From contig JADGDR010000001.1 of NCBI GenBank assembly GCA_016744795.1, forward strand, positions 248,001 to 312,000: DNA of 64,000 bases, given 5' to 3'. Positions within the stretch are counted from its first letter, which is position 1. Every line of letters begins with the position of its first letter. The position numbers were made by a program, and so were the translations under genes. The DNA is from Sulfurospirillum sp. Its GTDB lineage: Bacteria; Campylobacterota; Campylobacteria; Campylobacterales; Sulfurospirillaceae. The notes beneath the pieces were generated by a model, which had not been told where the DNA came from, ran no database searches, and saw only the letters and a program-made list of their open reading frames with translations. This document shows, piece after piece, positions 1 through 64,000 of the stretch.

Positions 1-460
1 TTAAAATTGGAAAATCTGCTTGAATTATGTTTTCATATCGATTTAGTCCCTCTAAAAACAGATAAAAATTAGTTGGACTTCTTAAAGATGAACTTACTCT
101 TAATTCATACTCAACAAACTCTTTTTTATGAGCTTTTTTACCTACTTTAACCAAAGAAACTTGCGTAAAAAATTTACTAGCGTATTTTGTAAAATTATCT
201 GTCGAAAATTTATGCATAAAAGATGTAATTGCCCGTCTATTTTCACTATTTAGGTTACTAAATTCTACATTTCTATCACCTAATATATTATCAACTCTCA
301 TCTTATGAACAAGTGCTTTTCTGTAAACTACTTTAGACGCTCTATACTCTTTGACATTTGGCACGATTACAGAGAGTACCATAAAAAGAGTAATTACTAT
401 AAAAATGAGTAAGTAAATTAACAATTTTACAATATCTATTTTTTCCATACTTTTATCCAT
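1..460 (-). CDS. PilO-like pilus/secretion assembly protein, partial (C-terminus off the left edge)
   Basis: The reading frame starts at an ATG (458-460) that overlaps the stop of the upstream PilN-like gene as ATGA, and stays open to base 1, so about 152 residues are seen and the 3' end is missing. The protein begins with a short cytoplasmic tail, one hydrophobic segment at about residues 12-33, then a coiled, charged periplasmic part. That shape, plus its place directly after PilM-like and PilN-like genes, matches PilO/GspM-type proteins that form the inner-membrane alignment platform of type IV pili and type II secretion. Sequence identity to named PilO proteins could not be checked, so the call rests on topology and order. 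Confidence 0.55.
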   Translation of the reverse strand, partial: MDKSMEKIDIVKLLIYLLIFIVITLFMVLSVIVPNVKEYRASKVVYRKALVHKMRVDNILGDRNVEFSNLNSENRRAITSFMHKFSTDNFTKYASKFFTQVSLVKVGKKAHKKEFVEYELRVSSSLRSPTNFYLFLEGLNRYENIIQADFPIL

Positions 461-978
461 CACTCTGTGCCCTCTGGATTTATAATTTTATTTGTACTAA
501 CAAAGTTATACCAACCCTCATCTGTAAGATAAAACATAGTATTACTTGTATGAAATATAGATTTTAAAGGAGCTGCTAAAAGAAAATCATACGCATCTCT
601 CGTAGGTGTAACCCCATAAATGACAAGAGAATTTTTTTTCATAATAACTTTTTTTAAAGTAATCTGGTCAGGAACCAAATCAAAAAGATTTTTCATGCTA
701 TCTTTTAAAATAATATTGTTTGCATATATCTCTTCTGCTACTGCCTTTTGTCTTAATATAAAACCTATTTTTTCATCTATACCATCTATATTTTGTTCCA
801 ACATCGCTCTTGTATTATCTAATTTTTTTGCACTACTTCTAAAATCAGCATTTTTATACAATACAAATAGATTAAAAATATTTAGCAATAAAAAAATACT
901 AGCAATAAAAGCTAACCATACTTTCGTGAACATTGTAAAAAAATATTTTTTTCGTGAAGCTATAAATGAAAATTTCAT
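460..978 (-). CDS. PilN-like inner-membrane assembly protein
   Basis: This 172-residue protein has a short basic N-terminus, a single hydrophobic segment at about residues 16-38, then a coiled-coil-prone stretch and a small C-terminal domain. This is the bitopic layout of PilN/GspL-C proteins, which bind PilM in the cytoplasm and PilO in the periplasm. It overlaps the PilM-like gene upstream by four bases and the PilO-like gene downstream by the ATGA overlap, so all three are likely translated as a coupled unit. The family is inferred from topology and neighbours; no catalytic motif is expected. It may serve DNA uptake or a pilus rather than protein secretion. Confidence 0.55.
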   Translation of the reverse strand: MKFSFIASRKKYFFTMFTKVWLAFIASIFLLLNIFNLFVLYKNADFRSSAKKLDNTRAMLEQNIDGIDEKIGFILRQKAVAEEIYANNIILKDSMKNLFDLVPDQITLKKVIMKKNSLVIYGVTPTRDAYDFLLAAPLKSIFHTSNTMFYLTDEGWYNFVSTNKIINPEGTE

Positions 979-2021
979 TTTAACACCTCACTTCTAGCCA
1001 TACTGCAAATAGCATCACTGATATCAATCTTATTCATTTCAATATCCATAAGTAATTCTTCTTCAATCATCCCAATTAATTCAGAACTTACTTCATATCC
1101 ATCATAAATCACAACTGTATCAATAAAGCTACTTTTATACAGTGGATTTTTATAAAACTCATTTAAAGAAGATTTTAGATACTTATATATCAAAACATCC
1201 CTTCCAAAAAGCTCTAAATCACTATCTTCGACAGCATCTTCACCTTCAAAATGCCCTAAGTCTTGTCCTTCAGATTTAATATCTTCAAAACCAGAACTCT
1301 CCTCATCACTTATCAAATCATCTAATTCACCTAAATCTTCTAACTCATCAATTACGCCGATATCATCTTCCATATTATCTAATGCAGCTATGTTTTCAAT
1401 ACCTACTTCTTCCTCGGCATTTTCCCAATCTTCATCTTCACCTGAAGATAGATTGTCATCCGTAGTTGTTTTAAAATAGGCACCAAAAAGAAGATTGCCA
1501 TTTTCAAAAACACTTATAGTTACTGAATCTTGATGATTTAACATATACAAAACTGGTTGGATTTTTAGTTTTTGCTTTTTTATCAATGAGTACTGCACCA
1601 TAAAAGGTGAATATATAAAATCAATTCCTATATTGACAAAAAGTTTTTTTATCCAATTTATATCTATAAAAGAGGCATAAACTGACCATTTTTTTTGAAT
1701 ATCAAAATGAGTAACGCTTTTTATCTCAACACTATTTTTCTCAAAATCAGTAGCAGTTGTACCATTTATAGCACCTTGCCCCATAGAATCTAAAAAAAGT
1801 GCCAAATAAGCAAAATTATACTCTGCTTGAATCTCTGCTAGATACTTTTGCATTTTATCAGGAAGTTTATCAGATTCTTTAACATCAAAAGTTTTAGAAA
1901 ATTTTTCTTTTAAAACTCCATTTTTAATAACTTTTGAGTAGATAACCCACTCACTACCTTGTTGGACAATGGAAATAAATATATTAGAAAGATATTTTTG
2001 AAAAATTCTTGTTAATGCCAT
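975..2021 (-). CDS. PilM/GspL-like actin-fold assembly protein with a long acidic insert
   Basis: The 348-residue protein has no membrane segment and starts a PilM-N-O-like run, which fits the cytoplasmic actin-fold PilM that recruits PilN. Alternating beta strands at residues 1-180 agree with that fold. An acidic, low-complexity stretch at about residues 188-275, rich in Asp and Glu, interrupts the domain and is unusual for PilM. The rest of the fold resumes after it. The N-terminus contains MALTRIF just after a weak ribosome-binding region. Function is inferred from position and shape. In Campylobacterota, genes of this kind have been linked to natural transformation, which is possible here but not shown by the sequence. 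Confidence 0.5.
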   Translation of the reverse strand: MALTRIFQKYLSNIFISIVQQGSEWVIYSKVIKNGVLKEKFSKTFDVKESDKLPDKMQKYLAEIQAEYNFAYLALFLDSMGQGAINGTTATDFEKNSVEIKSVTHFDIQKKWSVYASFIDINWIKKLFVNIGIDFIYSPFMVQYSLIKKQKLKIQPVLYMLNHQDSVTISVFENGNLLFGAYFKTTTDDNLSSGEDEDWENAEEEVGIENIAALDNMEDDIGVIDELEDLGELDDLISDEESSGFEDIKSEGQDLGHFEGEDAVEDSDLELFGRDVLIYKYLKSSLNEFYKNPLYKSSFIDTVVIYDGYEVSSELIGMIEEELLMDIEMNKIDISDAICSMARSEVLK

Positions 2022-2090
2022 ATATGCCCATTTTAATTTATTTTGTCACTATTATACCAGATATTAATCTACTTAAAGCAAAAAAAGTTC

Positions 2091-2543
2091 CTAAAACAGT
2101 TCCTCATAGAGCTGAATAAACTTCTTTTGCATTTTTTTACTTGCTATTAGTAAAGACTCTTGAGTCATTGTTGATGGAACTAAATTTTTATAACTTTCTA
2201 TCATAATTTCGCACATCATTTTTATTCTAACTTTATCTGCTTTAGTATACTCATTTTGAGAACTTATTTCATCTATCTTTTTAAAGTACTTATTACCTTC
2301 TTTGATATACGCTTCGTACTCTTTTGCAATTTTACTTTGCGTCATAACAGTATTTGCCATTTTGTTATAATTATCTTCTTCATAAGCCTTTGTTGCAAGT
2401 TCATAAGCAATCTCGTAGTTACCCAAAAAATAGTAAACTCTAGCTTGAATAGAGTTTTGATAAGAAGAATTTGAACTAAAAAAATAAACACTTCCACCAA
2501 GCACTAAAACCATAAATACAATTAATTTAATTTTAGAAAGCAT
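2091..2543 (-). CDS. Small membrane-anchored protein, TPR-like, unknown function
   Basis: This 150-residue protein has one hydrophobic N-terminal segment (about residues 5-23), which could be a membrane anchor or an uncleaved signal. The rest is helical, with a stretch resembling a tetratricopeptide helix pair (YYFLGNYEIAYELATKAYEE). The start codon lies inside the last codons of the upstream acyltransferase gene, 11 bases of overlap, so it is translationally coupled to it. I do not recognise a named family. A periplasmic or membrane-bound scaffold role would fit, but this is a guess from shape only. Confidence 0.6.
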   Translation of the reverse strand: MLSKIKLIVFMVLVLGGSVYFFSSNSSYQNSIQARVYYFLGNYEIAYELATKAYEEDNYNKMANTVMTQSKIAKEYEAYIKEGNKYFKKIDEISSQNEYTKADKVRIKMMCEIMIESYKNLVPSTMTQESLLIASKKMQKKFIQLYEELF

Positions 2544-3171
2544 GTTTCATAAGCCTCTCTTTTATAATCTCTTTTGCAGACTCTAGAGTTTTATCAGTAA
2601 CGTAAAATGGGTCACTATAATAGTAATCTAAAGTAGAAAATGGTTTTGGAATTGAAAATTTATCCCAACTATTTAATCTCCAAGCTCTTGATGCTCTACA
2701 ATTCATAGCAACTATCGGAACATTTTTCTTTTGAGCAATTACAACAGCACCATCAGCTACACTATACCTAGGACCCTTAGGACCATCAGGAGTTATACCT
2801 ATATCCCTTCCATTTTTAAAAGATTTGAAAGCACCTTTAAGTGCTCCAACACCACCCCTAGTTGAACTACCTCGTACAGTACCCCCACCTAAAAGATGTA
2901 AAATTTTTGTTGCAACTTCTCCATCATGATGTTGACTTACAACAACATCTATATTTTTTGAATTCCTATAATCCATATAAGCAAAAGTTAACATCGCAAT
3001 TTCTCCATGCCATAAAACAAAGATGCTTGGAGTATTTTTTACTTTAGTTTTATCAAAATGGTATCTTTTTTTACATGTAAGGTATATAAAATAAAGAATT
3101 ATATATGCTAGAGGAGGCACTAAAAGTGCCTCTAACTTTCTTTTTGTTTTTTTATTTAACAATTTCGCCAT
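2533..3171 (-). CDS. Lysophospholipid acyltransferase-like protein (DUF374 family)
   Basis: The 212-residue protein has a hydrophobic N-terminal segment (residues 15-33) and then the DUF374 signature features: a WHGE motif near residue 54 in place of the usual HX4D, a QHHDGE segment near residue 80, a glycine-rich RGSSTRGG stretch, and TPDGPKGPR near residue 128. Families of this type sit at the inner membrane and are related to lipid A and phospholipid acyltransferases. The exact substrate is unknown. It overlaps the end of miaB by 20 bases and has no strong ribosome-binding site, which suggests translation coupled to miaB. Confidence 0.75.
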
Positions 3172-4456
3172 ACAAGGCCAAACGTCTTGGGTTTGTTATT
3201 AAAACTTTTCTAATGGTTCCTAATAACTCTTCGTTACCTTCAACCTGAACAAGAGCATTATTATCACTTCTTCCTGCTACCATTCCATTATTCCTTAACT
3301 CTTCGAAATATACTTCTAATATATTTTTGGAATTAGAACTTGATATTTCATCAAGTATATCATTTTGTCTTGTCTGCAGTCGTTTTAATCTCTCAGATGC
3401 AACTGCATTATCAACTTGATTGGTAAACTCTGCGGCTTTTGTAAGAGGACGAGCTGAATACTTAAAAGCAAAAATTTGTTCAAATCTAACTTTTTCAAGC
3501 ACATCCATACTATCTTCGAAATCTTCATCACTCTCCCCAGGAAAAGCCACTATAATATCTGTACTAATAGATACTTCAGGAACCAATTCTCTTAGTTTTA
3601 AAGCACGATTTAAAAACCACTCTTTAGTATATCCACGTTTCATCTCTTCGAGTATATGAGTTGAACCACTTTGTAAAGGCATATGCATCGACTTACATAC
3701 TTTTGGATTATTTGCAAAAGTCTCTAAAAACTTATCATCCATATGAAGTGGATGTGGAGAAGTAAATCTAATACGCTCAACTTCTTCTATCTCACTTATC
3801 ATATTTAAAAGATCAGAAAAATCCATTTTTTCATCTCTTTTTGAAGAAAATCTTCTTCCATAATTATTGACATTTTGTCCTAACAAAAATATCTCTTTTG
3901 CTCCATTTTTTGCTGCTTTTCTAGCTTCTTGTATTATAAGTTCTGGGGGTATAGATATCTCATCACCACGTGTATGAGGAACTATGCAGTAGGTACATTT
4001 TTTGTCACAGCCAATAGAAATATTTACAAAAGCCTTATAAGATGATCCTCTAAATTCACTAAAAGCATAAGTACTTTCATCGTAATCTATATCTACATCT
4101 AAAAACTTCTCAGTATTAACTGCTTTAACCACTTTAGATACGTTTCTCGCACCCAAAACAAAACTAACAGAGGGGGCACGCTTAAATATCTCATCACCCA
4201 AGTGACTTGCAGTACAACCACAAATTCCTATCTTTGCACCCTCTTTTTTTAGCTTATTAAACACCCCTATCTCAGAAAAAAGTTTGTTAACCGGCTTTTC
4301 TCTAACACTACAGGTATTTATCATAATCAAATCAGCTTGTTTTGCATCACTACAAAGCTCATAACTCTCTTTAGTCCTAAGCTCTGCTATAATATGCTCC
4401 GTATCACGCGTATTCATTGCACAACCAAGAGTCTCTATATATAATTTCTTACTCAA
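3152..4456 (-). CDS. miaB: tRNA-2-methylthio-N6-dimethylallyladenosine synthase
   Basis: MiaB is a radical-SAM enzyme that adds a methylthio group to i6A37 of tRNAs reading UNN codons. At 434 residues it has the normal size. The N-terminal methylthiotransferase domain carries the three cysteines that bind the auxiliary iron-sulfur cluster (C12, the Cys of NTCSVREKP, and the Cys pair of ICGCTAS). The radical-SAM domain has the CX3CX2C motif in GCDKKCTYC at about residue 150, followed by PHTRGDE. The end, from about residue 372, is a TRAM RNA-binding domain. It is followed by an overlapping acyltransferase gene and preceded closely by an HP0268-family gene. Confidence 0.95.
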
Positions 4457-4467
4457 AAACTAATACC

Positions 4468-4710
4468 TTAAAGTATGTGAATCTCATACATATAGTCATC
4501 TTCACCTAAACCATACTTTACTTCACGAAGATAAACACTAAAATCTTTCTCTTCAAAATACTCTACTAATGCCACCAAATCTTTATGTGAATTCTCTTTA
4601 TCAAAATAAAATATTTTATGACCCTCTTTTGCTATTATCTCTTCTACTTTTTCTAAAAGTATTGTTTTAGGTTTTGCGTTTATTTCATTTCTTGCTAATT
4701 TTAGTTCCAT
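4468..4710 (-). CDS. HP0268-family small protein
   Basis: This is an 80-residue protein. The frame is open further upstream, but the ATG at 4710 is preceded by AGGAA at a good distance and gives the length of Helicobacter pylori HP0268, which it resembles along its whole length (MELKLARN start, IFYFDKENSHKDL in the middle, MYEIHIL end). HP0268 has been reported as a small nuclease-like protein; that activity is family knowledge and is not visible here. It is restricted to Campylobacterota as far as I know, which supports the host assignment. It lies between miaB and nusA and is divergent from nusA. Confidence 0.8.
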   Translation of the reverse strand: MELKLARNEINAKPKTILLEKVEEIIAKEGHKIFYFDKENSHKDLVALVEYFEEKDFSVYLREVKYGLGEDDYMYEIHIL

Positions 4711-4801
4711 TACTATTCCTCTATATTGCATTATTATAATCCGTGAGTATAGCAAATTTTCAATAAAATTCGTATTAAACTTATTAAAAGCAAATTTAAG
4801 A

Positions 4802-4807
4802 TATAAT
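4802..4807 (+). promoter_or_regulatory. Probable -10 box of nusA
   Basis: A TATAAT hexamer lies 95 bases before the nusA start codon. Campylobacterota sigma-70 promoters rely mostly on an extended -10 element, so no clear -35 is expected. A second TATAAT at 4735-4740 reads the same way, and an ATTATA at 4733-4738 could serve the divergent HP0268-family gene. Confidence 0.4.
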
Positions 4808-4902
4808 TCAACTCTTCCAAGCAATCCCTAAAAATCATAACATAACTTTTATATTGCTAAATCAAATAGGCATAATTATGTCTAAAATCAGGAGCATGAA
4901 AT

Positions 4903-6009
4903 ATGGAAAAAATTATAGATATTATAGAGTCAATAGCACATGAAAAAGACCTTAACATTGAAGATGTAAAAAACACAGTATGCATAGCTCTTACTAAAAC
5001 AGCTAAAAGAATATATGGTGAAGATTATGATTATGAGACTATCATAAATACTGATACAAAAACACTATCACTTTTTCAAAAAATTCTTGTTGTTAAAGAT
5101 AATGATGAGAGACTTGAAGACGAAAAAGATAAGTTTACAGGGATAAGTGAAGCAAAAGAGGTTGACCCAGATATTGAAATTGGAGATGAGCTTACATATG
5201 AGCTGCCACTAGATAACCTAGGACGTACTGCAGCAGCAACGCTTCATAGAGAATTAGAATTCCATATCCAAAGACTACTAGAAAATCAAATATTTGAAAA
5301 ATATAAAAATATGGTTGGTAATAGTATTTTTGGTACAGTAACAAGAGTCGATAACGAAGAAGCAACTTATGTTGAATTTGATGAAGTTCGTGCTGTTATG
5401 CCTAGAAAAAACCGTATAAAAGGTGAAAAATTTAAAGTTGGGGATGTTGTAAAAGCAGTTATAAGAAAAGTATTTATAGATAAAGCTCAAGGTATCTATG
5501 TTGAAATTTCAAGAACTAGCCCAAAATTTTTAGAAGCACTCTTAGCTCTTGAAGTCCCGGAAATAAAAGATGAAATGATAACTATAAATTCAAGTGCAAG
5601 AATCCCAGGAGAAAGAGCAAAAGTAGCATTAACTTCACTTCATCCAAATGTAGATGCAGTTGGAGCTACTGTAGGAACTAAAGGTATGCGAATCAACGCA
5701 GTAAGTGGTGAGCTAAACGGTGAAAATATTGATTGTATAGAGTATTCAAGTATTCCTGAGATTTTTATATCACGAGCACTAAGTCCAGCTATAATATCAA
5801 ACGTAAAAGTAGTAGATAACAAAGCTATCGTAACCTTACCAGCTGACCAAAAATCAAAAGCGATAGGAAAAAGTGGAATTAACATACGCCTAACTTCTAT
5901 GCTTGTAGGCATGGATATAGAGTTAGTAGAACTTGAAGGTAAAAGTGGAGAATCTACCGAACCGTCAAAAGACCCTAACGCTCTTTCGAACCTATTTGGT
6001 GGAGAGTAA
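4903..6009 (+). CDS. nusA: Transcription termination/antitermination factor NusA
   Basis: NusA binds RNA polymerase and nascent RNA and controls pausing, termination and antitermination. The 368-residue protein shows the N-terminal polymerase-binding domain (1-130), an S1 domain at about 137-205 (VGNSIFGTVTRVD), and two KH domains, the first around DAVGATVGTKGMRIN and the second around SKAIGKSGINIRL. It lacks the C-terminal acidic repeats of enteric NusA, as is usual outside the Gammaproteobacteria. An AGGAG lies just before the ATG. A hairpin made from two copies of a repeated palindrome follows the stop codon. Confidence 0.95.
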   Translation: MEKIIDIIESIAHEKDLNIEDVKNTVCIALTKTAKRIYGEDYDYETIINTDTKTLSLFQKILVVKDNDERLEDEKDKFTGISEAKEVDPDIEIGDELTYELPLDNLGRTAAATLHRELEFHIQRLLENQIFEKYKNMVGNSIFGTVTRVDNEEATYVEFDEVRAVMPRKNRIKGEKFKVGDVVKAVIRKVFIDKAQGIYVEISRTSPKFLEALLALEVPEIKDEMITINSSARIPGERAKVALTSLHPNVDAVGATVGTKGMRINAVSGELNGENIDCIEYSSIPEIFISRALSPAIISNVKVVDNKAIVTLPADQKSKAIGKSGINIRLTSMLVGMDIELVELEGKSGESTEPSKDPNALSNLFGGE

Positions 6010-6016
6010 ATAACTC

Positions 6017-6050
6017 TTTACATGTAAGGGATTTTTCCTTTACATGTAAA
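6017..6050. terminator. Bidirectional terminator built from two TTTACATGTAA palindromes
   Basis: Two copies of the palindrome (6017-6028 and 6039-6050) flank GGGATTTTTCC, so the whole can fold as a long stem with one bulged base. It lies between the convergent nusA and the gene ending at 6051, where a bidirectional terminator would be expected. The same palindrome recurs elsewhere in the window. Confidence 0.6.
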
Positions 6051-6650
6051 CTATATATTCAATACAAGTAATTTTGCTACCATCTTTCCTTTATTATTTT
6101 TTTCTATTTTCAAATCTGTTTTTATAGAACTTTTTCCTTTTACTAATTCTCCTTGAAGAGTTCTTAATACATGCCAATACTTTTCATAAAAAGGTGTATC
6201 TATCTCAGTGATTTTTTCTCTTTTTATTATAGTAGCTATTTCATAGATATTGTGCATATAATAAATTTTATTTATCGCTCGCTGTGTACGATAATCTTTC
6301 ATAATTTTAAGATTATTTACTAGTATCTCTTTTTCTAAATCTGAAATATTCTTCTTTACAACATCTTCCATCTCTTTATCTAACTTTTGCTCATATAATA
6401 TTTTTTGTTTATGTGTGTCTTGTTCAAGATTTGGTTCATACTGAATCATGGTATTTAAAATTTCTTCATTACTCAATCTTTTTGTATCTACATCATAAGA
6501 ATAAGCTTTATGATCTGCAAAATCTTTATCTATGGCTTTAAGTATTTGAATTGCAATCATAAGATAAACATACTTATCTTCTTTTCCATCTTTAAATGTA
6601 ACACCATGATGAGTTATAAGAGGTCTTGGTCCTGCGTATTTTATATTCAT
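6051..6650 (-). CDS. Conserved hypothetical protein, helical
   Basis: I do not recognise this 199-residue protein. It has no signal peptide or membrane segment. The first 60 residues include the phrase GPRPLITHHGVTFKDGKEDKY, and the middle (residues 75-150) is strongly charged and helical, likely coiled. The C-terminus has a short strand-rich end. It starts 43 bases below the OppB-type permease gene on the same strand and ends at the terminator shared with nusA, so it may be the last gene of the gap-pgk-tpiA-fabI transcript. No role can be assigned from the sequence. Confidence 0.7.
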   Translation of the reverse strand: MNIKYAGPRPLITHHGVTFKDGKEDKYVYLMIAIQILKAIDKDFADHKAYSYDVDTKRLSNEEILNTMIQYEPNLEQDTHKQKILYEQKLDKEMEDVVKKNISDLEKEILVNNLKIMKDYRTQRAINKIYYMHNIYEIATIIKREKITEIDTPFYEKYWHVLRTLQGELVKGKSSIKTDLKIEKNNKGKMVAKLLVLNI

Positions 6651-6692
6651 ATATCATCCTTAATAAAATATTAATTATTAAGATTACTACTT

Positions 6693-7663
6693 TTAACCTT
6701 GATTAGACCTTTTAAAGTGAGGGTTGAGTTTTAGCAAAACTAAATCTGCAATGATATTTCCTAATAGTGTCAAAAATGCAGAGATAATAAGTATGCCCAT
6801 AATAACAGGATAATCACGACTAAGTGCACTTTGAAAAAACAGAAGTCCCATGCCATTAATGGCAAATATAGATTCAAGAATAACACTTCCACCAATAAGA
6901 CCTGGTAAAGACAATCCTAAAATAGTTACAATGGGAGGAGAGATATTTGGCAAAATAAAATACCTAAAAAGCTTTTTTCCTTTTATACCACGTGAGAGTG
7001 CAAAAAATATATAATCACTTTTTAAAACACTTAATGTCAAGCTTCTTATGTACATTGTAAGGCTACCAATACCACCAAATACCATAACAAATATAGGTAA
7101 AACTAGATGCCATGCAAAATCAGTATAATACGCAAAACCATCTTTCGCCTCAATTGAATGAAGACCAGATATTGGAAATAGATCTAAATCTACACTAAAA
7201 AACAGCACCATTAAAAGAGCTAAATAAAATGAAGGCATAGCATATGATAAAAGAGAAAATTGTTTTGCAAACTTATCAAATTTACTCTCTTGTTTCAAAG
7301 CAGATTTTATACCTAAAAACATTGATATTGTGAAAACAAAAATTAAGCTAATAATATTTAAAAGTAAGGTTATAGGCAGGCGTGAAAGTATTTCATCTCG
7401 TACACTTTGTCCACTTGCAAATGATATTCCAAAATCTAATTGAACAACAGCTTTAAACCATGAAAAAAATTGTTCTAATAGTGATTTATCTAAACCATAC
7501 ACACGTTTAAGTTGTTCTATGGATTGAGCTGTAATATTTGGATTAAGCTCTCCACTAGCAAAAAAAGAGTTTGGAGCCATATGAATAGCTCCAAAAGAGA
7601 TGATACATATCATCAAAAGCATAAGCACTACATAAGAGATTTTTTGTAGTACAAGTTTTAGCA

Positions 7664-7664
<1 letters not shown>
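6693..7664 (-). CDS. OppB/DppB-type ABC transporter permease
   Basis: This 323-residue integral membrane protein has an N-terminal membrane helix, a periplasmic loop, and at least five more hydrophobic segments. The order and phrases (RVYGLDKSLLEQFFSW, DFGISFASGQSVRDEI, the C-terminal SRGIKGKKLF coupling region, and GSVILESIFAINGMG) are those of the OppB/DppB/YejB permeases of peptide and nickel importers. The start at 7664 overlaps the fabI stop as TAATG; the longer frame up to 7685 lies inside fabI and is unlikely. No OppC, ATPase or binding-protein gene lies in the window, so its partners must be encoded elsewhere or it is an orphan. Confidence 0.88.
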
Positions 7665-9203
<1,539 letters not shown>

Positions 9204-9207
<4 letters not shown>

Positions 9208-10406
9208 GAATCAAAATCCTTGCTATTTAGTGGCTTAACACCGGGTAACTCTTTCCCCTCAATAAGTTCTAAACTAGCCCCTCCACCTGTTGAAATAAAT
9301 GTCATTTCATCCGCATCACCTGCACGTGATACAACATCAGCAGTATCACCACCACCTATAACAGTTGTTGCATAAGCTTCGCTTATTGCATGTGATATTT
9401 TATGACTACCTTTTGCAAACTTTTCAATTTCAAAAACACCCATAGGACCATTCCATAAAATTGTTTGAGCATCATGAAGTGCTTCTCTGAACATCCTTGA
9501 AGTAGCTGGTCCAATATCTAATCCCATCCAACCTTTTGGAATTTCTTGTGTTGTTACGAACTTCACGGTAGAATCTTGTGAACAAGTTTGTGCTGCCACA
9601 ACATCTACAGGAAGATAAAACTTAACACCAAGTTTCTTCGCCTTTTCCATCACTATTAAAGCTTCTGGAATCAAATCATCTTCAACTAAAGAGTTTCCAA
9701 TATCTAAACCTTGTGCCTTTAAAAATGTAAAAGCCATTCCACCACCAATAATAAGCTTATCAATGCGAGGAAGGAGGTTTATAAGAGCTTGAAGTTTTCC
9801 ACTAACCTTACTACCACCAACAACAGCTACAAAAGGACGTGATGGAGCTTTTAGTAGGTTTTTAGAAAACTGAATCTCTTTTTGAAGTAAAAATCCAGCA
9901 GCACTTGTTTTGACATCAAAAAATTTAGTTATAGCTTCTACTGAAGCATGAGCACGGTGGCATACACCAAAAGCATCATTTATATAAACATCTGCAAACT
10001 CAGCTAACTCTTTTGCAAATTCTTCACTATTTTTAGTTTCACCTTTTTCAAATCTAAGGTTTTCTAAAAGAAGTACTTCACCTTTTTCCAAAGTTGCTAC
10101 TTTTTGTTTTGCATCACTCCCTATAACATCACTTGCAAATTTTACTTCACAATTTAGTATACGAGTAAGTCTTTTAAAAACTGGGTCAAGTGAATACTTC
10201 TCTTCAAAAGCACCGTTTGGACGCCCAAGATGACTAGCCACAACAACAGAACAACCGTTATCTAAACAGTAACGTATAGTTTGAATTGCTGAACTGATAC
10301 GTCTGTCATCTGTTATATTGAAAAATTCATCCAAAGGAACATTAAAATCACAACGAATAAATACTCTCTTATTCTCTACTTCGATATCTCTAACAGAACG
10401 TATCAC
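9204..10406 (-). CDS. pgk: Phosphoglycerate kinase
   Basis: Pgk converts 1,3-bisphosphoglycerate and ADP to 3-phosphoglycerate and ATP, or the reverse in gluconeogenesis and carbon fixation. The 400-residue protein has the substrate-binding N-domain ([26 protein letters not shown]) and the nucleotide-binding C-domain ([37 protein letters not shown]). It lies nine bases after gap and overlaps tpiA, so the three are clearly cotranscribed. Confidence 0.96.
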
Positions 10407-10415
10407 GATATTTCC

Positions 10416-11414
10416 TTACTTACTAACATGAAGAGCCATATCTATTAGTCTTACTGAATATCCCCATTCGTTATCATACCAAGCCATGATTTTGACCATA
10501 TTACCTGCTATAACTTGTGTTAAATCACCTGCTACGATTGAACTTACAGGACAACTTATAAAATCTGAAGAGACTCTATACTGTGTATCTAGTTCTAAAA
10601 TTCCTTTTAATTCTCCATCAGCTTTTTCTTTAAACAGAGCATTAATCTCTTCTATAGAAGTATCTTTTTTAACCAAAACATTTAAATCAACCATAGATAC
10701 ATTTGGAGTTGGAACTCTTACGCTTTGTCCGTGAAGTCTTCCTTTTAATTGAGGAAGAACAAGTCCAATTGCTTTTGCAGCTCCTGTTGTAGTTGGTATC
10801 ATGTTAACAGCAGCGGCGCGTGAACGACGTAAATCTTTTGCGTGTTTTACATCAACTAGATTTTGTCCATTTGTATATGCATGGATAGTCGTCATAAGAC
10901 CCTTATCAATACCGAAGGCATCATCAAGAACTTTTGCAACAGGACCAAGACAGTTTGTTGTACAACTTGCGTTTGATACGATTGCCTGTCCAGCATACTG
11001 CTTTTCATTTACACCCATTACAAATGTAGGTGTATCATCTTTAGCAGGAGCTGACATAATGACTCTTTTTGCTCCTTGGTCTATAAAAACTTGTGCTTTT
11101 TCCATTGTTAAAAATGCACCAGTGCACTCTAAAACAGCATCAACTCCATAATCTGAGAAATTTAACTCTTTTGGGTCTCTTGTTGAAAACATTTTTACTT
11201 TTGAATTTCCAATTTGCATATAATCATCATCAAGAGTTTTAACCTCTCCCTCAAATGTTCCATGAACGCTATCGAACTTTAAAAGTTGCTCTGTCATATT
11301 TCTTGTAGCAGTGTCATTTATGCACACTAACTCAACATCATCTCTATTATCAATTATCCTAGCAACACATCTTCCTATACGTCCAAACCCATTTATCGCT
11401 ACTTTTAGTGCCAT
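10416..11414 (-). CDS. gap: Glyceraldehyde-3-phosphate dehydrogenase, type I
   Basis: This enzyme oxidises glyceraldehyde 3-phosphate to 1,3-bisphosphoglycerate. The 332-residue protein has the NAD-binding start INGFGRIGR, an Asp in CINDTA that usually marks NAD preference, the catalytic cysteine in SNASCTTNCL, and the C-terminal WYDNEWGYS. It is the first gene of the gap-pgk-tpiA-fabI transcript and is divergent from nadD-rsfS across a 70-base spacer. An AAAGGAA lies just before the ATG. Confidence 0.96.
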   Translation of the reverse strand: MALKVAINGFGRIGRCVARIIDNRDDVELVCINDTATRNMTEQLLKFDSVHGTFEGEVKTLDDDYMQIGNSKVKMFSTRDPKELNFSDYGVDAVLECTGAFLTMEKAQVFIDQGAKRVIMSAPAKDDTPTFVMGVNEKQYAGQAIVSNASCTTNCLGPVAKVLDDAFGIDKGLMTTIHAYTNGQNLVDVKHAKDLRRSRAAAVNMIPTTTGAAKAIGLVLPQLKGRLHGQSVRVPTPNVSMVDLNVLVKKDTSIEEINALFKEKADGELKGILELDTQYRVSSDFISCPVSSIVAGDLTQVIAGNMVKIMAWYDNEWGYSVRLIDMALHVSK

Positions 11415-11484
11415 TTTGAATTTCCTTTGTTATAATACATTTAAATTTAGGTATTTTACCAAAAATGAGGTAAGGAAATCTTTA
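11415..11484. promoter_or_regulatory. Divergent promoter region between gap and nadD-rsfS
   Basis: On the plus strand TATAAT at 11431-11436 fits a -10 box for the nadD-rsfS frame, with TAAGGAAA as ribosome-binding site just before its ATG. On the minus strand a TAAAAT at 11452-11457 could serve gap. The two promoters overlap, so they may interfere. Confidence 0.4.
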
Positions 11485-12369
11485 ATGGATATAGCAATTT
11501 TTGGAGGTTCTTTTGATCCTCCACATTGTGGGCATGAGGAGATTGTTTTTAAAGCTTTAGAATCTTTACATGTAGAGAAACTTTTTATTGTTCCAACACA
11601 CCTAAATCCTTTTAAAAAAGAGTTCTTTGCTCCTTCACAAATGCGTTTAGCTTGGCTAAAAAAACTCTTTACATGTAAAAAAATTGAAGTATTAGATTTT
11701 GAAGTAAAACAAAAAAAGCAAGTTGCTACCATAAAAACTGTAGAATATCTAAAAAGTAGATACTCTTTAGGCAAAATTTATCTTATAATTGGAGCTGATA
11801 ATCTTAAATCATTAGAGCATTGGCACCGTTATAATGAGCTAAAAAACATGGTTGAATTTGTAGTTGCATCAAGAGATGAAACTATTTTACCAAAAGAGTT
11901 GAAAAAATTGCCAATTAATGTTAAAATAAGTTCTTCAAAACTTCGTTCAAATATGAACAAATCTTTCATACCAAACCAAATTGAAGATGAAATTGAAGAG
12001 TATTATACAAGGAAAATAATGAAAAATAGAATAGAAAATATAGTTAATATTTTAGACTCTAAAAAAGCTGAAAATATACAAATTTTTAATATGCAAGATA
12101 AAGACTATTTTGTAGAACAAGTTATCATCGCGACAACATTAGGAGAGAGACATGGTGCTGCTCTTTTAGATGATCTCAAAAAAGGATTAAATGACGAATC
12201 TTTTTTACATATAGATGATGAAAATGAATGGATAGTTATAGATTTAGGGGACATCCTAATCCATCTGATGACTCCACAATATCGCTCAAAATATAACTTA
12301 GAAGAGTTCTTAGCAGAACGTGATGAAGAGATGAAAAAAATTAGACAATTAGCCTTAGAGGGAGAATAA
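11485..12369 (+). CDS. nadD: NadD-RsfS single reading frame: nicotinate-nucleotide adenylyltransferase joined to ribosome silencing factor
   Basis: Residues 1-175 of this 294-residue frame are NadD, which makes deamido-NAD from nicotinate mononucleotide: GGSFDPPHCGHEE carries the nucleotidyltransferase HXGH-type motif, and IIGADNLKSLEHW and the ISSSKLR end are conserved. Residues 179-294 are RsfS, which binds ribosomal protein uL14 and blocks subunit joining: EQVIIATTLGERH, EWIVIDLGDILIHLM and YNLEEF. No stop codon separates them. An AAGGAAA and an in-frame ATG at 12019 mark the old RsfS start, so RsfS may also be made separately. The frame is open upstream to 11311 inside gap, but the ATG at 11485 has TAAGGAAA before it and starts at the NadD fold. 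Confidence 0.9.
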   Translation: MDIAIFGGSFDPPHCGHEEIVFKALESLHVEKLFIVPTHLNPFKKEFFAPSQMRLAWLKKLFTCKKIEVLDFEVKQKKQVATIKTVEYLKSRYSLGKIYLIIGADNLKSLEHWHRYNELKNMVEFVVASRDETILPKELKKLPINVKISSSKLRSNMNKSFIPNQIEDEIEEYYTRKIMKNRIENIVNILDSKKAENIQIFNMQDKDYFVEQVIIATTLGERHGAALLDDLKKGLNDESFLHIDDENEWIVIDLGDILIHLMTPQYRSKYNLEEFLAERDEEMKKIRQLALEGE

Positions 12370-12392
12370 ACTCTATTTAAACAGGGGTTACT

Positions 12393-13349
12393 ATGCAAAA
12401 TATTGCAATCTTATGCTCTGGAGGAGATGTTTCTGGCATGAACCCTGCTTTGAAACACTTCGTAGAATATTCATTACAAAAAAAATTAATCCCTTATTTT
12501 ATCTATGATGGATATGAGGGATTAATAGATAATAATATAAAAAAAGCCTCTTGTGAAGATGTTTCTAGCATCATTAACAGAGGTGGTACTATAATAGGCT
12601 CTGCTAGATCAAAAAGATTTATGCAAAAAGAGTATAGAAAAAAAGCCAAACAAAATTTAGATTCACTAAATATAAACCAACTAATAATTTTAGGTGGTAA
12701 TGGTTCTTTTAGAGGGCTTGATATTTTTTATAAAGAATTTGGTGTAAATTTTTGTGCTATTCCTTCTACTATAGACAACGATATAAATGGAACTGACTAC
12801 TGCTTAGGCATTGATACCTCATTAAATATAATCAAAACTTCAATAGACTCCATTAGAGATACAGCTGCTTCTTTTAAACGTGCTTTTGTTATAGAAACTA
12901 TGGGTAAAGATTGTGGTTATCTTGCACTTATTTCAGCTATCACTTCTGGAGCTGAACTCTGTTTAATCCCAGAAATCAAATATGATCTAAAATCATATGA
13001 AAAAAATTTTAAAAATCAAATAAGAAATGGAAAAAAATATTTTATTGCTATTGCAGCAGAAGGTATCCATCAAGACTCGAATGAAATTGCTAACTGGTTT
13101 GAAAAACAAATAGGAATCGAATCTAAAGTAAGTGTCTTAGGACATATTCAAAGAGGTGGAAACCCGACTATATACGACAGACTTATGGGATATAAGTTTA
13201 TAACTTACGCAATAGATGCACTTTTAGATCAAAGAAAAGAAAGCGTTATTTGTTACACTACTTGTGGCTTTAAATATAAAAGCATAAATGAAGTAGTAAA
13301 TATACCTTATGTATTAGATTCTAAACTTATTGATTTATACTATAAATAA
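12393..13349 (+). CDS. pfkA: 6-phosphofructokinase
   Basis: PfkA phosphorylates fructose 6-phosphate and commits carbon to glycolysis. At 318 residues it has the size of bacterial ATP-PFKs. It shows CSGGDVSGMNPA at the N-terminus, the catalytic-loop motif PSTIDNDINGTD with the base Asp at about residue 128, and GHIQRGGNPTIYDR near residue 250. The motif around residue 101 is GGNGS where ATP-dependent enzymes usually have GGDGS, so the metal-binding Asp103 is replaced by Asn. It starts 23 bases after nadD-rsfS with AGGGG before the ATG and is likely cotranscribed with it. Confidence 0.9.
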   Translation: MQNIAILCSGGDVSGMNPALKHFVEYSLQKKLIPYFIYDGYEGLIDNNIKKASCEDVSSIINRGGTIIGSARSKRFMQKEYRKKAKQNLDSLNINQLIILGGNGSFRGLDIFYKEFGVNFCAIPSTIDNDINGTDYCLGIDTSLNIIKTSIDSIRDTAASFKRAFVIETMGKDCGYLALISAITSGAELCLIPEIKYDLKSYEKNFKNQIRNGKKYFIAIAAEGIHQDSNEIANWFEKQIGIESKVSVLGHIQRGGNPTIYDRLMGYKFITYAIDALLDQRKESVICYTTCGFKYKSINEVVNIPYVLDSKLIDLYYK

Positions 13350-13371
13350 ACTATTTTTACCTATTTATAGT
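13339..13371. terminator. AT-rich bidirectional terminator between pfkA and the hydrolase gene
   Basis: A perfect 10-bp dyad, ACTATAAATA and TATTTATAGT, with a 13-base loop spans the pfkA stop codon and the end of the convergent hydrolase gene. Being AT-only in the stem apart from one pair, it would be weak. Confidence 0.45.
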
Positions 13372-14156
13372 TATTTTTCTTCTAATAATTCCACAATTTT
13401 TTCAACTGAGGTATCTGTCATATCCAAATCCAAATGTTCTGCTCCTTTTACTTCTACAAGAGAAGATTTAAAAGCATAATTTTTAGTTAAATTATAAAAT
13501 TCTTTAGTAACTTCTTGTTTAGAAATTTTATCTTTTGTACCATATATAAGTAAAAGATTAGCATTTTTATCTATGCTATCAAGATAATCTACTGCAGATA
13601 TTAGCTCTTTGTTATTATTAATTTTATGTATATCATAATAACCACCTACACAAATCATATTTGTTACCAACCCAGTTTTGTATCCCATAAGTGTAGCACC
13701 CATTGCGGCTCCTGCTGAGTGTCCTATATAGTTTATTGTTGAGGCTTTATATTTTTTTTGTAATGATTCAACTAAGTGAGCTAAAAATTCAATATACTCT
13801 TTTGTTGAAGCTAAATATTTACCGCTAGAAAGTGCTTTTAATTCGTTGGTGGAAGAAGATGAGTAACCAGGAAGGGCAATAGCAACAGTCGTTATATCAG
13901 TCTGTATAGCTAAATCATCAGCAAAGGTTGAATATCTACCTAAAACATTAGTGCCCTCTTTCCAAGTGCCATGCACTATAATATTGAGAATTCCTTTTCT
14001 ATCTGCACTCGCTTCATAAAATTCTATGCACTCTCCTCCAGTAAAAATAAAATTTTTCCCTTTGTTAGAACACTGATTTTTATTGACAACTCCTTTGGCA
14101 CTCACTTCAATCAGGCATAAGCCAAATACAAGTAAAATTAAAGCTATTTTTTTCAT
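13371..14156 (-). CDS. Secreted alpha/beta hydrolase
   Basis: The 261-residue protein starts with a clear signal peptide (MKKIALILLVFGLC, cleavage near SAKG). The mature part has the alpha/beta hydrolase fold with HGTWKEG (oxyanion region), the nucleophile elbow GHSAGA, an acid candidate in YGTKDK, and a late catalytic His in GAEHLDLD. The ATG at 14156 is preceded by GGAG at the right distance; the ATG four codons upstream (14168) is not. The substrate is unknown; esterase or peptidase-like activity in the periplasm is plausible. It is a single gene between two terminators. Confidence 0.82.
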   Translation of the reverse strand: MKKIALILLVFGLCLIEVSAKGVVNKNQCSNKGKNFIFTGGECIEFYEASADRKGILNIIVHGTWKEGTNVLGRYSTFADDLAIQTDITTVAIALPGYSSSSTNELKALSSGKYLASTKEYIEFLAHLVESLQKKYKASTINYIGHSAGAAMGATLMGYKTGLVTNMICVGGYYDIHKINNNKELISAVDYLDSIDKNANLLLIYGTKDKISKQEVTKEFYNLTKNYAFKSSLVEVKGAEHLDLDMTDTSVEKIVELLEEK

Positions 14157-14240
14157 TATCAACTCCATAAGAATATATTTATTATATTCTAACCTTTTTT
14201 TAAAAATTTTAGTTTAATTAATATTGAGTAATAAAATTTT

Positions 14241-14274
14241 AAAACTTAGAAAGATATTACACTTTCTAAGTTTT
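14241..14274 (-). terminator. Terminator after the cytochrome c peroxidase gene
   Basis: A perfect 13-bp dyad, AAAACTTAGAAAG and CTTTCTAAGTTTT, with an 8-base loop lies five bases after the peroxidase stop codon. On the minus strand it is followed by AAAATTTTAT, which gives a U-rich tail. Confidence 0.75.
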
Positions 14275-14278
14275 ATTA

Positions 14279-15304
14279 TCATTTTGCGTCAGGATGTGGT
14301 GTTGTACTTGAACTATCAGGTAATTGAGGATAACTTATATCTGGTTTTCTTCCTTTTAAAGCTTTTAAAAATGTAACTATTTTACCTGCATCTTTATTAC
14401 TGATTTTGATACCCAATTGAATACTTCCCATCTCTTTTACTGCATCTTTTAAACTCCAAAACTGCCCATTATGAAAATATGGTGCTGTTTCAGTTATGTT
14501 TCTTAAAGTTGGTGTTTTCACCATGCTTTCAGCATTTCCCTTAAAATCACCTACATTAATAAACTTATATTTACTAGCTATTTGAAATGGTTGCATAGTT
14601 CCACCAAGCGCTATACCAGTATGGCAAGATGCACAGCCCTTATTTAAAAATATTTTTAAACCCTCTTTTTCATGTTTATTTAAAGCCTCATTACTTCCAT
14701 TTAAAAAATCATCAAATCTAGATGGTGTAATCAATGTTTTTTCGAAAATTGCTATAGTAGATGTTATTCTTTTAAAATCTATTTTTACATCATCACCATA
14801 TGCTTTTTTAAATTCACTTACATATTCAGGTATAGAAGTTATTCTCTTTTCAACAAGTTTAGGTGGTGCTGCCATCTCTGGAGCGGCTTGAACAGGACCT
14901 TGAGCTTGATCAGCTAAATGAGGACTCCTTCCATCCCAAAACTGTGCTTTAAAAAATACTGCATTATATACTGTAGGTGAATTTAAATGATGAGGATTTA
15001 CCGTCCAACCATGCCCAATAGCTGCACTAACACCATCTACCCCACCCAAACCTAAGTTATGACAGGTATTACAACTTATTAAACTACTTTTTGACATTCT
15101 AGGGTCAAAATAAAGTTTTTTACCGAGTTCAACTTTTTGAGATGTTATAGGATCTTTAGCATCATCAATAAGTTTTAAAAGCTCAAATTTACTCTGAGGA
15201 ATAGGTTTTAAACCACTATTCATTGCATTAGTAACCAATGAGTTAGCTCCAAACAAAACTGTACTACCAAGAACACACAAACCCAAAACTTTAGAAATCT
15301 TCAT
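14279..15304 (-). CDS. Di-heme cytochrome c peroxidase
   Basis: This periplasmic enzyme reduces hydrogen peroxide to water with electrons from cytochrome c. The 341-residue protein has a signal peptide (residues 1-20) and two CXXCH heme sites, CNTCH at 78-82 and CASCH at 224-228, with the usual spacing. It also has FWDGRSP, and RFDDFLNG and TPTLRNITETAPYFHNG further on, all typical of the CcpA/MauG family. It is divergent from a PerR/Fur-type regulator across 172 bases, so peroxide or iron control is likely. A strong terminator follows it. Confidence 0.93.
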   Translation of the reverse strand: MKISKVLGLCVLGSTVLFGANSLVTNAMNSGLKPIPQSKFELLKLIDDAKDPITSQKVELGKKLYFDPRMSKSSLISCNTCHNLGLGGVDGVSAAIGHGWTVNPHHLNSPTVYNAVFFKAQFWDGRSPHLADQAQGPVQAAPEMAAPPKLVEKRITSIPEYVSEFKKAYGDDVKIDFKRITSTIAIFEKTLITPSRFDDFLNGSNEALNKHEKEGLKIFLNKGCASCHTGIALGGTMQPFQIASKYKFINVGDFKGNAESMVKTPTLRNITETAPYFHNGQFWSLKDAVKEMGSIQLGIKISNKDAGKIVTFLKALKGRKPDISYPQLPDSSSTTPHPDAK

Positions 15305-15393
15305 CTATTCTCCTTTTAAAATATAAAAAAGTATACAGTATAAAATCTTAAATAATATTTAATACTATTAAATAGTAAATATCTTTAGATAAT

Positions 15394-15411
15394 TTATATT
15401 TCAAGATATAA
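15394..15411. promoter_or_regulatory. Candidate PerR/Fur-type operator between the peroxidase and regulator genes
   Basis: The dyad TTATATTTCAAGATATAA lies in the spacer of the divergent pair. Its half-sites TTATAT and ATATAA resemble the TTATAAT half of PerR boxes. It is offered as a candidate because the spacer is AT-rich and contains other weak dyads. Confidence 0.3.
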
Positions 15412-15476
15412 ATTCTAATTCAGATAATTAATATCTTATTTATTTTACTTTAATATAATTATATGAAAGTGAATAT

Positions 15477-15878
15477 ATGGATAAGTATCAAGGGCTATTA
15501 AAAGCACATAATTTAAAATCTACACATCAAAGGTTGGCTATATTAAAAAATATCAGTGATGCTGGTCATATTGACGTAGAATTCTTATATTCAAAACTTT
15601 TAGAAAAATTTTCATCTCTTTCCAAAGCAACACTATATAGAAATATAAATGATTTACTTGCTTCAAATATAATAGAAGAAATTAAATTACCAGAATTAAA
15701 GCAGCAATATGAAATAAAAAAAGAACCTCATATTCATCTTCTTTGTAAAAATTGTCATAATGTTAAAGACATAAATTATAACTTAGATAGTGTATATAGC
15801 GAGATTTCAAAAGACAATAAATTTAAAATAGAAAAAAGTTTTATTGTTATAAAAGGCTTATGTAGTAATTGTGTATAA
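15477..15878 (+). CDS. Fur-family regulator, PerR-like
   Basis: The 133-residue protein has the Fur layout: a winged-helix DNA-binding domain (residues 8-80, with TLYRNINDLLASNIIEE as the recognition region) and a dimerisation domain with a metal-binding HIHLLC and two CXXC motifs, CKNC and CSNC, at the end, which bind a structural zinc. The length and the position next to a peroxidase favour PerR over Fur, but the regulatory residues that separate the two need alignment. Whether it or another Fur controls the iron island downstream is unknown. Confidence 0.85.
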   Translation: MDKYQGLLKAHNLKSTHQRLAILKNISDAGHIDVEFLYSKLLEKFSSLSKATLYRNINDLLASNIIEEIKLPELKQQYEIKKEPHIHLLCKNCHNVKDINYNLDSVYSEISKDNKFKIEKSFIVIKGLCSNCV

Positions 15879-15882
15879 ATTA

Positions 15883-15905
15883 GTAGGTAGTTTTAAACTA
15901 CCTAC
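15883..15905. terminator. Bidirectional terminator between the PerR-like gene and argS
   Basis: A perfect 11-bp dyad, GTAGGTAGTTT and AAACTACCTAC, with a one-base centre lies between the two convergent stop codons and includes the argS stop. The short loop means the tip of the stem would open into a loop of A and T. Confidence 0.6.
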
Positions 15906-17488
15906 ATCTTATCTTTAGCTTTAATACCTATCAAGTTCAAGCCTGTTCTTAAACTTACTCCAACCATAGCGAATAATTTTAAAAACTTCTCTTCATCTTT
16001 ATCACCTACAACTCTATTTTCATTGTAGAATTTATGAAGACTAGCGGATAGAGTTTTTAGATACTCTGTTAATTTTTGTAATTGACGTGACTCAAAAGCA
16101 TCTTCTAAAACTTCTGGAAGTAAAAGTGCACTATAAAGAAGGTTTGCTCCATCATCATTTAAATTTTCCAATTTAACATTTTTGACATCTTCAACAGTTT
16201 TACCACTTTTATTAAATATTTGATTGATTCTTGCATGTGCGTAATTTATATAGAAAATTGGATTTGAACTATCTTTTTGTTTAAACATATCTACATCAAA
16301 ATCCAAATGAGTATCACTCTTTTTACTCAAGAATACAAATCTAAGAGCATCACTTCCAACATCACGAACAACATCGCTCATCAATATAAAGTTTCCTGCA
16401 CGTTTACTCATCTTATAAGGCTCACCACCTTTAAGGAGTGCAACCATTTGAGCTAGAATAACTTCTAATTTTTTTTCATCATATCCAAGAAAGTTTATGG
16501 CAGCTTTTACACGAGAAATATAACCATGATGATCAGCTCCCCAAATATTTATATAATGATCATAACCTCTTTGGTACTTATTATCATGATAAATAACATC
16601 TCCAGCAAGATAGGTTGGTCTTCCATCTTCACGTATAACAACTCTATCTTTTTCATCGCCTAAATCAGTTGAACGAATCCAAGTTTTGCCACCCTCTTGA
16701 TAAGTTTTATCTGAATTTTCTAATTTTTTAAAACTATTATCCCAGTCACAATATAGAGATTTTTCACTTACAAACTGTTCAAACTCTATACCAATATCGG
16801 CAAGATTTGATTTTATCAGCTCTATCATCTTGTTTTTACCCCAAGTTGAGAGTTTCTCTATATTTTTATCATCTTCAAATATGCTAGAACCTAATTCTTC
16901 ACTTGCATCATTCGCCAAATCAAATATATACTCACCACGATAAAATTCTTCAGGCCACTCAACGTCTATTTTAAGTACATTTTGTTTTCCAGCAAGAAAA
17001 ATCGAAAGTCCTAACATAGCCATTTGGCTTCCTGCATCATTTACGTAATATTCACTTGTAATTTTATAACCAAGATGATTACCTATTCTATATAGAGAAT
17101 CTCCAAGAATTGCTCCTCTTGCATGTCCAATATGAAGAGGACCTGTAGGATTTGCACTTACATATTCTAACAAAATTGATTGATTATTATCTGATGAGGC
17201 AAAATCTTTCTCATTTGCTATTGCCCATGATGCATACTCATCTAAAAAATCTTCGCTAAGCTTAAAGTTTATATATCCTTTTACAGATGTAACTTCTTTA
17301 AATATAACGCTATTTTCAAATTTTTTACATAACTCATCAGCTATTACCATTGGGGATTTTCTAAGCTCTTTTGCAAGAGAAAATGCTATTGGGGTTGCGT
17401 AGTGACCAAAAGATAAATCTTTTGGCTTTTCTAAAATAAACTCACGCTGGAGTTCGTCTCGTACAGCTTGTATGACACGTTTTTTCAA
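15902..17488 (-). CDS. argS: Arginyl-tRNA synthetase
   Basis: ArgS charges tRNA-Arg. The 528-residue class I synthetase has the N-terminal tRNA-binding domain, the HIGH signature in NPTGPLHIGHARGA, the GADHHGYISRVK segment, the KMSK-type loop KMSKRAGN and the C-terminal helical anticodon-binding domain with the usual INYAHARI. It follows tatA after 12 bases in the rpsB-to-argS gene series. Confidence 0.96.
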   Translation of the reverse strand: MKKRVIQAVRDELQREFILEKPKDLSFGHYATPIAFSLAKELRKSPMVIADELCKKFENSVIFKEVTSVKGYINFKLSEDFLDEYASWAIANEKDFASSDNNQSILLEYVSANPTGPLHIGHARGAILGDSLYRIGNHLGYKITSEYYVNDAGSQMAMLGLSIFLAGKQNVLKIDVEWPEEFYRGEYIFDLANDASEELGSSIFEDDKNIEKLSTWGKNKMIELIKSNLADIGIEFEQFVSEKSLYCDWDNSFKKLENSDKTYQEGGKTWIRSTDLGDEKDRVVIREDGRPTYLAGDVIYHDNKYQRGYDHYINIWGADHHGYISRVKAAINFLGYDEKKLEVILAQMVALLKGGEPYKMSKRAGNFILMSDVVRDVGSDALRFVFLSKKSDTHLDFDVDMFKQKDSSNPIFYINYAHARINQIFNKSGKTVEDVKNVKLENLNDDGANLLYSALLLPEVLEDAFESRQLQKLTEYLKTLSASLHKFYNENRVVGDKDEEKFLKLFAMVGVSLRTGLNLIGIKAKDKM

Positions 17489-17500
17489 TCTCGTGCCTTT

Positions 17501-17731
17501 TTATGCTTCTTTAGTTTCTTCTACTTTTTTAGCAGATACTGTTTCTTCTTGTTTCTCGATTTTTTCATCAACTGGTTTTTCAGCTACTACTTCATCTTCT
17601 CTCATCTCATTTTTGAAACTCTTAATACCTTTACCAATGCCTTTTGCAAGGTCTGGAATCTTCTTTGCTCCAAAAAGCAACACAACGATTGCTAAAATTA
17701 TCAGTAGTTCTGGCATACTAGGAACACCCAT
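17501..17731 (-). CDS. tatA: Sec-independent translocase subunit TatA
   Basis: TatA oligomerises to form the pore for folded proteins with twin-arginine signals. The 76-residue protein has one N-terminal membrane helix (residues 6-20), the hinge [20 protein letters not shown] with its Phe-Gly, and a charged Glu/Lys-rich tail. TatC and TatB are not in the window. An ATTATA at 17773-17778 would give a -10 box on its strand, so it may have its own promoter besides read-through from gmk. Confidence 0.93.
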
Positions 17732-17787
17732 ACTATCTCCTTATACTTTTACATTGAATTTAATTCGATAATTATACCATTATATTC

Positions 17788-18396
17788 TTAATTTACCCAC
17801 GAACTTATAAACTCTTCTGTATCAATAGAATGCACTCGACATCTAGAAGATATTGCAATAGCAGTGAGTTTTTCTAACGTCTTTTTAAAATCATCATTTA
17901 TAAGAACATAGTTGTACTCTCTAACTCTTGTCATTTCTGAAACTGCATTATTAATACGTTTTTCTATCACTTCTTTAGTATCTGTACCTCTATTGATTAA
18001 TCTTAATTTCAATTCTTCTTGGTTTGGTGTTGTTATAAACACAGAAGTAATTGCATCACCAAATTTTTCTCTAGCTATCTTATGTCCTTGAACATCTATA
18101 TCAAAAACCACTAGTTTTCCCTCATGCAAAGATTTTAAAATAGGTTTTAATGATGTTCCATAATAATTATCATGTACCTTTGCCCATTCTAAGAAGAGTC
18201 CTTCTTCTATATCATTTTCAAATTCTTCTTTTGATATATAGTGATAATCAATACCTTCAGTTTCACCATCTCTTTTAGCTCTTGTAGTTGTTGAAATAGA
18301 AAAATATACACCATCTATCTTTTTAAACATTTCATTCATTAACGAACTTTTACCAGAACCACTAGGTCCTGATATAATTAACATTCCACCTTTCAC
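17788..18396 (-). CDS. gmk: Guanylate kinase
   Basis: Gmk converts GMP and ATP to GDP and ADP. The 202-residue protein has the P-loop GPSGSGKSSL near the N-terminus, the GMP-binding STTTRAKRDGETEGIDYHY, FLEWAKVHDNYYGT, and VFDIDVQG. It lies two bases below the acidic-protein gene, so the two are cotranscribed. Confidence 0.95.
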   Translation of the reverse strand: MKGGMLIISGPSGSGKSSLMNEMFKKIDGVYFSISTTTRAKRDGETEGIDYHYISKEEFENDIEEGLFLEWAKVHDNYYGTSLKPILKSLHEGKLVVFDIDVQGHKIAREKFGDAITSVFITTPNQEELKLRLINRGTDTKEVIEKRINNAVSEMTRVREYNYVLINDDFKKTLEKLTAIAISSRCRVHSIDTEEFISSWVN

Positions 18397-18398
18397 GC

Positions 18399-19976
18399 TT
18401 ACTCATCCTCTTCAAATGTTATTGATATATTTATAGTCATGCCTTTTAATGCCTCTTTTATAGAACTATCATTTAATACTTTTTTTATACTTTTACTAAC
18501 TTTTTCTTGTATCTCTTTTTCTATATTTATTTTTTCTTCATTATGAACTTCTTCTTCTATCACATCTATTTTGGAAGTTACAACTTCAGTTCCCAATACT
18601 TTTAATAAATCTGCTTCTTGTATGTCTTGTATTGATGATGCCGTGCTATTCATACTATCACTCTCTTCTATCATAGCATCAAGTGTTGTTTCCAACTCTT
18701 CAACTGATGTATCTTCTAAATCTTCATCCAAATCATCTATTGCATTGGTATCATCGTCATCATTATCTTCTTCATCTAATTTTAAGTCATCTTCTATTTC
18801 CATAGATGCCATTTGTGCTTCAAGCTCACTTACATCTAAATCTTCTTCAACATTAATTAGTTCATCAACAATTTTTTCTTCATCATTGATTGGTTCATCA
18901 ACAATTTTTTCTTCATCATTGATTGGTTCATCAACAATATCTTCTTCATCATTGATTGGTTCATCAACAATATCTTCTTCATCATTGATTGGTTCATCAA
19001 CAATATCTTCTTCTTTAAAGTCATCTAAAGAAAAATCTTCATTGTCTTTATCAAAAGACTCCTCACTTACTATCTCTTGTGCTATTCCAAAATCTTTTGA
19101 TATCTCTAAGTCTTTTTCATCTTTATCTTCATCAATAATAGGCTCTTCAATTTCTATTTCGTTTAATACTTCACTTAAATTTTCATCTAGCTCATCTTGT
19201 TCTTTAACTTTTTCTGGTTCATTTAATTCTACCTCTTCTTCACTATCATCTTCTAATAATTGCTTTACTTCATCAATATCTTCACTATCCAAAATATGAT
19301 CTAATTCACCCTTATCCTCATGCTCTTCCTCATCAAGAGTATTTTCATCTTCACTTTCATCTAATATTTCTTCAGCTAAGCCTAAATCTTCATCTTCATC
19401 TTCTAAGACTTCACTCAAATGTACATCATCAAAACTCATTTCACTATCGTCATCTTCTATTTCATCACCTAAGCTATCTTTAGTTACTGCTTCATCTTCA
19501 TCAATCTCTAGCACATCCATACCCTCTAATTCAATATCATCTAAATTTAAATCTATAGCAATATCTTCATCTTCTAAATTAATTTCATCTTTATCATCAA
19601 TATCTAAAGTATCACTTTGACCAATCTTTTCTTCATCAAAACTAATTACTTCATCACTATTTTCAACCTCAATTTTTGAAACTAAATCAATCAAATCTGT
19701 TGGTAAAAATGGTTTTTCCAAAATAAAGTCTATATTCTCAGGCTTAACTTCTCCTCTTGGTAAGATACATACAAAACATCTAGATAATCCAGACTCTCTC
19801 ATTTCATCAATCTTAAATTCATTATAAAGCTCGTTATCAACTAAAACTATATCATAGCTTTCTAGTGGTAATTCATCAAATGAGATTGTTTCATCAATTT
19901 TAAATCCGAGTTTTTCAACACTTAAAGTGATAAGTCTTGATACCGCTGGATTGTTATTTACAAGAAGAAAATGCAT
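18399..19976 (-). CDS. Highly acidic protein with an N-terminal receiver-like domain
   Basis: Residues 1-105 look like a response-regulator receiver: LLVNNNP in place of the acidic pair, LVDNEL with a possible acceptor Asp, and ILEKPF with the conserved Lys. The change of the acidic pair to Asn suggests a receiver that does not work normally. Residues 110-450 are almost entirely Asp, Glu and small residues, including five to six tandem 11-residue repeats. The last 60 residues return to a mixed composition. The position between fliR and gmk matches the gene annotated only as a highly acidic protein in Campylobacter jejuni. Function is unknown. Confidence 0.8.
   Translation of the reverse strand: MHFLLVNNNPAVSRLITLSVEKLGFKIDETISFDELPLESYDIVLVDNELYNEFKIDEMRESGLSRCFVCILPRGEVKPENIDFILEKPFLPTDLIDLVSKIEVENSDEVISFDEEKIGQSDTLDIDDKDEINLEDEDIAIDLNLDDIELEGMDVLEIDEDEAVTKDSLGDEIEDDDSEMSFDDVHLSEVLEDEDEDLGLAEEILDESEDENTLDEEEHEDKGELDHILDSEDIDEVKQLLEDDSEEEVELNEPEKVKEQDELDENLSEVLNEIEIEEPIIDEDKDEKDLEISKDFGIAQEIVSEESFDKDNEDFSLDDFKEEDIVDEPINDEEDIVDEPINDEEDIVDEPINDEEKIVDEPINDEEKIVDELINVEEDLDVSELEAQMASMEIEDDLKLDEEDNDDDDTNAIDDLDEDLEDTSVEELETTLDAMIEESDSMNSTASSIQDIQEADLLKVLGTEVVTSKIDVIEEEVHNEEKINIEKEIQEKVSKSIKKVLNDSSIKEALKGMTINISITFEEDE
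18851..19013 (-). repeat. Tandem 33-bp repeats inside the acidic-protein gene
   Basis: Five near-identical 33-bp units encode EDIVDEPINDE or EKIVDEPINDE, and a sixth degenerate copy ends in ELINVE. The nearly identical DNA, not just protein, points to recent duplication by slippage, so copy number may vary between strains. The repeats leave the frame intact because the unit is a multiple of three. Confidence 0.9.
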
Positions 19977-20032
19977 AATGGGACTCCTAAGTTTATAGTA
20001 ATTACATCATTCTAGTACAAAATAGATTAGGG

Positions 20033-20803
20033 CTATATAAATAGTATAGTTAATTTGCCAATAGCATCTAACATTTCTCTTTTAAAGATTAACATTATAG
20101 AGCTAAGAACGGCTAACATAACAACAAAAGCAACCATAATCTTTATAGGAAAACCTACAACAAGTAAGTTAAATGATGGCATTGTTTTCATAAGCATACC
20201 AAAAACAATATCAGCTAATAAAGAAAGTCCAACCATAGGAAAAGAGAGTATAAAACCAAAAATAAACATATTTGAGACTGCACCAATAAGATAATCCCAA
20301 ATATTAGGAGTTGGATAAAAACCTCCCAAAGGTAAAACTTCCAATGATTTTACTATAAAAAGTATCATTAAGTGATGCCCATTAAAAGCTAAAAGTACAA
20401 CTAAAGCCAATATTGTGAAAATAGTACTTATAACAGGAGAAGATGTACCAGTTTGTGGATCCATTACACTAGCCATTGTAAATCCCATAACAAAAGATAT
20501 ACTCATACCTGCCATTTGTAACATAGCAAAAACTATTACTAAAAAAAGTCCGGCTATTAACCCTAACATGATTTCACTTATTATGGCTAATCCAATACCT
20601 ACAATATTTAATTCTATATTGGGAAGACTAACTAATGGAAATAAAAATATAGTCATAAAAAAAACAAGAGCAGTTTTAATTGACATAGGTATCTTCATAT
20701 GTGAAAAAAATGGGAAAAATGCAAAAAGACCACTCAGTCTTGTAAAAAGTAGCAAAAAAAGTATAACTTGATTTTGTCCTATAAACTCTATTAAAGACTG
20801 CAT
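20033..20803 (-). CDS. fliR: Flagellar biosynthesis protein FliR
   Basis: FliR is part of the flagellar type III export gate, with FliP and FliQ. The 256-residue protein is strongly hydrophobic with about six membrane segments. It shows FTRLSGLFAFFPFF at the start, the family phrase PIKIMVAFVVML near the end, and the MGFTMASVMDPQTG segment. It overlaps the upstream ABC ATPase gene by 13 bases. It is the only flagellar gene in the window and implies a motile cell. Confidence 0.93.
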   Translation of the reverse strand: MQSLIEFIGQNQVILFLLLFTRLSGLFAFFPFFSHMKIPMSIKTALVFFMTIFLFPLVSLPNIELNIVGIGLAIISEIMLGLIAGLFLVIVFAMLQMAGMSISFVMGFTMASVMDPQTGTSSPVISTIFTILALVVLLAFNGHHLMILFIVKSLEVLPLGGFYPTPNIWDYLIGAVSNMFIFGFILSFPMVGLSLLADIVFGMLMKTMPSFNLLVVGFPIKIMVAFVVMLAVLSSIMLIFKREMLDAIGKLTILFI

Positions 20804-21411
20804 TTTATATTACATCTGTTTGCCAAATCATTATCATGTGTTACCAAAAGAAGTGCTGCATTATTTTCTTCTGTATAATTAAACAAAATACTCATAACTT
20901 CATTAGCAGTTTTGCTATCTAAATTCCCTGTTGGCTCATCGGCAAATATAATCTTTGGTCTTTTTGATAAAACACGAGCAATGGAAACACGTTGTTGTTG
21001 TCCTCCAGAAAGTTCTCCGACTTTTTGTTTTAATACATTTGATATACCAAGTTTTTCTATCAACTCATCATCTATTTTTGTATTATTTAACAACGTTGAT
21101 AACTCTATATTTTCAAAGGCATCAAAACCCTTAAAAAGATAATGAGATTGAAAGATAATTCCTACATCTTCTCTTCTCATTCTTAAAATATCTTTATTTT
21201 TTTGCTTATATAAATCTTTAGCAAATAGCTTTACTTCACCACTATTGGGCTTTAAAAGTGTTGCACAAATATGTAGAAGGGTAGACTTACCACTACCACT
21301 AACACCAACTATAGAGATAGACTCTTTAGGATTCAAAATAAGGTTTATATCAGTAAAAAGGTTGTATTCAAAGGAGTGTGAAAGATTTGTTACTTCTAAA
21401 AGAGGTATCAT
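20791..21411 (-). CDS. ABC transporter ATPase, LolD/MacB type
   Basis: The 206-residue ATPase has Walker [10 protein letters not shown], the Q-loop [12 protein letters not shown], the signature [15 protein letters not shown], and Walker [14 protein letters not shown]. The [15 protein letters not shown] segment and the short length are those of LolD-like lipoprotein-release or FtsE-like ATPases. No LolC/E-type permease lies next to it. It sits between tsf and fliR, as in Campylobacter, so the place is conserved although the partner is not visible. Confidence 0.88.
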
Positions 21412-21436
21412 TTTAACCTTTCATAATTTAAGAGCA

Positions 21437-21461
21437 TTAAGAGGAGAAAATCTCCTCTTAA
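21437..21461 (-). terminator. Hairpin after tsf, possible attenuator before the ABC gene
   Basis: A perfect 11-bp dyad, TTAAGAGGAGA and TCTCCTCTTAA, with an AAA loop lies just after the tsf stop. An upstream copy of AATTTAAGAG can pair with the same arm in an outer stem, so two alternative folds exist. The U-tract after it is poor, so it may act as an attenuator or RNA-processing stem. Confidence 0.5.
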
Positions 21462-21470
21462 ATTTGGTTA

Positions 21471-22532
21471 TTACCCTAGTTGTCCTGCTACTTCAGCAGC
21501 AAAGTCTTCAACTTTTTTCTCAAGGCCTTCACCTAGTTCATATCTAACATACTGTGTTAATTCGATTTTTCCACCGAATTCTACAGCTTTATCAGCAAGA
21601 ACTTGTTCAATAGTTTTTTTGTCATCCATTACATAGAATTGACTTAAAAGAGTCATTTTTTGGTCCAGTTGAGTATTGTCAGCAACAAATCTCTCTAGTT
21701 GACCAGGAACAATTCTATCCCAAATTTTTTCAGGTTTACCTTGTGCTTTTAGCTCATCTTCAATATCAGTTTTAGCTTGTGCCATAACTTCATCTGTAAG
21801 CTGAGACATACTAACATATGTTGGTATCTTTAACTCATGCTTTTTAAGTCTTCTTAGCTCTTCATTACCTTTTTCAATATCAGCTTTCATACCAATAGTC
21901 TCTTTTTCAACGAACTCAGCATCAAGCTCAGTATAAGATAAAAATGAAGGTTTCATTGCAGCTGCATGCATACAAAGCTGTCTAACAAACTCAACACTTT
22001 TTGAAGCTACTTCTGCATTTTCACAATTTGCTTCAATAACAACACCAACTCTACCAGTTGAATGAACATATCCATTAACAACAGAATTTTCATTAGCATT
22101 AAGCGTAGTAAATCTTCTAACAACAATTTTTTCGCCAATAGTCGCAACTTTACTACTTAAGTATTCTTCAAACTTTGTCCCATCAATAGTGGTACTCATA
22201 AGAGCCTCAGCATCTTGAGCATCATTTGCTTGAATGTGACTTGCTATATCTTTTGTTAAATTAATAAAATTTTCATTTTTAGCAACAAAATCTGTCTCTG
22301 AATTAACTTCTACCATGGTTGTTACTTTATCATTTGTCACAACTTGAATAAGTCCTTCAGCAGCAATTCTGTCAGCTTTTTTAGCTGAACTTCCTAAACC
22401 TTTTTCTCTTAAAATAGAAGTTGCTTTTTCAATATCACCTTCAGCGCTAACTAATGCTTTTTTACAATCCATCATACCAGCACCAGTAGCAGTTCTTAGC
22501 TCTTTTACTAATTTTGCAGTAATCTCAGCCAT
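21471..22532 (-). CDS. tsf: Translation elongation factor Ts
   Basis: EF-Ts exchanges GDP for GTP on EF-Tu. The 353-residue protein has the N-terminal UBA-like domain (residues 1-45) with TGAGMMDCKKAL, then TDFVAKNENF, the contact region with EF-Tu. It is longer than the 283-residue E. coli protein, as is usual in Campylobacterota, because of an extended C-terminal part. It starts two bases after rpsB with GAAGGAAG as the ribosome-binding site. Confidence 0.96.
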   Translation of the reverse strand: MAEITAKLVKELRTATGAGMMDCKKALVSAEGDIEKATSILREKGLGSSAKKADRIAAEGLIQVVTNDKVTTMVEVNSETDFVAKNENFINLTKDIASHIQANDAQDAEALMSTTIDGTKFEEYLSSKVATIGEKIVVRRFTTLNANENSVVNGYVHSTGRVGVVIEANCENAEVASKSVEFVRQLCMHAAAMKPSFLSYTELDAEFVEKETIGMKADIEKGNEELRRLKKHELKIPTYVSMSQLTDEVMAQAKTDIEDELKAQGKPEKIWDRIVPGQLERFVADNTQLDQKMTLLSQFYVMDDKKTIEQVLADKAVEFGGKIELTQYVRYELGEGLEKKVEDFAAEVAGQLG

Positions 22533-22534
22533 GA

Positions 22535-23332
22535 TTATGCTTCCTTCGTAGTTGCTTCTTTTTCGCCTTCAGCTACTGCTTCTTCAACGATTTTCTCTTT
22601 TTCTTCTTCGCTTACTTCTGCAGGAATCTCTTCTGGCTCTGCTTCATCTTGTGCTTTGATTTCTTTACCTTCATTGATAGCTTCTCTCATCTCTCTACAA
22701 AATAGTTGTATAGAACGAATAGCATCATCATTTCCAGGAATTGGATAATCAACAACATCAGGGTCACAGTTAGTATCTAGTGGAGCAACAACAGGGATGC
22801 CAAGTCTTCTAGCTTCTAAAACTGCAATGTTTTCTTTTACTGTATCAATTACAAAAATCATATCTGGCGCAGTTTTCATGTCTCTGATTCCACCAAGATA
22901 ATCTAATAATTTAGCTTTTTTTCTACGAAGCATAAGAGCTTCTTTTTTTGTAAGTAATTCAATCTGTCCATCTTCTTCCATTTTTTCAATGATATCAAGT
23001 TTTCTAATTGAAAGTTTAATTGTATTCCAGTTTGTTAGCATTCCACCTAACCATCTGTGGTTAACATAAGGCATGCCACAAGCAAGTGCTGCTTCTTTAA
23101 TTGAGTGACTAGCTTGTTTTTTAGTTCCTACGAAAAGTACTGTTTTACCTTCCGCTGCTGCGTCTCTTACTACATTATATGTATGTCTAAAATATCTTAG
23201 AGTTTTTTGTAAATCTATAATATAGATATTCTTTCTCTCACCAAAAATGAATTTTTTCATTTTCGGATTCCATCTTCTTGTTTGGTGTCCAAAGTGTACA
23301 CCACATTCTAGTAAATCCTTCATTGTTACCAT
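22535..23332 (-). CDS. rpsB: 30S ribosomal protein S2
   Basis: S2 binds late in 30S assembly and is needed for S1 binding. The 265-residue protein begins [23 protein letters not shown]-like and has VGTKKQA and [11 protein letters not shown], all typical. The last 40 residues are a Glu/Ala-rich tail not needed for the fold. An AAGGAG lies just before the ATG. The 105-base leader contains paired elements that could be an autoregulatory structure. Confidence 0.97.
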
Positions 23333-23349
23333 GAAGTCTCCTTTAATTT

Positions 23350-23435
23350 AATTTTTGGGTTTTACCCCTTTTGGTTTAGCCTCCACACCCATCAACGCGA
23401 AATTGCGCAACCTAAAAGGATTGGTGTGTGTGAGA
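23350..23435 (-). ncRNA. Structured rpsB leader, candidate autoregulatory element
   Basis: On the rpsB mRNA, CACACACC (from 23423-23430) can pair with GGGTGTGG (23383-23390), enclosing smaller stems CCT/AGG and GCG/CGC. A further GGGG/ACCC hairpin lies closer to the start codon. S2 controls its own operon through its leader in several bacteria, but this element matches none that I can recall base by base, so the role is inferred. Confidence 0.4.
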
Positions 23436-23446
23436 TTTAGGACGTG

Positions 23447-23452
23447 ATTATA
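23447..23452 (-). promoter_or_regulatory. -10 box of the rpsB operon
   Basis: The minus strand reads TATAAT here, about 115 bases above the rpsB start codon, which places the transcription start at the beginning of the structured leader. Confidence 0.5.
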
Positions 23453-23551
23453 TAGAAAAACTGTTTAAAACTTCCTTTTATATAAATTTTTATTTTTCTC
23501 TTAAACCAATTACGGTAAAGTATCAAACGTAAACTGTATAAAAGGTGTTTT

Positions 23552-25186
23552 GTGAAAAATTGGACAAGGCTTTTTGCTAGCTTATTTGGTCAGCCAAAAG
23601 AGACTCTGCATATAAGTGAAAATGTATATCTTGAAGCTTTTGAAAACAGTGGTATATATGCCAAATTAGACTCTACACTCAATACAATCCACACAAATAG
23701 ACAGTTTTGTCAAATAATGCATACGACAAAACAAGAGTCTTTACATGTAAACATTTCTGCTCTAATGAAATATACTATTTCAGAGATATTTGAAACGGTA
23801 AAATGCAAACAATCATGGGAAGGAACTCAAGTTTTTATAACTAGTGACGGAGAAGAGATATATCTAAATTGCTCTTTTATCCCTATATTTGACAAAAAAG
23901 ATTCTCTTTATGAAGTTTTATTTTTGGCTACTGACCTAACTGAGCTCACACTAAGCAAAACAAATATAAAAAATAGTCTGTACCAAGATTCATTAACAAA
24001 ACTACCAAATAGACTTAAACTTTTTACAGATAAAAGTATAGTAAGCATAAAAGAAGAGACCACCTATATACTCTTTAATATCGACTCCTTTGACTCTATT
24101 AACAACTTGTACGGAAACCTATTTGGAGATAAGATATTAATACAAGTAGCAAGATGGTTAGAAAAAAATATACTAACATCAAAGACTGCACTATATAAAT
24201 TTGAAGCAGACATATATGCTATGTTATGTTTTGAGAAAATAGAAGAACAAATACTTATAGAATATCTAAGAGACATATCACAAAAGGTTCAAGAAGAAAA
24301 ATTTTTATGTGAAGGTGCTGAAGTTGATATTTCTATGACAATAGGTGCTTCTCAAGGTATTTCAAATCAACTCAAACTATCTCAAATAGCATATAAAGAT
24401 GCAAAAACATCTAAAAAATCTTTTGCTTTATACGATAAAAAAAGTAAAAAGGAAGAAGAGTATACTAAAAATATACAGACTTCAAAAATTATAAAAAATG
24501 CTATTGAAAAAAATTTGATAATACCATATTTTCAGCCTATTATGAATATAGAAACTGGCAAAATAGAAAAATATGAATCTCTAATGAGAATCAAAAACGA
24601 TGAAGGTAGGATTTTATCTCCATGTGAATTTTTAGATATAGCAAAACGTTCAAAAGCTTACCCTAAACTCTCTTGTTCATTAATAGGCAAAAGCATAGAT
24701 GTTTTTAGTATTTCACCTTGTGAGTTCTCTGTAAATCTATCATTCTTAGACATTACAAATAAAACTACAACAAAATTCATATTGAATCTTCTTGAAAAAA
24801 CAGGGATAGGTCCTTGGATGATCTTTGAGCTTTTAGAGAGTGAAGGAATTGAAAATTATAAAGAAGTTATGATCTTTATCGAGCAAGTAAAATCATATGG
24901 TGTTAAAATTGCAATTGATGATTTTGGTTCTGGATACTCAAACTTTGAAAGACTTGTTGAACTTCAAGTAGATTTTATTAAAATAGATGGAAGCCTTATA
25001 AAAAACATAGATAAAAATGATGACATGAGAATCATCACCAAAACTATCGTAAACTTTGCAAAAGAATTAGGTATTAAAACTGTTGCAGAGTATGTACACT
25101 CTGAAGAAGTTTTAAACCAAGTAAAAATCTTAGGTGTAGATTTTGCACAAGGTTATTATATAGGAAAACCAAATGAACATATCTAA
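23552..25186 (+). CDS. PAS-GGDEF-EAL protein, probable cyclic-di-GMP phosphodiesterase with inactive GGDEF
   Basis: The start is a GTG with AAAGG before it. Residues 30-135 form a PAS-like sensor. Residues 155-305 are a GGDEF domain in which the RXGGDEF signature is replaced by YKFEADIY, so it should not make cyclic-di-GMP. Residues 315-540 are an EAL domain with ESL at the signature, retained EXE (ESEGIEN), DDFGSGYSN, DFIKIDG, a VAEYV segment and the QGY end, so the phosphodiesterase site looks intact. No membrane segment is present. It overlaps an AMMECR1 gene by 14 bases. Confidence 0.9.
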   Translation: MKNWTRLFASLFGQPKETLHISENVYLEAFENSGIYAKLDSTLNTIHTNRQFCQIMHTTKQESLHVNISALMKYTISEIFETVKCKQSWEGTQVFITSDGEEIYLNCSFIPIFDKKDSLYEVLFLATDLTELTLSKTNIKNSLYQDSLTKLPNRLKLFTDKSIVSIKEETTYILFNIDSFDSINNLYGNLFGDKILIQVARWLEKNILTSKTALYKFEADIYAMLCFEKIEEQILIEYLRDISQKVQEEKFLCEGAEVDISMTIGASQGISNQLKLSQIAYKDAKTSKKSFALYDKKSKKEEEYTKNIQTSKIIKNAIEKNLIIPYFQPIMNIETGKIEKYESLMRIKNDEGRILSPCEFLDIAKRSKAYPKLSCSLIGKSIDVFSISPCEFSVNLSFLDITNKTTTKFILNLLEKTGIGPWMIFELLESEGIENYKEVMIFIEQVKSYGVKIAIDDFGSGYSNFERLVELQVDFIKIDGSLIKNIDKNDDMRIITKTIVNFAKELGIKTVAEYVHSEEVLNQVKILGVDFAQGYYIGKPNEHI

Positions 25187-25709
25187 TATTGCAAAACAAT
25201 CTATACAAGATGAATTTGACTACAAAAACAGTATAGATATAGAAAAAATAACTCAAAAAAATCCTAAACTCAAGGAAAATGGAGCATCTTTTGTCACACT
25301 AACTAAAAATGGAAAACTAAGAGGATGTATCGGTTCACTTACAGCTTGTCAACCGCTTATCAAAGACATTATATACAATGCAAAAAATGCAGCATTCAGA
25401 GACCCTAGATTTTCAAAACTCACTCGTGAAGAGTTACATGTAACAGATGTGGAAGTATCAATTTTAACCAAACCAAAGCTTTTGAAATATAATGATATGG
25501 AAGATTTAAAAAATAAAATCAGACCAAATATTGATGGAGTCATACTAGAACTAAACTCAAAACAAGCAACTTTTTTACCACAAGTATGGGAAGAACTACC
25601 AGAATTTGAAAACTTCTTTGGACACCTTTTAAGCAAAGCTAGACTGCCTATGGACAGTCTTAGAAACTTTCCAACTATACATATATACCAAGTAATAAAA
25701 TACAAATAG
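25173..25709 (+). CDS. AMMECR1-domain protein (AmmeMemoRadiSam protein A type)
   Basis: The 178-residue protein has the AMMECR1 signature LRGCIGSL at about residue 50, followed by NAAFRDPRF and, near the C-terminus, FLPQVWEELP. In many genomes this family occurs with a Memo-domain protein and a radical-SAM protein; neither is in the window. The biochemical role is unknown. Its start lies inside the end of the EAL gene with AGGAA before it, so translation is coupled to that gene. Confidence 0.85.
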   Translation: MNISNIAKQSIQDEFDYKNSIDIEKITQKNPKLKENGASFVTLTKNGKLRGCIGSLTACQPLIKDIIYNAKNAAFRDPRFSKLTREELHVTDVEVSILTKPKLLKYNDMEDLKNKIRPNIDGVILELNSKQATFLPQVWEELPEFENFFGHLLSKARLPMDSLRNFPTIHIYQVIKYK

Positions 25710-25742
25710 CTTAAGTTAAACTAAAATAAACTAAAATAAAGA

Positions 25743-25748
25743 TATAAT
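25743..25748 (+). promoter_or_regulatory. -10 box of the SulP gene
   Basis: TATAAT lies 27 bases before the SulP start codon, after two direct copies of TAAACTAAAA. Confidence 0.4.
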
Positions 25749-25774
25749 CCTGCCCTTAAAAAAAGGAATTTATT

Positions 25775-27253
25775 TTGTTTAATCTAAAAAACTACTCTAC
25801 ATCAAATATAAAAAATGATGTTTTATCAGGAAGTGTTGTTGCTATTGCTCTTGTTCCTGAAGCTATTGCATTTTCTATCATCGCGGGAATTAGTCCAATT
25901 GTTGGGCTTCATACTGCTTTTATACTCGGACTTATAACGGCTCTTATTGGTGGAAGACCAGGCATGATTAGTGGGGCAACTGGAGCTATTGCAGTTGTTT
26001 TAGTGGCTCTTGTACTAGACCATGGTTACGAATATATGCTTGTTGCAACTATTCTTGCTGGTATATTTCAAATTTTAGTTGGTATACTAAAACTTGGTAA
26101 ATTTATACGTCTTGTTCCTCAACCTGCTATGTATGGTTTTGTAAATGGCTTAGCTATAGTCATTGCTATGGCACAGTTTCCACTCTTCGCTGGTGAAAAT
26201 TGGATTATGTATGCTCTTGTAGCATTTACCATGGCAACTATGCATTTTGCACCTCGTACTACAAAAGCCTTACCTGCTTCTTTGATATCTATTATACTTG
26301 TTTCAGCAATTACCATATTTTTAGATTTAGATACAAAAAGAGTCGGAGACTTGGCTAATATAAGTGGTGCTTTACCATCATTTTATATACCAAATGTACC
26401 ATTTACTTTTGAAACTATAAAAATAATACTTCCATATTCTATAATTATCGCCTTAGTTGGTCTTATTGAGTCGCTCTTAACACTTTCAGTCTTAGATGAA
26501 ATGAGCGGGAACCGTGGTAGTGGTAACAAAGAGTGTGTTGCTCAGGGAATAGGAAATGTAACATGTGGCTCTTTTGGAGCTATGGCAGGATGTGCGATGA
26601 TAGGTCAATCTATCATCAACTTTACTTCAGGTGGTTTAGGACGTCTTTCAAGTGTAACTGGAGCTGTACTTCTTATTTTATTTGTTGTTAGTTTCTCTGA
26701 TTTTATCTCACTATTGCCTGTTGCAGCTCTTGTTGGAATTATGTTTATGGTTAGTATCTCTACTTTTGAATGGGCAAGTATAAAACACCTAAAGTTTATG
26801 CCCAAAAGTGATGCTTTTGTTATGCTAAGCGTTACAATCATAACAGTCTATGTTGATTTGGCTGTTGCTGTTATCACTGGTGTTATAATTTCTGCTTTAG
26901 TTTTTGCGTGGAAACATGCTAGAATTTATGCTAATGTGCATATTGAAACTAGTGGTACTAAAGTTTATGAACTTGATGGTCCTCTTTTCTTCGGTTCAAT
27001 CACTTCATTTAATGAGATATTTGATATTAATAATGATGTTAATAGCGTAGTTATTGATTTTAAAAATGCAAGAGTTATGGATAGCTCTGGTACTGAAGCG
27101 ATTGACAGCATTACTAAAAAATACAAGGCTAGTGGGAAAAGCTTAAGACTTCGTCATTTAAGTGAAGATTGCATAAAAGCCCTTAAAATTGCGGGTCCAT
27201 ATTGTGCTTATGAAGAAGATAATCCAAACTATATGGTTGCAAGAGATTATTAA
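25775..27253 (+). CDS. SulP-family anion transporter with STAS domain
   Basis: The 492-residue protein starts at a TTG with AAAAGGAA before it. It has ten or more membrane segments with the SulP motif regions ([29 protein letters not shown]) and a C-terminal STAS domain from about residue 400 ([19 protein letters not shown] with the phosphorylatable Ser region). SulP members carry sulfate, bicarbonate or other anions. There is no carbonic anhydrase or sulfate reduction gene beside it to pick one. It converges with the TPR gene, with only four bases between the SulP stop and the ancestral end of that gene. Confidence 0.9.
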
Positions 27254-27257
27254 ATAT

Positions 27258-28438
27258 TTATTTTAGAGTTCTTAATTGTTTTAAAAAGTTAAGTGCTAAT
27301 TTTTTTGTTTTATTGTATTTTTTAGCTTCATATAAACAAGTTTTGCACTTTTCAATTTTATGCTGTTCATAATAAAGATAACTTAATTCTAAATTTGCTA
27401 TTGAATACTCTTTTGAATTTTATTTTTGATAACTAATTCATAACTTTTAATAGCTTTTTTTTCTTTATGCAACATATTATATAACCTTGCTTTTTGCAAA
27501 ATATATTTATTTTTATTGCTTAAATGTATTAATTTTTCTAAAACTTTTAAAGAAGATGTATACTCTTTTGCATTAAAATAAGCATCAAAAAGAAGTTTGA
27601 AATTCTTTTCATTTATTTTTACAGTTTTATTTTCAAGATGTGCAGATAAAAGTTTAGCTCCCTTATAATATAGTCTATTTTGTAATAAAAAATTTATAAA
27701 CTGTAAAGTATCTTTTTCTTTTAATAATTTTAAATTATTAGCTTGTTCAAAAACACTTAAACCTTTTTGTGGATGATTTTGTATTATATAAATCTGAGAC
27801 AAGTATAACCAATAATTTTTATTTTTAGGTACCTCATGGATAAGAGTATAGAGTGTTTTAATTGAATTTTTATAATCTTTTATTTGATAATAGCTTGAGA
27901 ATAGTAATTCCTGCCAATTAATAGGAACTTTTTTGTTAAGAGTACTTTGTAGTTTAATTGCTTTGTTTATACTTTGTATCGCTTTTTTTATTTGCTTGGT
28001 TGCGGTATAACTTTGAGCTAACAACATATAAACTTCAGGCTTTTTATCTCTTGTCTCTTTTAGCCAAATATTTAAGTATTTTATAGTTTGTTTATATTCT
28101 TTTAATGACATGTAGAGTTGTGCCATATTATACAAAGTATTTAAATGAGTTTTTACATCCATAACTTTCAAATCATCCATCCCTTTAAAGGACAAAATAG
28201 CTTTTTTAAAGTTTTCTTGCGAAAGATATAAAAAACCTTGACTTTGCAATACATAAGCCTTATCTGCTTTATTTAGTTTTTTTTTCATAAGTTTATCTAT
28301 TATATTTAGTGCTATTTTATATTGTTTGTTTTCACTTAGTTTTTTAATTTGAGTTAATTTTTTATATGTATTTGAAGAGAGTTGAACATTTGCATTTAAA
28401 CAACATATACATGTAAACAATATAAACAGTATTTTCAT
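27258..28438 (-). pseudogene. TPR protein of TonB module 1, frameshifted near the 3' end
   Basis: The intact frame (27398-28438, 346 residues) has a signal peptide and repeated TPR helix pairs. It then stops early at KNKIQKSIQ. The next frame continues NSKEYSIANLELSYLYYEQ and ends at 27258. That tail aligns with the C-terminus of the paralogous TPR protein at 35441-36619, including the LELSYLYYEQHK / QLALNYYAKDKK match. Restoring one base to the TTTT tract at 27418-27421 gives a 393-residue protein, against 392 for the paralog. In the related Vibrio TonB2 systems a TPR gene also ends the operon. It may be a real mutation or a sequencing error. Confidence 0.85.
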
Positions 28439-28441
28439 CTT

Positions 28442-29080
28442 TTACCTTAATTTAAATTCTAACATTTGTTCAGCCATTTGTTCTACATTCTTCCCATTAA
28501 CTTGTTTTGGTTTAAATTTCCAGCCATATACACTTTGTAATGCGGCATCATCAAATATATTTTTAGGTTTAGACTCTAAAATAAATGCTTTTTTCACTAA
28601 ACCATTTTTATCTATTAGTAACCTTAGTTTAACAAAACCTTCTTTTTTTAATATTTTTGCTCTTCTTGGATAAATAGGAGGAATCCTAAGTATTGGTAAG
28701 GCTGAACTGTTTTGCATCATATTTGATTTGTTAAAAACTGCCCCATTTAAGAATCCATTATTTTTAATATTTACAGGTAGGTTTACAGGAGGAATATTTA
28801 TATTTAATCTTGTTTTATTTATTGTAAATTTTACTTTATCTATATTTGTTGTTATTTTTGGAGGAGTTTTTAGTTTTTCATGCTTTGGTATCTCTTTTTT
28901 TACTCTATGCTTTTTTTCAATTTTATTTTCATTATGCATTCTTATAAAACTTATATTTCCATATTTGATTTGATTTGATTTATTACTATTATTTACTATG
29001 ATAGTCTGATTTAATATCCAGTAAAGTATAAGAGTAAAAAATAGAGCAACAAAGGGTAAAAAAAATCGTAAAATTGACAT
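28442..29080 (-). CDS. tonB: TonB protein, module 1
   Basis: TonB carries energy from the ExbB/ExbD proton channel to outer-membrane receptors. The 212-residue protein has one membrane anchor (residues 3-24), a Pro/Lys-poor spacer and a C-terminal TonB domain with PIYPRRAKILKKEGFVKLRLLIDKNG and a YGWKFKPKQVNGK end. The ATG at 29080 is one base after the exbD stop; the frame upstream to 29149 lies inside exbD. It resembles the TonB2 type, short in the periplasmic spacer. Confidence 0.9.
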   Translation of the reverse strand: MSILRFFLPFVALFFTLILYWILNQTIIVNNSNKSNQIKYGNISFIRMHNENKIEKKHRVKKEIPKHEKLKTPPKITTNIDKVKFTINKTRLNINIPPVNLPVNIKNNGFLNGAVFNKSNMMQNSSALPILRIPPIYPRRAKILKKEGFVKLRLLIDKNGLVKKAFILESKPKNIFDDAALQSVYGWKFKPKQVNGKNVEQMAEQMLEFKLR

Positions 29081-29081
29081 G

Positions 29082-29489
29082 CTACTCTTTTTTAGTTGCA
29101 ATTGATATATTTTGTATACCTGCCATTTTAATTTGATCCATAACAGCAACTAAAAGACCTGTTTTTGATTCCATATCTGCTTGAATTATAATTGAAGTTT
29201 TATCATCACTATTACTCAATCTTTGTATATTTGCTCTTAATGCTCTTAAGTCAATTTGTCTTTTATCTATCCATATCTCTTCATTACTTGTAATTGCTAC
29301 TAAAACAGTATTGCCTTTGTCTTTTTTTTGAGATGTTTGTGCAACTGGTCTATTTATGTCTATGCCTGATTCTTTTACAAAAGATGTAGTAACTATAAAA
29401 AATATAAGCATAATAAAAACGATATCAAGCATAGGAGTCATATCTATGCCTGCATCGTCATTGTCTTCAAAAAAATCTCTTTTTCTCAT
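29082..29489 (-). CDS. exbD: ExbD biopolymer transport protein, module 1
   Basis: ExbD forms the proton channel with ExbB. The 135-residue protein has the N-terminal D-M-T-P-M-L-D motif with the essential membrane Asp, one membrane helix (IVFIMLIFFIVTTSF), and a periplasmic domain. It overlaps exbB by four bases and is followed by tonB. The copy in module 2 has the same length. Confidence 0.93.
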   Translation of the reverse strand: MRKRDFFEDNDDAGIDMTPMLDIVFIMLIFFIVTTSFVKESGIDINRPVAQTSQKKDKGNTVLVAITSNEEIWIDKRQIDLRALRANIQRLSNSDDKTSIIIQADMESKTGLLVAVMDQIKMAGIQNISIATKKE

Positions 29490-29989
29490 TTTCTTCTTTT
29501 TCCTTTAAATTCAATATGAAGTTTTTCACTTAAAAGGCGTAATTTTTTTTTGTTACTTTGTTCTAAATATGTTTTAAATATCATTCCACTAAGTGCAACA
29601 CTCATTCCCACCATTGTAGGAATAGTAGCCTGAGATATGCCACTCGACATTGCTTTTGCATCAGAATTTCCCAATATTGAAATAGTATCAAATACTTCAA
29701 TCATTCCGGTAACAGTGCCAAGAAGACCCAAGAGTGGAGCAACCATAATAGATATTTTTATAAAATTCATTCCATTCTCAATTTTGTTTTTTGTATACAA
29801 AAAAAATATTTTATTTAATTGTTTATTTTGTATTTTTAGTAAGGAAATCTTTTTCTTATAAACAAAAAAATGATAAAATAACTTATCTAAGATAACAGAC
29901 CACATAGCAAAAGCAACAATAAAAATGATAATTAAAACATCACCTCCTCTTTCAATAAAAGTGTCAATGGTATACAAAAAATCAAACAC
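29486..29989 (-). CDS. exbB: ExbB-type channel protein, module 1
   Basis: The 167-residue protein has the MotA/TolQ/ExbB domain with three membrane segments. The central phrases PLLGLLGTVTGMIEVF and SQATIPTMVGMSVALSGMIF contain the conserved Thr and Gly positions of the channel. It is the short ExbB2 type. It lies two bases after the TtpC-like gene. Confidence 0.92.
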   Translation of the reverse strand: MFDFLYTIDTFIERGGDVLIIIFIVAFAMWSVILDKLFYHFFVYKKKISLLKIQNKQLNKIFFLYTKNKIENGMNFIKISIMVAPLLGLLGTVTGMIEVFDTISILGNSDAKAMSSGISQATIPTMVGMSVALSGMIFKTYLEQSNKKKLRLLSEKLHIEFKGKRRK

Positions 29990-29991
29990 TT

Positions 29992-31314
29992 TTAATCATC
30001 TTTATTTAAAAAAGAAATACTAGTTTGCTCTAAAATACTTATAATTTTTTTAGCTTTAGAGCTTAAAAATGTATGTGCAAAAAGCAGTGGAATAGCAGCA
30101 ATAAGACCAAGCATTGTAGTTATGAGTGCTTGTGAAATTCCTCCAGCCATAAGTTTTGGGTCACTAGTTCCAAAAAGTGTAATTGATTGAAACGTCAAAA
30201 TCATTCCTGTTACAGTTCCTAGAAGTCCAAGCAAAGGAGTAGTTGCCGCAAAAAGTTTTATCATAGAAAAACCACTTTGAATAGATGGCACTTCTTTGCA
30301 AAATGCTTCATCTATCTTATATTCTAAATCAACTTCATCTATATGTTTATTTTTATTATATACCTTAAGTATTCTTCCTAGAGGATTGTTAACTCTAATA
30401 TTATTTCTATCTTTTAACTGTTTTTTTATTTTAATTTTTATGGAACAAAGCCAAACATACTTAATAAGGGCAAAAAGTAAACCTATTACTCCAAGAGCAA
30501 TAATTATATAACCTATGATTCCTCCTTGTGAAATTCTTTGTTCTAAATTTGGTTTTTGTGAAATAATATCAAGTATATTTCCTCTCGTAGGATCTATGGC
30601 TATCTCACTTATTTTTTCATTTGAATTAAAATACTCCTTTATAAGAGAAATGTATTTTCTGTTCGGTTGAAAAGATGGTTCAACAAACAGTGAATTTGAA
30701 GCATTGTATTTTAAAAAAGAGTTATTGCTTATGGCATTAAAATTACCAAATCTTATGATATTCTCTACTTTTTGCGTGCCTTCTTTTGAAATTACTTTCG
30801 TTTTGTATTTTACAACTTTTCCAGATTCAATGATTTCTTGAAACATTATATACCAAAGTTTTTCAAGCTCTTTTATGTCTGGTAGTGCATCTTTTGAAAT
30901 AAGTTCTTTTAAAAACTCTTTTCTCTTTGGAAATTGTGATGAAATTAACGATGCTTTTATATGTACGTTCATATCTGAACTTACTTGTTTAACTGTTCCA
31001 AAAAGTTCACCCAAATCTCCACTAGCTAGGTCCAAATCATTGCTTAAGCTTTGTAGTTTTATTTCATTTTCTTTTATAGTATTTTTAAAAAATTTAGATA
31101 TTTTTTTTGCTTTTTGTATTTTTTTTGTACTTTCTAAAAGCATATTTTTTTGTGCTTTTACATCTAAAAGAAATTTTTTCTCTCTTTTTTTATCTTGCGT
31201 AGTTTGTATTTTGTAACCAACTTTAACTTTTTCTAACAATTCTTGAAAAACCTTATCACTATTGTTTGCAAATATACTAGTTACTAATATAAAGAGTAAA
31301 AATAAATATTTCAT
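29992..31314 (-). CDS. TtpC-like large MotA/TolQ/ExbB protein, module 1
   Basis: The 440-residue protein has a signal peptide, a long periplasmic coiled part (residues 20-260) and a C-terminal MotA/TolQ/ExbB domain (residues 265-435) with PLLGLLGTVTGMILTF and GGISQALITTMLGL. This is the plan of TtpC, the fourth protein of Vibrio TonB2 complexes, which is needed there for TonB2-driven uptake. It adjoins the DUF3450 gene upstream, without a gap. Confidence 0.85.
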   Translation of the reverse strand: MKYLFLLFILVTSIFANNSDKVFQELLEKVKVGYKIQTTQDKKREKKFLLDVKAQKNMLLESTKKIQKAKKISKFFKNTIKENEIKLQSLSNDLDLASGDLGELFGTVKQVSSDMNVHIKASLISSQFPKRKEFLKELISKDALPDIKELEKLWYIMFQEIIESGKVVKYKTKVISKEGTQKVENIIRFGNFNAISNNSFLKYNASNSLFVEPSFQPNRKYISLIKEYFNSNEKISEIAIDPTRGNILDIISQKPNLEQRISQGGIIGYIIIALGVIGLLFALIKYVWLCSIKIKIKKQLKDRNNIRVNNPLGRILKVYNKNKHIDEVDLEYKIDEAFCKEVPSIQSGFSMIKLFAATTPLLGLLGTVTGMILTFQSITLFGTSDPKLMAGGISQALITTMLGLIAAIPLLFAHTFLSSKAKKIISILEQTSISFLNKDD

Positions 31315-32070
31315 TTACAATACCTCCTTAGCACTAAACATAGGAAGCTTTAAAAGATTAGGTACACTTTTTTTTGAAGCTATTTTAATAGCTTTATTTA
31401 ATTTTACAGCATAACCATCATCTAAAATATGCCATTTTTTTGTTTTTTGATCCCATAAAGCAGACTCTTTATTGTTCTCCGTAACGTAATATAAAGCAAT
31501 TCTTCCAATTCTTAAAAATTTTACATTTTTACTTAGTCCTTGATTTTCTAAAATATCATTATATGTTTCTATAGTTCTACCATATTGCGTTTCTATTTCA
31601 TATGCTTCAATAATAGTCCTATATTTTGAAGCTATTGAAATATCAGATCTTTTGATAAGACGCTTAAGCCTTTTTATTCTTTTCGTTCTCTCTTTTGGTA
31701 AAAAAGGTATATCATTTTGTATCATTTCATCTAGTGAAACAAGCATATTTTTTATTAAAGGTAAAATTTCTCTCTTTGTTTCATCAATTTCATCAATTTG
31801 TTTTAATATAGATGCCTTTTCTCTAGTTTGTGCATTAATTATCTCTTTTAATTCAATATTATAATTATTTAAAGATTTCAATTCATAATTTTGTATTTTA
31901 AATTTTGCATATAGTTTTTCACTTTTATGTACCAAAGAGTCAATTTTTTTTTGAGAATTAATAGAAATTCCATTTGCTTTTTTAGTTAAAGATATTGTTT
32001 TATTAAGTTCTTCCGCTAATACGCTTGTACATAAGAATACAAAGAAGATTAATAGTAATTTTTTTTTCAT
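31315..32070 (-). CDS. DUF3450 periplasmic protein, module 1
   Basis: The 251-residue protein has a signal peptide (residues 1-18, cleavage near LAEE) and a coiled-coil region (25-115), then a domain with FLRIGRIALYYVTEN and WDQKTKKWHILDD, typical of DUF3450. In Vibrio and others this family precedes TtpC in TonB2 operons; its exact role in the complex is not settled. It is the first gene of module 1, below the composite Fur/AraC promoter at 32097-32172. Confidence 0.85.
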   Translation of the reverse strand: MKKKLLLIFFVFLCTSVLAEELNKTISLTKKANGISINSQKKIDSLVHKSEKLYAKFKIQNYELKSLNNYNIELKEIINAQTREKASILKQIDEIDETKREILPLIKNMLVSLDEMIQNDIPFLPKERTKRIKRLKRLIKRSDISIASKYRTIIEAYEIETQYGRTIETYNDILENQGLSKNVKFLRIGRIALYYVTENNKESALWDQKTKKWHILDDGYAVKLNKAIKIASKKSVPNLLKLPMFSAKEVL

Positions 32071-32096
32071 AGTACCTCTTGATTTAAATATTTTGC

Positions 32097-32172
32097 ATTA
32101 TAGTATCTCTGATAGTTATTATCAATATCATAGTTATTTTAAAAGGATTTATTTTTATTCTAAAAGGATTAT
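32097..32172 (-). promoter_or_regulatory. Composite Fur/AraC promoter of TonB module 1
   Basis: The minus strand has TATAAT (32097-32102). Seven bases above it is TGATAGTTATTATCA (32110-32124), which matches the Fur 7-1-7 consensus TGATAATNATTATCA at 13 of 14 positions. Then AAAAGGATT occurs twice, with GGATT at 32145 and 32166, 21 bp apart and on the plus strand. Confidence 0.75.
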
Positions 32173-32176
32173 TTCT

Positions 32177-32219
32177 AATTGAGCCCTCTAAATTACTAAA
32201 GTTTTCAAAGGGCCCAATT
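32177..32219 (-). terminator. Terminator after the first FyuA-like receptor
   Basis: AATTGAGCCCT (32177-32187) and AGGGCCCAATT (32209-32219) form an 11-bp stem with one mismatch and a 21-base loop. It is GC-rich for this genome and lies between the receptor stop and the module 1 promoter, so module 1 is insulated from the receptor. The palindrome CTTTACATGTAAAG lies next to it at 32231-32244. Confidence 0.55.
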
Positions 32220-32230
32220 ATTTTAAAAGA

Positions 32231-32244
32231 CTTTACATGTAAAG
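32231..32244. repeat. Intergenic copy of the recurrent TTTACATGTAAA palindrome
   Basis: CTTTACATGTAAAG is a perfect 14-bp palindrome after the receptor terminator. The core TTACATGTAA also occurs at 3071, 6018, 6040, 11669, 23741, 25434 and 45088. Confidence 0.7.
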
Positions 32245-32286
32245 CTTATTACCTACAAAATAAATATGATTAATATATATTAGATA

Positions 32287-34296
32287 TTAAAACCTATATG
32301 CAAACTGGACACCTATTTCTCTTTGTTCAGAGTAGATTGTATATGAGCCGTTGTAATAACCTATAGAATCATGATTTTTATCAAATAAGTTTTTGGCATA
32401 CATGTAAATATCAAAATTATTTGTTTCATAGCCTATTTTTGTATTAACAAGCGTATATGCTTTTTTTTCATACTTATTTTCTTTATCAAAATACATTTTA
32501 CCGTAACCATTTACATCAACTCTTGCATAGTAGCCCAAAGGACTTCTGTATTGTGTGCCAATGTTAAAATTATATTTTGGTGCAAAAGGATTTGTATTGC
32601 CTTTATAATCTCCGTTAATATCTATAAATTCATCAAACTTTGTTTCGTTGTAACCAAAAGAAAGAGAAGATGTCAAAGTATCTGTTACTTTTATATTTGT
32701 CTCAATTTCAAATCCAATAGAGTGTGCTTTTGCTACATTTGTTACATATTCCTCTGTCGGGGATGTGGCATTTGTAACTTGCATATTAGCAATATCCATA
32801 TAATAAATTGAACTATTTATATGAATTTTATTTTCATACAAGGATAGTTTTGAACCCAATTCATAAGACCAAAGGCTCTCTTTATCGAAAGATATATCTT
32901 CATGCCCTTTTGGTGCCAAATAGTTAAATCCACCGGCTCTATAACCTTTTGATATTGTTGAATATATCATTTTATTTTCATCTAATTTATATTCAAGCGA
33001 TATTTTGGGAGATAGTTCAGAATAGTCATTACTTGTATCAATCCCTTGATTCTCATGTTTATATTTTTTAGTTTCTTTGTCGTATCTAAGTCCTGTTATA
33101 AATGTAGTTTTTTCATTTATTTTATATGCAAAATGAGAAAAAAGTCCTAAAGATTTATCATTTAAATCAATCTTTATATTTGTTATTCCTCCTGCTGTAT
33201 CTTGCGTATAGTAAAATTTATCTTCTTTTTTATCAAGGAATAAACCAAATAAGACATTTAATTTATTATCAAATAAAGTTTGTTTGTATCTTATTTCTTG
33301 AGATAATGACTCTATGGTTTCACCATTATTTAGATGAAATTTCCAAGGGTTATTAACGTCATTTGTAAAATCCCAATCATTGGAAGTGTCATCTTGAACA
33401 TACCTTCTTGTTGTTATAGATTCAATAGATGAGTTATCTGATGTATTAAATTTTATTTTTAGTGAACTATTTGTAGTTTTTGATTTATCATAATTATCAA
33501 TATCTGACGATAAACTGTCTTGGGTTTGGCTAACATAACTTATTCTTTGTCCAGCATTATTATTTTTTAAATATGAGTTTATAAGTGTTGCTTCTAAATT
33601 ATCATTTATTATGGCTTTAAGGGTTAATTTAACAAAATTTCGTTCTCTATCATCTAGTGTTTTTCCCGTTGTTGCATCTTTTATAAAACCATCTTTTTCA
33701 TTGTGTACAAAAGATATTCCTGCAAATAATTCATCTTTTATTATAGGACCACTTGCTTTTAAAGACAATTTTCTTCTGTTATCATTTCCAAGTTCTATAC
33801 CTATACTACTTTTAAACTCATTTGATGGTTGTTTTGTATAAATATTGATAACTCCTGTTTCTGTATTTTTACCATAAAGTGTACCTTGAGGACCTTTTAA
33901 AACTTCAATGCTTTGAATGTCATCAAGTAATTCATTCATAGCCCAGCCATCTAATACTGGTACATCATCTATATAAATACCAACAGGAATAGTCCTGGCT
34001 TCCACGTCTGAAAATATTCCTCTTAATGATGGTGTTAATTGTTTATCACCACCGTAGGAAAACATCATTAAATTTGGAGTATATGCTCCTAAATCTGCAA
34101 TTTTATCTATTTTTTTATCTGCTATATCAAATTCATTAAATACAGTAATGCTAATAGGTACATCTTGTATGTTTTCTTCACTTTTTTGTGCCGTAACTGT
34201 TACTGTATCCAAAGTAGTTGAATCTTGTGCAAATAAAGAATTTGCTAAAAGCAATGAGGTAGCTATAGACAAAGCTATCTTTTTATGTTCTTTCAT
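32287..34296 (-). CDS. TonB-dependent siderophore receptor 1, FyuA-like
   Basis: The 669-residue outer-membrane receptor has a signal peptide (to about residue 23), a TonB-box-like DTVTVTAQK, a plug domain with SLRGIFSD, IDDVPVL, IEVLKGPQGTLYGKN, and a C-terminal barrel ending in Phe (GVQFAYRF). Length and plug motifs match the FyuA/yersiniabactin and related receptor group. It is divergent from an AraC-type regulator gene and paralogous to the receptors at 56529 and 59595. The ligand cannot be read from the sequence; a ferric siderophore is likely. Confidence 0.92.
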   Translation of the reverse strand: MKEHKKIALSIATSLLLANSLFAQDSTTLDTVTVTAQKSEENIQDVPISITVFNEFDIADKKIDKIADLGAYTPNLMMFSYGGDKQLTPSLRGIFSDVEARTIPVGIYIDDVPVLDGWAMNELLDDIQSIEVLKGPQGTLYGKNTETGVINIYTKQPSNEFKSSIGIELGNDNRRKLSLKASGPIIKDELFAGISFVHNEKDGFIKDATTGKTLDDRERNFVKLTLKAIINDNLEATLINSYLKNNNAGQRISYVSQTQDSLSSDIDNYDKSKTTNSSLKIKFNTSDNSSIESITTRRYVQDDTSNDWDFTNDVNNPWKFHLNNGETIESLSQEIRYKQTLFDNKLNVLFGLFLDKKEDKFYYTQDTAGGITNIKIDLNDKSLGLFSHFAYKINEKTTFITGLRYDKETKKYKHENQGIDTSNDYSELSPKISLEYKLDENKMIYSTISKGYRAGGFNYLAPKGHEDISFDKESLWSYELGSKLSLYENKIHINSSIYYMDIANMQVTNATSPTEEYVTNVAKAHSIGFEIETNIKVTDTLTSSLSFGYNETKFDEFIDINGDYKGNTNPFAPKYNFNIGTQYRSPLGYYARVDVNGYGKMYFDKENKYEKKAYTLVNTKIGYETNNFDIYMYAKNLFDKNHDSIGYYNGSYTIYSEQREIGVQFAYRF

Positions 34297-34330
34297 TTTA
34301 ACCTCTTTAATATAAAATTTAATTTATTTC

Positions 34331-34406
34331 AGTATACTAATAGTAGTTATCAAAATCAATATTAAAGAAAAGCTTAAAGTATTTTTTTAAACGTAGAAAG
34401 GATTAT
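34331..34406. promoter_or_regulatory. Composite Fur/AraC region between receptor 1 and its AraC regulator
   Basis: The minus strand has TATACT (34331-34336). TAATAGTAGTTATCA (34338-34352) matches 11 of 14 Fur positions. TTAAAGTATT and GAAAGGATT follow, with their GTATT and GGATT cores at 34379 and 34400, 21 bp apart. The second copy overlaps the ribosome-binding site of the regulator, so the regulator could repress itself. Confidence 0.65.
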
Positions 34407-34407
34407 A

Positions 34408-35388
34408 ATGTCAAGAAACGAATGTTTACATTTCAATAAATTCTTATATGAGCAAAATAATGACAGTTTTAATAATACTAATAATTTTCCAGAAAATAAA
34501 AAAAATAAAAAAATACAAGAATATAAAATTGACGAAAACATATTTTTAATAAAAAACGATATTTGTTTAAAAAACGACGTTCAAATGCAAACTAACTCAC
34601 AAGTAGATGGTATTCTTTTAACTTTTATGTTAACTGGGAACCATACATATAAAAGCTTATTAACTGATTATAAATTGCAAACCCAAGACAACACGACAAA
34701 TATAAGTCTTATAAATAAAGAAGAAGGTATAGAAAACTTTCAAAAAGAAATAGACATAAAAAGTCTGCATATTATAGTAAAAAAAGATTTTCTTATTCAA
34801 AATTTTCCAGTTAATAAAAAATCTGATAAAATATTTAAGGCTCTTGAAAATAAAAACTGCCATATATCACTTAAAAATAGGTCAACAAATTTTAAAACAG
34901 AATTTCTAGTAAAAGAAATTTATAATTCTGTTTTTATGGGAAATTTAGAAAAAATATCTCTACATGCAAAAACGCTAGAAATACTATATGAAGAATTTAC
35001 TAATTTATTTCAAGAAAAGAGTTCTGAAAAAAAGAATAAAATTAAATTTAGTGATTACGATATGAATGCAATATATTTAGCAAAAGACATCTTGATAAAC
35101 AACATTAAAAAACCTCCAAGCATACTCGAACTTGCAAAAATAGTAAAGCTAAATGAATTTAAATTAAAAATAGGCTTTAAAAATGTTTTTAATACCTCCC
35201 CCTATAGATATCTACATGAATATAAAATGCAAAAAGCAAAATCACTTTTAAAGCAAAGTGATATGAATGTTGGTGAAATATCCAATGAAATTGGCTACAA
35301 ATACATTCACAGTTTCTCAAAAGTTTTTTCACAAAGATTTGGAATTCTTCCTAAAGATTTGATGAAAAATAGAAGATATTACTACTAA
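34408..35388 (+). CDS. AraC-type regulator 1, divergent from receptor 1
   Basis: The 326-residue protein has a poorly conserved N-terminal domain (1-215) and a C-terminal AraC double helix-turn-helix: PPSILELAKIVKLNEFKLKIGFK, then MNVGEISNEIGYKYIHSFSKVF and a FGILPKDLMKNRRYYY end. Family members of this kind (PchR, YbtA, AlcR) bind a siderophore and activate the receptor gene next to them, which fits the divergent layout. Which siderophore is sensed is unknown. Confidence 0.9.
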   Translation: MSRNECLHFNKFLYEQNNDSFNNTNNFPENKKNKKIQEYKIDENIFLIKNDICLKNDVQMQTNSQVDGILLTFMLTGNHTYKSLLTDYKLQTQDNTTNISLINKEEGIENFQKEIDIKSLHIIVKKDFLIQNFPVNKKSDKIFKALENKNCHISLKNRSTNFKTEFLVKEIYNSVFMGNLEKISLHAKTLEILYEEFTNLFQEKSSEKKNKIKFSDYDMNAIYLAKDILINNIKKPPSILELAKIVKLNEFKLKIGFKNVFNTSPYRYLHEYKMQKAKSLLKQSDMNVGEISNEIGYKYIHSFSKVFSQRFGILPKDLMKNRRYYY

Positions 35389-35440
35389 CCATCAAATAAA
35401 ACTTTCTAAAAATAAAAACTTAGAGATTGATTATTTCATT

Positions 35441-36619
35441 TTATATTTTTCTTTTAGGATCTAACTGAACCAATAAATTATATGCTCTTTTTTTAGAAAA
35501 AGAATTTTTATATGCTAATTCTAAATATTTAATGCATTCACTTTTTTTGTCTTTTGCATAATAATTCAGTGCCAATTGTATATTTTTATCTCCATATTCA
35601 CTTAATTCTGGTTTTACTTTAATTTGCTTTAGCACTTTAACACTTTTTTCAAATTTTTGTTTTTTATAATAAATGTTTGCAAGTATTAATTGATATTTTG
35701 CCTCTTTAGCAAAAGAAGAAGTATCAAGAAGTTTAACAAATTTAGCATTTTGTTTAGAATTAAAAAAACTAGACAATAATAATTCAAAATTTCTTTTAGA
35801 TTTTTTTATTAAACCTTTTATTAAACCTTTTTCCAAAACAATAGCTGCTTTACAATATATTTTTGATTGATGCAAAATGCTTATAAAATACAAAATATTA
35901 TCTGGACTCTTTAAAATATTTTCTTTATTTGCTATATCTAAGACGGCTAAAGTGTTTTTTAATTCTCCTTTTTTTTCATATAATGAAGCCAATTGAACCC
36001 AATAAATTTCATTATTACTCCATTTTTTTATCATAATTTTGAGTGTACTAATAGCATTGCTATAATCTTTTATTTCAACATAACTAGAATATAAAATTTT
36101 ATAAAATGACTCTTGTGGAGCTTGAACTATACTAAAGTATTTTTCACTATATTTAATACTTAAAAGATAATTTTTTGAATAATAAGTAGCTAAAATCAAA
36201 TTTTCATATAATATTTCTTTTGTAATATATTTAGAATTTTTTAATGAATTTAAGAGCTTAATACTTTTTTTATACTCTTGAGAATATAAATATATTCTAG
36301 CCAAGCTTAATTTCATTCTTTCAATATTTTGTCTTTTAAAAACATTTATAGATATTATTTGCTCATATTGTTTACCTGCCTCTTTATATTTATTTTTAGA
36401 TAAATAATAATTAGCTCTTGTTTGTAAAATATAAGATTTCTCATATTTATTCATATTTCTTTTTTCTATTTTTTTAAGTAAAGCTAAAAATTCTTTACCT
36501 TTATTTTGCTCAGATAATTTTTCTGCAATATTTAAAACATTAAATATTTTTTGTGACATTGTATGATTTGCAAAAGCACCTATAGCTAAGCCTATTATAA
36601 TAATAAAAACTTTTTTCAT
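35441..36619 (-). CDS. TPR protein of TonB module 2
   Basis: This 392-residue protein has a signal peptide (residues 1-17) and TPR-like helix pairs along its length (for example YEQIISINVFKRQNIERMK and SLARIYLYSQEYKKSIKLLN). It is the last gene of the heme operon, overlapping tonB by four bases. It is the intact paralog of the frameshifted gene at 27258-28438. Related TPR proteins occur in the TonB2 systems of Vibrio and others, but the function is not established. Confidence 0.85.
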   Translation of the reverse strand: MKKVFIIIIGLAIGAFANHTMSQKIFNVLNIAEKLSEQNKGKEFLALLKKIEKRNMNKYEKSYILQTRANYYLSKNKYKEAGKQYEQIISINVFKRQNIERMKLSLARIYLYSQEYKKSIKLLNSLKNSKYITKEILYENLILATYYSKNYLLSIKYSEKYFSIVQAPQESFYKILYSSYVEIKDYSNAISTLKIMIKKWSNNEIYWVQLASLYEKKGELKNTLAVLDIANKENILKSPDNILYFISILHQSKIYCKAAIVLEKGLIKGLIKKSKRNFELLLSSFFNSKQNAKFVKLLDTSSFAKEAKYQLILANIYYKKQKFEKSVKVLKQIKVKPELSEYGDKNIQLALNYYAKDKKSECIKYLELAYKNSFSKKRAYNLLVQLDPKRKI

Positions 36620-37230
36620 TTGACCAACCTAAAATTGAATATTATTGATGCTTCTCTTTTTTCTTTATTTGATTTAAATTTCCATTTTTTTAATGCCCTA
36701 ATAGAAGCCTTGTCAAATACACTCTTTGGTTTAGATTCTATAACTTTAATATTAGAAATAAGTCCTTCTTGACTTATTGTAAAAAGAAGCTTTACATAAC
36801 CCTCTTGGCTTTTAATTTTGGCACGATGCGGATAAAATGGACTAACTCTTTTGCTTACTTCTAAAGTATTAGCATCTAATGGACCAACATTAATTGCCAT
36901 TTTTACACTATTTAAAGAAGAAACTGAAGATATATCAACATGTGTGCTTATATTTAAAGATTTAACTTTTACTTTCCTATACATATCGTTACTTGTGGCT
37001 ACTTTTATGATTTTTCTCTCTTTTAGCTTCGGTTTTACAATACTCTTCTTTGGTAGTAAACGTTTTTTTGTTTGAATATTTAAATCATTTTTACTTCTTA
37101 AATAACACACCTTATGTCTATTGTTAGACGGCAATTTAAAATTTTCATTAACCATAATCATGTGTTGCATAAATATAAACATTAAAGAACTAATAATCAT
37201 CGCAGAAATCAAAGCAAATATATACCTCAC
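36616..37230 (-). CDS. tonB: TonB protein, module 2
   Basis: The 204-residue protein has a membrane anchor (residues 2-20), a basic spacer and the C-terminal TonB domain with SPFYPHRAKIKSQEGYVKLLF and ALKKWKFKSNKEK. It is shorter than E. coli TonB, like TonB2 of Vibrio. It overlaps the TPR gene downstream by four bases and lies three bases after exbD. Paralogous to the copy at 28442. Confidence 0.9.
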   Translation of the reverse strand: MRYIFALISAMIISSLMFIFMQHMIMVNENFKLPSNNRHKVCYLRSKNDLNIQTKKRLLPKKSIVKPKLKERKIIKVATSNDMYRKVKVKSLNISTHVDISSVSSLNSVKMAINVGPLDANTLEVSKRVSPFYPHRAKIKSQEGYVKLLFTISQEGLISNIKVIESKPKSVFDKASIRALKKWKFKSNKEKREASIIFNFRLVK

Positions 37231-37233
37231 AAT

Positions 37234-37641
37234 TTAATCTTTAATTCTAGTTGAAATAGATATATTTGTAATTCCTGCTAATCTTATTTGATCCATTACA
37301 TTAATTAATATACCTGTATTTGCCAATTTATCAGATTCAACTACAACACTGTTTAAAGTATTTGTTGCTTTCATTCTTTCTATATTTGATCTTAAAGAAC
37401 GAATATCTACTAAAGATTTATCTATCCAAATTTCATTATTTTCACTAATAGCAATTATTATATTTGCACTAGTTTTTTGCTCGGTAGTTTTAGCACTAGG
37501 TCTATTTACACTAATACCAGACTCTTTTACAAAAGATGTTGTGACTATAAAAAAAATTAACATTATAAAAACTACATCTAACATAGGAGTCAAATTGATT
37601 TCTGTTTCTTCTTGATGCTTGTGTTTTACTAATTTCCTCAT
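37234..37641 (-). CDS. exbD: ExbD biopolymer transport protein, module 2
   Basis: The 135-residue protein has INLTPMLDVVFIMLIFFIV with the conserved membrane Asp and a periplasmic domain ending VMDQIRLAGITNISIST. It overlaps exbB by four bases. It is close in sequence to the module 1 copy, with the same phrase VKESGI near residue 40. Confidence 0.93.
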   Translation of the reverse strand: MRKLVKHKHQEETEINLTPMLDVVFIMLIFFIVTTSFVKESGISVNRPSAKTTEQKTSANIIIAISENNEIWIDKSLVDIRSLRSNIERMKATNTLNSVVVESDKLANTGILINVMDQIRLAGITNISISTRIKD

Positions 37642-38159
37642 TTAAGTACCTTTGAAATTTTAAAATATAATTTATGAATATGACTACAAATAGAGGAATC
37701 TAATTTTTTTTCAAATAAAATTCCACTTAGGGCAACAACCATGCCTGCCATGGTAGGTATAGTTGCCATAGAAACACCGTTAGCCATCGATTTTACATCA
37801 CTACTTCCCAATACTGACATTTGTCCAAATACTTCCATCATTCCAGTTACTGTTCCTAACAAACCAACTAATGGACAGATAATAATGAGTATTTTAATAA
37901 TACTCATTCCTTTTTTTAACCTTATTTTAGAACTTTCTATTATGAATTTTTTAATCTCTTTTTTAAATTTTTCTTCGCTATTGCATAAATTTAAATCATC
38001 CAATATAGAGTGTTCCTCTTTTTTATATAAAAATTTAATATATACATATCTCTCTATTAATAAAGTCCATAAACAAAGAGATATCAAAAAAATAGCAAAT
38101 AAAACAGTTCCGCCTCGCTCAAAAAACAGAAGCATGTTGTCAAAATATATATACAACAT
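37638..38159 (-). CDS. exbB: ExbB-type channel protein, module 2
   Basis: The 173-residue protein has an N-terminal membrane segment (residues 15-36) and the MotA/TolQ/ExbB core with PLVGLLGTVTGMMEVF and ATIPTMAGMVVALSG. It starts one base after the TtpC-like gene stop. It is the short ExbB2 type. Confidence 0.92.
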   Translation of the reverse strand: MLYIYFDNMLLFFERGGTVLFAIFLISLCLWTLLIERYVYIKFLYKKEEHSILDDLNLCNSEEKFKKEIKKFIIESSKIRLKKGMSIIKILIIICPLVGLLGTVTGMMEVFGQMSVLGSSDVKSMANGVSMATIPTMAGMVVALSGILFEKKLDSSICSHIHKLYFKISKVLK

Positions 38160-38160
38160 A

Positions 38161-39477
38161 TTATTTTATGTTTTTTGCTATCATACCAATACTCTGCTCT
38201 TCTAAAATAGATAAAATTTCTTCAGATTTAGAAGATAAGTAAGTATAAATAAATAATAAAGGAATAGCGGTTACTAGACCTAAGACAGTTGTTACTAAAG
38301 CTGTTGAAATTCCTCCAGCCATTAGTTTTGGATCGCCTGTTCCAAAAAGTGTTATTGATTGAAATGTCGTTATCATGCCCGTTACTGTTCCTAGTAAACC
38401 CAACAAAGGTGTTACTGCTGCAAGTAATTTCAAAAAACTATGACCTTTTTTAATGCCATTAGTCTCTTTTAAAATTGCTTCACTTATTTTTATCTCAAGA
38501 GCTTCGCCTGAGCTTTTAGAATATTTATGAAAAATTTCAGCAATTCTACCTAAGGAATTTTTTACGCTATATTCAGGCAATTGTTTTATTTGCTTTTTAA
38601 TGCTTATATTTAATAAATTCAAAACAATAGTGCTATAAATTCCAAAACAAATTCCTATTGCTCCTAAAAATATGATTACATAACCAACAATACCACCTTG
38701 CCTAACTTTATCCATTAAACTTGGCTTATTCTTAAGCATATCAAAGAGTGTACCTTTAGTAGGGTCAATTAAAATACTTTTAATTTCATTTGAACTATTT
38801 TCAAAAATTAAGGCATTATCTTGATACTCTGATTTTGGTTGTTTTACTAACTGCATCAAAGAATTTACATCTTTAGAATATTTTAAAAAAGAACCTTGTG
38901 AAAATGCAGAAAATACCCCTACTCTTGTTATTAATTGTCTTGTTTTCTCGCCATTAGTACTAATAACATCTGCTTCGTATTGGGAGACATTGCCACTTTG
39001 AATGATTTCTTCAAGCATAGCGTACCAAAAATCTTTTAATGATTTTATATTTGGTAATTCTTTTGAATTAGATAGTTTTAAAAACAAAGCTGCATTATCA
39101 ACAAATTCTGACGCTATTACAGAATTTTGTTGATTTGTTAAAAAATCTGTTGAAATTTGTCTGACATTACCAAACATTTCTCCCAAGTATCCTAGTTTAG
39201 AAGTGAGCTCGTTCTCTTTTAAAGTCAATAATTTTTCATTCTTTGCAATAATATTTTTTAAAGAATTTGTTAATTTATTTTCTTTTTTTAAGTCAAATCG
39301 AGCTTGTTTTAAAAGTTTTTTTTGCTGATTTTTATTCTTTATAAATTTTTCTGTACGTAATTTTTCAAATAAAATTTCTTCTTTTGAACTTTTATTAATT
39401 TGCTCTAATAGAGTATTTAAATCTAAGGCAAATAGGCTAGTTGCAACAAAAAATATTGCTATAATTATTTTTTTCAC
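38161..39477 (-). CDS. TtpC-like large MotA/TolQ/ExbB protein, module 2
   Basis: This 438-residue protein has a signal peptide (1-17), a long periplasmic coiled domain, a membrane helix near residue 265 and the MotA/TolQ/ExbB domain with PLLGLLGTVTGMITTF and GGISTALVTTVLGLVTAIPLLF. It overlaps the DUF3450 gene by four bases and is followed directly by exbB. It is a close paralog of the protein at 29992. Confidence 0.85.
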   Translation of the reverse strand: MKKIIIAIFFVATSLFALDLNTLLEQINKSSKEEILFEKLRTEKFIKNKNQQKKLLKQARFDLKKENKLTNSLKNIIAKNEKLLTLKENELTSKLGYLGEMFGNVRQISTDFLTNQQNSVIASEFVDNAALFLKLSNSKELPNIKSLKDFWYAMLEEIIQSGNVSQYEADVISTNGEKTRQLITRVGVFSAFSQGSFLKYSKDVNSLMQLVKQPKSEYQDNALIFENSSNEIKSILIDPTKGTLFDMLKNKPSLMDKVRQGGIVGYVIIFLGAIGICFGIYSTIVLNLLNISIKKQIKQLPEYSVKNSLGRIAEIFHKYSKSSGEALEIKISEAILKETNGIKKGHSFLKLLAAVTPLLGLLGTVTGMITTFQSITLFGTGDPKLMAGGISTALVTTVLGLVTAIPLLFIYTYLSSKSEEILSILEEQSIGMIAKNIK

Positions 39478-40214
39478 TTAAGCTCCTTAGTCGATGAAAA
39501 TGGTAAGTTTAGAAAACTTACTGAATTATGTTTTTTAGCAATTTTGATTGCTTTTCTTATGTTGAACTGTGCAGTAAAATCATCTATCACAACCCATTTA
39601 TTATTTGATTTATCCCAATATCCATACTCTTTTAAATTTAAACTTTGATAATAAAGACCAACTCTACCAATGCGTAAAAAATCATAAGTTTTATTATCTT
39701 TTAAATCTTTATAGCTCTCAATTGTATTTGCATAATCGTATTCAATTTTAAATGCTTCTAAAATTATCCTGTATTTTTCTGCATTAGTAATATTTGAACG
39801 CTCATAAGCTTTTTTGATATTATCTAATCTTGTTTTTCTTTCGTCCAGTAAAAATGGTGCATCTTCTTTTAACAATACATTTAAACTTTCTAGCATTTCT
39901 AACATTAAAGGAACAAGATTTTTCTGAGTTTCTCCTATGGTTTTAATTTGATTGTCAAAAGATAATAACTCTTTTTTTTGTGACAATACAATTTTTCTTA
40001 GCTGATTATTATATGCTTTATTGTTCTTTATTTCCTTATTTACATAATTATATTCCACTAATAAATTTTCATATTTATTATTTAATTTATTAATTTTTGT
40101 TTGATAATTTGCAAGTTTTAGATTTGTTTTTTTTTGAATATTTATTGAAGAATCAATTGTATTTGCTCCAAGAAATATGTTTATGCAAAAAAGACTAATT
40201 AATATTTTTGACAT
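39474..40214 (-). CDS. DUF3450 periplasmic protein, module 2
   Basis: This 246-residue protein has a signal peptide (about residues 1-17), a coiled-coil region, and a C-terminal domain with FLRIGRVGLYYQSLN and YWDKSNNKWVVIDD that matches the module 1 copy. It follows the heme receptor gene after 14 bases, so in this operon the TonB module is tied to heme uptake. Confidence 0.85.
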   Translation of the reverse strand: MSKILISLFCINIFLGANTIDSSINIQKKTNLKLANYQTKINKLNNKYENLLVEYNYVNKEIKNNKAYNNQLRKIVLSQKKELLSFDNQIKTIGETQKNLVPLMLEMLESLNVLLKEDAPFLLDERKTRLDNIKKAYERSNITNAEKYRIILEAFKIEYDYANTIESYKDLKDNKTYDFLRIGRVGLYYQSLNLKEYGYWDKSNNKWVVIDDFTAQFNIRKAIKIAKKHNSVSFLNLPFSSTKELK

Positions 40215-40228
40215 TATTTTCCTTTTAT

Positions 40229-42493
40229 TTAATATTTAATTTTAAAATTTAAACTATAATTTCTTCCAGGAGAACTAAATCTCTCCACTCCTAAACCTTT
40301 ATAATCAACCATATTTGTTGTTCCAAATGTTGGTATGCTTCGTAAGTCATTCCATGTAAAATATTTTTTATTAAATATGTTATTTATTCCAAAGCCTAAA
40401 GAGAGATATTTATTAATATTCCAGTATCCTCTTAAATCTGAAACAAAAGCGGCTTTGTTTGTGTATTTTGAATATCTTTTAACTTCGCCTCTCCAGGTAT
40501 AAAGTGTTTCTTGGGTATCTTTTTTATTCTTTGCTGCCATATAGTTTGTAGAAAAGTAAAAACCATAGTTACTAGAATCAAAGCCTATTCCACCAAGAAC
40601 ATTAAAAGGTTGAATGGCTCTCATATCATCTCCTGTACTTTTTGACCCTTTAGTGTAAGTAGCCAAAAGTTTTGAGTAAAAACCTTCATTAAAATCAAAG
40701 GCTTCATGTAAGTCTAAATAACCAGAAAATTCTAGACCATAAATTTTTGCTTCATCAATATTGTCTGAAACAAAATGATACTCAGGCATATACTCTTCAC
40801 CATGATGATAATCTTTAAACCATGGATTTTCCACTAAAATACTATAATTTCTTTCTTCAATAAAATCTTTATATTTAGTGTAAAAACCACTTAAAACGCC
40901 CTGTCCTAATCTTCCATCAAATTTAAGTGCAATTTCTTGATTAATAGAATATTCAGATTTTAAGTCAGGATTTGGATCCATAAAGTTGTCACCAGCTGTA
41001 TATTCAAAATATAATTCTAAAGCTTTTGGAGCACGAAAACCCTTACTTATTTTGTATTCTAAGGCTATTTCATCACTAAATTGATAATTCAAGCGACTAA
41101 ACCAAGTTGGAGCTGCAAACTTTTTTATTTCTGATTCATATTTGGTATTATTATTACTAATCATAGGATCTTTTAAAGGTTTGTGCTGATAAATATCATA
41201 TCTAAAGCCTACATCCCACGTGAAATTATCATACTTATACGAATCTTTTATTTTTATATGAAACATTTTGCTATCAACAGGTTTAATAATACTGAAATTT
41301 CTTTTCCAGTTTATTTTGCCCTTATCAAACATAAGATCTCTATTTATATTTTTAAATTCAGTTGTTGTATAAGCTGAAGATAGATTAATATAATGATCTC
41401 CAAAGTTAGTTTCAATAGGAACAAATGAACTATTTAGACTTACACTTCTTATATTTTGAAAAGTATTTCTATCGTTTGTTTGAGTAAGAACTTTATTATT
41501 TTTTTCATATTTTTTTGTAATTGCATGCTGTTCAATATTTTGCTTAGAATATTTAAATTTTAATGTATCTATAAAAGAATTAATTGGCATGTACATGTAA
41601 GAAAACCCATATCTTTCATACGGTGACATATCTTTAGCAAAACGATGTTCATCACCAAAAGTTTCATATGATTTTTCTTCTGTATTTATTTTCATTTTTC
41701 TATTTTCAAAAAAACTATCAACACAATGTTCATCATTAAAGCAATAACCTAATTTAGTAAGAATTGAAGTTGATTCTTTAGTTGAAGGCTCTGATATTTG
41801 TCTTGCACTTCCATATATGTCTTCGCCCTTACTGAAAGTTTTAGTTTCATGTCCATCTCTTTTTACAATTTGAAATAAACCCTTAAGTCCATTATCTTTA
41901 AAACCCATTCCGAAAACTTTTACAAATTCTTCATTTTTAGAACCATAAGATAATTTATTATATAAACCTATGTTTTTACCAGGAAGTATAAAATCTTCTG
42001 CTACCTTTGTTCTAAATTCTACAGCTCCACCAATTCCTCCACTTCCCACACCAAAAGAGTCTGCACCCTTGCTAATAGCTACACTACTTATGTTTTCTAA
42101 TTCAGTTGTATTTCTATTTCCATTCATATAGCCATAGCCTGAATATACGCCAGGTATAAATGAATCTGCTTGAGCTATTCCATCTACTGTAATAGCTACT
42201 CTATCTGTTTCTACCCCTCTAATAGCGTATCCATTAGATCCTGAACGTCCACCTGAATTTACACTCACACCTGGAATATTTTTAAGTAAATCATATTCAT
42301 CATTAATTAATTCTTTCGTAAGTTCATCAGAATCTTTTGTTACTTTTCTTGAATCTATTTTATTTTCAAAACCAAGAACTGTAATTTCTCCAACTGAAGA
42401 GGTATTTTCATTTGCTAAACTATTATTTACGATAAGAGTATTGATAATCATTACAGTTAATATACTTTTTTTTAAGATTAACGCTCTATGCAT
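40229..42493 (-). CDS. TonB-dependent heme receptor, HutA/HmuR-like
   Basis: The 754-residue protein has a signal peptide (to about residue 28), a plug with IRGVETDRVAITVDGI and SKGADSFGVGSGGIGG, and a barrel ending NFKIKY. The FRAP box (residues 486-489) and NPDL box (508-511) identify the heme receptor family. The stretch between the two boxes has no histidine, although several characterised heme receptors have a ligand His there. It overlaps hutX by eight bases and is cotranscribed with hutW, hutX and the flavodoxin gene. Confidence 0.9.
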   Translation of the reverse strand: MHRALILKKSILTVMIINTLIVNNSLANENTSSVGEITVLGFENKIDSRKVTKDSDELTKELINDEYDLLKNIPGVSVNSGGRSGSNGYAIRGVETDRVAITVDGIAQADSFIPGVYSGYGYMNGNRNTTELENISSVAISKGADSFGVGSGGIGGAVEFRTKVAEDFILPGKNIGLYNKLSYGSKNEEFVKVFGMGFKDNGLKGLFQIVKRDGHETKTFSKGEDIYGSARQISEPSTKESTSILTKLGYCFNDEHCVDSFFENRKMKINTEEKSYETFGDEHRFAKDMSPYERYGFSYMYMPINSFIDTLKFKYSKQNIEQHAITKKYEKNNKVLTQTNDRNTFQNIRSVSLNSSFVPIETNFGDHYINLSSAYTTTEFKNINRDLMFDKGKINWKRNFSIIKPVDSKMFHIKIKDSYKYDNFTWDVGFRYDIYQHKPLKDPMISNNNTKYESEIKKFAAPTWFSRLNYQFSDEIALEYKISKGFRAPKALELYFEYTAGDNFMDPNPDLKSEYSINQEIALKFDGRLGQGVLSGFYTKYKDFIEERNYSILVENPWFKDYHHGEEYMPEYHFVSDNIDEAKIYGLEFSGYLDLHEAFDFNEGFYSKLLATYTKGSKSTGDDMRAIQPFNVLGGIGFDSSNYGFYFSTNYMAAKNKKDTQETLYTWRGEVKRYSKYTNKAAFVSDLRGYWNINKYLSLGFGINNIFNKKYFTWNDLRSIPTFGTTNMVDYKGLGVERFSSPGRNYSLNFKIKY

Positions 42494-42983
42494 TAGCGGT
42501 ATTTTCCTTTAAAAGTTCAAAAGATGCAACTTGTGATTCAATAGGTTTTTGTTTTTCATCTCTAGCTACAAAAAGTTTAAAAATATGTTCCCCATTAGCG
42601 TCAAAAAATTGAATAGAACGAGTTAACAAGCCATGAAATTTCTGTGTTATAAAAATAATTTTTTGTATGTCTGATACTTTTAAATGTCCTCCTAGAGGCG
42701 AATTTTTCATTTCAAAATTGTAATAACCTCTTGCATAACTACCCTGAGAAATTGAAGTTTTAAATTCTATTATGAAAGAAGGAGTGATTTTAATGAAAAG
42801 AACATCACCCCAAGTAGAAACATCTTTAATAATGTCATCAAAACATTTTCCATCAACTGCCTTAGCAATTTCTAAAGGCATATTTTGCAATACTTCATAC
42901 TCTTTAACTTCTAACATTTTTGCAATTTCAGAACTGCTTATATTTGGATTTTCATCTATTATTTTTTTTATATTTTCTTTCAT
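42486..42983 (-). CDS. hutX: Heme utilisation protein HutX/ChuX
   Basis: HutX/ChuX is a cytoplasmic heme-binding protein that passes heme to degrading enzymes. The 165-residue protein has the family layout: an N-terminal helical part, then YARGYYNFEMKNSPLGGHLK, FHGLLTRSIQFFDANGEHIFKLFVARD, typical of HutX. It lies one base after hutW and overlaps the heme receptor gene. Confidence 0.9.
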   Translation of the reverse strand: MKENIKKIIDENPNISSSEIAKMLEVKEYEVLQNMPLEIAKAVDGKCFDDIIKDVSTWGDVLFIKITPSFIIEFKTSISQGSYARGYYNFEMKNSPLGGHLKVSDIQKIIFITQKFHGLLTRSIQFFDANGEHIFKLFVARDEKQKPIESQVASFELLKENTANA

Positions 42984-42984
42984 T

Positions 42985-44346
42985 TTATATTCCTTTTTTG
43001 AATAATTTAAAAATTTTCTGTATTGAAACTGTTAAGTTCGTATACCAAAATTCTCCTGCCCTTGTTAAAGAATAACGAGATTCACTATCTTTTTTCAACA
43101 AACCTTTAATTAGTAAAAATTCTGTGATTTCATCAAGCAAAACTTTTTCTTCTTCGCACATATATTGTTTTAACAACAGCTTATTAATTACACCACCATT
43201 TAATTGAATTTCAAACTCTTTTTGAAGTAGTGAACTTGGCATATTCCTTGTCATAAAGCCAATAGGAGAATTACCTGCATTAACTAATTCAATATATTGT
43301 TTCAAGTCTCTTGTGTGCATAATTGCACTGTTTTCTATTTTCCCCCCAGAACCACAGCCTAAAGGAAGCATAAAACAGCCTGCTTTTGTAAAAGTATTAT
43401 AAAAATTTCTCTCTCTTGAATTTTTTGAAACATGTTGAGTGCTAATACGATTGTAACCATGGTCTTCAAGAGTAGTCATTGCCGTATCAAAATAATCATA
43501 TTTTTCTTTGTTTTCAAAATTATATGAAATTTTATTTGATTCAATATTTTTACTCAACAGAGTTTTTTCTAATAAAACTAATTGATAAATATCAGCTCCA
43601 TCAACACCACAATCCATAAGAAGTTGAATATCTTTTTTCCATGTTTCGCTGCTTTGTAATGGTAACCCGTACATTAAATCTATAACAGTTAAAAAACGTC
43701 CATCATTAACTAGGTCTTTAATAGTGCTTAGTATTTCTTCTTGAGTATTTCTTCGTCCTAGACTTTGTCTTATTTTTGTGTCAAAAGATTGTACGCCTAG
43801 AGATATTCTATTCATTCCAAAAGAAACCCAAGTATCAATTTTTTCTTTACTTAATCCCTTAAATCTACTTTCAACAGTAAATTCAACATCATTAGCAAAT
43901 TCTAGAGTCTCTTTTAACGCTATCATAATACTTGAAATATGTTTAGGTTCTAAATCAGTTGGTGTTCCACCTCCAAAATAGATAGCATGGAAAGGTAGCT
44001 CTTTTAACTGCTCATAATTATTAAGCATTTTAATTTCTTTAACTAAGGCATCTACATAGCTATTTAAATTTTTACTTGTTGTAGGGTTTTGATAAAAAGC
44101 ACAATAATCGCATTTCGTTTGGCAAAAAGGTATATGAATATATATAGAACGCTTATCTGATTTTTTTTGAGAAATTTTCAATAATTCACTAAAATATTCT
44201 TGTTGTGCAGGAACTCCCATTACCGGAGGGCCAGAAAATGATGGCATTTGTAATTGTTTTTTTTCATATAAGTCGCATAAATGTTCAACAGAATCTTTTC
44301 CAAGGATTTCACTATTTTCATCAAGTATTTTTTTTAAATATTTCAC
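42985..44346 (-). CDS. hutW: Anaerobic heme-degrading radical-SAM enzyme HutW/ChuW
   Basis: HutW/ChuW opens the porphyrin ring without oxygen and releases iron, giving anaerobilin. The 453-residue protein has the CX3CX2C cluster motif with cysteines at 75, 79 and 82 (HIPFCQTKCDYC), the glycine-rich YFGGGTPTD, and VQSFDTKIRQSLGRRN, all shared with HemN-like coproporphyrinogen oxidases from which this family arose. The neighbouring hutX, heme receptor and flavodoxin genes favour HutW over HemN. Its start overlaps the flavodoxin stop as TAATG. Confidence 0.9.
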   Translation of the reverse strand: MKYLKKILDENSEILGKDSVEHLCDLYEKKQLQMPSFSGPPVMGVPAQQEYFSELLKISQKKSDKRSIYIHIPFCQTKCDYCAFYQNPTTSKNLNSYVDALVKEIKMLNNYEQLKELPFHAIYFGGGTPTDLEPKHISSIMIALKETLEFANDVEFTVESRFKGLSKEKIDTWVSFGMNRISLGVQSFDTKIRQSLGRRNTQEEILSTIKDLVNDGRFLTVIDLMYGLPLQSSETWKKDIQLLMDCGVDGADIYQLVLLEKTLLSKNIESNKISYNFENKEKYDYFDTAMTTLEDHGYNRISTQHVSKNSRERNFYNTFTKAGCFMLPLGCGSGGKIENSAIMHTRDLKQYIELVNAGNSPIGFMTRNMPSSLLQKEFEIQLNGGVINKLLLKQYMCEEEKVLLDEITEFLLIKGLLKKDSESRYSLTRAGEFWYTNLTVSIQKIFKLFKKGI

Positions 44347-44888
44347 TAATTTCCTTTTTTAATATTTTTTATTATAATTGAAGCTAATTCCCAAACACTT
44401 TTTTTATTAAGTAAGGAAGTTGATTCTAATTTTTCTTTTAATTTTTCATCTTCAAATTTCATAATCTTTGTATAAAAACTATATAAAGAAGTTTGATCTT
44501 CTTTTGTCATATTAGAATAAATCATTTCTCCTAATAAAACTTCTTGATGAATAATATTTTTATGTAGTTGAGTAAATTCAGATATGATATTTAATATACC
44601 TTGATTGTTAAAACAGCGTTCTTTTTGCATAGCAACACAAACAATACTTAAAGATTTTTTCAATAATAAAGTTTGATTTTCTGTAATAAAAGAAGTGAAT
44701 TCTTTTAAAGCCTTACCTGAATAAACTGGACTAATTAGTACAATATGATTACTTTCATTACAAAGGGTAGCTTTTTGTGAAGAAATTATTTCATTTTGTA
44801 TTTCATGATGAAGTAATTTTTCTCCTATCCATTGAGATATTAATTTAGTAGAACCATATTTTGAACTATAAATAATTTGACATTGCAT
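44346..44888 (-). CDS. Flavodoxin-domain protein, HemG-like
   Basis: The 180-residue protein starts with a flavodoxin phosphate-binding loop SSKYGSTK and has VLISPVYSGKALKEF further on, as in the HemG protoporphyrinogen oxidase group. It is the first gene of the heme operon, beneath a Fur box. It may supply electrons to the radical-SAM enzyme HutW, which needs reduction, or act on porphyrins; the first fits the context better. A long C-terminal helical tail follows residue 140. Confidence 0.7.
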   Translation of the reverse strand: MQCQIIYSSKYGSTKLISQWIGEKLLHHEIQNEIISSQKATLCNESNHIVLISPVYSGKALKEFTSFITENQTLLLKKSLSIVCVAMQKERCFNNQGILNIISEFTQLHKNIIHQEVLLGEMIYSNMTKEDQTSLYSFYTKIMKFEDEKLKEKLESTSLLNKKSVWELASIIIKNIKKGN

Positions 44889-44952
44889 TTACTTTTCCAA
44901 ATTTTAAGATTGAGAATTATAGATAAATTTTTATAAAAGTTTAATTAAATTA

Positions 44953-44967
44953 TCATAATCATTATCA
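44953..44967 (-). promoter_or_regulatory. Fur box upstream of the heme operon
   Basis: TCATAATCATTATCA matches the Fur 7-1-7 consensus at 13 of 14 positions. It lies 65 bases above the flavodoxin start, with a possible -10 (TATAAT on the minus strand, 44916-44921). No GGATT direct repeats follow, unlike the siderophore promoters, so this operon looks Fur-only. Confidence 0.7.
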
Positions 44968-45183
44968 TAACCATTAAAAAGTCACTAATCTTGTCAAATA
45001 TAGTACTATTTATGATAAAATATTTATAAAGGAAAAATAATTTGAATAAAAGTAAAAAATCACCATCACGGTAAATCTTGCACTTTTTTACATGTAAATG
45101 AAATTAAATATGTTTAAAGGTGATAATATATATAAATGAAGTTAAAAATTTTACAAAATTGCAAAAATATTTATTTTTAAATA
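44968..45183. other. Intergenic stretch without a recognisable gene
   Basis: Between the Fur box and the terminator of the DUF4198 gene no convincing coding region is seen. A ten-codon TTG frame at about 45042, after AAAGGA, ends at GGTAA and is too short to claim. A TTTACATGTAAA palindrome lies at 45087-45098. Confidence 0.5.
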
Positions 45184-45204
45184 GGATGTATTCTTAATAC
45201 ACCC
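45184..45204 (-). terminator. Terminator after the DUF4198 gene
   Basis: GGATGTATT (45184-45192) and AATACACCC (45196-45204) pair as a 9-bp stem with one G-U pair and a three-base loop, eight bases after the stop codon. Confidence 0.6.
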
Positions 45205-45212
45205 TTATAAAA

Positions 45213-46094
45213 TCATTTTACATTAAAAGTTAATGTAGCTCCGTGGTAAACTTGTTCTGTTTTACCATATAAGTTTTTTAATCTTCCATCTTTTGTTACA
45301 TCTTCTTTATGATTGCACATTACTATCCATTGTCCTGCAGATTGCACTTTGAATTGTGCTTTACCATTTTGGAGATATGAAAGTAATGAAAAACCACTAC
45401 TTTGCCCAAAAGAGTTACTATGCGCTGTTATAAATTCCATACTTTTTGCACTTACACTTAGTGGTTTGCCATAAAACAAAACATCAAATTTAACAAGATC
45501 CCCTACATGTAAATTGGATAGATCTGTTTTTGGTATGATTTCCAAACCTTGTCCAATTGCTTTTTGTTCACTCCATTTTCCAATAGTAAAATATGATTTA
45601 GCAAATGCTTGATATTTTACTGCCATTAAAACTTTTTTAATATTTTTTATTTTATCCATTGTTATAAGCTTTAGTCTAGTTCTATTTTTTGAATCAATAT
45701 ATTGTGTATAAAATGTAGGTTTAGACTGAGCTAGCGTTAAATATACACCTTTTTCGCTATCTTTTTTCAATGAAATTTTTTGCAAACCAATATTTGCATC
45801 AAAAATTTCAAAGTTATTGTTTGAAAGATTTGATTTTTTTGCTTTACTACTAGGAATTGTTAAATCTATTTTTTTACCACTTGGTGAAATTACACTAAAA
45901 TCTTCTACTAGTATTTTTCCATTTGGTGAATTTAATATATCATCAATTGGAATTGAATGCCCCCATCCTAAACCAACAATTATGTGTCCTGGTTTATGAG
46001 TAAATGACTCAAAAGAGTTTATCCATAAATTATGTGCAAAAAGACTACTTGTAGATATGATTGCAATTAAAGCAACTTTACTTAAAATTTTCAT
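45213..46094 (-). CDS. DUF4198 periplasmic protein, metal-uptake associated
   Basis: The 293-residue protein has a signal peptide (residues 1-20, cleavage after LFAHN region) and begins its mature part HNLWINSFES, typical of DUF4198, a family often found next to nickel, cobalt or iron uptake genes and often carrying an N-terminal His. The domain is beta-rich. It has its own composite Fur/AraC promoter and stands between the heme operon and the ABC operon. The ligand is unknown. Confidence 0.8.
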   Translation of the reverse strand: MKILSKVALIAIISTSSLFAHNLWINSFESFTHKPGHIIVGLGWGHSIPIDDILNSPNGKILVEDFSVISPSGKKIDLTIPSSKAKKSNLSNNNFEIFDANIGLQKISLKKDSEKGVYLTLAQSKPTFYTQYIDSKNRTRLKLITMDKIKNIKKVLMAVKYQAFAKSYFTIGKWSEQKAIGQGLEIIPKTDLSNLHVGDLVKFDVLFYGKPLSVSAKSMEFITAHSNSFGQSSGFSLLSYLQNGKAQFKVQSAGQWIVMCNHKEDVTKDGRLKNLYGKTEQVYHGATLTFNVK

Positions 46095-46134
46095 TTATTT
46101 CCTTTTTTTACTTTTTAAAAAAGTTTATTGAAAT

Positions 46135-46210
46135 AGTATAACCATAATGATAATATTTATCAATATAATTTTTGTTTGTTAAGGATTTTTTTTTATTATA
46201 AAAGTATTAA
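46135..46210 (-). promoter_or_regulatory. Composite Fur/AraC promoter of the DUF4198 gene
   Basis: TATACT on the minus strand (46135-46140), a Fur-like TGATAATATTTATCA (46148-46162, 13 of 14 matches), and direct repeats with GGATT at 46183 and GTATT at 46204, 21 bp apart. The second repeat overlaps the mntP stop codon. Confidence 0.65.
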
Positions 46211-46755
46211 CAAGCATTTTCGAATAAAATTTTAAATCCAATTAAAATTAATATAATTCCACCAAAAATTTCTGCTTTTTTTTCATATTTTGCATGGCTT
46301 TTGGCCCCTATGAAAACACCTATATATGAAAATATGAATGTTATTATGCCAATTATTAATAAACAGACATAAATGTTAAGTTCAATTAACTGCAAAGTAA
46401 ATCCAGCTACCATAGCATCTATACTAGTTGCTATAGCTAAAAATAATAAAAATTTATTTGATATATTTTTTATTGTCTCTTTTTTATTTTTATTACATGC
46501 TTCATATATCATTTTTATACCAATAAAAAGTAATAGGATAAAAGATATAAAACTATAATACTCTCCAACATATTGCTTAAGTCCAATTCCCCATGCATAC
46601 CCAATAAAAGGCATAATTGCTTGAAAAAAGCCAAAATATATGGCAGATTTCAATGCTAAAATTTTTGTATTACTTTGTCTTTTTGTTCCAAGACCAATTG
46701 AAACAGCAAGAGCATCCATACTAAGAGCAAAAGAAAAAATTAAAATATCAAGCAT
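46207..46755 (-). CDS. mntP: MntP-type manganese exporter
   Basis: The 182-residue protein has six hydrophobic segments in two halves. Each half contains an Asp motif, SMDALAVSIGLG near residue 12 and SIDAMVAGF near residue 115, as in MntP, which exports manganese. It overlaps the MFS gene upstream by eight bases and is the last gene of the ABC-MFS operon. Manganese export in an iron-limited cell would guard against an imbalance of the two metals. Confidence 0.85.
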   Translation of the reverse strand: MLDILIFSFALSMDALAVSIGLGTKRQSNTKILALKSAIYFGFFQAIMPFIGYAWGIGLKQYVGEYYSFISFILLLFIGIKMIYEACNKNKKETIKNISNKFLLFLAIATSIDAMVAGFTLQLIELNIYVCLLIIGIITFIFSYIGVFIGAKSHAKYEKKAEIFGGIILILIGFKILFENAC

Positions 46756-47917
46756 ATGCCCTATCTTTATACCTAATCGAAATAAAAGTTAATATAAAAA
46801 AAGAGATACCAACCAAAACAAAGGGAGCTATTGGGTTAATTTTATACAACAGTGTACTAACTATTGGTCCTAATATCATGCCAACTCCTTGTGCTGCTGA
46901 AACAGTTCCTGAGGCTGCCCCTTGTTCTTGTTTTGTTACAAGATTTACTGCAAGTGTTTGAAAAGCAGGAAAAAGCATACCATTACCAAAACCTCCTACG
47001 CAAAATCCAACTGTAAGTAAAAATTTAGAATTTGCAATAAATACGATGATATAACCTATCATCGCTATAAAAGATCCGTATTTTAAGAGATTTTTAGCTT
47101 TAAAATTGTTTTTTGAAACTATAATTTGAGAAATAATAAAAACCACCCCTATACAAGCAAGTATAACTCCTGTAGAACTAGATGCTTTAATAGCGTCTAA
47201 ATTGAATTTATCCATAAGATAAAACCCCATACAAACCTGTGCTGTGATAATGGAAAACATTGTAACAAAAGCTGCTATCATAGGAAGACGAAGCCTTTCA
47301 TCAAAAAGTTTTATGGGAGGAGTTTTTTCACTTGTTAATGGCTTTTCATGTGGTAAAATAAAATATAAAACAATAGCTCCAAGCATTGGAAGTACAGCAA
47401 AAACATATAAAGGAGTACTCAATCCAAATTTTGCCAAATATCCTCCAATTGGAGGTCCTATAACCATTCCTATTCCACTGCTAGCTGCAAGTTTTGCAAT
47501 ATATGAAGTTCTTTTTTCTTTTTCTACATGATCAGCTATTAAAGCATTTGAAACAGGAGTAATTGCTGCATAAAATGCCCCAATTAAACTTCTAGTTACA
47601 ATTAAAACTAACAAAGATACAATAACAACAGGAGGTGATATCAAAGCAAAATCAACAAAAATAGCCAATGCCAAATAAGATAATGCTACACCCACAACTC
47701 CTATGAGTAAAATGGGTTTTCTTCCTTCTATATCACTTTTTCTTCCCCAGTATCTTGACAATAGAACCCAAACAATTCCAGAAAATGCCACTGTTAATCC
47801 TGCATGCCACTCTTGCATATGAAGTTCTCTTATAAGAGGTCCAACTATAGCTATAAATGTCATCATAGCTGAAACACATAAAACATTTACAAGCATTAAA
47901 ATTTTTATTTCTTTCAT
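46748..47917 (-). CDS. MFS transporter, drug/siderophore type
   Basis: The 389-residue protein has twelve membrane segments and the MFS loop motif RYWGRKSDIEGRKPILLIG between helices 2 and 3, with a second-half signature. It resembles TetA-like exporters (SAAQGVGMILGPIVS). In the ABC operon it could export siderophore after iron release or act on another solute. It lies eight bases after a second MFS gene. Confidence 0.82.
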   Translation of the reverse strand: MKEIKILMLVNVLCVSAMMTFIAIVGPLIRELHMQEWHAGLTVAFSGIVWVLLSRYWGRKSDIEGRKPILLIGVVGVALSYLALAIFVDFALISPPVVIVSLLVLIVTRSLIGAFYAAITPVSNALIADHVEKEKRTSYIAKLAASSGIGMVIGPPIGGYLAKFGLSTPLYVFAVLPMLGAIVLYFILPHEKPLTSEKTPPIKLFDERLRLPMIAAFVTMFSIITAQVCMGFYLMDKFNLDAIKASSSTGVILACIGVVFIISQIIVSKNNFKAKNLLKYGSFIAMIGYIIVFIANSKFLLTVGFCVGGFGNGMLFPAFQTLAVNLVTKQEQGAASGTVSAAQGVGMILGPIVSTLLYKINPIAPFVLVGISFFILTFISIRYKDRAYA

Positions 47918-47925
47918 ATTTTTCC

Positions 47926-49188
47926 TTAGTATTGTATATCTAATTGAGTAGCTATATTTTTTTCATTATGTGAGTTTACATCTACTTTTGTTGTAACTAT
48001 ATCATCTACATTTGTAGAAAAATATACCGCTAATAGTCCTAAGAGTGCACTTGAAATAATTATAGTTGTGTAACCAAATACTCCAGATAAAGACACCGCT
48101 AAACTTGTAAATAAAACTCCTGAAAACATAGAAAAACTATGTTGAATAGCAAATTGTGAAGCTGGAGATTTAGTAGATGCTTCATCCATCATAAGTGTTG
48201 TCATCACGACAGAAGAAGGTGTATAAAAACTAAATATAAGACCAACCACAATCATTGCAATAAAACTACTATTGTATTGACTTAAAAGAAGTAACAAAAG
48301 TAACATACCAAAAATCTGTCCAATAGCTGCTACTACTAAAATATTTTTCCTACCATATTTTGTAATTAGCCAAGAGGCAGTAAAAGACGCCAATACTCCT
48401 ATGCCATATCCCACTATATGCACTGCAAAACCTATCTTATCTAAACCCCAATGTGCATCAACTAAAATAGGAGTAATAAGACCATAAGCAGAACTAATTG
48501 TTAGTGGATACACAAAGAGTAATAAAAGCCACTTTTTTCTTTTTGAACCTTTCCAAAAGTCTATATACTGTTTATAGTCTATTTTATCTTGTATGTTTTC
48601 TTTTTTTCTTTTTGGTTCTATATAAAAAAGTATCTGAATCAATGAAATAGCAGTTGCAATTGATAAAGCTATCATAGTATATTTCCAACCATAAGATGAA
48701 TATATTATAAGCCCAAAACCACCACCTAGAACCATGCCTATCATACCACCTGCTGATTTAATAGCATTTGCAGTTGGTAGTTGTGAATGAGAAACACTTT
48801 TCATTACAAGTGCATCAAGTGCTATATCTTGAGATGCTGAAAAAAAGGCAAACAATACACTTAAAATTATAACCATTTGCCTATTAGAAAAAATGTCAAA
48901 CAGTGATGTATAAAATAGGACTATAACCATCAATGATTGAAATATGATAATCCAACCTCTATAGTGACCTAAATTTTTAAACTCAATTTTATCTATAAAA
49001 GGAGCCCATAAAAATCTAAGCACCCAAAACAAACCTAACATATATACTAATCCTAAATGCTCTAAAGGCATCCCATTTTTTCGTAAAATTGCAATAAGTG
49101 CTTCTGTAAAAAAGGCTAATCCTAAAAATTGAGTAGTATAAAGACTAAAAAGTAATGATATATGCTGTTTTGTTAATGCTTTAGCCAT
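47926..49188 (-). CDS. MFS transporter, RhtX/FptX/YbtX-like
   Basis: The 420-residue protein has twelve membrane segments and resembles AmpG-like siderophore permeases such as RhtX, FptX and YbtX, with RFLWAPFIDKIEF and FSASQDIALDALVMKS in the first half. It follows the ABC transporter genes directly, as YbtX does in the yersiniabactin cluster, and may take ferric siderophore across the inner membrane. The last 30 residues are a polar tail. Confidence 0.82.
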   Translation of the reverse strand: MAKALTKQHISLLFSLYTTQFLGLAFFTEALIAILRKNGMPLEHLGLVYMLGLFWVLRFLWAPFIDKIEFKNLGHYRGWIIIFQSLMVIVLFYTSLFDIFSNRQMVIILSVLFAFFSASQDIALDALVMKSVSHSQLPTANAIKSAGGMIGMVLGGGFGLIIYSSYGWKYTMIALSIATAISLIQILFYIEPKRKKENIQDKIDYKQYIDFWKGSKRKKWLLLLFVYPLTISSAYGLITPILVDAHWGLDKIGFAVHIVGYGIGVLASFTASWLITKYGRKNILVVAAIGQIFGMLLLLLLLSQYNSSFIAMIVVGLIFSFYTPSSVVMTTLMMDEASTKSPASQFAIQHSFSMFSGVLFTSLAVSLSGVFGYTTIIISSALLGLLAVYFSTNVDDIVTTKVDVNSHNEKNIATQLDIQY

Positions 49189-49189
49189 A

Positions 49190-50950
49190 TTATAAATTCC
49201 ATTGTTTTATTCTTTGTTGGGCTTTTGACATATCATAATATTTACCTTTTTTATCAAGAAGTTCTTTGTGTGTTCCTTGTTCATTAATTTTTCCATCTTC
49301 CATAACTATAATTGTATTTGCATGTGAAATAGTTGAAAGACGATGAGCAATAACGATAACTGTTTTATCTTGTATCAATTCATCTAAAGCATTTTGAACA
49401 GCAACTTCACTTTGTGTGTCTAGTGCTGATGTTGGTTCATCAAGAATGACAATAGGAGCATCTTTTAAAATTGCACGAGCTATACTTATTCTTTGCTTTT
49501 CACCGCCACTTAAATTTCCACCAATTTCACCAACTTTTGTCTCATAACCATTTGGTAATCTTGTAATGAATTCATGACAATATGCTTTTGAGGCTGCTAT
49601 TTGAACCTCATCATCACTTGCACTTGGTTTTCCCATGCGGATATTGTTTAAAATAGTATCATCAAAAAGATACACATCTTGAAATACTACTGAAATATAC
49701 CTCATTAATTGAATTTGAGTCATATTTTTTGTATTAATACCACCTATTTCTACATTTCCACAACTTGGATCATCATATCTCATAATTAGTTTTGTAATAG
49801 TTGTTTTACCTGAACCACTTGGTCCAACAATTGCTGTTAAAGAATTCTCTTTAATCTGGAATGAAACATTATTAATAGCTTTGTTATTATAATCCAAATA
49901 ATTAAAATCAACGTCCTTAAACTCTATATTAAATACTTTAGGTACTTTTATAGGATTTTTTACTTCTAAATCTTTTTGTTTAAGTACCCCTTGAATATGT
50001 TTAAATCCTGTTTCCATCACATCTAATACACCTGTAATTGAAAGAAAATTTGCTAAAGGTTCAGATAATCTACCTAAAATAACCAATATTGCTACAAGTG
50101 TAGCTATAGTTATAGTGGCATCTGCTATCCATAATGCACCTAAAGAAAGTACCATCAAAAATACGAACTCTACTAAAGTAATCATAACAACTGTTGGCAT
50201 AGTTATACCAAAAACTCCATTTTTTTGTACTTCTCTTGCTTGGGCTATGGAATCTTGTAAATTCTTAGCATTTTTCCCTACTTGATTAATTGAACGTAAT
50301 ATTGGTAAACCTTGAAGATACTCTATAGTATCAGCTTCTAATGTTGCATGAACTTTTGCATTGTCAATTTTTTCTTGTTTTGTTCTTCCACGACTCCACT
50401 TGTAGATAGGGATAGATAAAGGAAAAGCTATAAGCATAGCAAGAGCCATTTTTACATTGATAAAAAATGTTACAAAAACTATTACAAAAGGCACTATAAT
50501 TGCTTCTAGTCCCATACCTGCAACAACTCCCATATGTAAAACTGATTGGTCTACATTTGAAGCCAAAATCGCGTTGAGTTCACCTGTACGGTATTTGTTT
50601 AATCTTTGAAGTGGCATTGTTTTAATTTTGTTCCCTAACTTCACTCTTAGATTATGTGTCACATCTGTTAAGTCTGTTGAGTAGTTAAAATTTAATGCTA
50701 CCCAATGAAAACTAAGCGATATTATAGTGGAAATTACAATCAATCCAAACCACAATAAAGCATCGTTTAAAACAAAAGTTTCACTAAACATAAGAGATAA
50801 CAATGGAAAAAAGAAAGCAAATGCTAAACCTCTAGTAACGAATGACAAAATATAAAATAAGTAACTCTTTTTTAAAGCACTAGCTTTTGTATCTGCTATT
50901 TCAATAGTTGTTTTGTAACTTTGGGCTAATGATGATACTTCTTGACTCAT
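49190..50950 (-). CDS. ABC transporter, fused permease-ATPase (YbtQ-like)
   Basis: The 586-residue protein has six membrane segments (residues about 30-310) and a C-terminal ATPase with Walker A GPSGSGKTT, LSGGEKQRISIARAIL signature, and VILDEPTSALD Walker B. It forms a likely heterodimer with the next gene, like YbtP/YbtQ and IrtA/IrtB, which import or reduce ferric siderophores. The ATG at 50950 has GGAGG at a good distance and overlaps the stop of the partner gene as TAATG; the frame up to 50980 lies inside the partner. Confidence 0.88.
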   Translation of the reverse strand: MSQEVSSLAQSYKTTIEIADTKASALKKSYLFYILSFVTRGLAFAFFFPLLSLMFSETFVLNDALLWFGLIVISTIISLSFHWVALNFNYSTDLTDVTHNLRVKLGNKIKTMPLQRLNKYRTGELNAILASNVDQSVLHMGVVAGMGLEAIIVPFVIVFVTFFINVKMALAMLIAFPLSIPIYKWSRGRTKQEKIDNAKVHATLEADTIEYLQGLPILRSINQVGKNAKNLQDSIAQAREVQKNGVFGITMPTVVMITLVEFVFLMVLSLGALWIADATITIATLVAILVILGRLSEPLANFLSITGVLDVMETGFKHIQGVLKQKDLEVKNPIKVPKVFNIEFKDVDFNYLDYNNKAINNVSFQIKENSLTAIVGPSGSGKTTITKLIMRYDDPSCGNVEIGGINTKNMTQIQLMRYISVVFQDVYLFDDTILNNIRMGKPSASDDEVQIAASKAYCHEFITRLPNGYETKVGEIGGNLSGGEKQRISIARAILKDAPIVILDEPTSALDTQSEVAVQNALDELIQDKTVIVIAHRLSTISHANTIIVMEDGKINEQGTHKELLDKKGKYYDMSKAQQRIKQWNL

Positions 50951-52734
50951 TATACTGCCTCCTTTGTTTCTAAGTTCCACTTTTGGGCTTTTTTATAATT
51001 ACTCCACAAATTAAAATAAACTTGTTTGTTATTTAAAAGTTCTTGGTGTTTACCAATCTCTTTTATTTTTCCTTCATCTATTACAATTATTTGATTCACG
51101 TCTTTGATAGTTGAAAGACGGTGAGCGATAACGATAACTGTTTTGTCTTTCATAAGATTTGCTAAAGCTTTGATAATTTCCTCTTCATTTTCAGGGTCGG
51201 CAAAAGCAGTAGCTTCATCTAGCACAATAATAGGATTATCTCTTAATATTGTTCTTGCTATTGTAATTCTTTGTTTTTGTCCACCAGAAAGGTTAGCACC
51301 TCTCTCACCTGCTTTTGTATCATACCCATTTGGTAAAGATTCTATAAAATCATGAATTTGTGCTGCTCGTGCTGCTTCTATCACATCTTCATTACTTGCA
51401 TTTGGATTTGCCATTTTAATATTGTTAAAAATAGAATCAGCAAAAAGAAAAGTATCTTGAAATACAAAAGAGACTATATCCATAAGATTATCATTTGATA
51501 TATCTCTTATATCTATATCTCCTATTTTTATACTTCCTTGCGTTACATCCCAAAATCTTGGAATTAGTTTGGCTACTGTACTTTTTCCTGCCCCACTAGG
51601 TCCTACTATTGCCGTTATACTTTTAGTAGGAACTTTAAAACTTATATCTTTTAAAGCTCTTTTGCCTGTTTTATTATAAGAGAAAAATACCTTTTCAAAA
51701 GAGATAGATATGTCATTTGGTATTTTACTATCTTTGGTTTCTGGTAAATCATCTATATCCATAATCTCCTGTATTCTTAAAGCTGCTGCTTGTGACTTTT
51801 TGATTAAATTATTTAGCCACATTAAAGGCATCAGTGAATCTGCCATACCTGTACTTAAAAATAGTGCTAAGATTAAAGATGATAACTCCAATGTACCATT
51901 ATTTAAGAGATAAATTGCAGTGATTAAAATAGCTAATAATGTAGTCAAAGGTGTAAGTATAAGCATACCAAACTTTGCACTTGTCTTTGTCTTTGACATC
52001 CATAAATTTAAGTTTTTTCTATAGGAAAACAAAGAATCATTATATTTTTTAAAAGATTCACTTCCATCATCAAAAGTTCGTACAACTGGCATAGCTTGAG
52101 CAAACTCTACAACTGCTTTATTTATCTCTGTTTGACTCTCTTCATATTTTACTCTATACTCTACAGAATCTTTCATAGCAAATGACATAACAGTACCACC
52201 TACAACTAATACAAAAATACTAGCAAGTGCCAATCTATAATCAACAATAAATAAAATTATTATCGTAAACACAGGAGCTACCACACTTTTTGCAATCATA
52301 GGTGTACTATCTGCTACAAAAACATGCAAAGCACTTACATCATCTTTTAATACTTTTTTTAAAGCACCTGATCCTGTAGAGATGATATATCCCAAAGGTA
52401 CTTTTGAAAGATGAAAAGATAAATCTGTTCTTAAAATTTGTTCCAACCTAAAAGCACCTAAATGAGAAACGATAAAAGCACTTAATCTTGTTATAAAAGC
52501 AATAACCGTAATAATAGCAAGTGCAATGACAGTATTGAAAAGGTCAAATTCTATATCAAATATTTTTATAGGAGTTCCATCTAAAATATTCGATAAAGTA
52601 AATGAAAGAAGAGTCAAACTAGCTATTAAACTAATAGCACCAATGGAAGCTAAAAATATCGCTATGCGAATCTCAAAATTTACAGGGACTAAAATAGCCC
52701 ACAATCCTGTTTTTCGTTTTATTTGTTTTTTCAT
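50950..52734 (-). CDS. ABC transporter, fused permease-ATPase (YbtP-like)
   Basis: The 594-residue protein has six membrane segments (residues 15-310) and an ATPase domain with GPSGAGKST, LSGGQKQRITIARTIL and IIVLDEATAFADPE. The last motif, ATAFAD in place of ATSALD, marks a divergent half-site, as in YbtP/IrtA-type partners. It is the first gene of a five-gene operon (ABC, ABC, MFS, MFS, mntP) below a composite Fur/AraC promoter. Confidence 0.88.
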   Translation of the reverse strand: MKKQIKRKTGLWAILVPVNFEIRIAIFLASIGAISLIASLTLLSFTLSNILDGTPIKIFDIEFDLFNTVIALAIITVIAFITRLSAFIVSHLGAFRLEQILRTDLSFHLSKVPLGYIISTGSGALKKVLKDDVSALHVFVADSTPMIAKSVVAPVFTIIILFIVDYRLALASIFVLVVGGTVMSFAMKDSVEYRVKYEESQTEINKAVVEFAQAMPVVRTFDDGSESFKKYNDSLFSYRKNLNLWMSKTKTSAKFGMLILTPLTTLLAILITAIYLLNNGTLELSSLILALFLSTGMADSLMPLMWLNNLIKKSQAAALRIQEIMDIDDLPETKDSKIPNDISISFEKVFFSYNKTGKRALKDISFKVPTKSITAIVGPSGAGKSTVAKLIPRFWDVTQGSIKIGDIDIRDISNDNLMDIVSFVFQDTFLFADSIFNNIKMANPNASNEDVIEAARAAQIHDFIESLPNGYDTKAGERGANLSGGQKQRITIARTILRDNPIIVLDEATAFADPENEEEIIKALANLMKDKTVIVIAHRLSTIKDVNQIIVIDEGKIKEIGKHQELLNNKQVYFNLWSNYKKAQKWNLETKEAV

Positions 52735-52764
52735 ATATATACCTCAGAGTTAGTTTAAAAGAAG

Positions 52765-52842
52765 AGTATATAGGTATTGATATTATTTATCAATACCTAT
52801 TATTATTCTAAAAGGATTATCTTTTATTTTAAAGGGATTAAA
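52765..52842 (-). promoter_or_regulatory. Composite Fur/AraC promoter of the ABC operon
   Basis: TATACT on the minus strand (52765-52770) is followed upstream by a perfect 13-bp dyad (52770-52782 and 52788-52800, loop TTATT) whose centre, TGATATTATTTATCA (52778-52792), matches 12 of 14 Fur positions. Direct repeats with GGATT at 52814 and 52835 lie 21 bp apart. Confidence 0.75.
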
Positions 52843-53029
52843 ATCTATAAGATACTTAAATCATAGATTAGATATAGCCAAAAAACTTCTTATAAATGAA
52901 GATATGAATATAAATGAGATTTCACAATGTATAGGTTATAAATAAACGCAAAATTTCAGCACTGCTTTTGGTAAAAAATTTGGAGTAAAAGCAAGTGATT
53001 TACTAAAAAGTCGAAAGTATTATTACTGA
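52841..53029 (+). pseudogene. Remnant of an AraC-type regulator gene
   Basis: One reading frame encodes the second helix-turn-helix of the AraC regulators in this window: LDIAKKLLINEDMNINEIS, CIGYK, a TAA stop at 52943-52945, then FSTAFGKKFGVKASDLLKS and RKYYY before the TGA at 53027-53029. It aligns with the ends of the three intact regulators. Everything upstream of that (about 260 codons) is missing. Its start coincides with the place where an intact regulator gene would begin, right after the AraC repeats, so it looks like a regulator that lost its N-terminal part by deletion and then gained a stop. Confidence 0.85.
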
Positions 53030-53115
53030 TTGTATATTTGAACTAAAAAGTTATTATAAAACATTTTTAGATTGAGATATTTTTTCCTATTAAAATACAG
53101 ATAAATCCATTATTA

Positions 53116-53149
53116 TAAAAGGATTATTTTTTATTTTTAAAGGATTATA
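53116..53149 (+). promoter_or_regulatory. AraC-type direct repeats upstream of the SO_0444-type permease gene
   Basis: Two copies of AAAGGATTAT with GGATT at 53121 and 53142, 21 bp apart, match the arrays at 32145 and 52814 almost base for base. No good Fur box lies at the expected distance. The rest of the spacer up to 53231 holds a pair of TATACTATA direct repeats that could contain a -10 box, and an AAGGAAT before the ATG. Confidence 0.6.
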
Positions 53150-53230
53150 GAACTATATTCATATAAAACTAAGTAGATTTAAAGTTTCTATTATATACTA
53201 TACCCCCTATACTATATTAAGGAATAAATA

Positions 53231-54277
53231 ATGGAAATATTATTTACTATATTTAAAAATATACTAGTTTTATCTGATGCAATGAGTTTTTATATTTTAT
53301 TAGGTCTTTTACTCGCTGGTGTTATAAAACAACTAATACCAAATGATTTTATAAGTTCACATTTGGGAGCAAATAAAATTAGTTCTGTAATTAAGGCTAC
53401 AATATTTGGTATACCTATGCCTGTGTGTTCTTGTAGTGTTATACCACTTGCAAAATCTTTACAAAAAGAGGGAGCTAGTAAAGGTGCTGTTCAAAGTTTT
53501 TTAATTGCTACTCCTATTACTGGCGCTGATTCTATTATGGCAACATATAGTTTTTTTGGTTGGATATTTACAATTTATAGAGTAATTACTGCTATTGTTA
53601 TTGCTATTATTACAGGTATTGTACAAAATTATGTAGATAAAAAAGACAAGGTTATGCAGTTTAGTATGCATAAACCAAGTGAATCTACTAATAGTTGTGA
53701 AACAGGTTGTTGTTGCAATGCGAGTAAAAAAAATTCAGGCTTTAGCATAAAAGAGAGTTTTAATTATGCTTACAATATACTTTTTAAAGATATCTATATA
53801 GGACTTTTTATTGGTCTCATAATAGGTGGTATTTTTACAAGTTTACTTCCTAAAGAGCTCCTTAAACCAATCTTTGAATATCAGTTTATAACATATATTG
53901 CAATACTAATTGTAAGTTTACCACTATATGTTTGTGCAACTGCATCTCTGCCAATAGCTGCCGCATTTTTATTGAGTGGCATGAGTAGTGGAGCCGTTTT
54001 CGTATTTCTTAGTGCAGGACCTGCAACAAACTCAGTTACTATGGGTGTAGTGGCTTCTATGTTTGGGAAAAAATCACTTTTTATATATCTTGGTGTGATT
54101 TCAGTTTTAAGCATAATTTTTGGATATATCTTTGATAATTTCTTTTCTAACTTAGAAGTATTTGATATACATTCACATGTACAAGAGTTTAATTTAGTTG
54201 ATACAACAAGCACAATTTTAATGTTTACTTTGATGTTGTATCATTTTTTCAAACCAAAGCATAATCATAATCACTAA
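53231..54277 (+). CDS. Permease of the SO_0444/DUF318 family, metal efflux type
   Basis: The 348-residue protein has about eight membrane segments in two halves and the family motif PMPVCSCSVIPLAKSL near residue 60. The central loop has a Cys cluster (CETGCCCN), and the C-terminus ends in a His-rich PKHNHNH tail, both possible metal sites. Members have been linked to copper, zinc or organoarsenical efflux. Its upstream repeats suggest it is controlled with the iron genes. The substrate cannot be decided from the sequence. Confidence 0.8.
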   Translation: MEILFTIFKNILVLSDAMSFYILLGLLLAGVIKQLIPNDFISSHLGANKISSVIKATIFGIPMPVCSCSVIPLAKSLQKEGASKGAVQSFLIATPITGADSIMATYSFFGWIFTIYRVITAIVIAIITGIVQNYVDKKDKVMQFSMHKPSESTNSCETGCCCNASKKNSGFSIKESFNYAYNILFKDIYIGLFIGLIIGGIFTSLLPKELLKPIFEYQFITYIAILIVSLPLYVCATASLPIAAAFLLSGMSSGAVFVFLSAGPATNSVTMGVVASMFGKKSLFIYLGVISVLSIIFGYIFDNFFSNLEVFDIHSHVQEFNLVDTTSTILMFTLMLYHFFKPKHNHNH

Positions 54278-54300
54278 AAGAAAAAAAAATATTTTCTTTT
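54276..54300 (+). terminator. Terminator after the permease gene
   Basis: AAAAGAAAA and TTTTCTTTT form a perfect 9-bp dyad overlapping the permease stop, ending in a T-run, in the form of an AT-rich intrinsic terminator. Confidence 0.55.
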
Positions 54301-54330
54301 TCCTGTTGAAAAAATTGCTAATTTTTTAAG

Positions 54331-54356
54331 GGTATTATAATTTTATTTATAATACC
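54331..54356 (-). terminator. Terminator at the end of the methyltransferase-MFS operon
   Basis: GGTATTATAA and TTATAATACC form a perfect 10-bp dyad with a six-base loop. It overlaps the stop codon of the MFS gene at 54343, so the last codons are part of the stem. Confidence 0.55.
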
Positions 54357-55521
54357 TATAAATAATAAATACCAACAATAACATGCATATAAATTCAAAT
54401 AAGAACATCCCCTCAAAACCAACACTTGACACGAGAGCTCCAGCAATAACTGCAGATATTATTCTTGTAAATGAAAAAAGGCTTGACTGAATAGCATAAT
54501 CTACAGCTCTTGATTCTTTTCTACTATAGTCCATTATCATTGAAAAGATTATTGCTGAAGACAGAGAAATAGCTAGTGCTGTAAAGGTAACAGAAATAAG
54601 CAAGAAACTAAGTGTTAATTCAAATTGTTCTACAAATATCAAAATTAAACTACTTATAATATTAAATATCATAAAAGCTATAAGAAAAGTTTTTTTACTA
54701 TACTTATTACTTATATTACTTGCTATTATTCCTCCTAAAATTCCTATAATACTTCCATATATTCCTACGTATATTGCTACATCATCGGGTTTAATTCCTT
54801 TACTAATAAAGTATGGTTTCATGAAAATAAAAATTGCACTAATAAATGCAAAATAAAATGAGAGTAAAAACACCCATATCCCTATATTCTTTTGTCTGAA
54901 AAAGGAGATAATAGTTTTAAAAGATACTCTATTTTCTTCTATCTTTTCAGATTTTTCTTCTATGAAATATAGAGCCATTAAAGAGAACATAACCATAGCA
55001 GCCATTAATCTAAAAGTATCACTCCACCCTAAATGATTGTAGAACAATAAAAATACTCCACCGCCCATTAGTCCTGCTAAACAATATGAGCTTATCTTAT
55101 AACTTCCAGCACTTATTCTTTGTTCTTTAGTAAAAACCTTTATTGCCAATGCATTGAGTGGAATATCTATAAATGTTGAGATCAAAGCTGTAATTAGAAT
55201 AGCTACAAAGACTACATGTATACTATTTTCTAAAGATAAAAAGCTAATACCCACAAGTAAAACTACATAAATAATTCCAGTAAAAAACACCCATTTTTTA
55301 TAATGATTTTTTTCAAATACTATTTTATCAATAGGAGGAGAGAGTAAAAACTTCAATACAGTAGGAATACCTACTATTTGAAAAAGTCCAATAAGTGAAG
55401 CTTCAAATCCTTTCATTTGAAGTATCATAGGAAGCCCCATCGTAAAAAATATAAATGGAGTTAAAAATGATGTAAAAAGTATCCCAAAAAAAATGTTTTT
55501 TTTAATTAATGTAGTTATCAT
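54343..55521 (-). CDS. MFS transporter of the receptor 2-methyltransferase operon
   Basis: This 392-residue protein has twelve membrane segments and resembles the RhtX/FptX group (PTVLKFLLSPPIDKIVF, LITALISTFIDIPLNALAIKVF), like the carrier at 47926. It is the last gene of the operon receptor 2, methyltransferase, MFS, with a three-base gap before it. It probably moves the ligand of receptor 2 or its methylated form across the inner membrane; direction is not visible. Confidence 0.8.
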   Translation of the reverse strand: MITTLIKKNIFFGILFTSFLTPFIFFTMGLPMILQMKGFEASLIGLFQIVGIPTVLKFLLSPPIDKIVFEKNHYKKWVFFTGIIYVVLLVGISFLSLENSIHVVFVAILITALISTFIDIPLNALAIKVFTKEQRISAGSYKISSYCLAGLMGGGVFLLFYNHLGWSDTFRLMAAMVMFSLMALYFIEEKSEKIEENRVSFKTIISFFRQKNIGIWVFLLSFYFAFISAIFIFMKPYFISKGIKPDDVAIYVGIYGSIIGILGGIIASNISNKYSKKTFLIAFMIFNIISSLILIFVEQFELTLSFLLISVTFTALAISLSSAIIFSMIMDYSRKESRAVDYAIQSSLFSFTRIISAVIAGALVSSVGFEGMFLFEFICMLLLVFIIYRYYK

Positions 55522-55524
55522 ATT

Positions 55525-56520
55525 TTACTTTTTAGCTATATGAATTTGAAATGGAGTCATTGGCATATCGTGATTTGTGTATGAATTTATACTTCTAAAT
55601 CCAACTTCTTCGAAAATATTAGATAACTCCATAGGTTCTAATTTATTTCGTTTTTGCATATTTAAAAATAAAAAGTAAAAGTAACTTATTTTATCTAACA
55701 TATTATTGTTATCTATCTCTACATGAGCACTTACTAAAATTCCTTTTGGAGATAAAGCATCATATATTTTTTGTATCACCTCTTTTTTATCTTTAAAAAA
55801 ATAAAAAATATTACTACACCAAATTAAGTCATATCCACTTCCTATGTCATCAAATTCCATATCTCCATTTAAAGTTGTTACTCTATCTTCTAAGTTGTAC
55901 TCTTTTATATGTTCATTTGCAACATTTACCACTTCTTTATAGTCAAACAACACACCTTTCATCGTAGGATGTTCTTTTATCATTTCTAAACCAATTATTC
56001 CAGATGAACAACCAAGGTCAAGAACTTTGCTCATATTTTTAAATTCTTTTAGATTCTTTACAATATTAACTGCAACTGGTGAGATAAGATTTTTTTGTTC
56101 TTGTTTTAACACTATTTTTGCTGCATTTGCCCATTTTTTAGGGTGTTTAGAATCAACCATTTCTCCACAACCGTTTTTAACTAATGATTTAGTCATCTTC
56201 CTTGCATTATTTATTATCTCTTTTCTATTTAAATAGACATCTCCACAATATTGTGAAGAGTCATATACAAAAAATTGTTTAGTTACGTCTTTATTTGTAT
56301 ATATTTCATCAGTTAATTGTAGCAAATCCATAAAGACTAACCCATCTAATAATACTTTTGTATTGTGTCTATCGCTACATAATTTTTGTGCTAAACTATG
56401 TGCAGTATGTTCATCGTCTTCAAGTAGTTTAAATATTTTTAAATTTAGAGCTATGCCTAAAAGTTCCGTTTCTTGTTGAACTAACAACTTATTTAAATAT
56501 CTGTTTATGTTATTTTTCAT
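55525..56520 (-). CDS. SAM-dependent methyltransferase in a receptor operon
   Basis: The 331-residue protein has an N-terminal winged-helix dimerisation domain (about residues 1-85) and a C-terminal class I methyltransferase with the SAM motif VLDLGCSSG at 166-174, an acidic Asp (FDYKEVV), and DLIWCSN. This is the plan of small-molecule O-methyltransferases such as acetylserotonin and hydroxyneurosporene types. It lies eight bases after the receptor gene and three bases before the MFS gene, so it is in one operon with them. Modifying an imported siderophore is a plausible but untested role. Confidence 0.85.
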   Translation of the reverse strand: MKNNINRYLNKLLVQQETELLGIALNLKIFKLLEDDEHTAHSLAQKLCSDRHNTKVLLDGLVFMDLLQLTDEIYTNKDVTKQFFVYDSSQYCGDVYLNRKEIINNARKMTKSLVKNGCGEMVDSKHPKKWANAAKIVLKQEQKNLISPVAVNIVKNLKEFKNMSKVLDLGCSSGIIGLEMIKEHPTMKGVLFDYKEVVNVANEHIKEYNLEDRVTTLNGDMEFDDIGSGYDLIWCSNIFYFFKDKKEVIQKIYDALSPKGILVSAHVEIDNNNMLDKISYFYFLFLNMQKRNKLEPMELSNIFEEVGFRSINSYTNHDMPMTPFQIHIAKK

Positions 56521-56528
56521 TTTTTTCC

Positions 56529-58532
56529 TTAAAATCTATAAGCTAATTTAACACCAATTTCTCTACTCTCACGATATATAGTTGTGGTCCCATTAAAATA
56601 AGCATTCGTTGCATGATGTTCTTTATCAAAAAGATTGTTTGCATATAGATAAATATCATAATTCTTTTTCTCATAACCAATCTTTGTATCTACTAGTTGA
56701 TAAGCTTTTTGAGAGTATTTATTTGCACTATCAAAATATGTTTTACCATATCCACTTACATCAACTCTTGCATAATATCCGCTACCAACTCTATACTGAG
56801 TTCCTATATTAAAGTTATATTTTGGAGCAGAAGGATTGATGTTTCCACTATAATCCCCTTTTATATCTTTAAAATCATCAAATGAAGTATCATTTAACCC
56901 ACCACTTGCAAATAAAGTGATTTCATCATTTAATAATGCTTCAAATTCTATTTCAATACCTTTTGAAGTTGCACTTGCTGCATTAACTACATATGCAACC
57001 CCTGGAGTTACCATCTCTTGAACTTGCATATCATCAACATTCATATAATAGATACTTGCATTAAATTTAATAGTATCTTTAAAAAACATGCTCTTATATC
57101 CAAGTTCATAAGATATTAAATTTTCTTCATCGTAAGATTGTTTATCGCTTGCTAAGGCAAAAGGATTAAATCCCCCACTTTTATAACCTTTTGCTACTGT
57201 CACATAAGCTATACTATTCTTGTTTATATCATATTGAAGTGATACTTTTGGAGATATATTTTCCCACTCATTATCTATATATATATTTGTACCTCCAACT
57301 TCTATATCTTTTTTTTCTTTGTCATATCGTATACCACTATTTAAAGTCCATTTAGCAGTTATGGGATGTATGATATTTATAAATATTCCCATAGTTTTTG
57401 ATGTAAGATATTGTGGTTTTGAATTTGAACCAGTAGGATCCATCATAGTTTTTCGTACCAAAGATAAATCATTTTCCTCTTTATCAAAATAAATTCCACT
57501 TACAATTTTAGTATCTGATATATCTTTTTCTAGTCTTAGCTCTTGGGATAAAGTTTTAAATTTACTATTTCTATAAAAATGTACTAATGTTTTTGCAGAA
57601 ACATCACTATCAACAATGGCTTTATCATGATGTACTCTTTTTGTAGTGATTGACTTTAATTTTGTTTCATTGTCTATATCATAATCAACGCTTAAAGCAA
57701 AAGTTTCAATCGTAGGAGTAGCAGAACCTTCAATATTTGACGATACAACTATATCTTCACTTTGCCCTGCTTTTGCCCAGTCTATAGCACCATCATCGTT
57801 TTTACTTTTTGATGCTATTAAAGATATATCAAGACTGTCTGTAGGAGTATATCTCAAATTAACTTTTCCATAATTGCTCTGCTTGTTGTTTACATATTTT
57901 CCTGTTTTAGTGTGTTTGATAAAACCATCTTTTTCATTATGTTTATATGAAACACCTATATAAAACTTATCTTTAACAACTGCACCTGATGCATTAATAC
58001 CAAGCTCTCTTTTGCCATCAATTCCAATTGTGCTAAATACCTTTCCTCTTGATTCATTGTTTGGTTTTCTTGTAATTACATTGATGACACCGACTTCAGA
58101 GTTTTTACCATAAAGTGTACCTTGAGGACCTTTTAGTACTTCTATTCTTTCAATATCTTCTAATCCATCAGAAAAACCAAAACTACTCATAGTAGGTACT
58201 CCATCGACGTATAAACTAACAGGAGAAGAATAAGAGGTAATACTTGCACTAATACCTCGAATAGACGGGGAAGTTAAACCTTGTTGACCTCTATTAAAAA
58301 ACATTAAGTTCGGTGTATATTTTCCTATATCTTCTAAACTAGAAATAGATTTGTCTTCTATGGAAATTTCATCAAATACAGATAGACTAATAGGTACTTT
58401 TTGGACATCTTCCTCACTTTTTTGAGCTGTTACTGTTACCGTATCTAAACTTGCAACATTTTTAGCTAAAATATTACTAACTAAGAATACACTTAGTACT
58501 ACTGAAAGTATAATCCTTTTCGAATCTATCAT
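56529..58532 (-). CDS. TonB-dependent siderophore receptor 2, FyuA-like
   Basis: The 667-residue receptor has a signal peptide (to about residue 23), TVTVTAQK, plug motifs SIRGISAS, VDGVPTMS and IEVLKGPQGTLYGKN, and a barrel end GVKLAYRF. It is paralogous to the receptors at 32287 and 59595. It starts a three-gene operon with a methyltransferase and an MFS carrier and is divergent from an AraC-type regulator gene. Confidence 0.92.
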   Translation of the reverse strand: MIDSKRIILSVVLSVFLVSNILAKNVASLDTVTVTAQKSEEDVQKVPISLSVFDEISIEDKSISSLEDIGKYTPNLMFFNRGQQGLTSPSIRGISASITSYSSPVSLYVDGVPTMSSFGFSDGLEDIERIEVLKGPQGTLYGKNSEVGVINVITRKPNNESRGKVFSTIGIDGKRELGINASGAVVKDKFYIGVSYKHNEKDGFIKHTKTGKYVNNKQSNYGKVNLRYTPTDSLDISLIASKSKNDDGAIDWAKAGQSEDIVVSSNIEGSATPTIETFALSVDYDIDNETKLKSITTKRVHHDKAIVDSDVSAKTLVHFYRNSKFKTLSQELRLEKDISDTKIVSGIYFDKEENDLSLVRKTMMDPTGSNSKPQYLTSKTMGIFINIIHPITAKWTLNSGIRYDKEKKDIEVGGTNIYIDNEWENISPKVSLQYDINKNSIAYVTVAKGYKSGGFNPFALASDKQSYDEENLISYELGYKSMFFKDTIKFNASIYYMNVDDMQVQEMVTPGVAYVVNAASATSKGIEIEFEALLNDEITLFASGGLNDTSFDDFKDIKGDYSGNINPSAPKYNFNIGTQYRVGSGYYARVDVSGYGKTYFDSANKYSQKAYQLVDTKIGYEKKNYDIYLYANNLFDKEHHATNAYFNGTTTIYRESREIGVKLAYRF

Positions 58533-58567
58533 TATAACTATCCTTTAATCAAATTTTTATCATTTGT

Positions 58568-58641
58568 AGTATATACTTTAAAATACTGATAGTCAATATC
58601 AATATTATTCTGTATGGTTTCATTTCTATTATTAAAGGAGA
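58568..58641. promoter_or_regulatory. Composite Fur/AraC-type region between receptor 2 and its AraC regulator
   Basis: TATACT on the minus strand (58568-58573), TGATAGTCAATATCA (58587-58601, 12 of 14 Fur matches), and a degenerate pair with GGTTT at 58616 and GGAGA at 58637, 21 bp apart. The second overlaps the ribosome-binding site of the regulator. The motif differs from the other arrays, which could reflect a different regulator. Confidence 0.5.
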
Positions 58642-58644
58642 AGA

Positions 58645-59607
58645 ATGTGTAAATTACATTTAAAAGATTTACTGCAGGAATGTTTTATTTCTAAACAAAA
58701 TATTATTAAAAATAGATTTCCAAAAAATATTGGTAAAGATTATATGGAAAAAGTAAATATCCAAGATGGATTTTTGTTACTAAAAACAAACTATACCTTT
58801 AATCAACCTACACAAATAGAGTCAAGACAAAATAAGACAAAATTTGTAATAGCAATGTCTTTAAAAGGAAACTCTACTTATACAAATGAAAATGATAAAA
58901 AAATAGTTCCATTCAAAGAAGGGTTTACAACTATATCACTTTTTGAAAAAACTCAAGGTTATAGAGAATTTAAAGATAAAGAGATAGAGCAAATAAGACT
59001 TATTTTAGATGAAGATTTTTTACAAAGAAATTTAAAAAAAAGTTTATTAGAAAAGTATTTTATAAACAGTGATAAATATTTAAATCTTATACATTTTTCT
59101 CCCACTTTGATACAATCACAAATTTTAATAAAAGAGATACTAACTTGCCAATTGCAAGGAGAACTTAAAAAAATATACCTACAAAGTAAATCATTAGAAT
59201 TATTACATGTAGAACTTTCAAAACTAAACACAAAAGAGAAGAAAATCATACTAGATAATTACGATAAAGAAGCCATTCGTAAAGCAAAAGAGATTTTAAT
59301 ACAAAACATACAAAATCCACCCTCAATTGTAGAATTATCAAAACTAGTACATATAAATGAATTTAAATTAAAAGCGGGATTTAAAGAAATATTTCATACA
59401 AGCCCCTATAAATTACTCTTAAAATATAAGATGAATGAAGCAAAAATAATGCTTGAATCTGGAGAGTATAATATTAATGAAGTAGCAAATTTAATAGGTT
59501 ATAAATTTGCTAGTAACTTTACTAATGCTTTTTTTAAGAGATTTGGAATACTCCCAAAAGATTTAATGAAAAAAAAAGAATATCCACAAATTCATCAAAA
59601 TCTATAG
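58645..59607 (+). CDS. AraC-type regulator 2, divergent from receptor 2
   Basis: The 320-residue protein has a variable N-terminal domain and the C-terminal AraC helices: PPSIVELSKLVHINEFKLKAGFK, YNINEVANLIGYKFASNFTNAF and RFGILPKDLMKKKEY. It is paralogous to regulators 1 and 3. Its last 13 bases overlap the end of the convergent receptor 3 gene. Likely it responds to the ligand of receptor 2. Confidence 0.9.
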   Translation: MCKLHLKDLLQECFISKQNIIKNRFPKNIGKDYMEKVNIQDGFLLLKTNYTFNQPTQIESRQNKTKFVIAMSLKGNSTYTNENDKKIVPFKEGFTTISLFEKTQGYREFKDKEIEQIRLILDEDFLQRNLKKSLLEKYFINSDKYLNLIHFSPTLIQSQILIKEILTCQLQGELKKIYLQSKSLELLHVELSKLNTKEKKIILDNYDKEAIRKAKEILIQNIQNPPSIVELSKLVHINEFKLKAGFKEIFHTSPYKLLLKYKMNEAKIMLESGEYNINEVANLIGYKFASNFTNAFFKRFGILPKDLMKKKEYPQIHQNL

Positions 59608-61589
59608 TTAAATTTTACACCAATCTCTCTAGGATCTGATAAATAAGTATATGAACCGTTATAGTATCCTTGAACATTATGAGTTTTATCAAACAAATTT
59701 TTAGCATATAGATATATATCATAATTTGTTTGCTCATAGCCTAATTTAGCATTTACAAGTTCATAAGCCTTTTGTACATATTTATTTGTTTTATCAATAT
59801 ACATTTTCCCATAACCACTTAAGTCAGCTCTTGCATAGTATCCTTGGCTACCTCTGTATTGAGCACCTATACTGTAGTTATATTTTGGAGCGAAAGAAGC
59901 ATAGTTTCCCTCATAATCTCCATTTACATCAGAAAATTCATCGTAAGTAGTTTTGTTGTATCCAAATGCTGAAAATAAACTTATCTCATTTGTTGCTTTA
60001 TAGTTTGCTTCAAGTTCAAAACCTCTTGAAGTTGCCGTTGCTGCATTTGAAATATACCCATAAATATTATCAATAGCAGTTAGAACTTGCATATCTGATA
60101 TATCCATATAATATAAAGAAGTATTAAAAGTTAAAGTATTATCTAAAAATTGACTTTTTAAACCAATTTCATAATTCCATAGAGTTTCTTTATCATAAGA
60201 TTGTTTCCCTGTAGGTGCAAACATATAAAAACCACCACTTTTATAACCTTTTGCAATAGTAATATACGTCATGATATTTTTATTTAATTTATAATTAAAA
60301 GCTAGTTTTGGAGATATTTCACTATAAGATATATCTAGTTTTGTATTCGTTTTTTTATCAATTAGATTTTTTTTATCTTTATCATATCTTAGCCCACCTA
60401 ATACAGATAATTTATCATTTATTTTATAATTTGCATGAGTAAAAAAACCTAATGAATTATCATCTGTTTCTTTTTGGGAACCACTATTTTTCATTATTGG
60501 GTCAATAGAGTCAGTTGTAGTTCCTCCTGTTGATTCACTTTTATCTGCATATATTCCTGCTAACCAAGTTAACATATCTGTTTGAGAATTCAATTTTATC
60601 TCTTGAGATAAATTTTTATAAGTTACATCCATCAAACTATGATAATATTTTATATTACTATAATCATAATCAGCAAATCTTAAATCATGATCTTTTTTAT
60701 AGGCTGTTACTGAAGATAAACTATATTGACCTATATTATAATCTATTTTTAAAGCGTGGGATGTTGATTCTAATTTCGCAAAATCTAGCACATCGTTATT
60801 TACCTCTTTAAGATTTGTTGCAGTTGTTTTATTGACAGATAATGCCCCGTCATTTCTTTTACTTTTTGATGATATTAAAGATATTTCAAGATTATCGGTA
60901 GGGGTATATCTTAAATTTACTTTTCCATATTTATTTTCTCTATTATTGTGATCCGTGCCTAAAAAAGTATTTGTCATAAAACCATCTTTTTCATAATATC
61001 TTCCTGTTATTCCAATGTAAAATTTATCTTTTACAACTGCTCCACTTGCGTTAAGCGTATATGCTTTTTTATTGTCACTACCAAATTCAACACTTATTTT
61101 GCCTCTTGACTCATTAATTGGTTTCTTTGTGACTATGTTAATAGCTCCTGCTTCTGCATTTTTACCATAAAGAGTACCTTGAGGACCTTTTAAAATTTCT
61201 ATTCTTTCTATATTTTCTAACACAGCATCATATCCTATAGGATTTTGAGATGGAACACCATCTATATACATGCTTACAGTTGTTGAAACCATAACAGGAT
61301 CAGAATAAAGACCTCTAACAGAAGGAGATACTGTTCCCCAATCACCAGGATTGAATAAAGTAAAATTAGGAGTGTATTGTGCTACATCTTTAACAGACTT
61401 TATATTTCTATCTTCTATTTCAAACTCATCAAAAACTGTTAAAGATATAGGCACATTTTGTATATTTTCTTCAACTTTTTGTGCTGTTACTGTCACAGTA
61501 TCAAATTTGGTATCAATTTCTTGAGCATTCAAAAAACTACTAGCCACCACAGAAATCATACCTAATTTCATAATATTTTTAATATTCAT
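59595..61589 (-). CDS. TonB-dependent siderophore receptor 3, FyuA-like
   Basis: The 664-residue receptor has a signal peptide (to about residue 22), FDTVTVTAQK, plug motifs SVRGLYSDP, IDGVPSQNP, IEILKGPQGTLYGKN and a barrel end GVKFNYRF. It is close to receptor 2 and more distant from receptor 1, in the shared FLFDK and YGKMY phrases. It is a single gene divergent from AraC regulator 3 and ends convergent with regulator 2. Confidence 0.92.
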   Translation of the reverse strand: MNIKNIMKLGMISVVASSFLNAQEIDTKFDTVTVTAQKVEENIQNVPISLTVFDEFEIEDRNIKSVKDVAQYTPNFTLFNPGDWGTVSPSVRGLYSDPVMVSTTVSMYIDGVPSQNPIGYDAVLENIERIEILKGPQGTLYGKNAEAGAINIVTKKPINESRGKISVEFGSDNKKAYTLNASGAVVKDKFYIGITGRYYEKDGFMTNTFLGTDHNNRENKYGKVNLRYTPTDNLEISLISSKSKRNDGALSVNKTTATNLKEVNNDVLDFAKLESTSHALKIDYNIGQYSLSSVTAYKKDHDLRFADYDYSNIKYYHSLMDVTYKNLSQEIKLNSQTDMLTWLAGIYADKSESTGGTTTDSIDPIMKNSGSQKETDDNSLGFFTHANYKINDKLSVLGGLRYDKDKKNLIDKKTNTKLDISYSEISPKLAFNYKLNKNIMTYITIAKGYKSGGFYMFAPTGKQSYDKETLWNYEIGLKSQFLDNTLTFNTSLYYMDISDMQVLTAIDNIYGYISNAATATSRGFELEANYKATNEISLFSAFGYNKTTYDEFSDVNGDYEGNYASFAPKYNYSIGAQYRGSQGYYARADLSGYGKMYIDKTNKYVQKAYELVNAKLGYEQTNYDIYLYAKNLFDKTHNVQGYYNGSYTYLSDPREIGVKFNYRF

Positions 61590-61620
61590 ATATCCCTCAC
61601 TTTATTTAAACTTAAGGGAA

Positions 61621-61697
61621 ATTATAGTTTAATTGAAAATAATTATCAATATAGATAATACAAGTAAAGGGATTATATTTATCGCTAGGAGTATTTT
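61621..61697. promoter_or_regulatory. Composite Fur/AraC region between receptor 3 and its AraC regulator
   Basis: TATAAT on the minus strand (61621-61626), TGAAAATAATTATCA (61634-61648, 13 of 14 Fur matches), and repeats with GGATT at 61670 and GTATT at 61691, 21 bp apart. The second ends at the regulator start codon. Confidence 0.65.
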
Positions 61698-62675
61698 ATG
61701 TGTAGAAATATATCAACAAATGAATTTTGGGATAGCATGAAAGAAATTTATGTTCCTAACGGAAAACGAACCATAGGTAATATTCATATTTTAAAAGATT
61801 ATGGAAATATTAATATTAACCATTTTAATACAGGATCAGGAATTAACTATTCTTGTTTTACCGGTAATTTTAATCAGGATGTAGCTATAGAAGGGAAATG
61901 TTATAGTGATTCTTCATTTTTGAGATTTAATACTGGAAATAAAATGTCTCTTCAAGATATAAATAATAATGAAAAGATACAACTAGATATAGATAAATGT
62001 TGGCAAGGAAAAGAGTATAGCGGATATGAAGGAAAATGCCTATATACTAAAAATAAATATTATATTTGTCATTCTATACGACTAGAGGAAGAGTTGTTTA
62101 GTAGTTTAATTCAAGATAGAAGTTCACCATCTATTAGTAAAAGTGAATATTTATCTTTAAAATTTAATAATCATATCAGTATGCAGCAAAAAACTATTTT
62201 AAATAATATAATTCTATCTAATAACTTAACAGATAAATTAAAAAATATATATTTAGAATCCAAACTATTAGATTTAGTATATACAACAATTAATGAGTCA
62301 AATAAAAAAAAACAAAATAGCACAATTCATTTAAATAATGAAGATATAAAATCTTTACAAAAGGCAAATAATATCCTCTTAAACGACTTAATAAATCCTC
62401 CTTCTTTAAAAGAATTAGCTAGAATGGTCGCTACAAATGAGTTTAAATTAAAAAAAGGATTTAAACAATTATTTGGAGATACTGTTTATGGATTATTGCA
62501 AAAATACAGATTAGAAGAAGCAAAAATACTCTTAGAAAAAAATGAAATAAGTGTAGGCGAAGCTGCAAATCTTGTAGGCTACAAAAGTGTAGGACATTTT
62601 AGTAAAATTTTTAAGGAATATTTTGGTATTTTAGCTGTGCAAGTTAAGCATAATTCAAAAATAATTTATTATTAA
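61698..62675 (+). CDS. AraC-type regulator 3, divergent from receptor 3
   Basis: The 325-residue protein has an N-terminal domain not much like those of regulators 1 and 2 and a C-terminal AraC domain: PPSLKELARMVATNEFKLKKGFK, ISVGEAANLVGYKSVGHFSKIF, then FGILAVQVKHNSK. The N-terminal part contains several cysteines and a WQGKEYSGYEGKCLY stretch that is unlike the other two. It probably senses a different ligand. Confidence 0.9.
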   Translation: MCRNISTNEFWDSMKEIYVPNGKRTIGNIHILKDYGNININHFNTGSGINYSCFTGNFNQDVAIEGKCYSDSSFLRFNTGNKMSLQDINNNEKIQLDIDKCWQGKEYSGYEGKCLYTKNKYYICHSIRLEEELFSSLIQDRSSPSISKSEYLSLKFNNHISMQQKTILNNIILSNNLTDKLKNIYLESKLLDLVYTTINESNKKKQNSTIHLNNEDIKSLQKANNILLNDLINPPSLKELARMVATNEFKLKKGFKQLFGDTVYGLLQKYRLEEAKILLEKNEISVGEAANLVGYKSVGHFSKIFKEYFGILAVQVKHNSKIIYY

Positions 62676-62687
62676 ATCCTCTTAAAT

Positions 62688-64000
62688 CTAATTTTTAAAC
62701 ATACTCTTGACATATAAAAACTCATCAATATTGTCTAAAAATAGATCTACTAATTCAGGGTCAAAAGAGGTTCCTCTTTGTTCTTTAAATAAAGACAATA
62801 TCGCTTCTAGTTCCCATGCTTTTTTATATACCCTATCATGACCCAAAGCATCAAAAACATCTGCAATACTGGTTATTCTCCCATATATATGTATATTTTC
62901 GTTACTAAGGCCTCTAGGGTATCCTGTACCATTCCACTTTTCATGATGTTCATGAGCAACTATTGATGCTGCTTTTAAGATATCTCTTGTAGAGTGTTTT
63001 AACATCTCATAACCAAGCTCTGCGTGAGTTTGCATAACTACCCATTCATCTTTATCTAGTTTTCCCGGTTTATTTAATATGCTATCTGGAATTCCAACTT
63101 TTCCTATATCGTGCATAGGACTTGCTTGTTTTAAAAGTTGTGCTTCTTTTTCGTTTAATCCATACAATTTTGCTAATAAATAAGAGTACTCTGCTACTCT
63201 TTTTACATGATCACCAGTCTCTTTAGAACGCGTCTCACCAATAGCACCCATAGTATATATAACCTCTTTTTGCGTATCTTCTATCTCTTTATATAAATGA
63301 TAAATAGGCGTTACATCGTGACTTATACAAATCAACTCTTTTATATTATTGTTTTGAAATATAGGAGAAAATGTAGCATCTAAATAGCAACTTAACTTTT
63401 TATTATGACGACACTCTATTACTCCATGCCATTTTTCATTTTTTAAAATACTTTCTTTGATGTTTTCATATTGTTCTTGACTTAACAACTTTAAGTGCAC
63501 TATAGATTTGCCTAAAAACTCCTTTTCAGACAACATACTGATTTTTATCATAACATCATTTACATAAGTAATTTCACCGGACAAAGCTATGCGCATAAAT
63601 GCAGCCGAACTCTCTATTGCACCTTGATATTGTTCCATAAGATTTATATTGTTTTTTAGGTCTTTATTGCTACTAATAAGCTTTTGCTTCAATAATTTTC
63701 TATAAGCCTCTAATTCTGTAATATCGTATCTTATTGCTATATATTCTACTACCTTTCCAACATAATTTTTTATAGGAAATATATTTACATTGACTATATA
63801 TCTTTCACCGTTTTTTTTCTTATTGGTTATTTTACCTTTCCAAATTTTTCCACTTTTTATTGTTTGCCACATACCTTTAAAAACAACTTCATCCATCTCT
63901 GGAGCCCTAATTATGCTATGACTTTTATGTAAAAGCTCTTTTTTAGTATATCCTGAAATTTTTTCAAATGCACTATTTGTATATGTTATAATTCCATTTA
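62688..64000 (-). CDS. PAS-PAS-HD-GYP protein, partial (N-terminus off the right edge)
   Basis: The frame is open to base 64000 in the direction of its start, so the N-terminus is missing. An ATG at 63896 lies inside the first PAS domain (upstream codons read TNSAFEKISGYTKKELLHK) and is not the start. A second PAS lies around residues 80-190 of the visible part. The C-terminus is an HD-GYP domain with HDIGKVGIPDSIL and HHEKWNGTGYPRGL, with the GYP motif present, which predicts cyclic-di-GMP hydrolysis. It converges with AraC regulator 3. Confidence 0.9.
   Translation of the reverse strand, partial: NGIITYTNSAFEKISGYTKKELLHKSHSIIRAPEMDEVVFKGMWQTIKSGKIWKGKITNKKKNGERYIVNVNIFPIKNYVGKVVEYIAIRYDITELEAYRKLLKQKLISSNKDLKNNINLMEQYQGAIESSAAFMRIALSGEITYVNDVMIKISMLSEKEFLGKSIVHLKLLSQEQYENIKESILKNEKWHGVIECRHNKKLSCYLDATFSPIFQNNNIKELICISHDVTPIYHLYKEIEDTQKEVIYTMGAIGETRSKETGDHVKRVAEYSYLLAKLYGLNEKEAQLLKQASPMHDIGKVGIPDSILNKPGKLDKDEWVVMQTHAELGYEMLKHSTRDILKAASIVAHEHHEKWNGTGYPRGLSNENIHIYGRITSIADVFDALGHDRVYKKAWELEAILSLFKEQRGTSFDPELVDLFLDNIDEFLYVKSMFKN

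Follow-up and report, generated by a model that had tools for sequence, protein, structure and literature searches.

Iron release from imported siderophores is understood in few systems, where it involves reduction, ester hydrolysis or acetylation. A three-gene uptake cassette of Sulfurospirillum sp. that includes a methyltransferase gene was compared with the systems closest to it. The pyochelin system of Pseudomonas aeruginosa (fptABCX with PchR) likewise combines an AraC-type regulator with a TonB-dependent receptor and just one MFS carrier, which is of the RhtX/FptX kind. However, it has no methyltransferase, its host produces its own pyochelin, and the cassette carrier scores far below the RhtX/FptX cut-off. 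As for the yersiniabactin system (FyuA, YbtPQ, YbtX and YbtA), FyuA is the closest solved relative of the cassette receptor, and an RhtX/FptX-like MFS protein is encoded nearby here as well, along with a pair of proteins resembling YbtP and YbtQ. Unlike in that system, the searched types of siderophore synthesis are absent, and the cassette exists without YbtP in two genomes and apart from the YbtPQ-like cluster in two others.

Processing of an imported ligand is described for ferrichrome in P. aeruginosa, where, as far as the account in PMC8891985 (citing Hannauer 2010) goes, the iron is reduced and the desferrisiderophore is then acetylated. The cassette would resemble this uptake if its methyltransferase modifies the ligand of an imported xenosiderophore in a step tied to iron release, but the ferrichrome modification is acetylation and not methylation, and the enzyme and receptor belong to other families. 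The hiuABC operon of Caulobacter crescentus, a bacterium with no known siderophore production, is a compact xenosiderophore operon of a receptor and dedicated processing proteins; these are a PepSY-domain putative reductase and a small membrane protein, whereas the cassette contains a methyltransferase and an MFS carrier (PMC12424826). Literature searches on methyltransferases in siderophore uptake, in combination with RhtX/FptX and in iron uptake by Arcobacter did not turn up any such description. PDTC and thioquinolobactin were weighed as possible precedents, for which the literature searched gave nothing usable.

The window, i.e., the whole stretch of DNA that was analysed, comprises 64,000 nucleotides. 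The ORF check placed the operon at 54343–58532 of the window on the minus strand, in the order receptor, methyltransferase, MFS carrier, with gaps of 8 bp and 3 bp, respectively. All three ORFs were present, and the layout and spacing given in the initial annotation were thus confirmed. The features of the locus are listed below.

Table 1. Features of the cassette and its surroundings (positions in the window)
Feature	Position	Strand	Evidence
Sigma-70-type operon promoter, TTGACT-17-TATACT	58568–58596	-	10/12 consensus positions; conserved in alignment
Fur-box-like palindrome TGATAGTCAATATCA overlapping the receptor promoter at its -35	58587–58601	-	2 mismatches to TGATAATNATTATCA
Divergent AraC-family regulator of the cassette	58645–59607	+	PF12833
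FyuA-like TonB-dependent receptor, 667 aa, encoded first in the operon	56529–58532	-	PF07715, PF00593; best PDB 4epa
Class I SAM methyltransferase, Methyltransf_2 type, 331 aa, putative ligand-processing enzyme	55525–56520	-	PF00891 8.8e-17
MFS carrier, 392 aa, AmpG- and RhtX/FptX-related, putative inner-membrane importer of ferric ligand	54343–55521	-	MFS_1 4.9e-31; TIGR00901, TIGR02718 below cut-off
YbtP-like and YbtQ-like ABC pair and RhtX/FptX-like MFS, separable from the cassette	47926–52734	-	best PDB 6p6i; TIGR02718

The Fur-box-like site agrees with the Fur consensus TGATAATNATTATCA at 12 of the 14 specified positions. When the 112-bp intergenic region was shuffled, an equally good site appeared in 0.9% of cases, and a site with no more than two mismatches was found at the same place in 10 of 13 homologous regions, the region under study included. 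With a predicted Fur box overlapping its promoter, the operon can be counted as a putative member of the Fur regulon. An AraC orthologue is divergent to the receptor gene in 13 of 14 genomes, and in the fourteenth the contig end cuts it. The Fur/AraC-type promoter proposed earlier agrees with both the predicted box on the -35 element and the divergent AraC gene.

The receptor contains a plug domain (PF07715, 5.8e-18) and a beta-barrel domain (PF00593, 3.2e-38). Its best PDB relative is the pesticin receptor FyuA (4epa, E 7.7e-48; next family at about 1e-25), so that its initial description as FyuA-like holds at the family level. The top-scoring model, TIGR01783 (TonB-siderophor), reached 167.9 bits, which is under its 223.5-bit cut-off. 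The likeness to FyuA is one of family only, and ferric yersiniabactin is no more than a candidate ligand.

The carrier was found to be related to two characterised carriers, AmpG and FptX, both of which are importers. The AmpG model (TIGR00901; 4.8e-37, 127.6 bits, far below the curated cut-off) outscored the RhtX/FptX model (TIGR02718; 3.5e-24, 85.5 bits against a curated cut-off of 356.15 bits), and the carrier shares an operon with a siderophore-type receptor, as is expected of RhtX/FptX family members. Of the designation "RhtX/FptX-type" in the initial annotation, the MFS kinship stands, while the family assignment is a loose one, with both TIGR models far below cut-off. Since AmpG and FptX are importers, the kinship argues against the suggestion that methylation marks the ligand for export via this carrier.

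A YbtP-like and a YbtQ-like gene (50950–52734 and 49190–50980) lie a few kb from the operon. The pair matches 6p6i_A with 529 bits (377 for the next structure) and 6p6i_B with 459 bits (403 for the next), and is accompanied by a second RhtX/FptX-like MFS gene at 47926–49188 (TIGR02718, 1.6e-42). YbtP is absent in 2 of the 10 cassette carriers, and in two other carriers the YbtPQ-like cluster is sited elsewhere in the genome, which rules out dependence of the cassette on YbtPQ. As the cassette stands without this pair, its receptor and MFS carrier can make up a full import route.

The methyltransferase was assigned to PF00891 with 61.6 bits (gathering score 22.3), and PF08100 scored slightly below its cut-off. 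Its best PDB relative in a single-sequence search is the uncharacterised 2r3s, and the closest solved relatives in general either lack a characterised function or have unrelated small molecules as substrates. The residues W234-C235-S236, H266-x-E268 and Q140-E-Q142 are invariant. The catalytic histidine of classical O-methyltransferases is replaced by tyrosine in the Campylobacteria and Pantoea proteins and is retained in the Vibrio protein alone, the register to the classical motif being placed by eye; with tyrosine at this position, the chemistry cannot be read from the sequence. The methyl acceptors of Methyltransf_2 enzymes include many O, N, S and C atoms. The dN/dS values of 0.11–0.24 show that the gene is under purifying selection.

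Since the substrate does not follow from the sequence family, an unrelated role (on a quinone, tRNA or another housekeeping substrate) or a non-siderophore ligand was considered. It appears quite improbable: no NCBIfam model for a named methyltransferase, those of quinone and tRNA enzymes included, came anywhere near its cut-off, the promoter is Fur-box-like, and the gene was found in just 10 of the 397 genomes sampled from the class, always in this operon. Orthologues of the methyltransferase, the carrier and the receptor occur in exactly the same ten genomes, with the carrier orthologue confined to genomes that have the methyltransferase; the remaining matches in this sample are paralogues (identity up to 31% for the carrier and up to 49% for the receptor). 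The divergence of the three proteins is correlated (Spearman 0.79–0.94).

The search for the same gene order elsewhere, which the initial annotation had proposed, revealed it in all 14 Campylobacteria genomes found to have the methyltransferase, and in none of these relatives was the gene missing from its position. A plasmid of Vibrio nigripulchritudo also carries AraC, receptor, methyltransferase and MFS genes in matching order (27–34% identity), and the best match of each Vibrio protein is the cassette member and not a paralogue. Chance adjacency or hitchhiking is ruled out by the conserved order and the exact co-occurrence. The order in the 14 genomes, the three-way co-occurrence and the Vibrio plasmid together support the conclusion that the arrangement is not accidental and that the methyltransferase belongs to the uptake unit.

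The statement that no biosynthesis genes lie nearby holds in the stretch read. In the whole source genome, no NRPS condensation domain and no IucA/IucC was found; both were likewise absent from all ten carrier genomes (0/10 each), while control genomes were positive. These tests addressed NRPS condensation and IucA/IucC genes, which represent the two principal routes of siderophore assembly. Because ten carriers lack both, the ligand is probably a xenosiderophore, and the imported ligand is the probable substrate of the methyltransferase, for which no obvious biosynthetic job is left. Alternatively, the methyltransferase could finish a self-made or scavenged precursor into a chelator that the receptor and carrier re-import. 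Methyltransf_2 enzymes are frequent in secondary-metabolite assembly, and this proposal could also draw on the limited span of the absence tests. We consider it decidedly unlikely, given the absence of both gene types in the ten carriers, the lack of a conserved biosynthetic gene beside the cassette in the flanks read, and the lack of any linkage to an exporter.

In plasmids of Shinella, Rhizobium and Tistrella, a non-orthologous methyltransferase gene directly follows that of an RhtX/FptX-type carrier. Like the cassette, these operons combine AraC, receptor, carrier and methyltransferase, and the stretches seen contain no biosynthesis genes. They differ in that the methyltransferase belongs to Methyltransf_11 and is encoded downstream of the carrier, whereas that of the cassette is upstream, and in the presence of a cupin, which in Tistrella is fused to the methyltransferase. 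No description of these operons as a system was found in the literature consulted. A Klebsiella plasmid operon encodes a PepSY membrane protein (putative reductase) between the receptor and an RhtX/FptX carrier; judging from this operon, the slot between receptor and carrier seems to hold a ligand-processing step. In Trichormus, a related receptor–MFS pair occurs without a methyltransferase, and methylation is therefore no general need of this import route.

Remote matches to the methyltransferase on plasmids of Rhizobium CIAT894 and Bosea were discarded as methyltransferases without receptor neighbours. The sole match of a contig scan, a SAR86 methyltransferase, proved unrelated, and its genome gave no match to the profile. 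Among 369 SAR86-class genomes searched with a profile, a sample without a positive-control genome, none had the methyltransferase; the gene is rare in this class.

In Pantoea, a relative of the methyltransferase is encoded divergently to AraC, with no receptor. This arrangement, as well as the co-inheritance of AraC, receptor, methyltransferase and carrier, would suit a role in signal control, in which AraC senses the unmodified ferric ligand and methylation switches the regulator off (or on), setting the gain of the circuit instead of releasing iron. PchR-type regulators do bind the ferric siderophore (PMC10281387), which also fits. Nevertheless, known AraC-controlled siderophore systems manage without such an enzyme, and this role seems very improbable.

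Taken together, the best reading, which we hold at about even confidence, is that the cassette forms a xenosiderophore importer complete in itself, with a methyltransferase that processes the ligand in the cytosol. The cassette would be controlled by Fur and by AraC, which would sense the ligand. The ferric complex would pass the outer membrane through the FyuA-like receptor and the inner membrane through the MFS carrier, in the way pyochelin is imported by FptX, and the methyltransferase would then methylate the ligand in the cytosol; import by the carrier and action on the ligand are what we infer from the evidence above. The purpose of methylation, a speculative point, would most likely be to complete iron release, after or alongside reduction of Fe(III): with a donor atom methylated, the freed ligand would be barred from binding cytoplasmic iron again, comparable to the acetylation of desferrichrome. 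The initial interpretation is supported in part: its catechol, phenol or carboxylate target and the drop in iron affinity on methylation would be speculative details, as would export of the product. Recycling of the ligand may be another purpose.

The absence of biosynthesis genes would suit protection equally well as release. The imported ligand may be harmful (a metal-stripping chelator, a sideromycin or a redox-active thiol or phenol) and be inactivated by the methyltransferase. Thiol methyltransferases inactivate such compounds in producers of dithiolopyrrolones or gliotoxin. One of the PDB relatives of the profile, DtpM, is placed by its depositors' naming in a dithiolopyrrolone-type context; the recruitment of two unrelated methyltransferases to such operons would also suit a common chemical hazard. 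On the other hand, the DtpM match is remote and ranks below many other methyltransferases, and the location of the gene within an import operon with a Fur-box-like promoter would have importer and enzyme produced together. Detoxification is thus regarded as unlikely.

We know of no earlier description of methylation as a mechanism of siderophore utilisation. It is a tentative and somewhat doubtful proposal that methylation of a donor atom, for iron release or against re-chelation, is a dedicated step of this kind that evolved separately in at least two bacterial lineages with different methyltransferase families. The methyltransferase within an uptake operon of Campylobacteria and a Vibrio plasmid, with its alphaproteobacterial parallel of a different family, is a compact candidate for a further route of ligand processing, and the cassette offers a handle on which foreign siderophores these bacteria exploit.

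The operon given in the initial annotation was found as stated, with intergenic gaps of 8 bp between the receptor and methyltransferase genes and 3 bp between the methyltransferase and carrier genes. Among solved structures, the pesticin receptor FyuA (4epa, E 7.7e-48) is nearest to the receptor, with the next family at ~1e-25. The methyltransferase has only distant PDB relatives, including 2r3s, SibL, MfnG, RedM and DtpM, and its dimerisation domain gave a borderline match. The carrier had been named RhtX/FptX-type; it is indeed related to this family, but also to AmpG, and both models matched under their curated cut-offs.

Features of the cassette (the operon and its divergent AraC gene) in the window
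Feature	Position	Strand	Description
FyuA-like TonB-dependent receptor	56529-58532	-	plug and barrel domains
Class I SAM methyltransferase	55525-56520	-	Methyltransf_2 type (PF00891, E 8.8e-17)
MFS carrier	54343-55521	-	related to AmpG and RhtX/FptX
AraC gene	58645-59607		divergent to receptor
Sigma-70-type promoter			TTGACT-17-TATACT, in receptor-AraC region
Fur-box-like palindrome	58587-58601		TGATAGTCAATATCA, covers -35

The receptor–AraC intergenic region (112 bp) agrees with the Fur/AraC-type promoter proposed initially, since a putative Fur box lies on its -35 element beside the divergent AraC gene. A site as good as this one was present in only 0.9% of shuffled copies of the region. Its position is kept in relatives: of the 13 regions examined, 10 have no more than two mismatches in the site and the remaining three have three or four.

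The conservation of the cassette was evaluated in 397 Campylobacteria genomes, including that of the window. Methyltransferase orthologues (55–65% identity) were found in 10 genomes of five genera, and exactly the same 10 contained orthologues of the carrier (56–69%; every other match ≤31%) and of the receptor (59–65%; nearest other receptors 36–49%). When 104 genomes from a single family were also searched, four more with the methyltransferase gene were found. The order receptor, methyltransferase, MFS carrier, which the initial annotation had suggested looking for elsewhere, was present in all 14; the AraC orthologue was divergent to the receptor in 13, the last being interrupted by a contig end. 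In three genomes (L053, L054, L055) the receptor–methyltransferase gap is ~236 bp, and the one gap translated encodes a 74-aa DUF2798 membrane protein. In genome G343, an insertion that contains a transposase-like ORF interrupts the carrier gene (L059:11251-12588), and the methyltransferase reading frame is broken in genome G127. The three proteins diverge in parallel (Spearman 0.79–0.94), and the methyltransferase dN/dS in close pairs (0.11–0.24) is similar to that of its neighbours. The comparative genomics of the cassette is firm. That the methyltransferase is missing from 387 of the 397 genomes argues against a function on quinones or tRNA. A substrate unrelated to the ligand is a rival reading.

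Separate searches of 72,556 plasmids with the methyltransferase, receptor and carrier gave the same top match, a Vibrio nigripulchritudo plasmid with the order AraC, receptor, methyltransferase, MFS and second MFS. Its AraC, receptor, methyltransferase and first MFS proteins each match the cassette member better than the paralogue of that member in the window. Adjoining genes (L050:19288-28405) for an oxidoreductase, a cupin, an acyl-CoA dehydrogenase-like protein and an acetyltransferase resemble a small biosynthetic cluster. In Pantoea sp. At-9b, a methyltransferase relative lies beside AraC, with no receptor. The cassette is rare in the SAR86 class, as a methyltransferase profile search of a 369-genome sample gave no matches. 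Alignment of 15 methyltransferases (13 from Campylobacteria, one Vibrio, one Pantoea; the broken G127 copy excluded) revealed invariant W234-C235-S236, H266-x-E268 and Q140-E-Q142; the classical catalytic His position is Tyr in all but the Vibrio protein.

When FyuA-like receptors were traced through plasmids, Shinella sp. HZN7 was found to have a row of AraC, receptor, RhtX/FptX-type MFS, short Methyltransf_11 methyltransferase and cupin. This methyltransferase shares only the SAM-binding core with that of the window. A related carrier directly adjoins it in all six plasmids that have it (four Shinella, Rhizobium ACO-34A and Tistrella), and all five parts were verified by Pfam in Rhizobium. 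Methyltransferase and cupin are separate neighbouring genes in Shinella and Rhizobium and one fused protein after the carrier in Tistrella mobilis (L095:6977-7906). Other plasmid operons differ at this site: receptor and MFS only in Trichormus, two ABC half-transporters besides these in Bartonella, and, in Klebsiella, a PepSY membrane protein that separates the receptor from the RhtX/FptX carrier. The site beside the carrier therefore seems to be occupied by a step specific to each lineage, and a methyltransferase was recruited there at least twice.

YbtP- and YbtQ-like genes neighbour the cassette in the window. They were rejected as part of it because they are separable: YbtP is missing from 2 of the 10 carrier genomes, and the YbtPQ cluster lies elsewhere in two others. 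Their set (46207-52734, minus strand) comprises the ABC pair, an RhtX/FptX-like MFS, a second MFS and MntP, in an order kept in several relatives, with a Fur-box-like site upstream at 52778. In G343, AraC/FyuA-like receptor pairs form a long row next to the YbtPQ cluster (L081, L082), a striking expansion of receptors; the methyltransferase cassette is elsewhere in the genome. Another TonB-dependent receptor in the window, near a radical SAM protein that looks HemN/HutW-like (40229-44888, minus strand; Fur-box-like site at 44953), possibly belongs to a haem uptake set. Elsewhere in the same genome, contig 15 (L084:7375-12938) contains a further FyuA-like receptor with DUF4198 and AraC genes, a small Methyltransf_11/25 methyltransferase and then an HlyD-type protein, and L085:5296-15860 contains a further TonB-dependent receptor and a 1327-aa protein, CobN-like by eye, adjoining ExbB/ExbD/TonB-like genes.

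NRPS condensation domains and IucA/IucC synthetases were absent from all 10 carrier genomes, while control genomes were positive; a methyltransferase role in siderophore assembly of these types is therefore unlikely. Finishing of a small chelator of the cell's own is a rival reading. FptX imports ferric pyochelin by the proton motive force (PMC10846271), and by analogy the carrier would fit an importer rather than an exporter. We infer that a foreign ferric siderophore is sensed by AraC and imported via receptor and carrier, and that the cytosolic methyltransferase would methylate the imported ligand; detoxification of a harmful chelator and signal control are competing roles for the enzyme. 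Under ligand processing, donor-atom methylation might, speculatively, complete iron release or prevent re-chelation. The nearest precedent is the use of ferrichrome by Pseudomonas aeruginosa: once the iron has been reduced, the desferrisiderophore is acetylated rather than methylated (Hannauer 2010, cited in PMC8891985). No description of such a system was found in the open-licence literature searched. Its uptake components belong to known kinds; what is new is the fixed methyltransferase.
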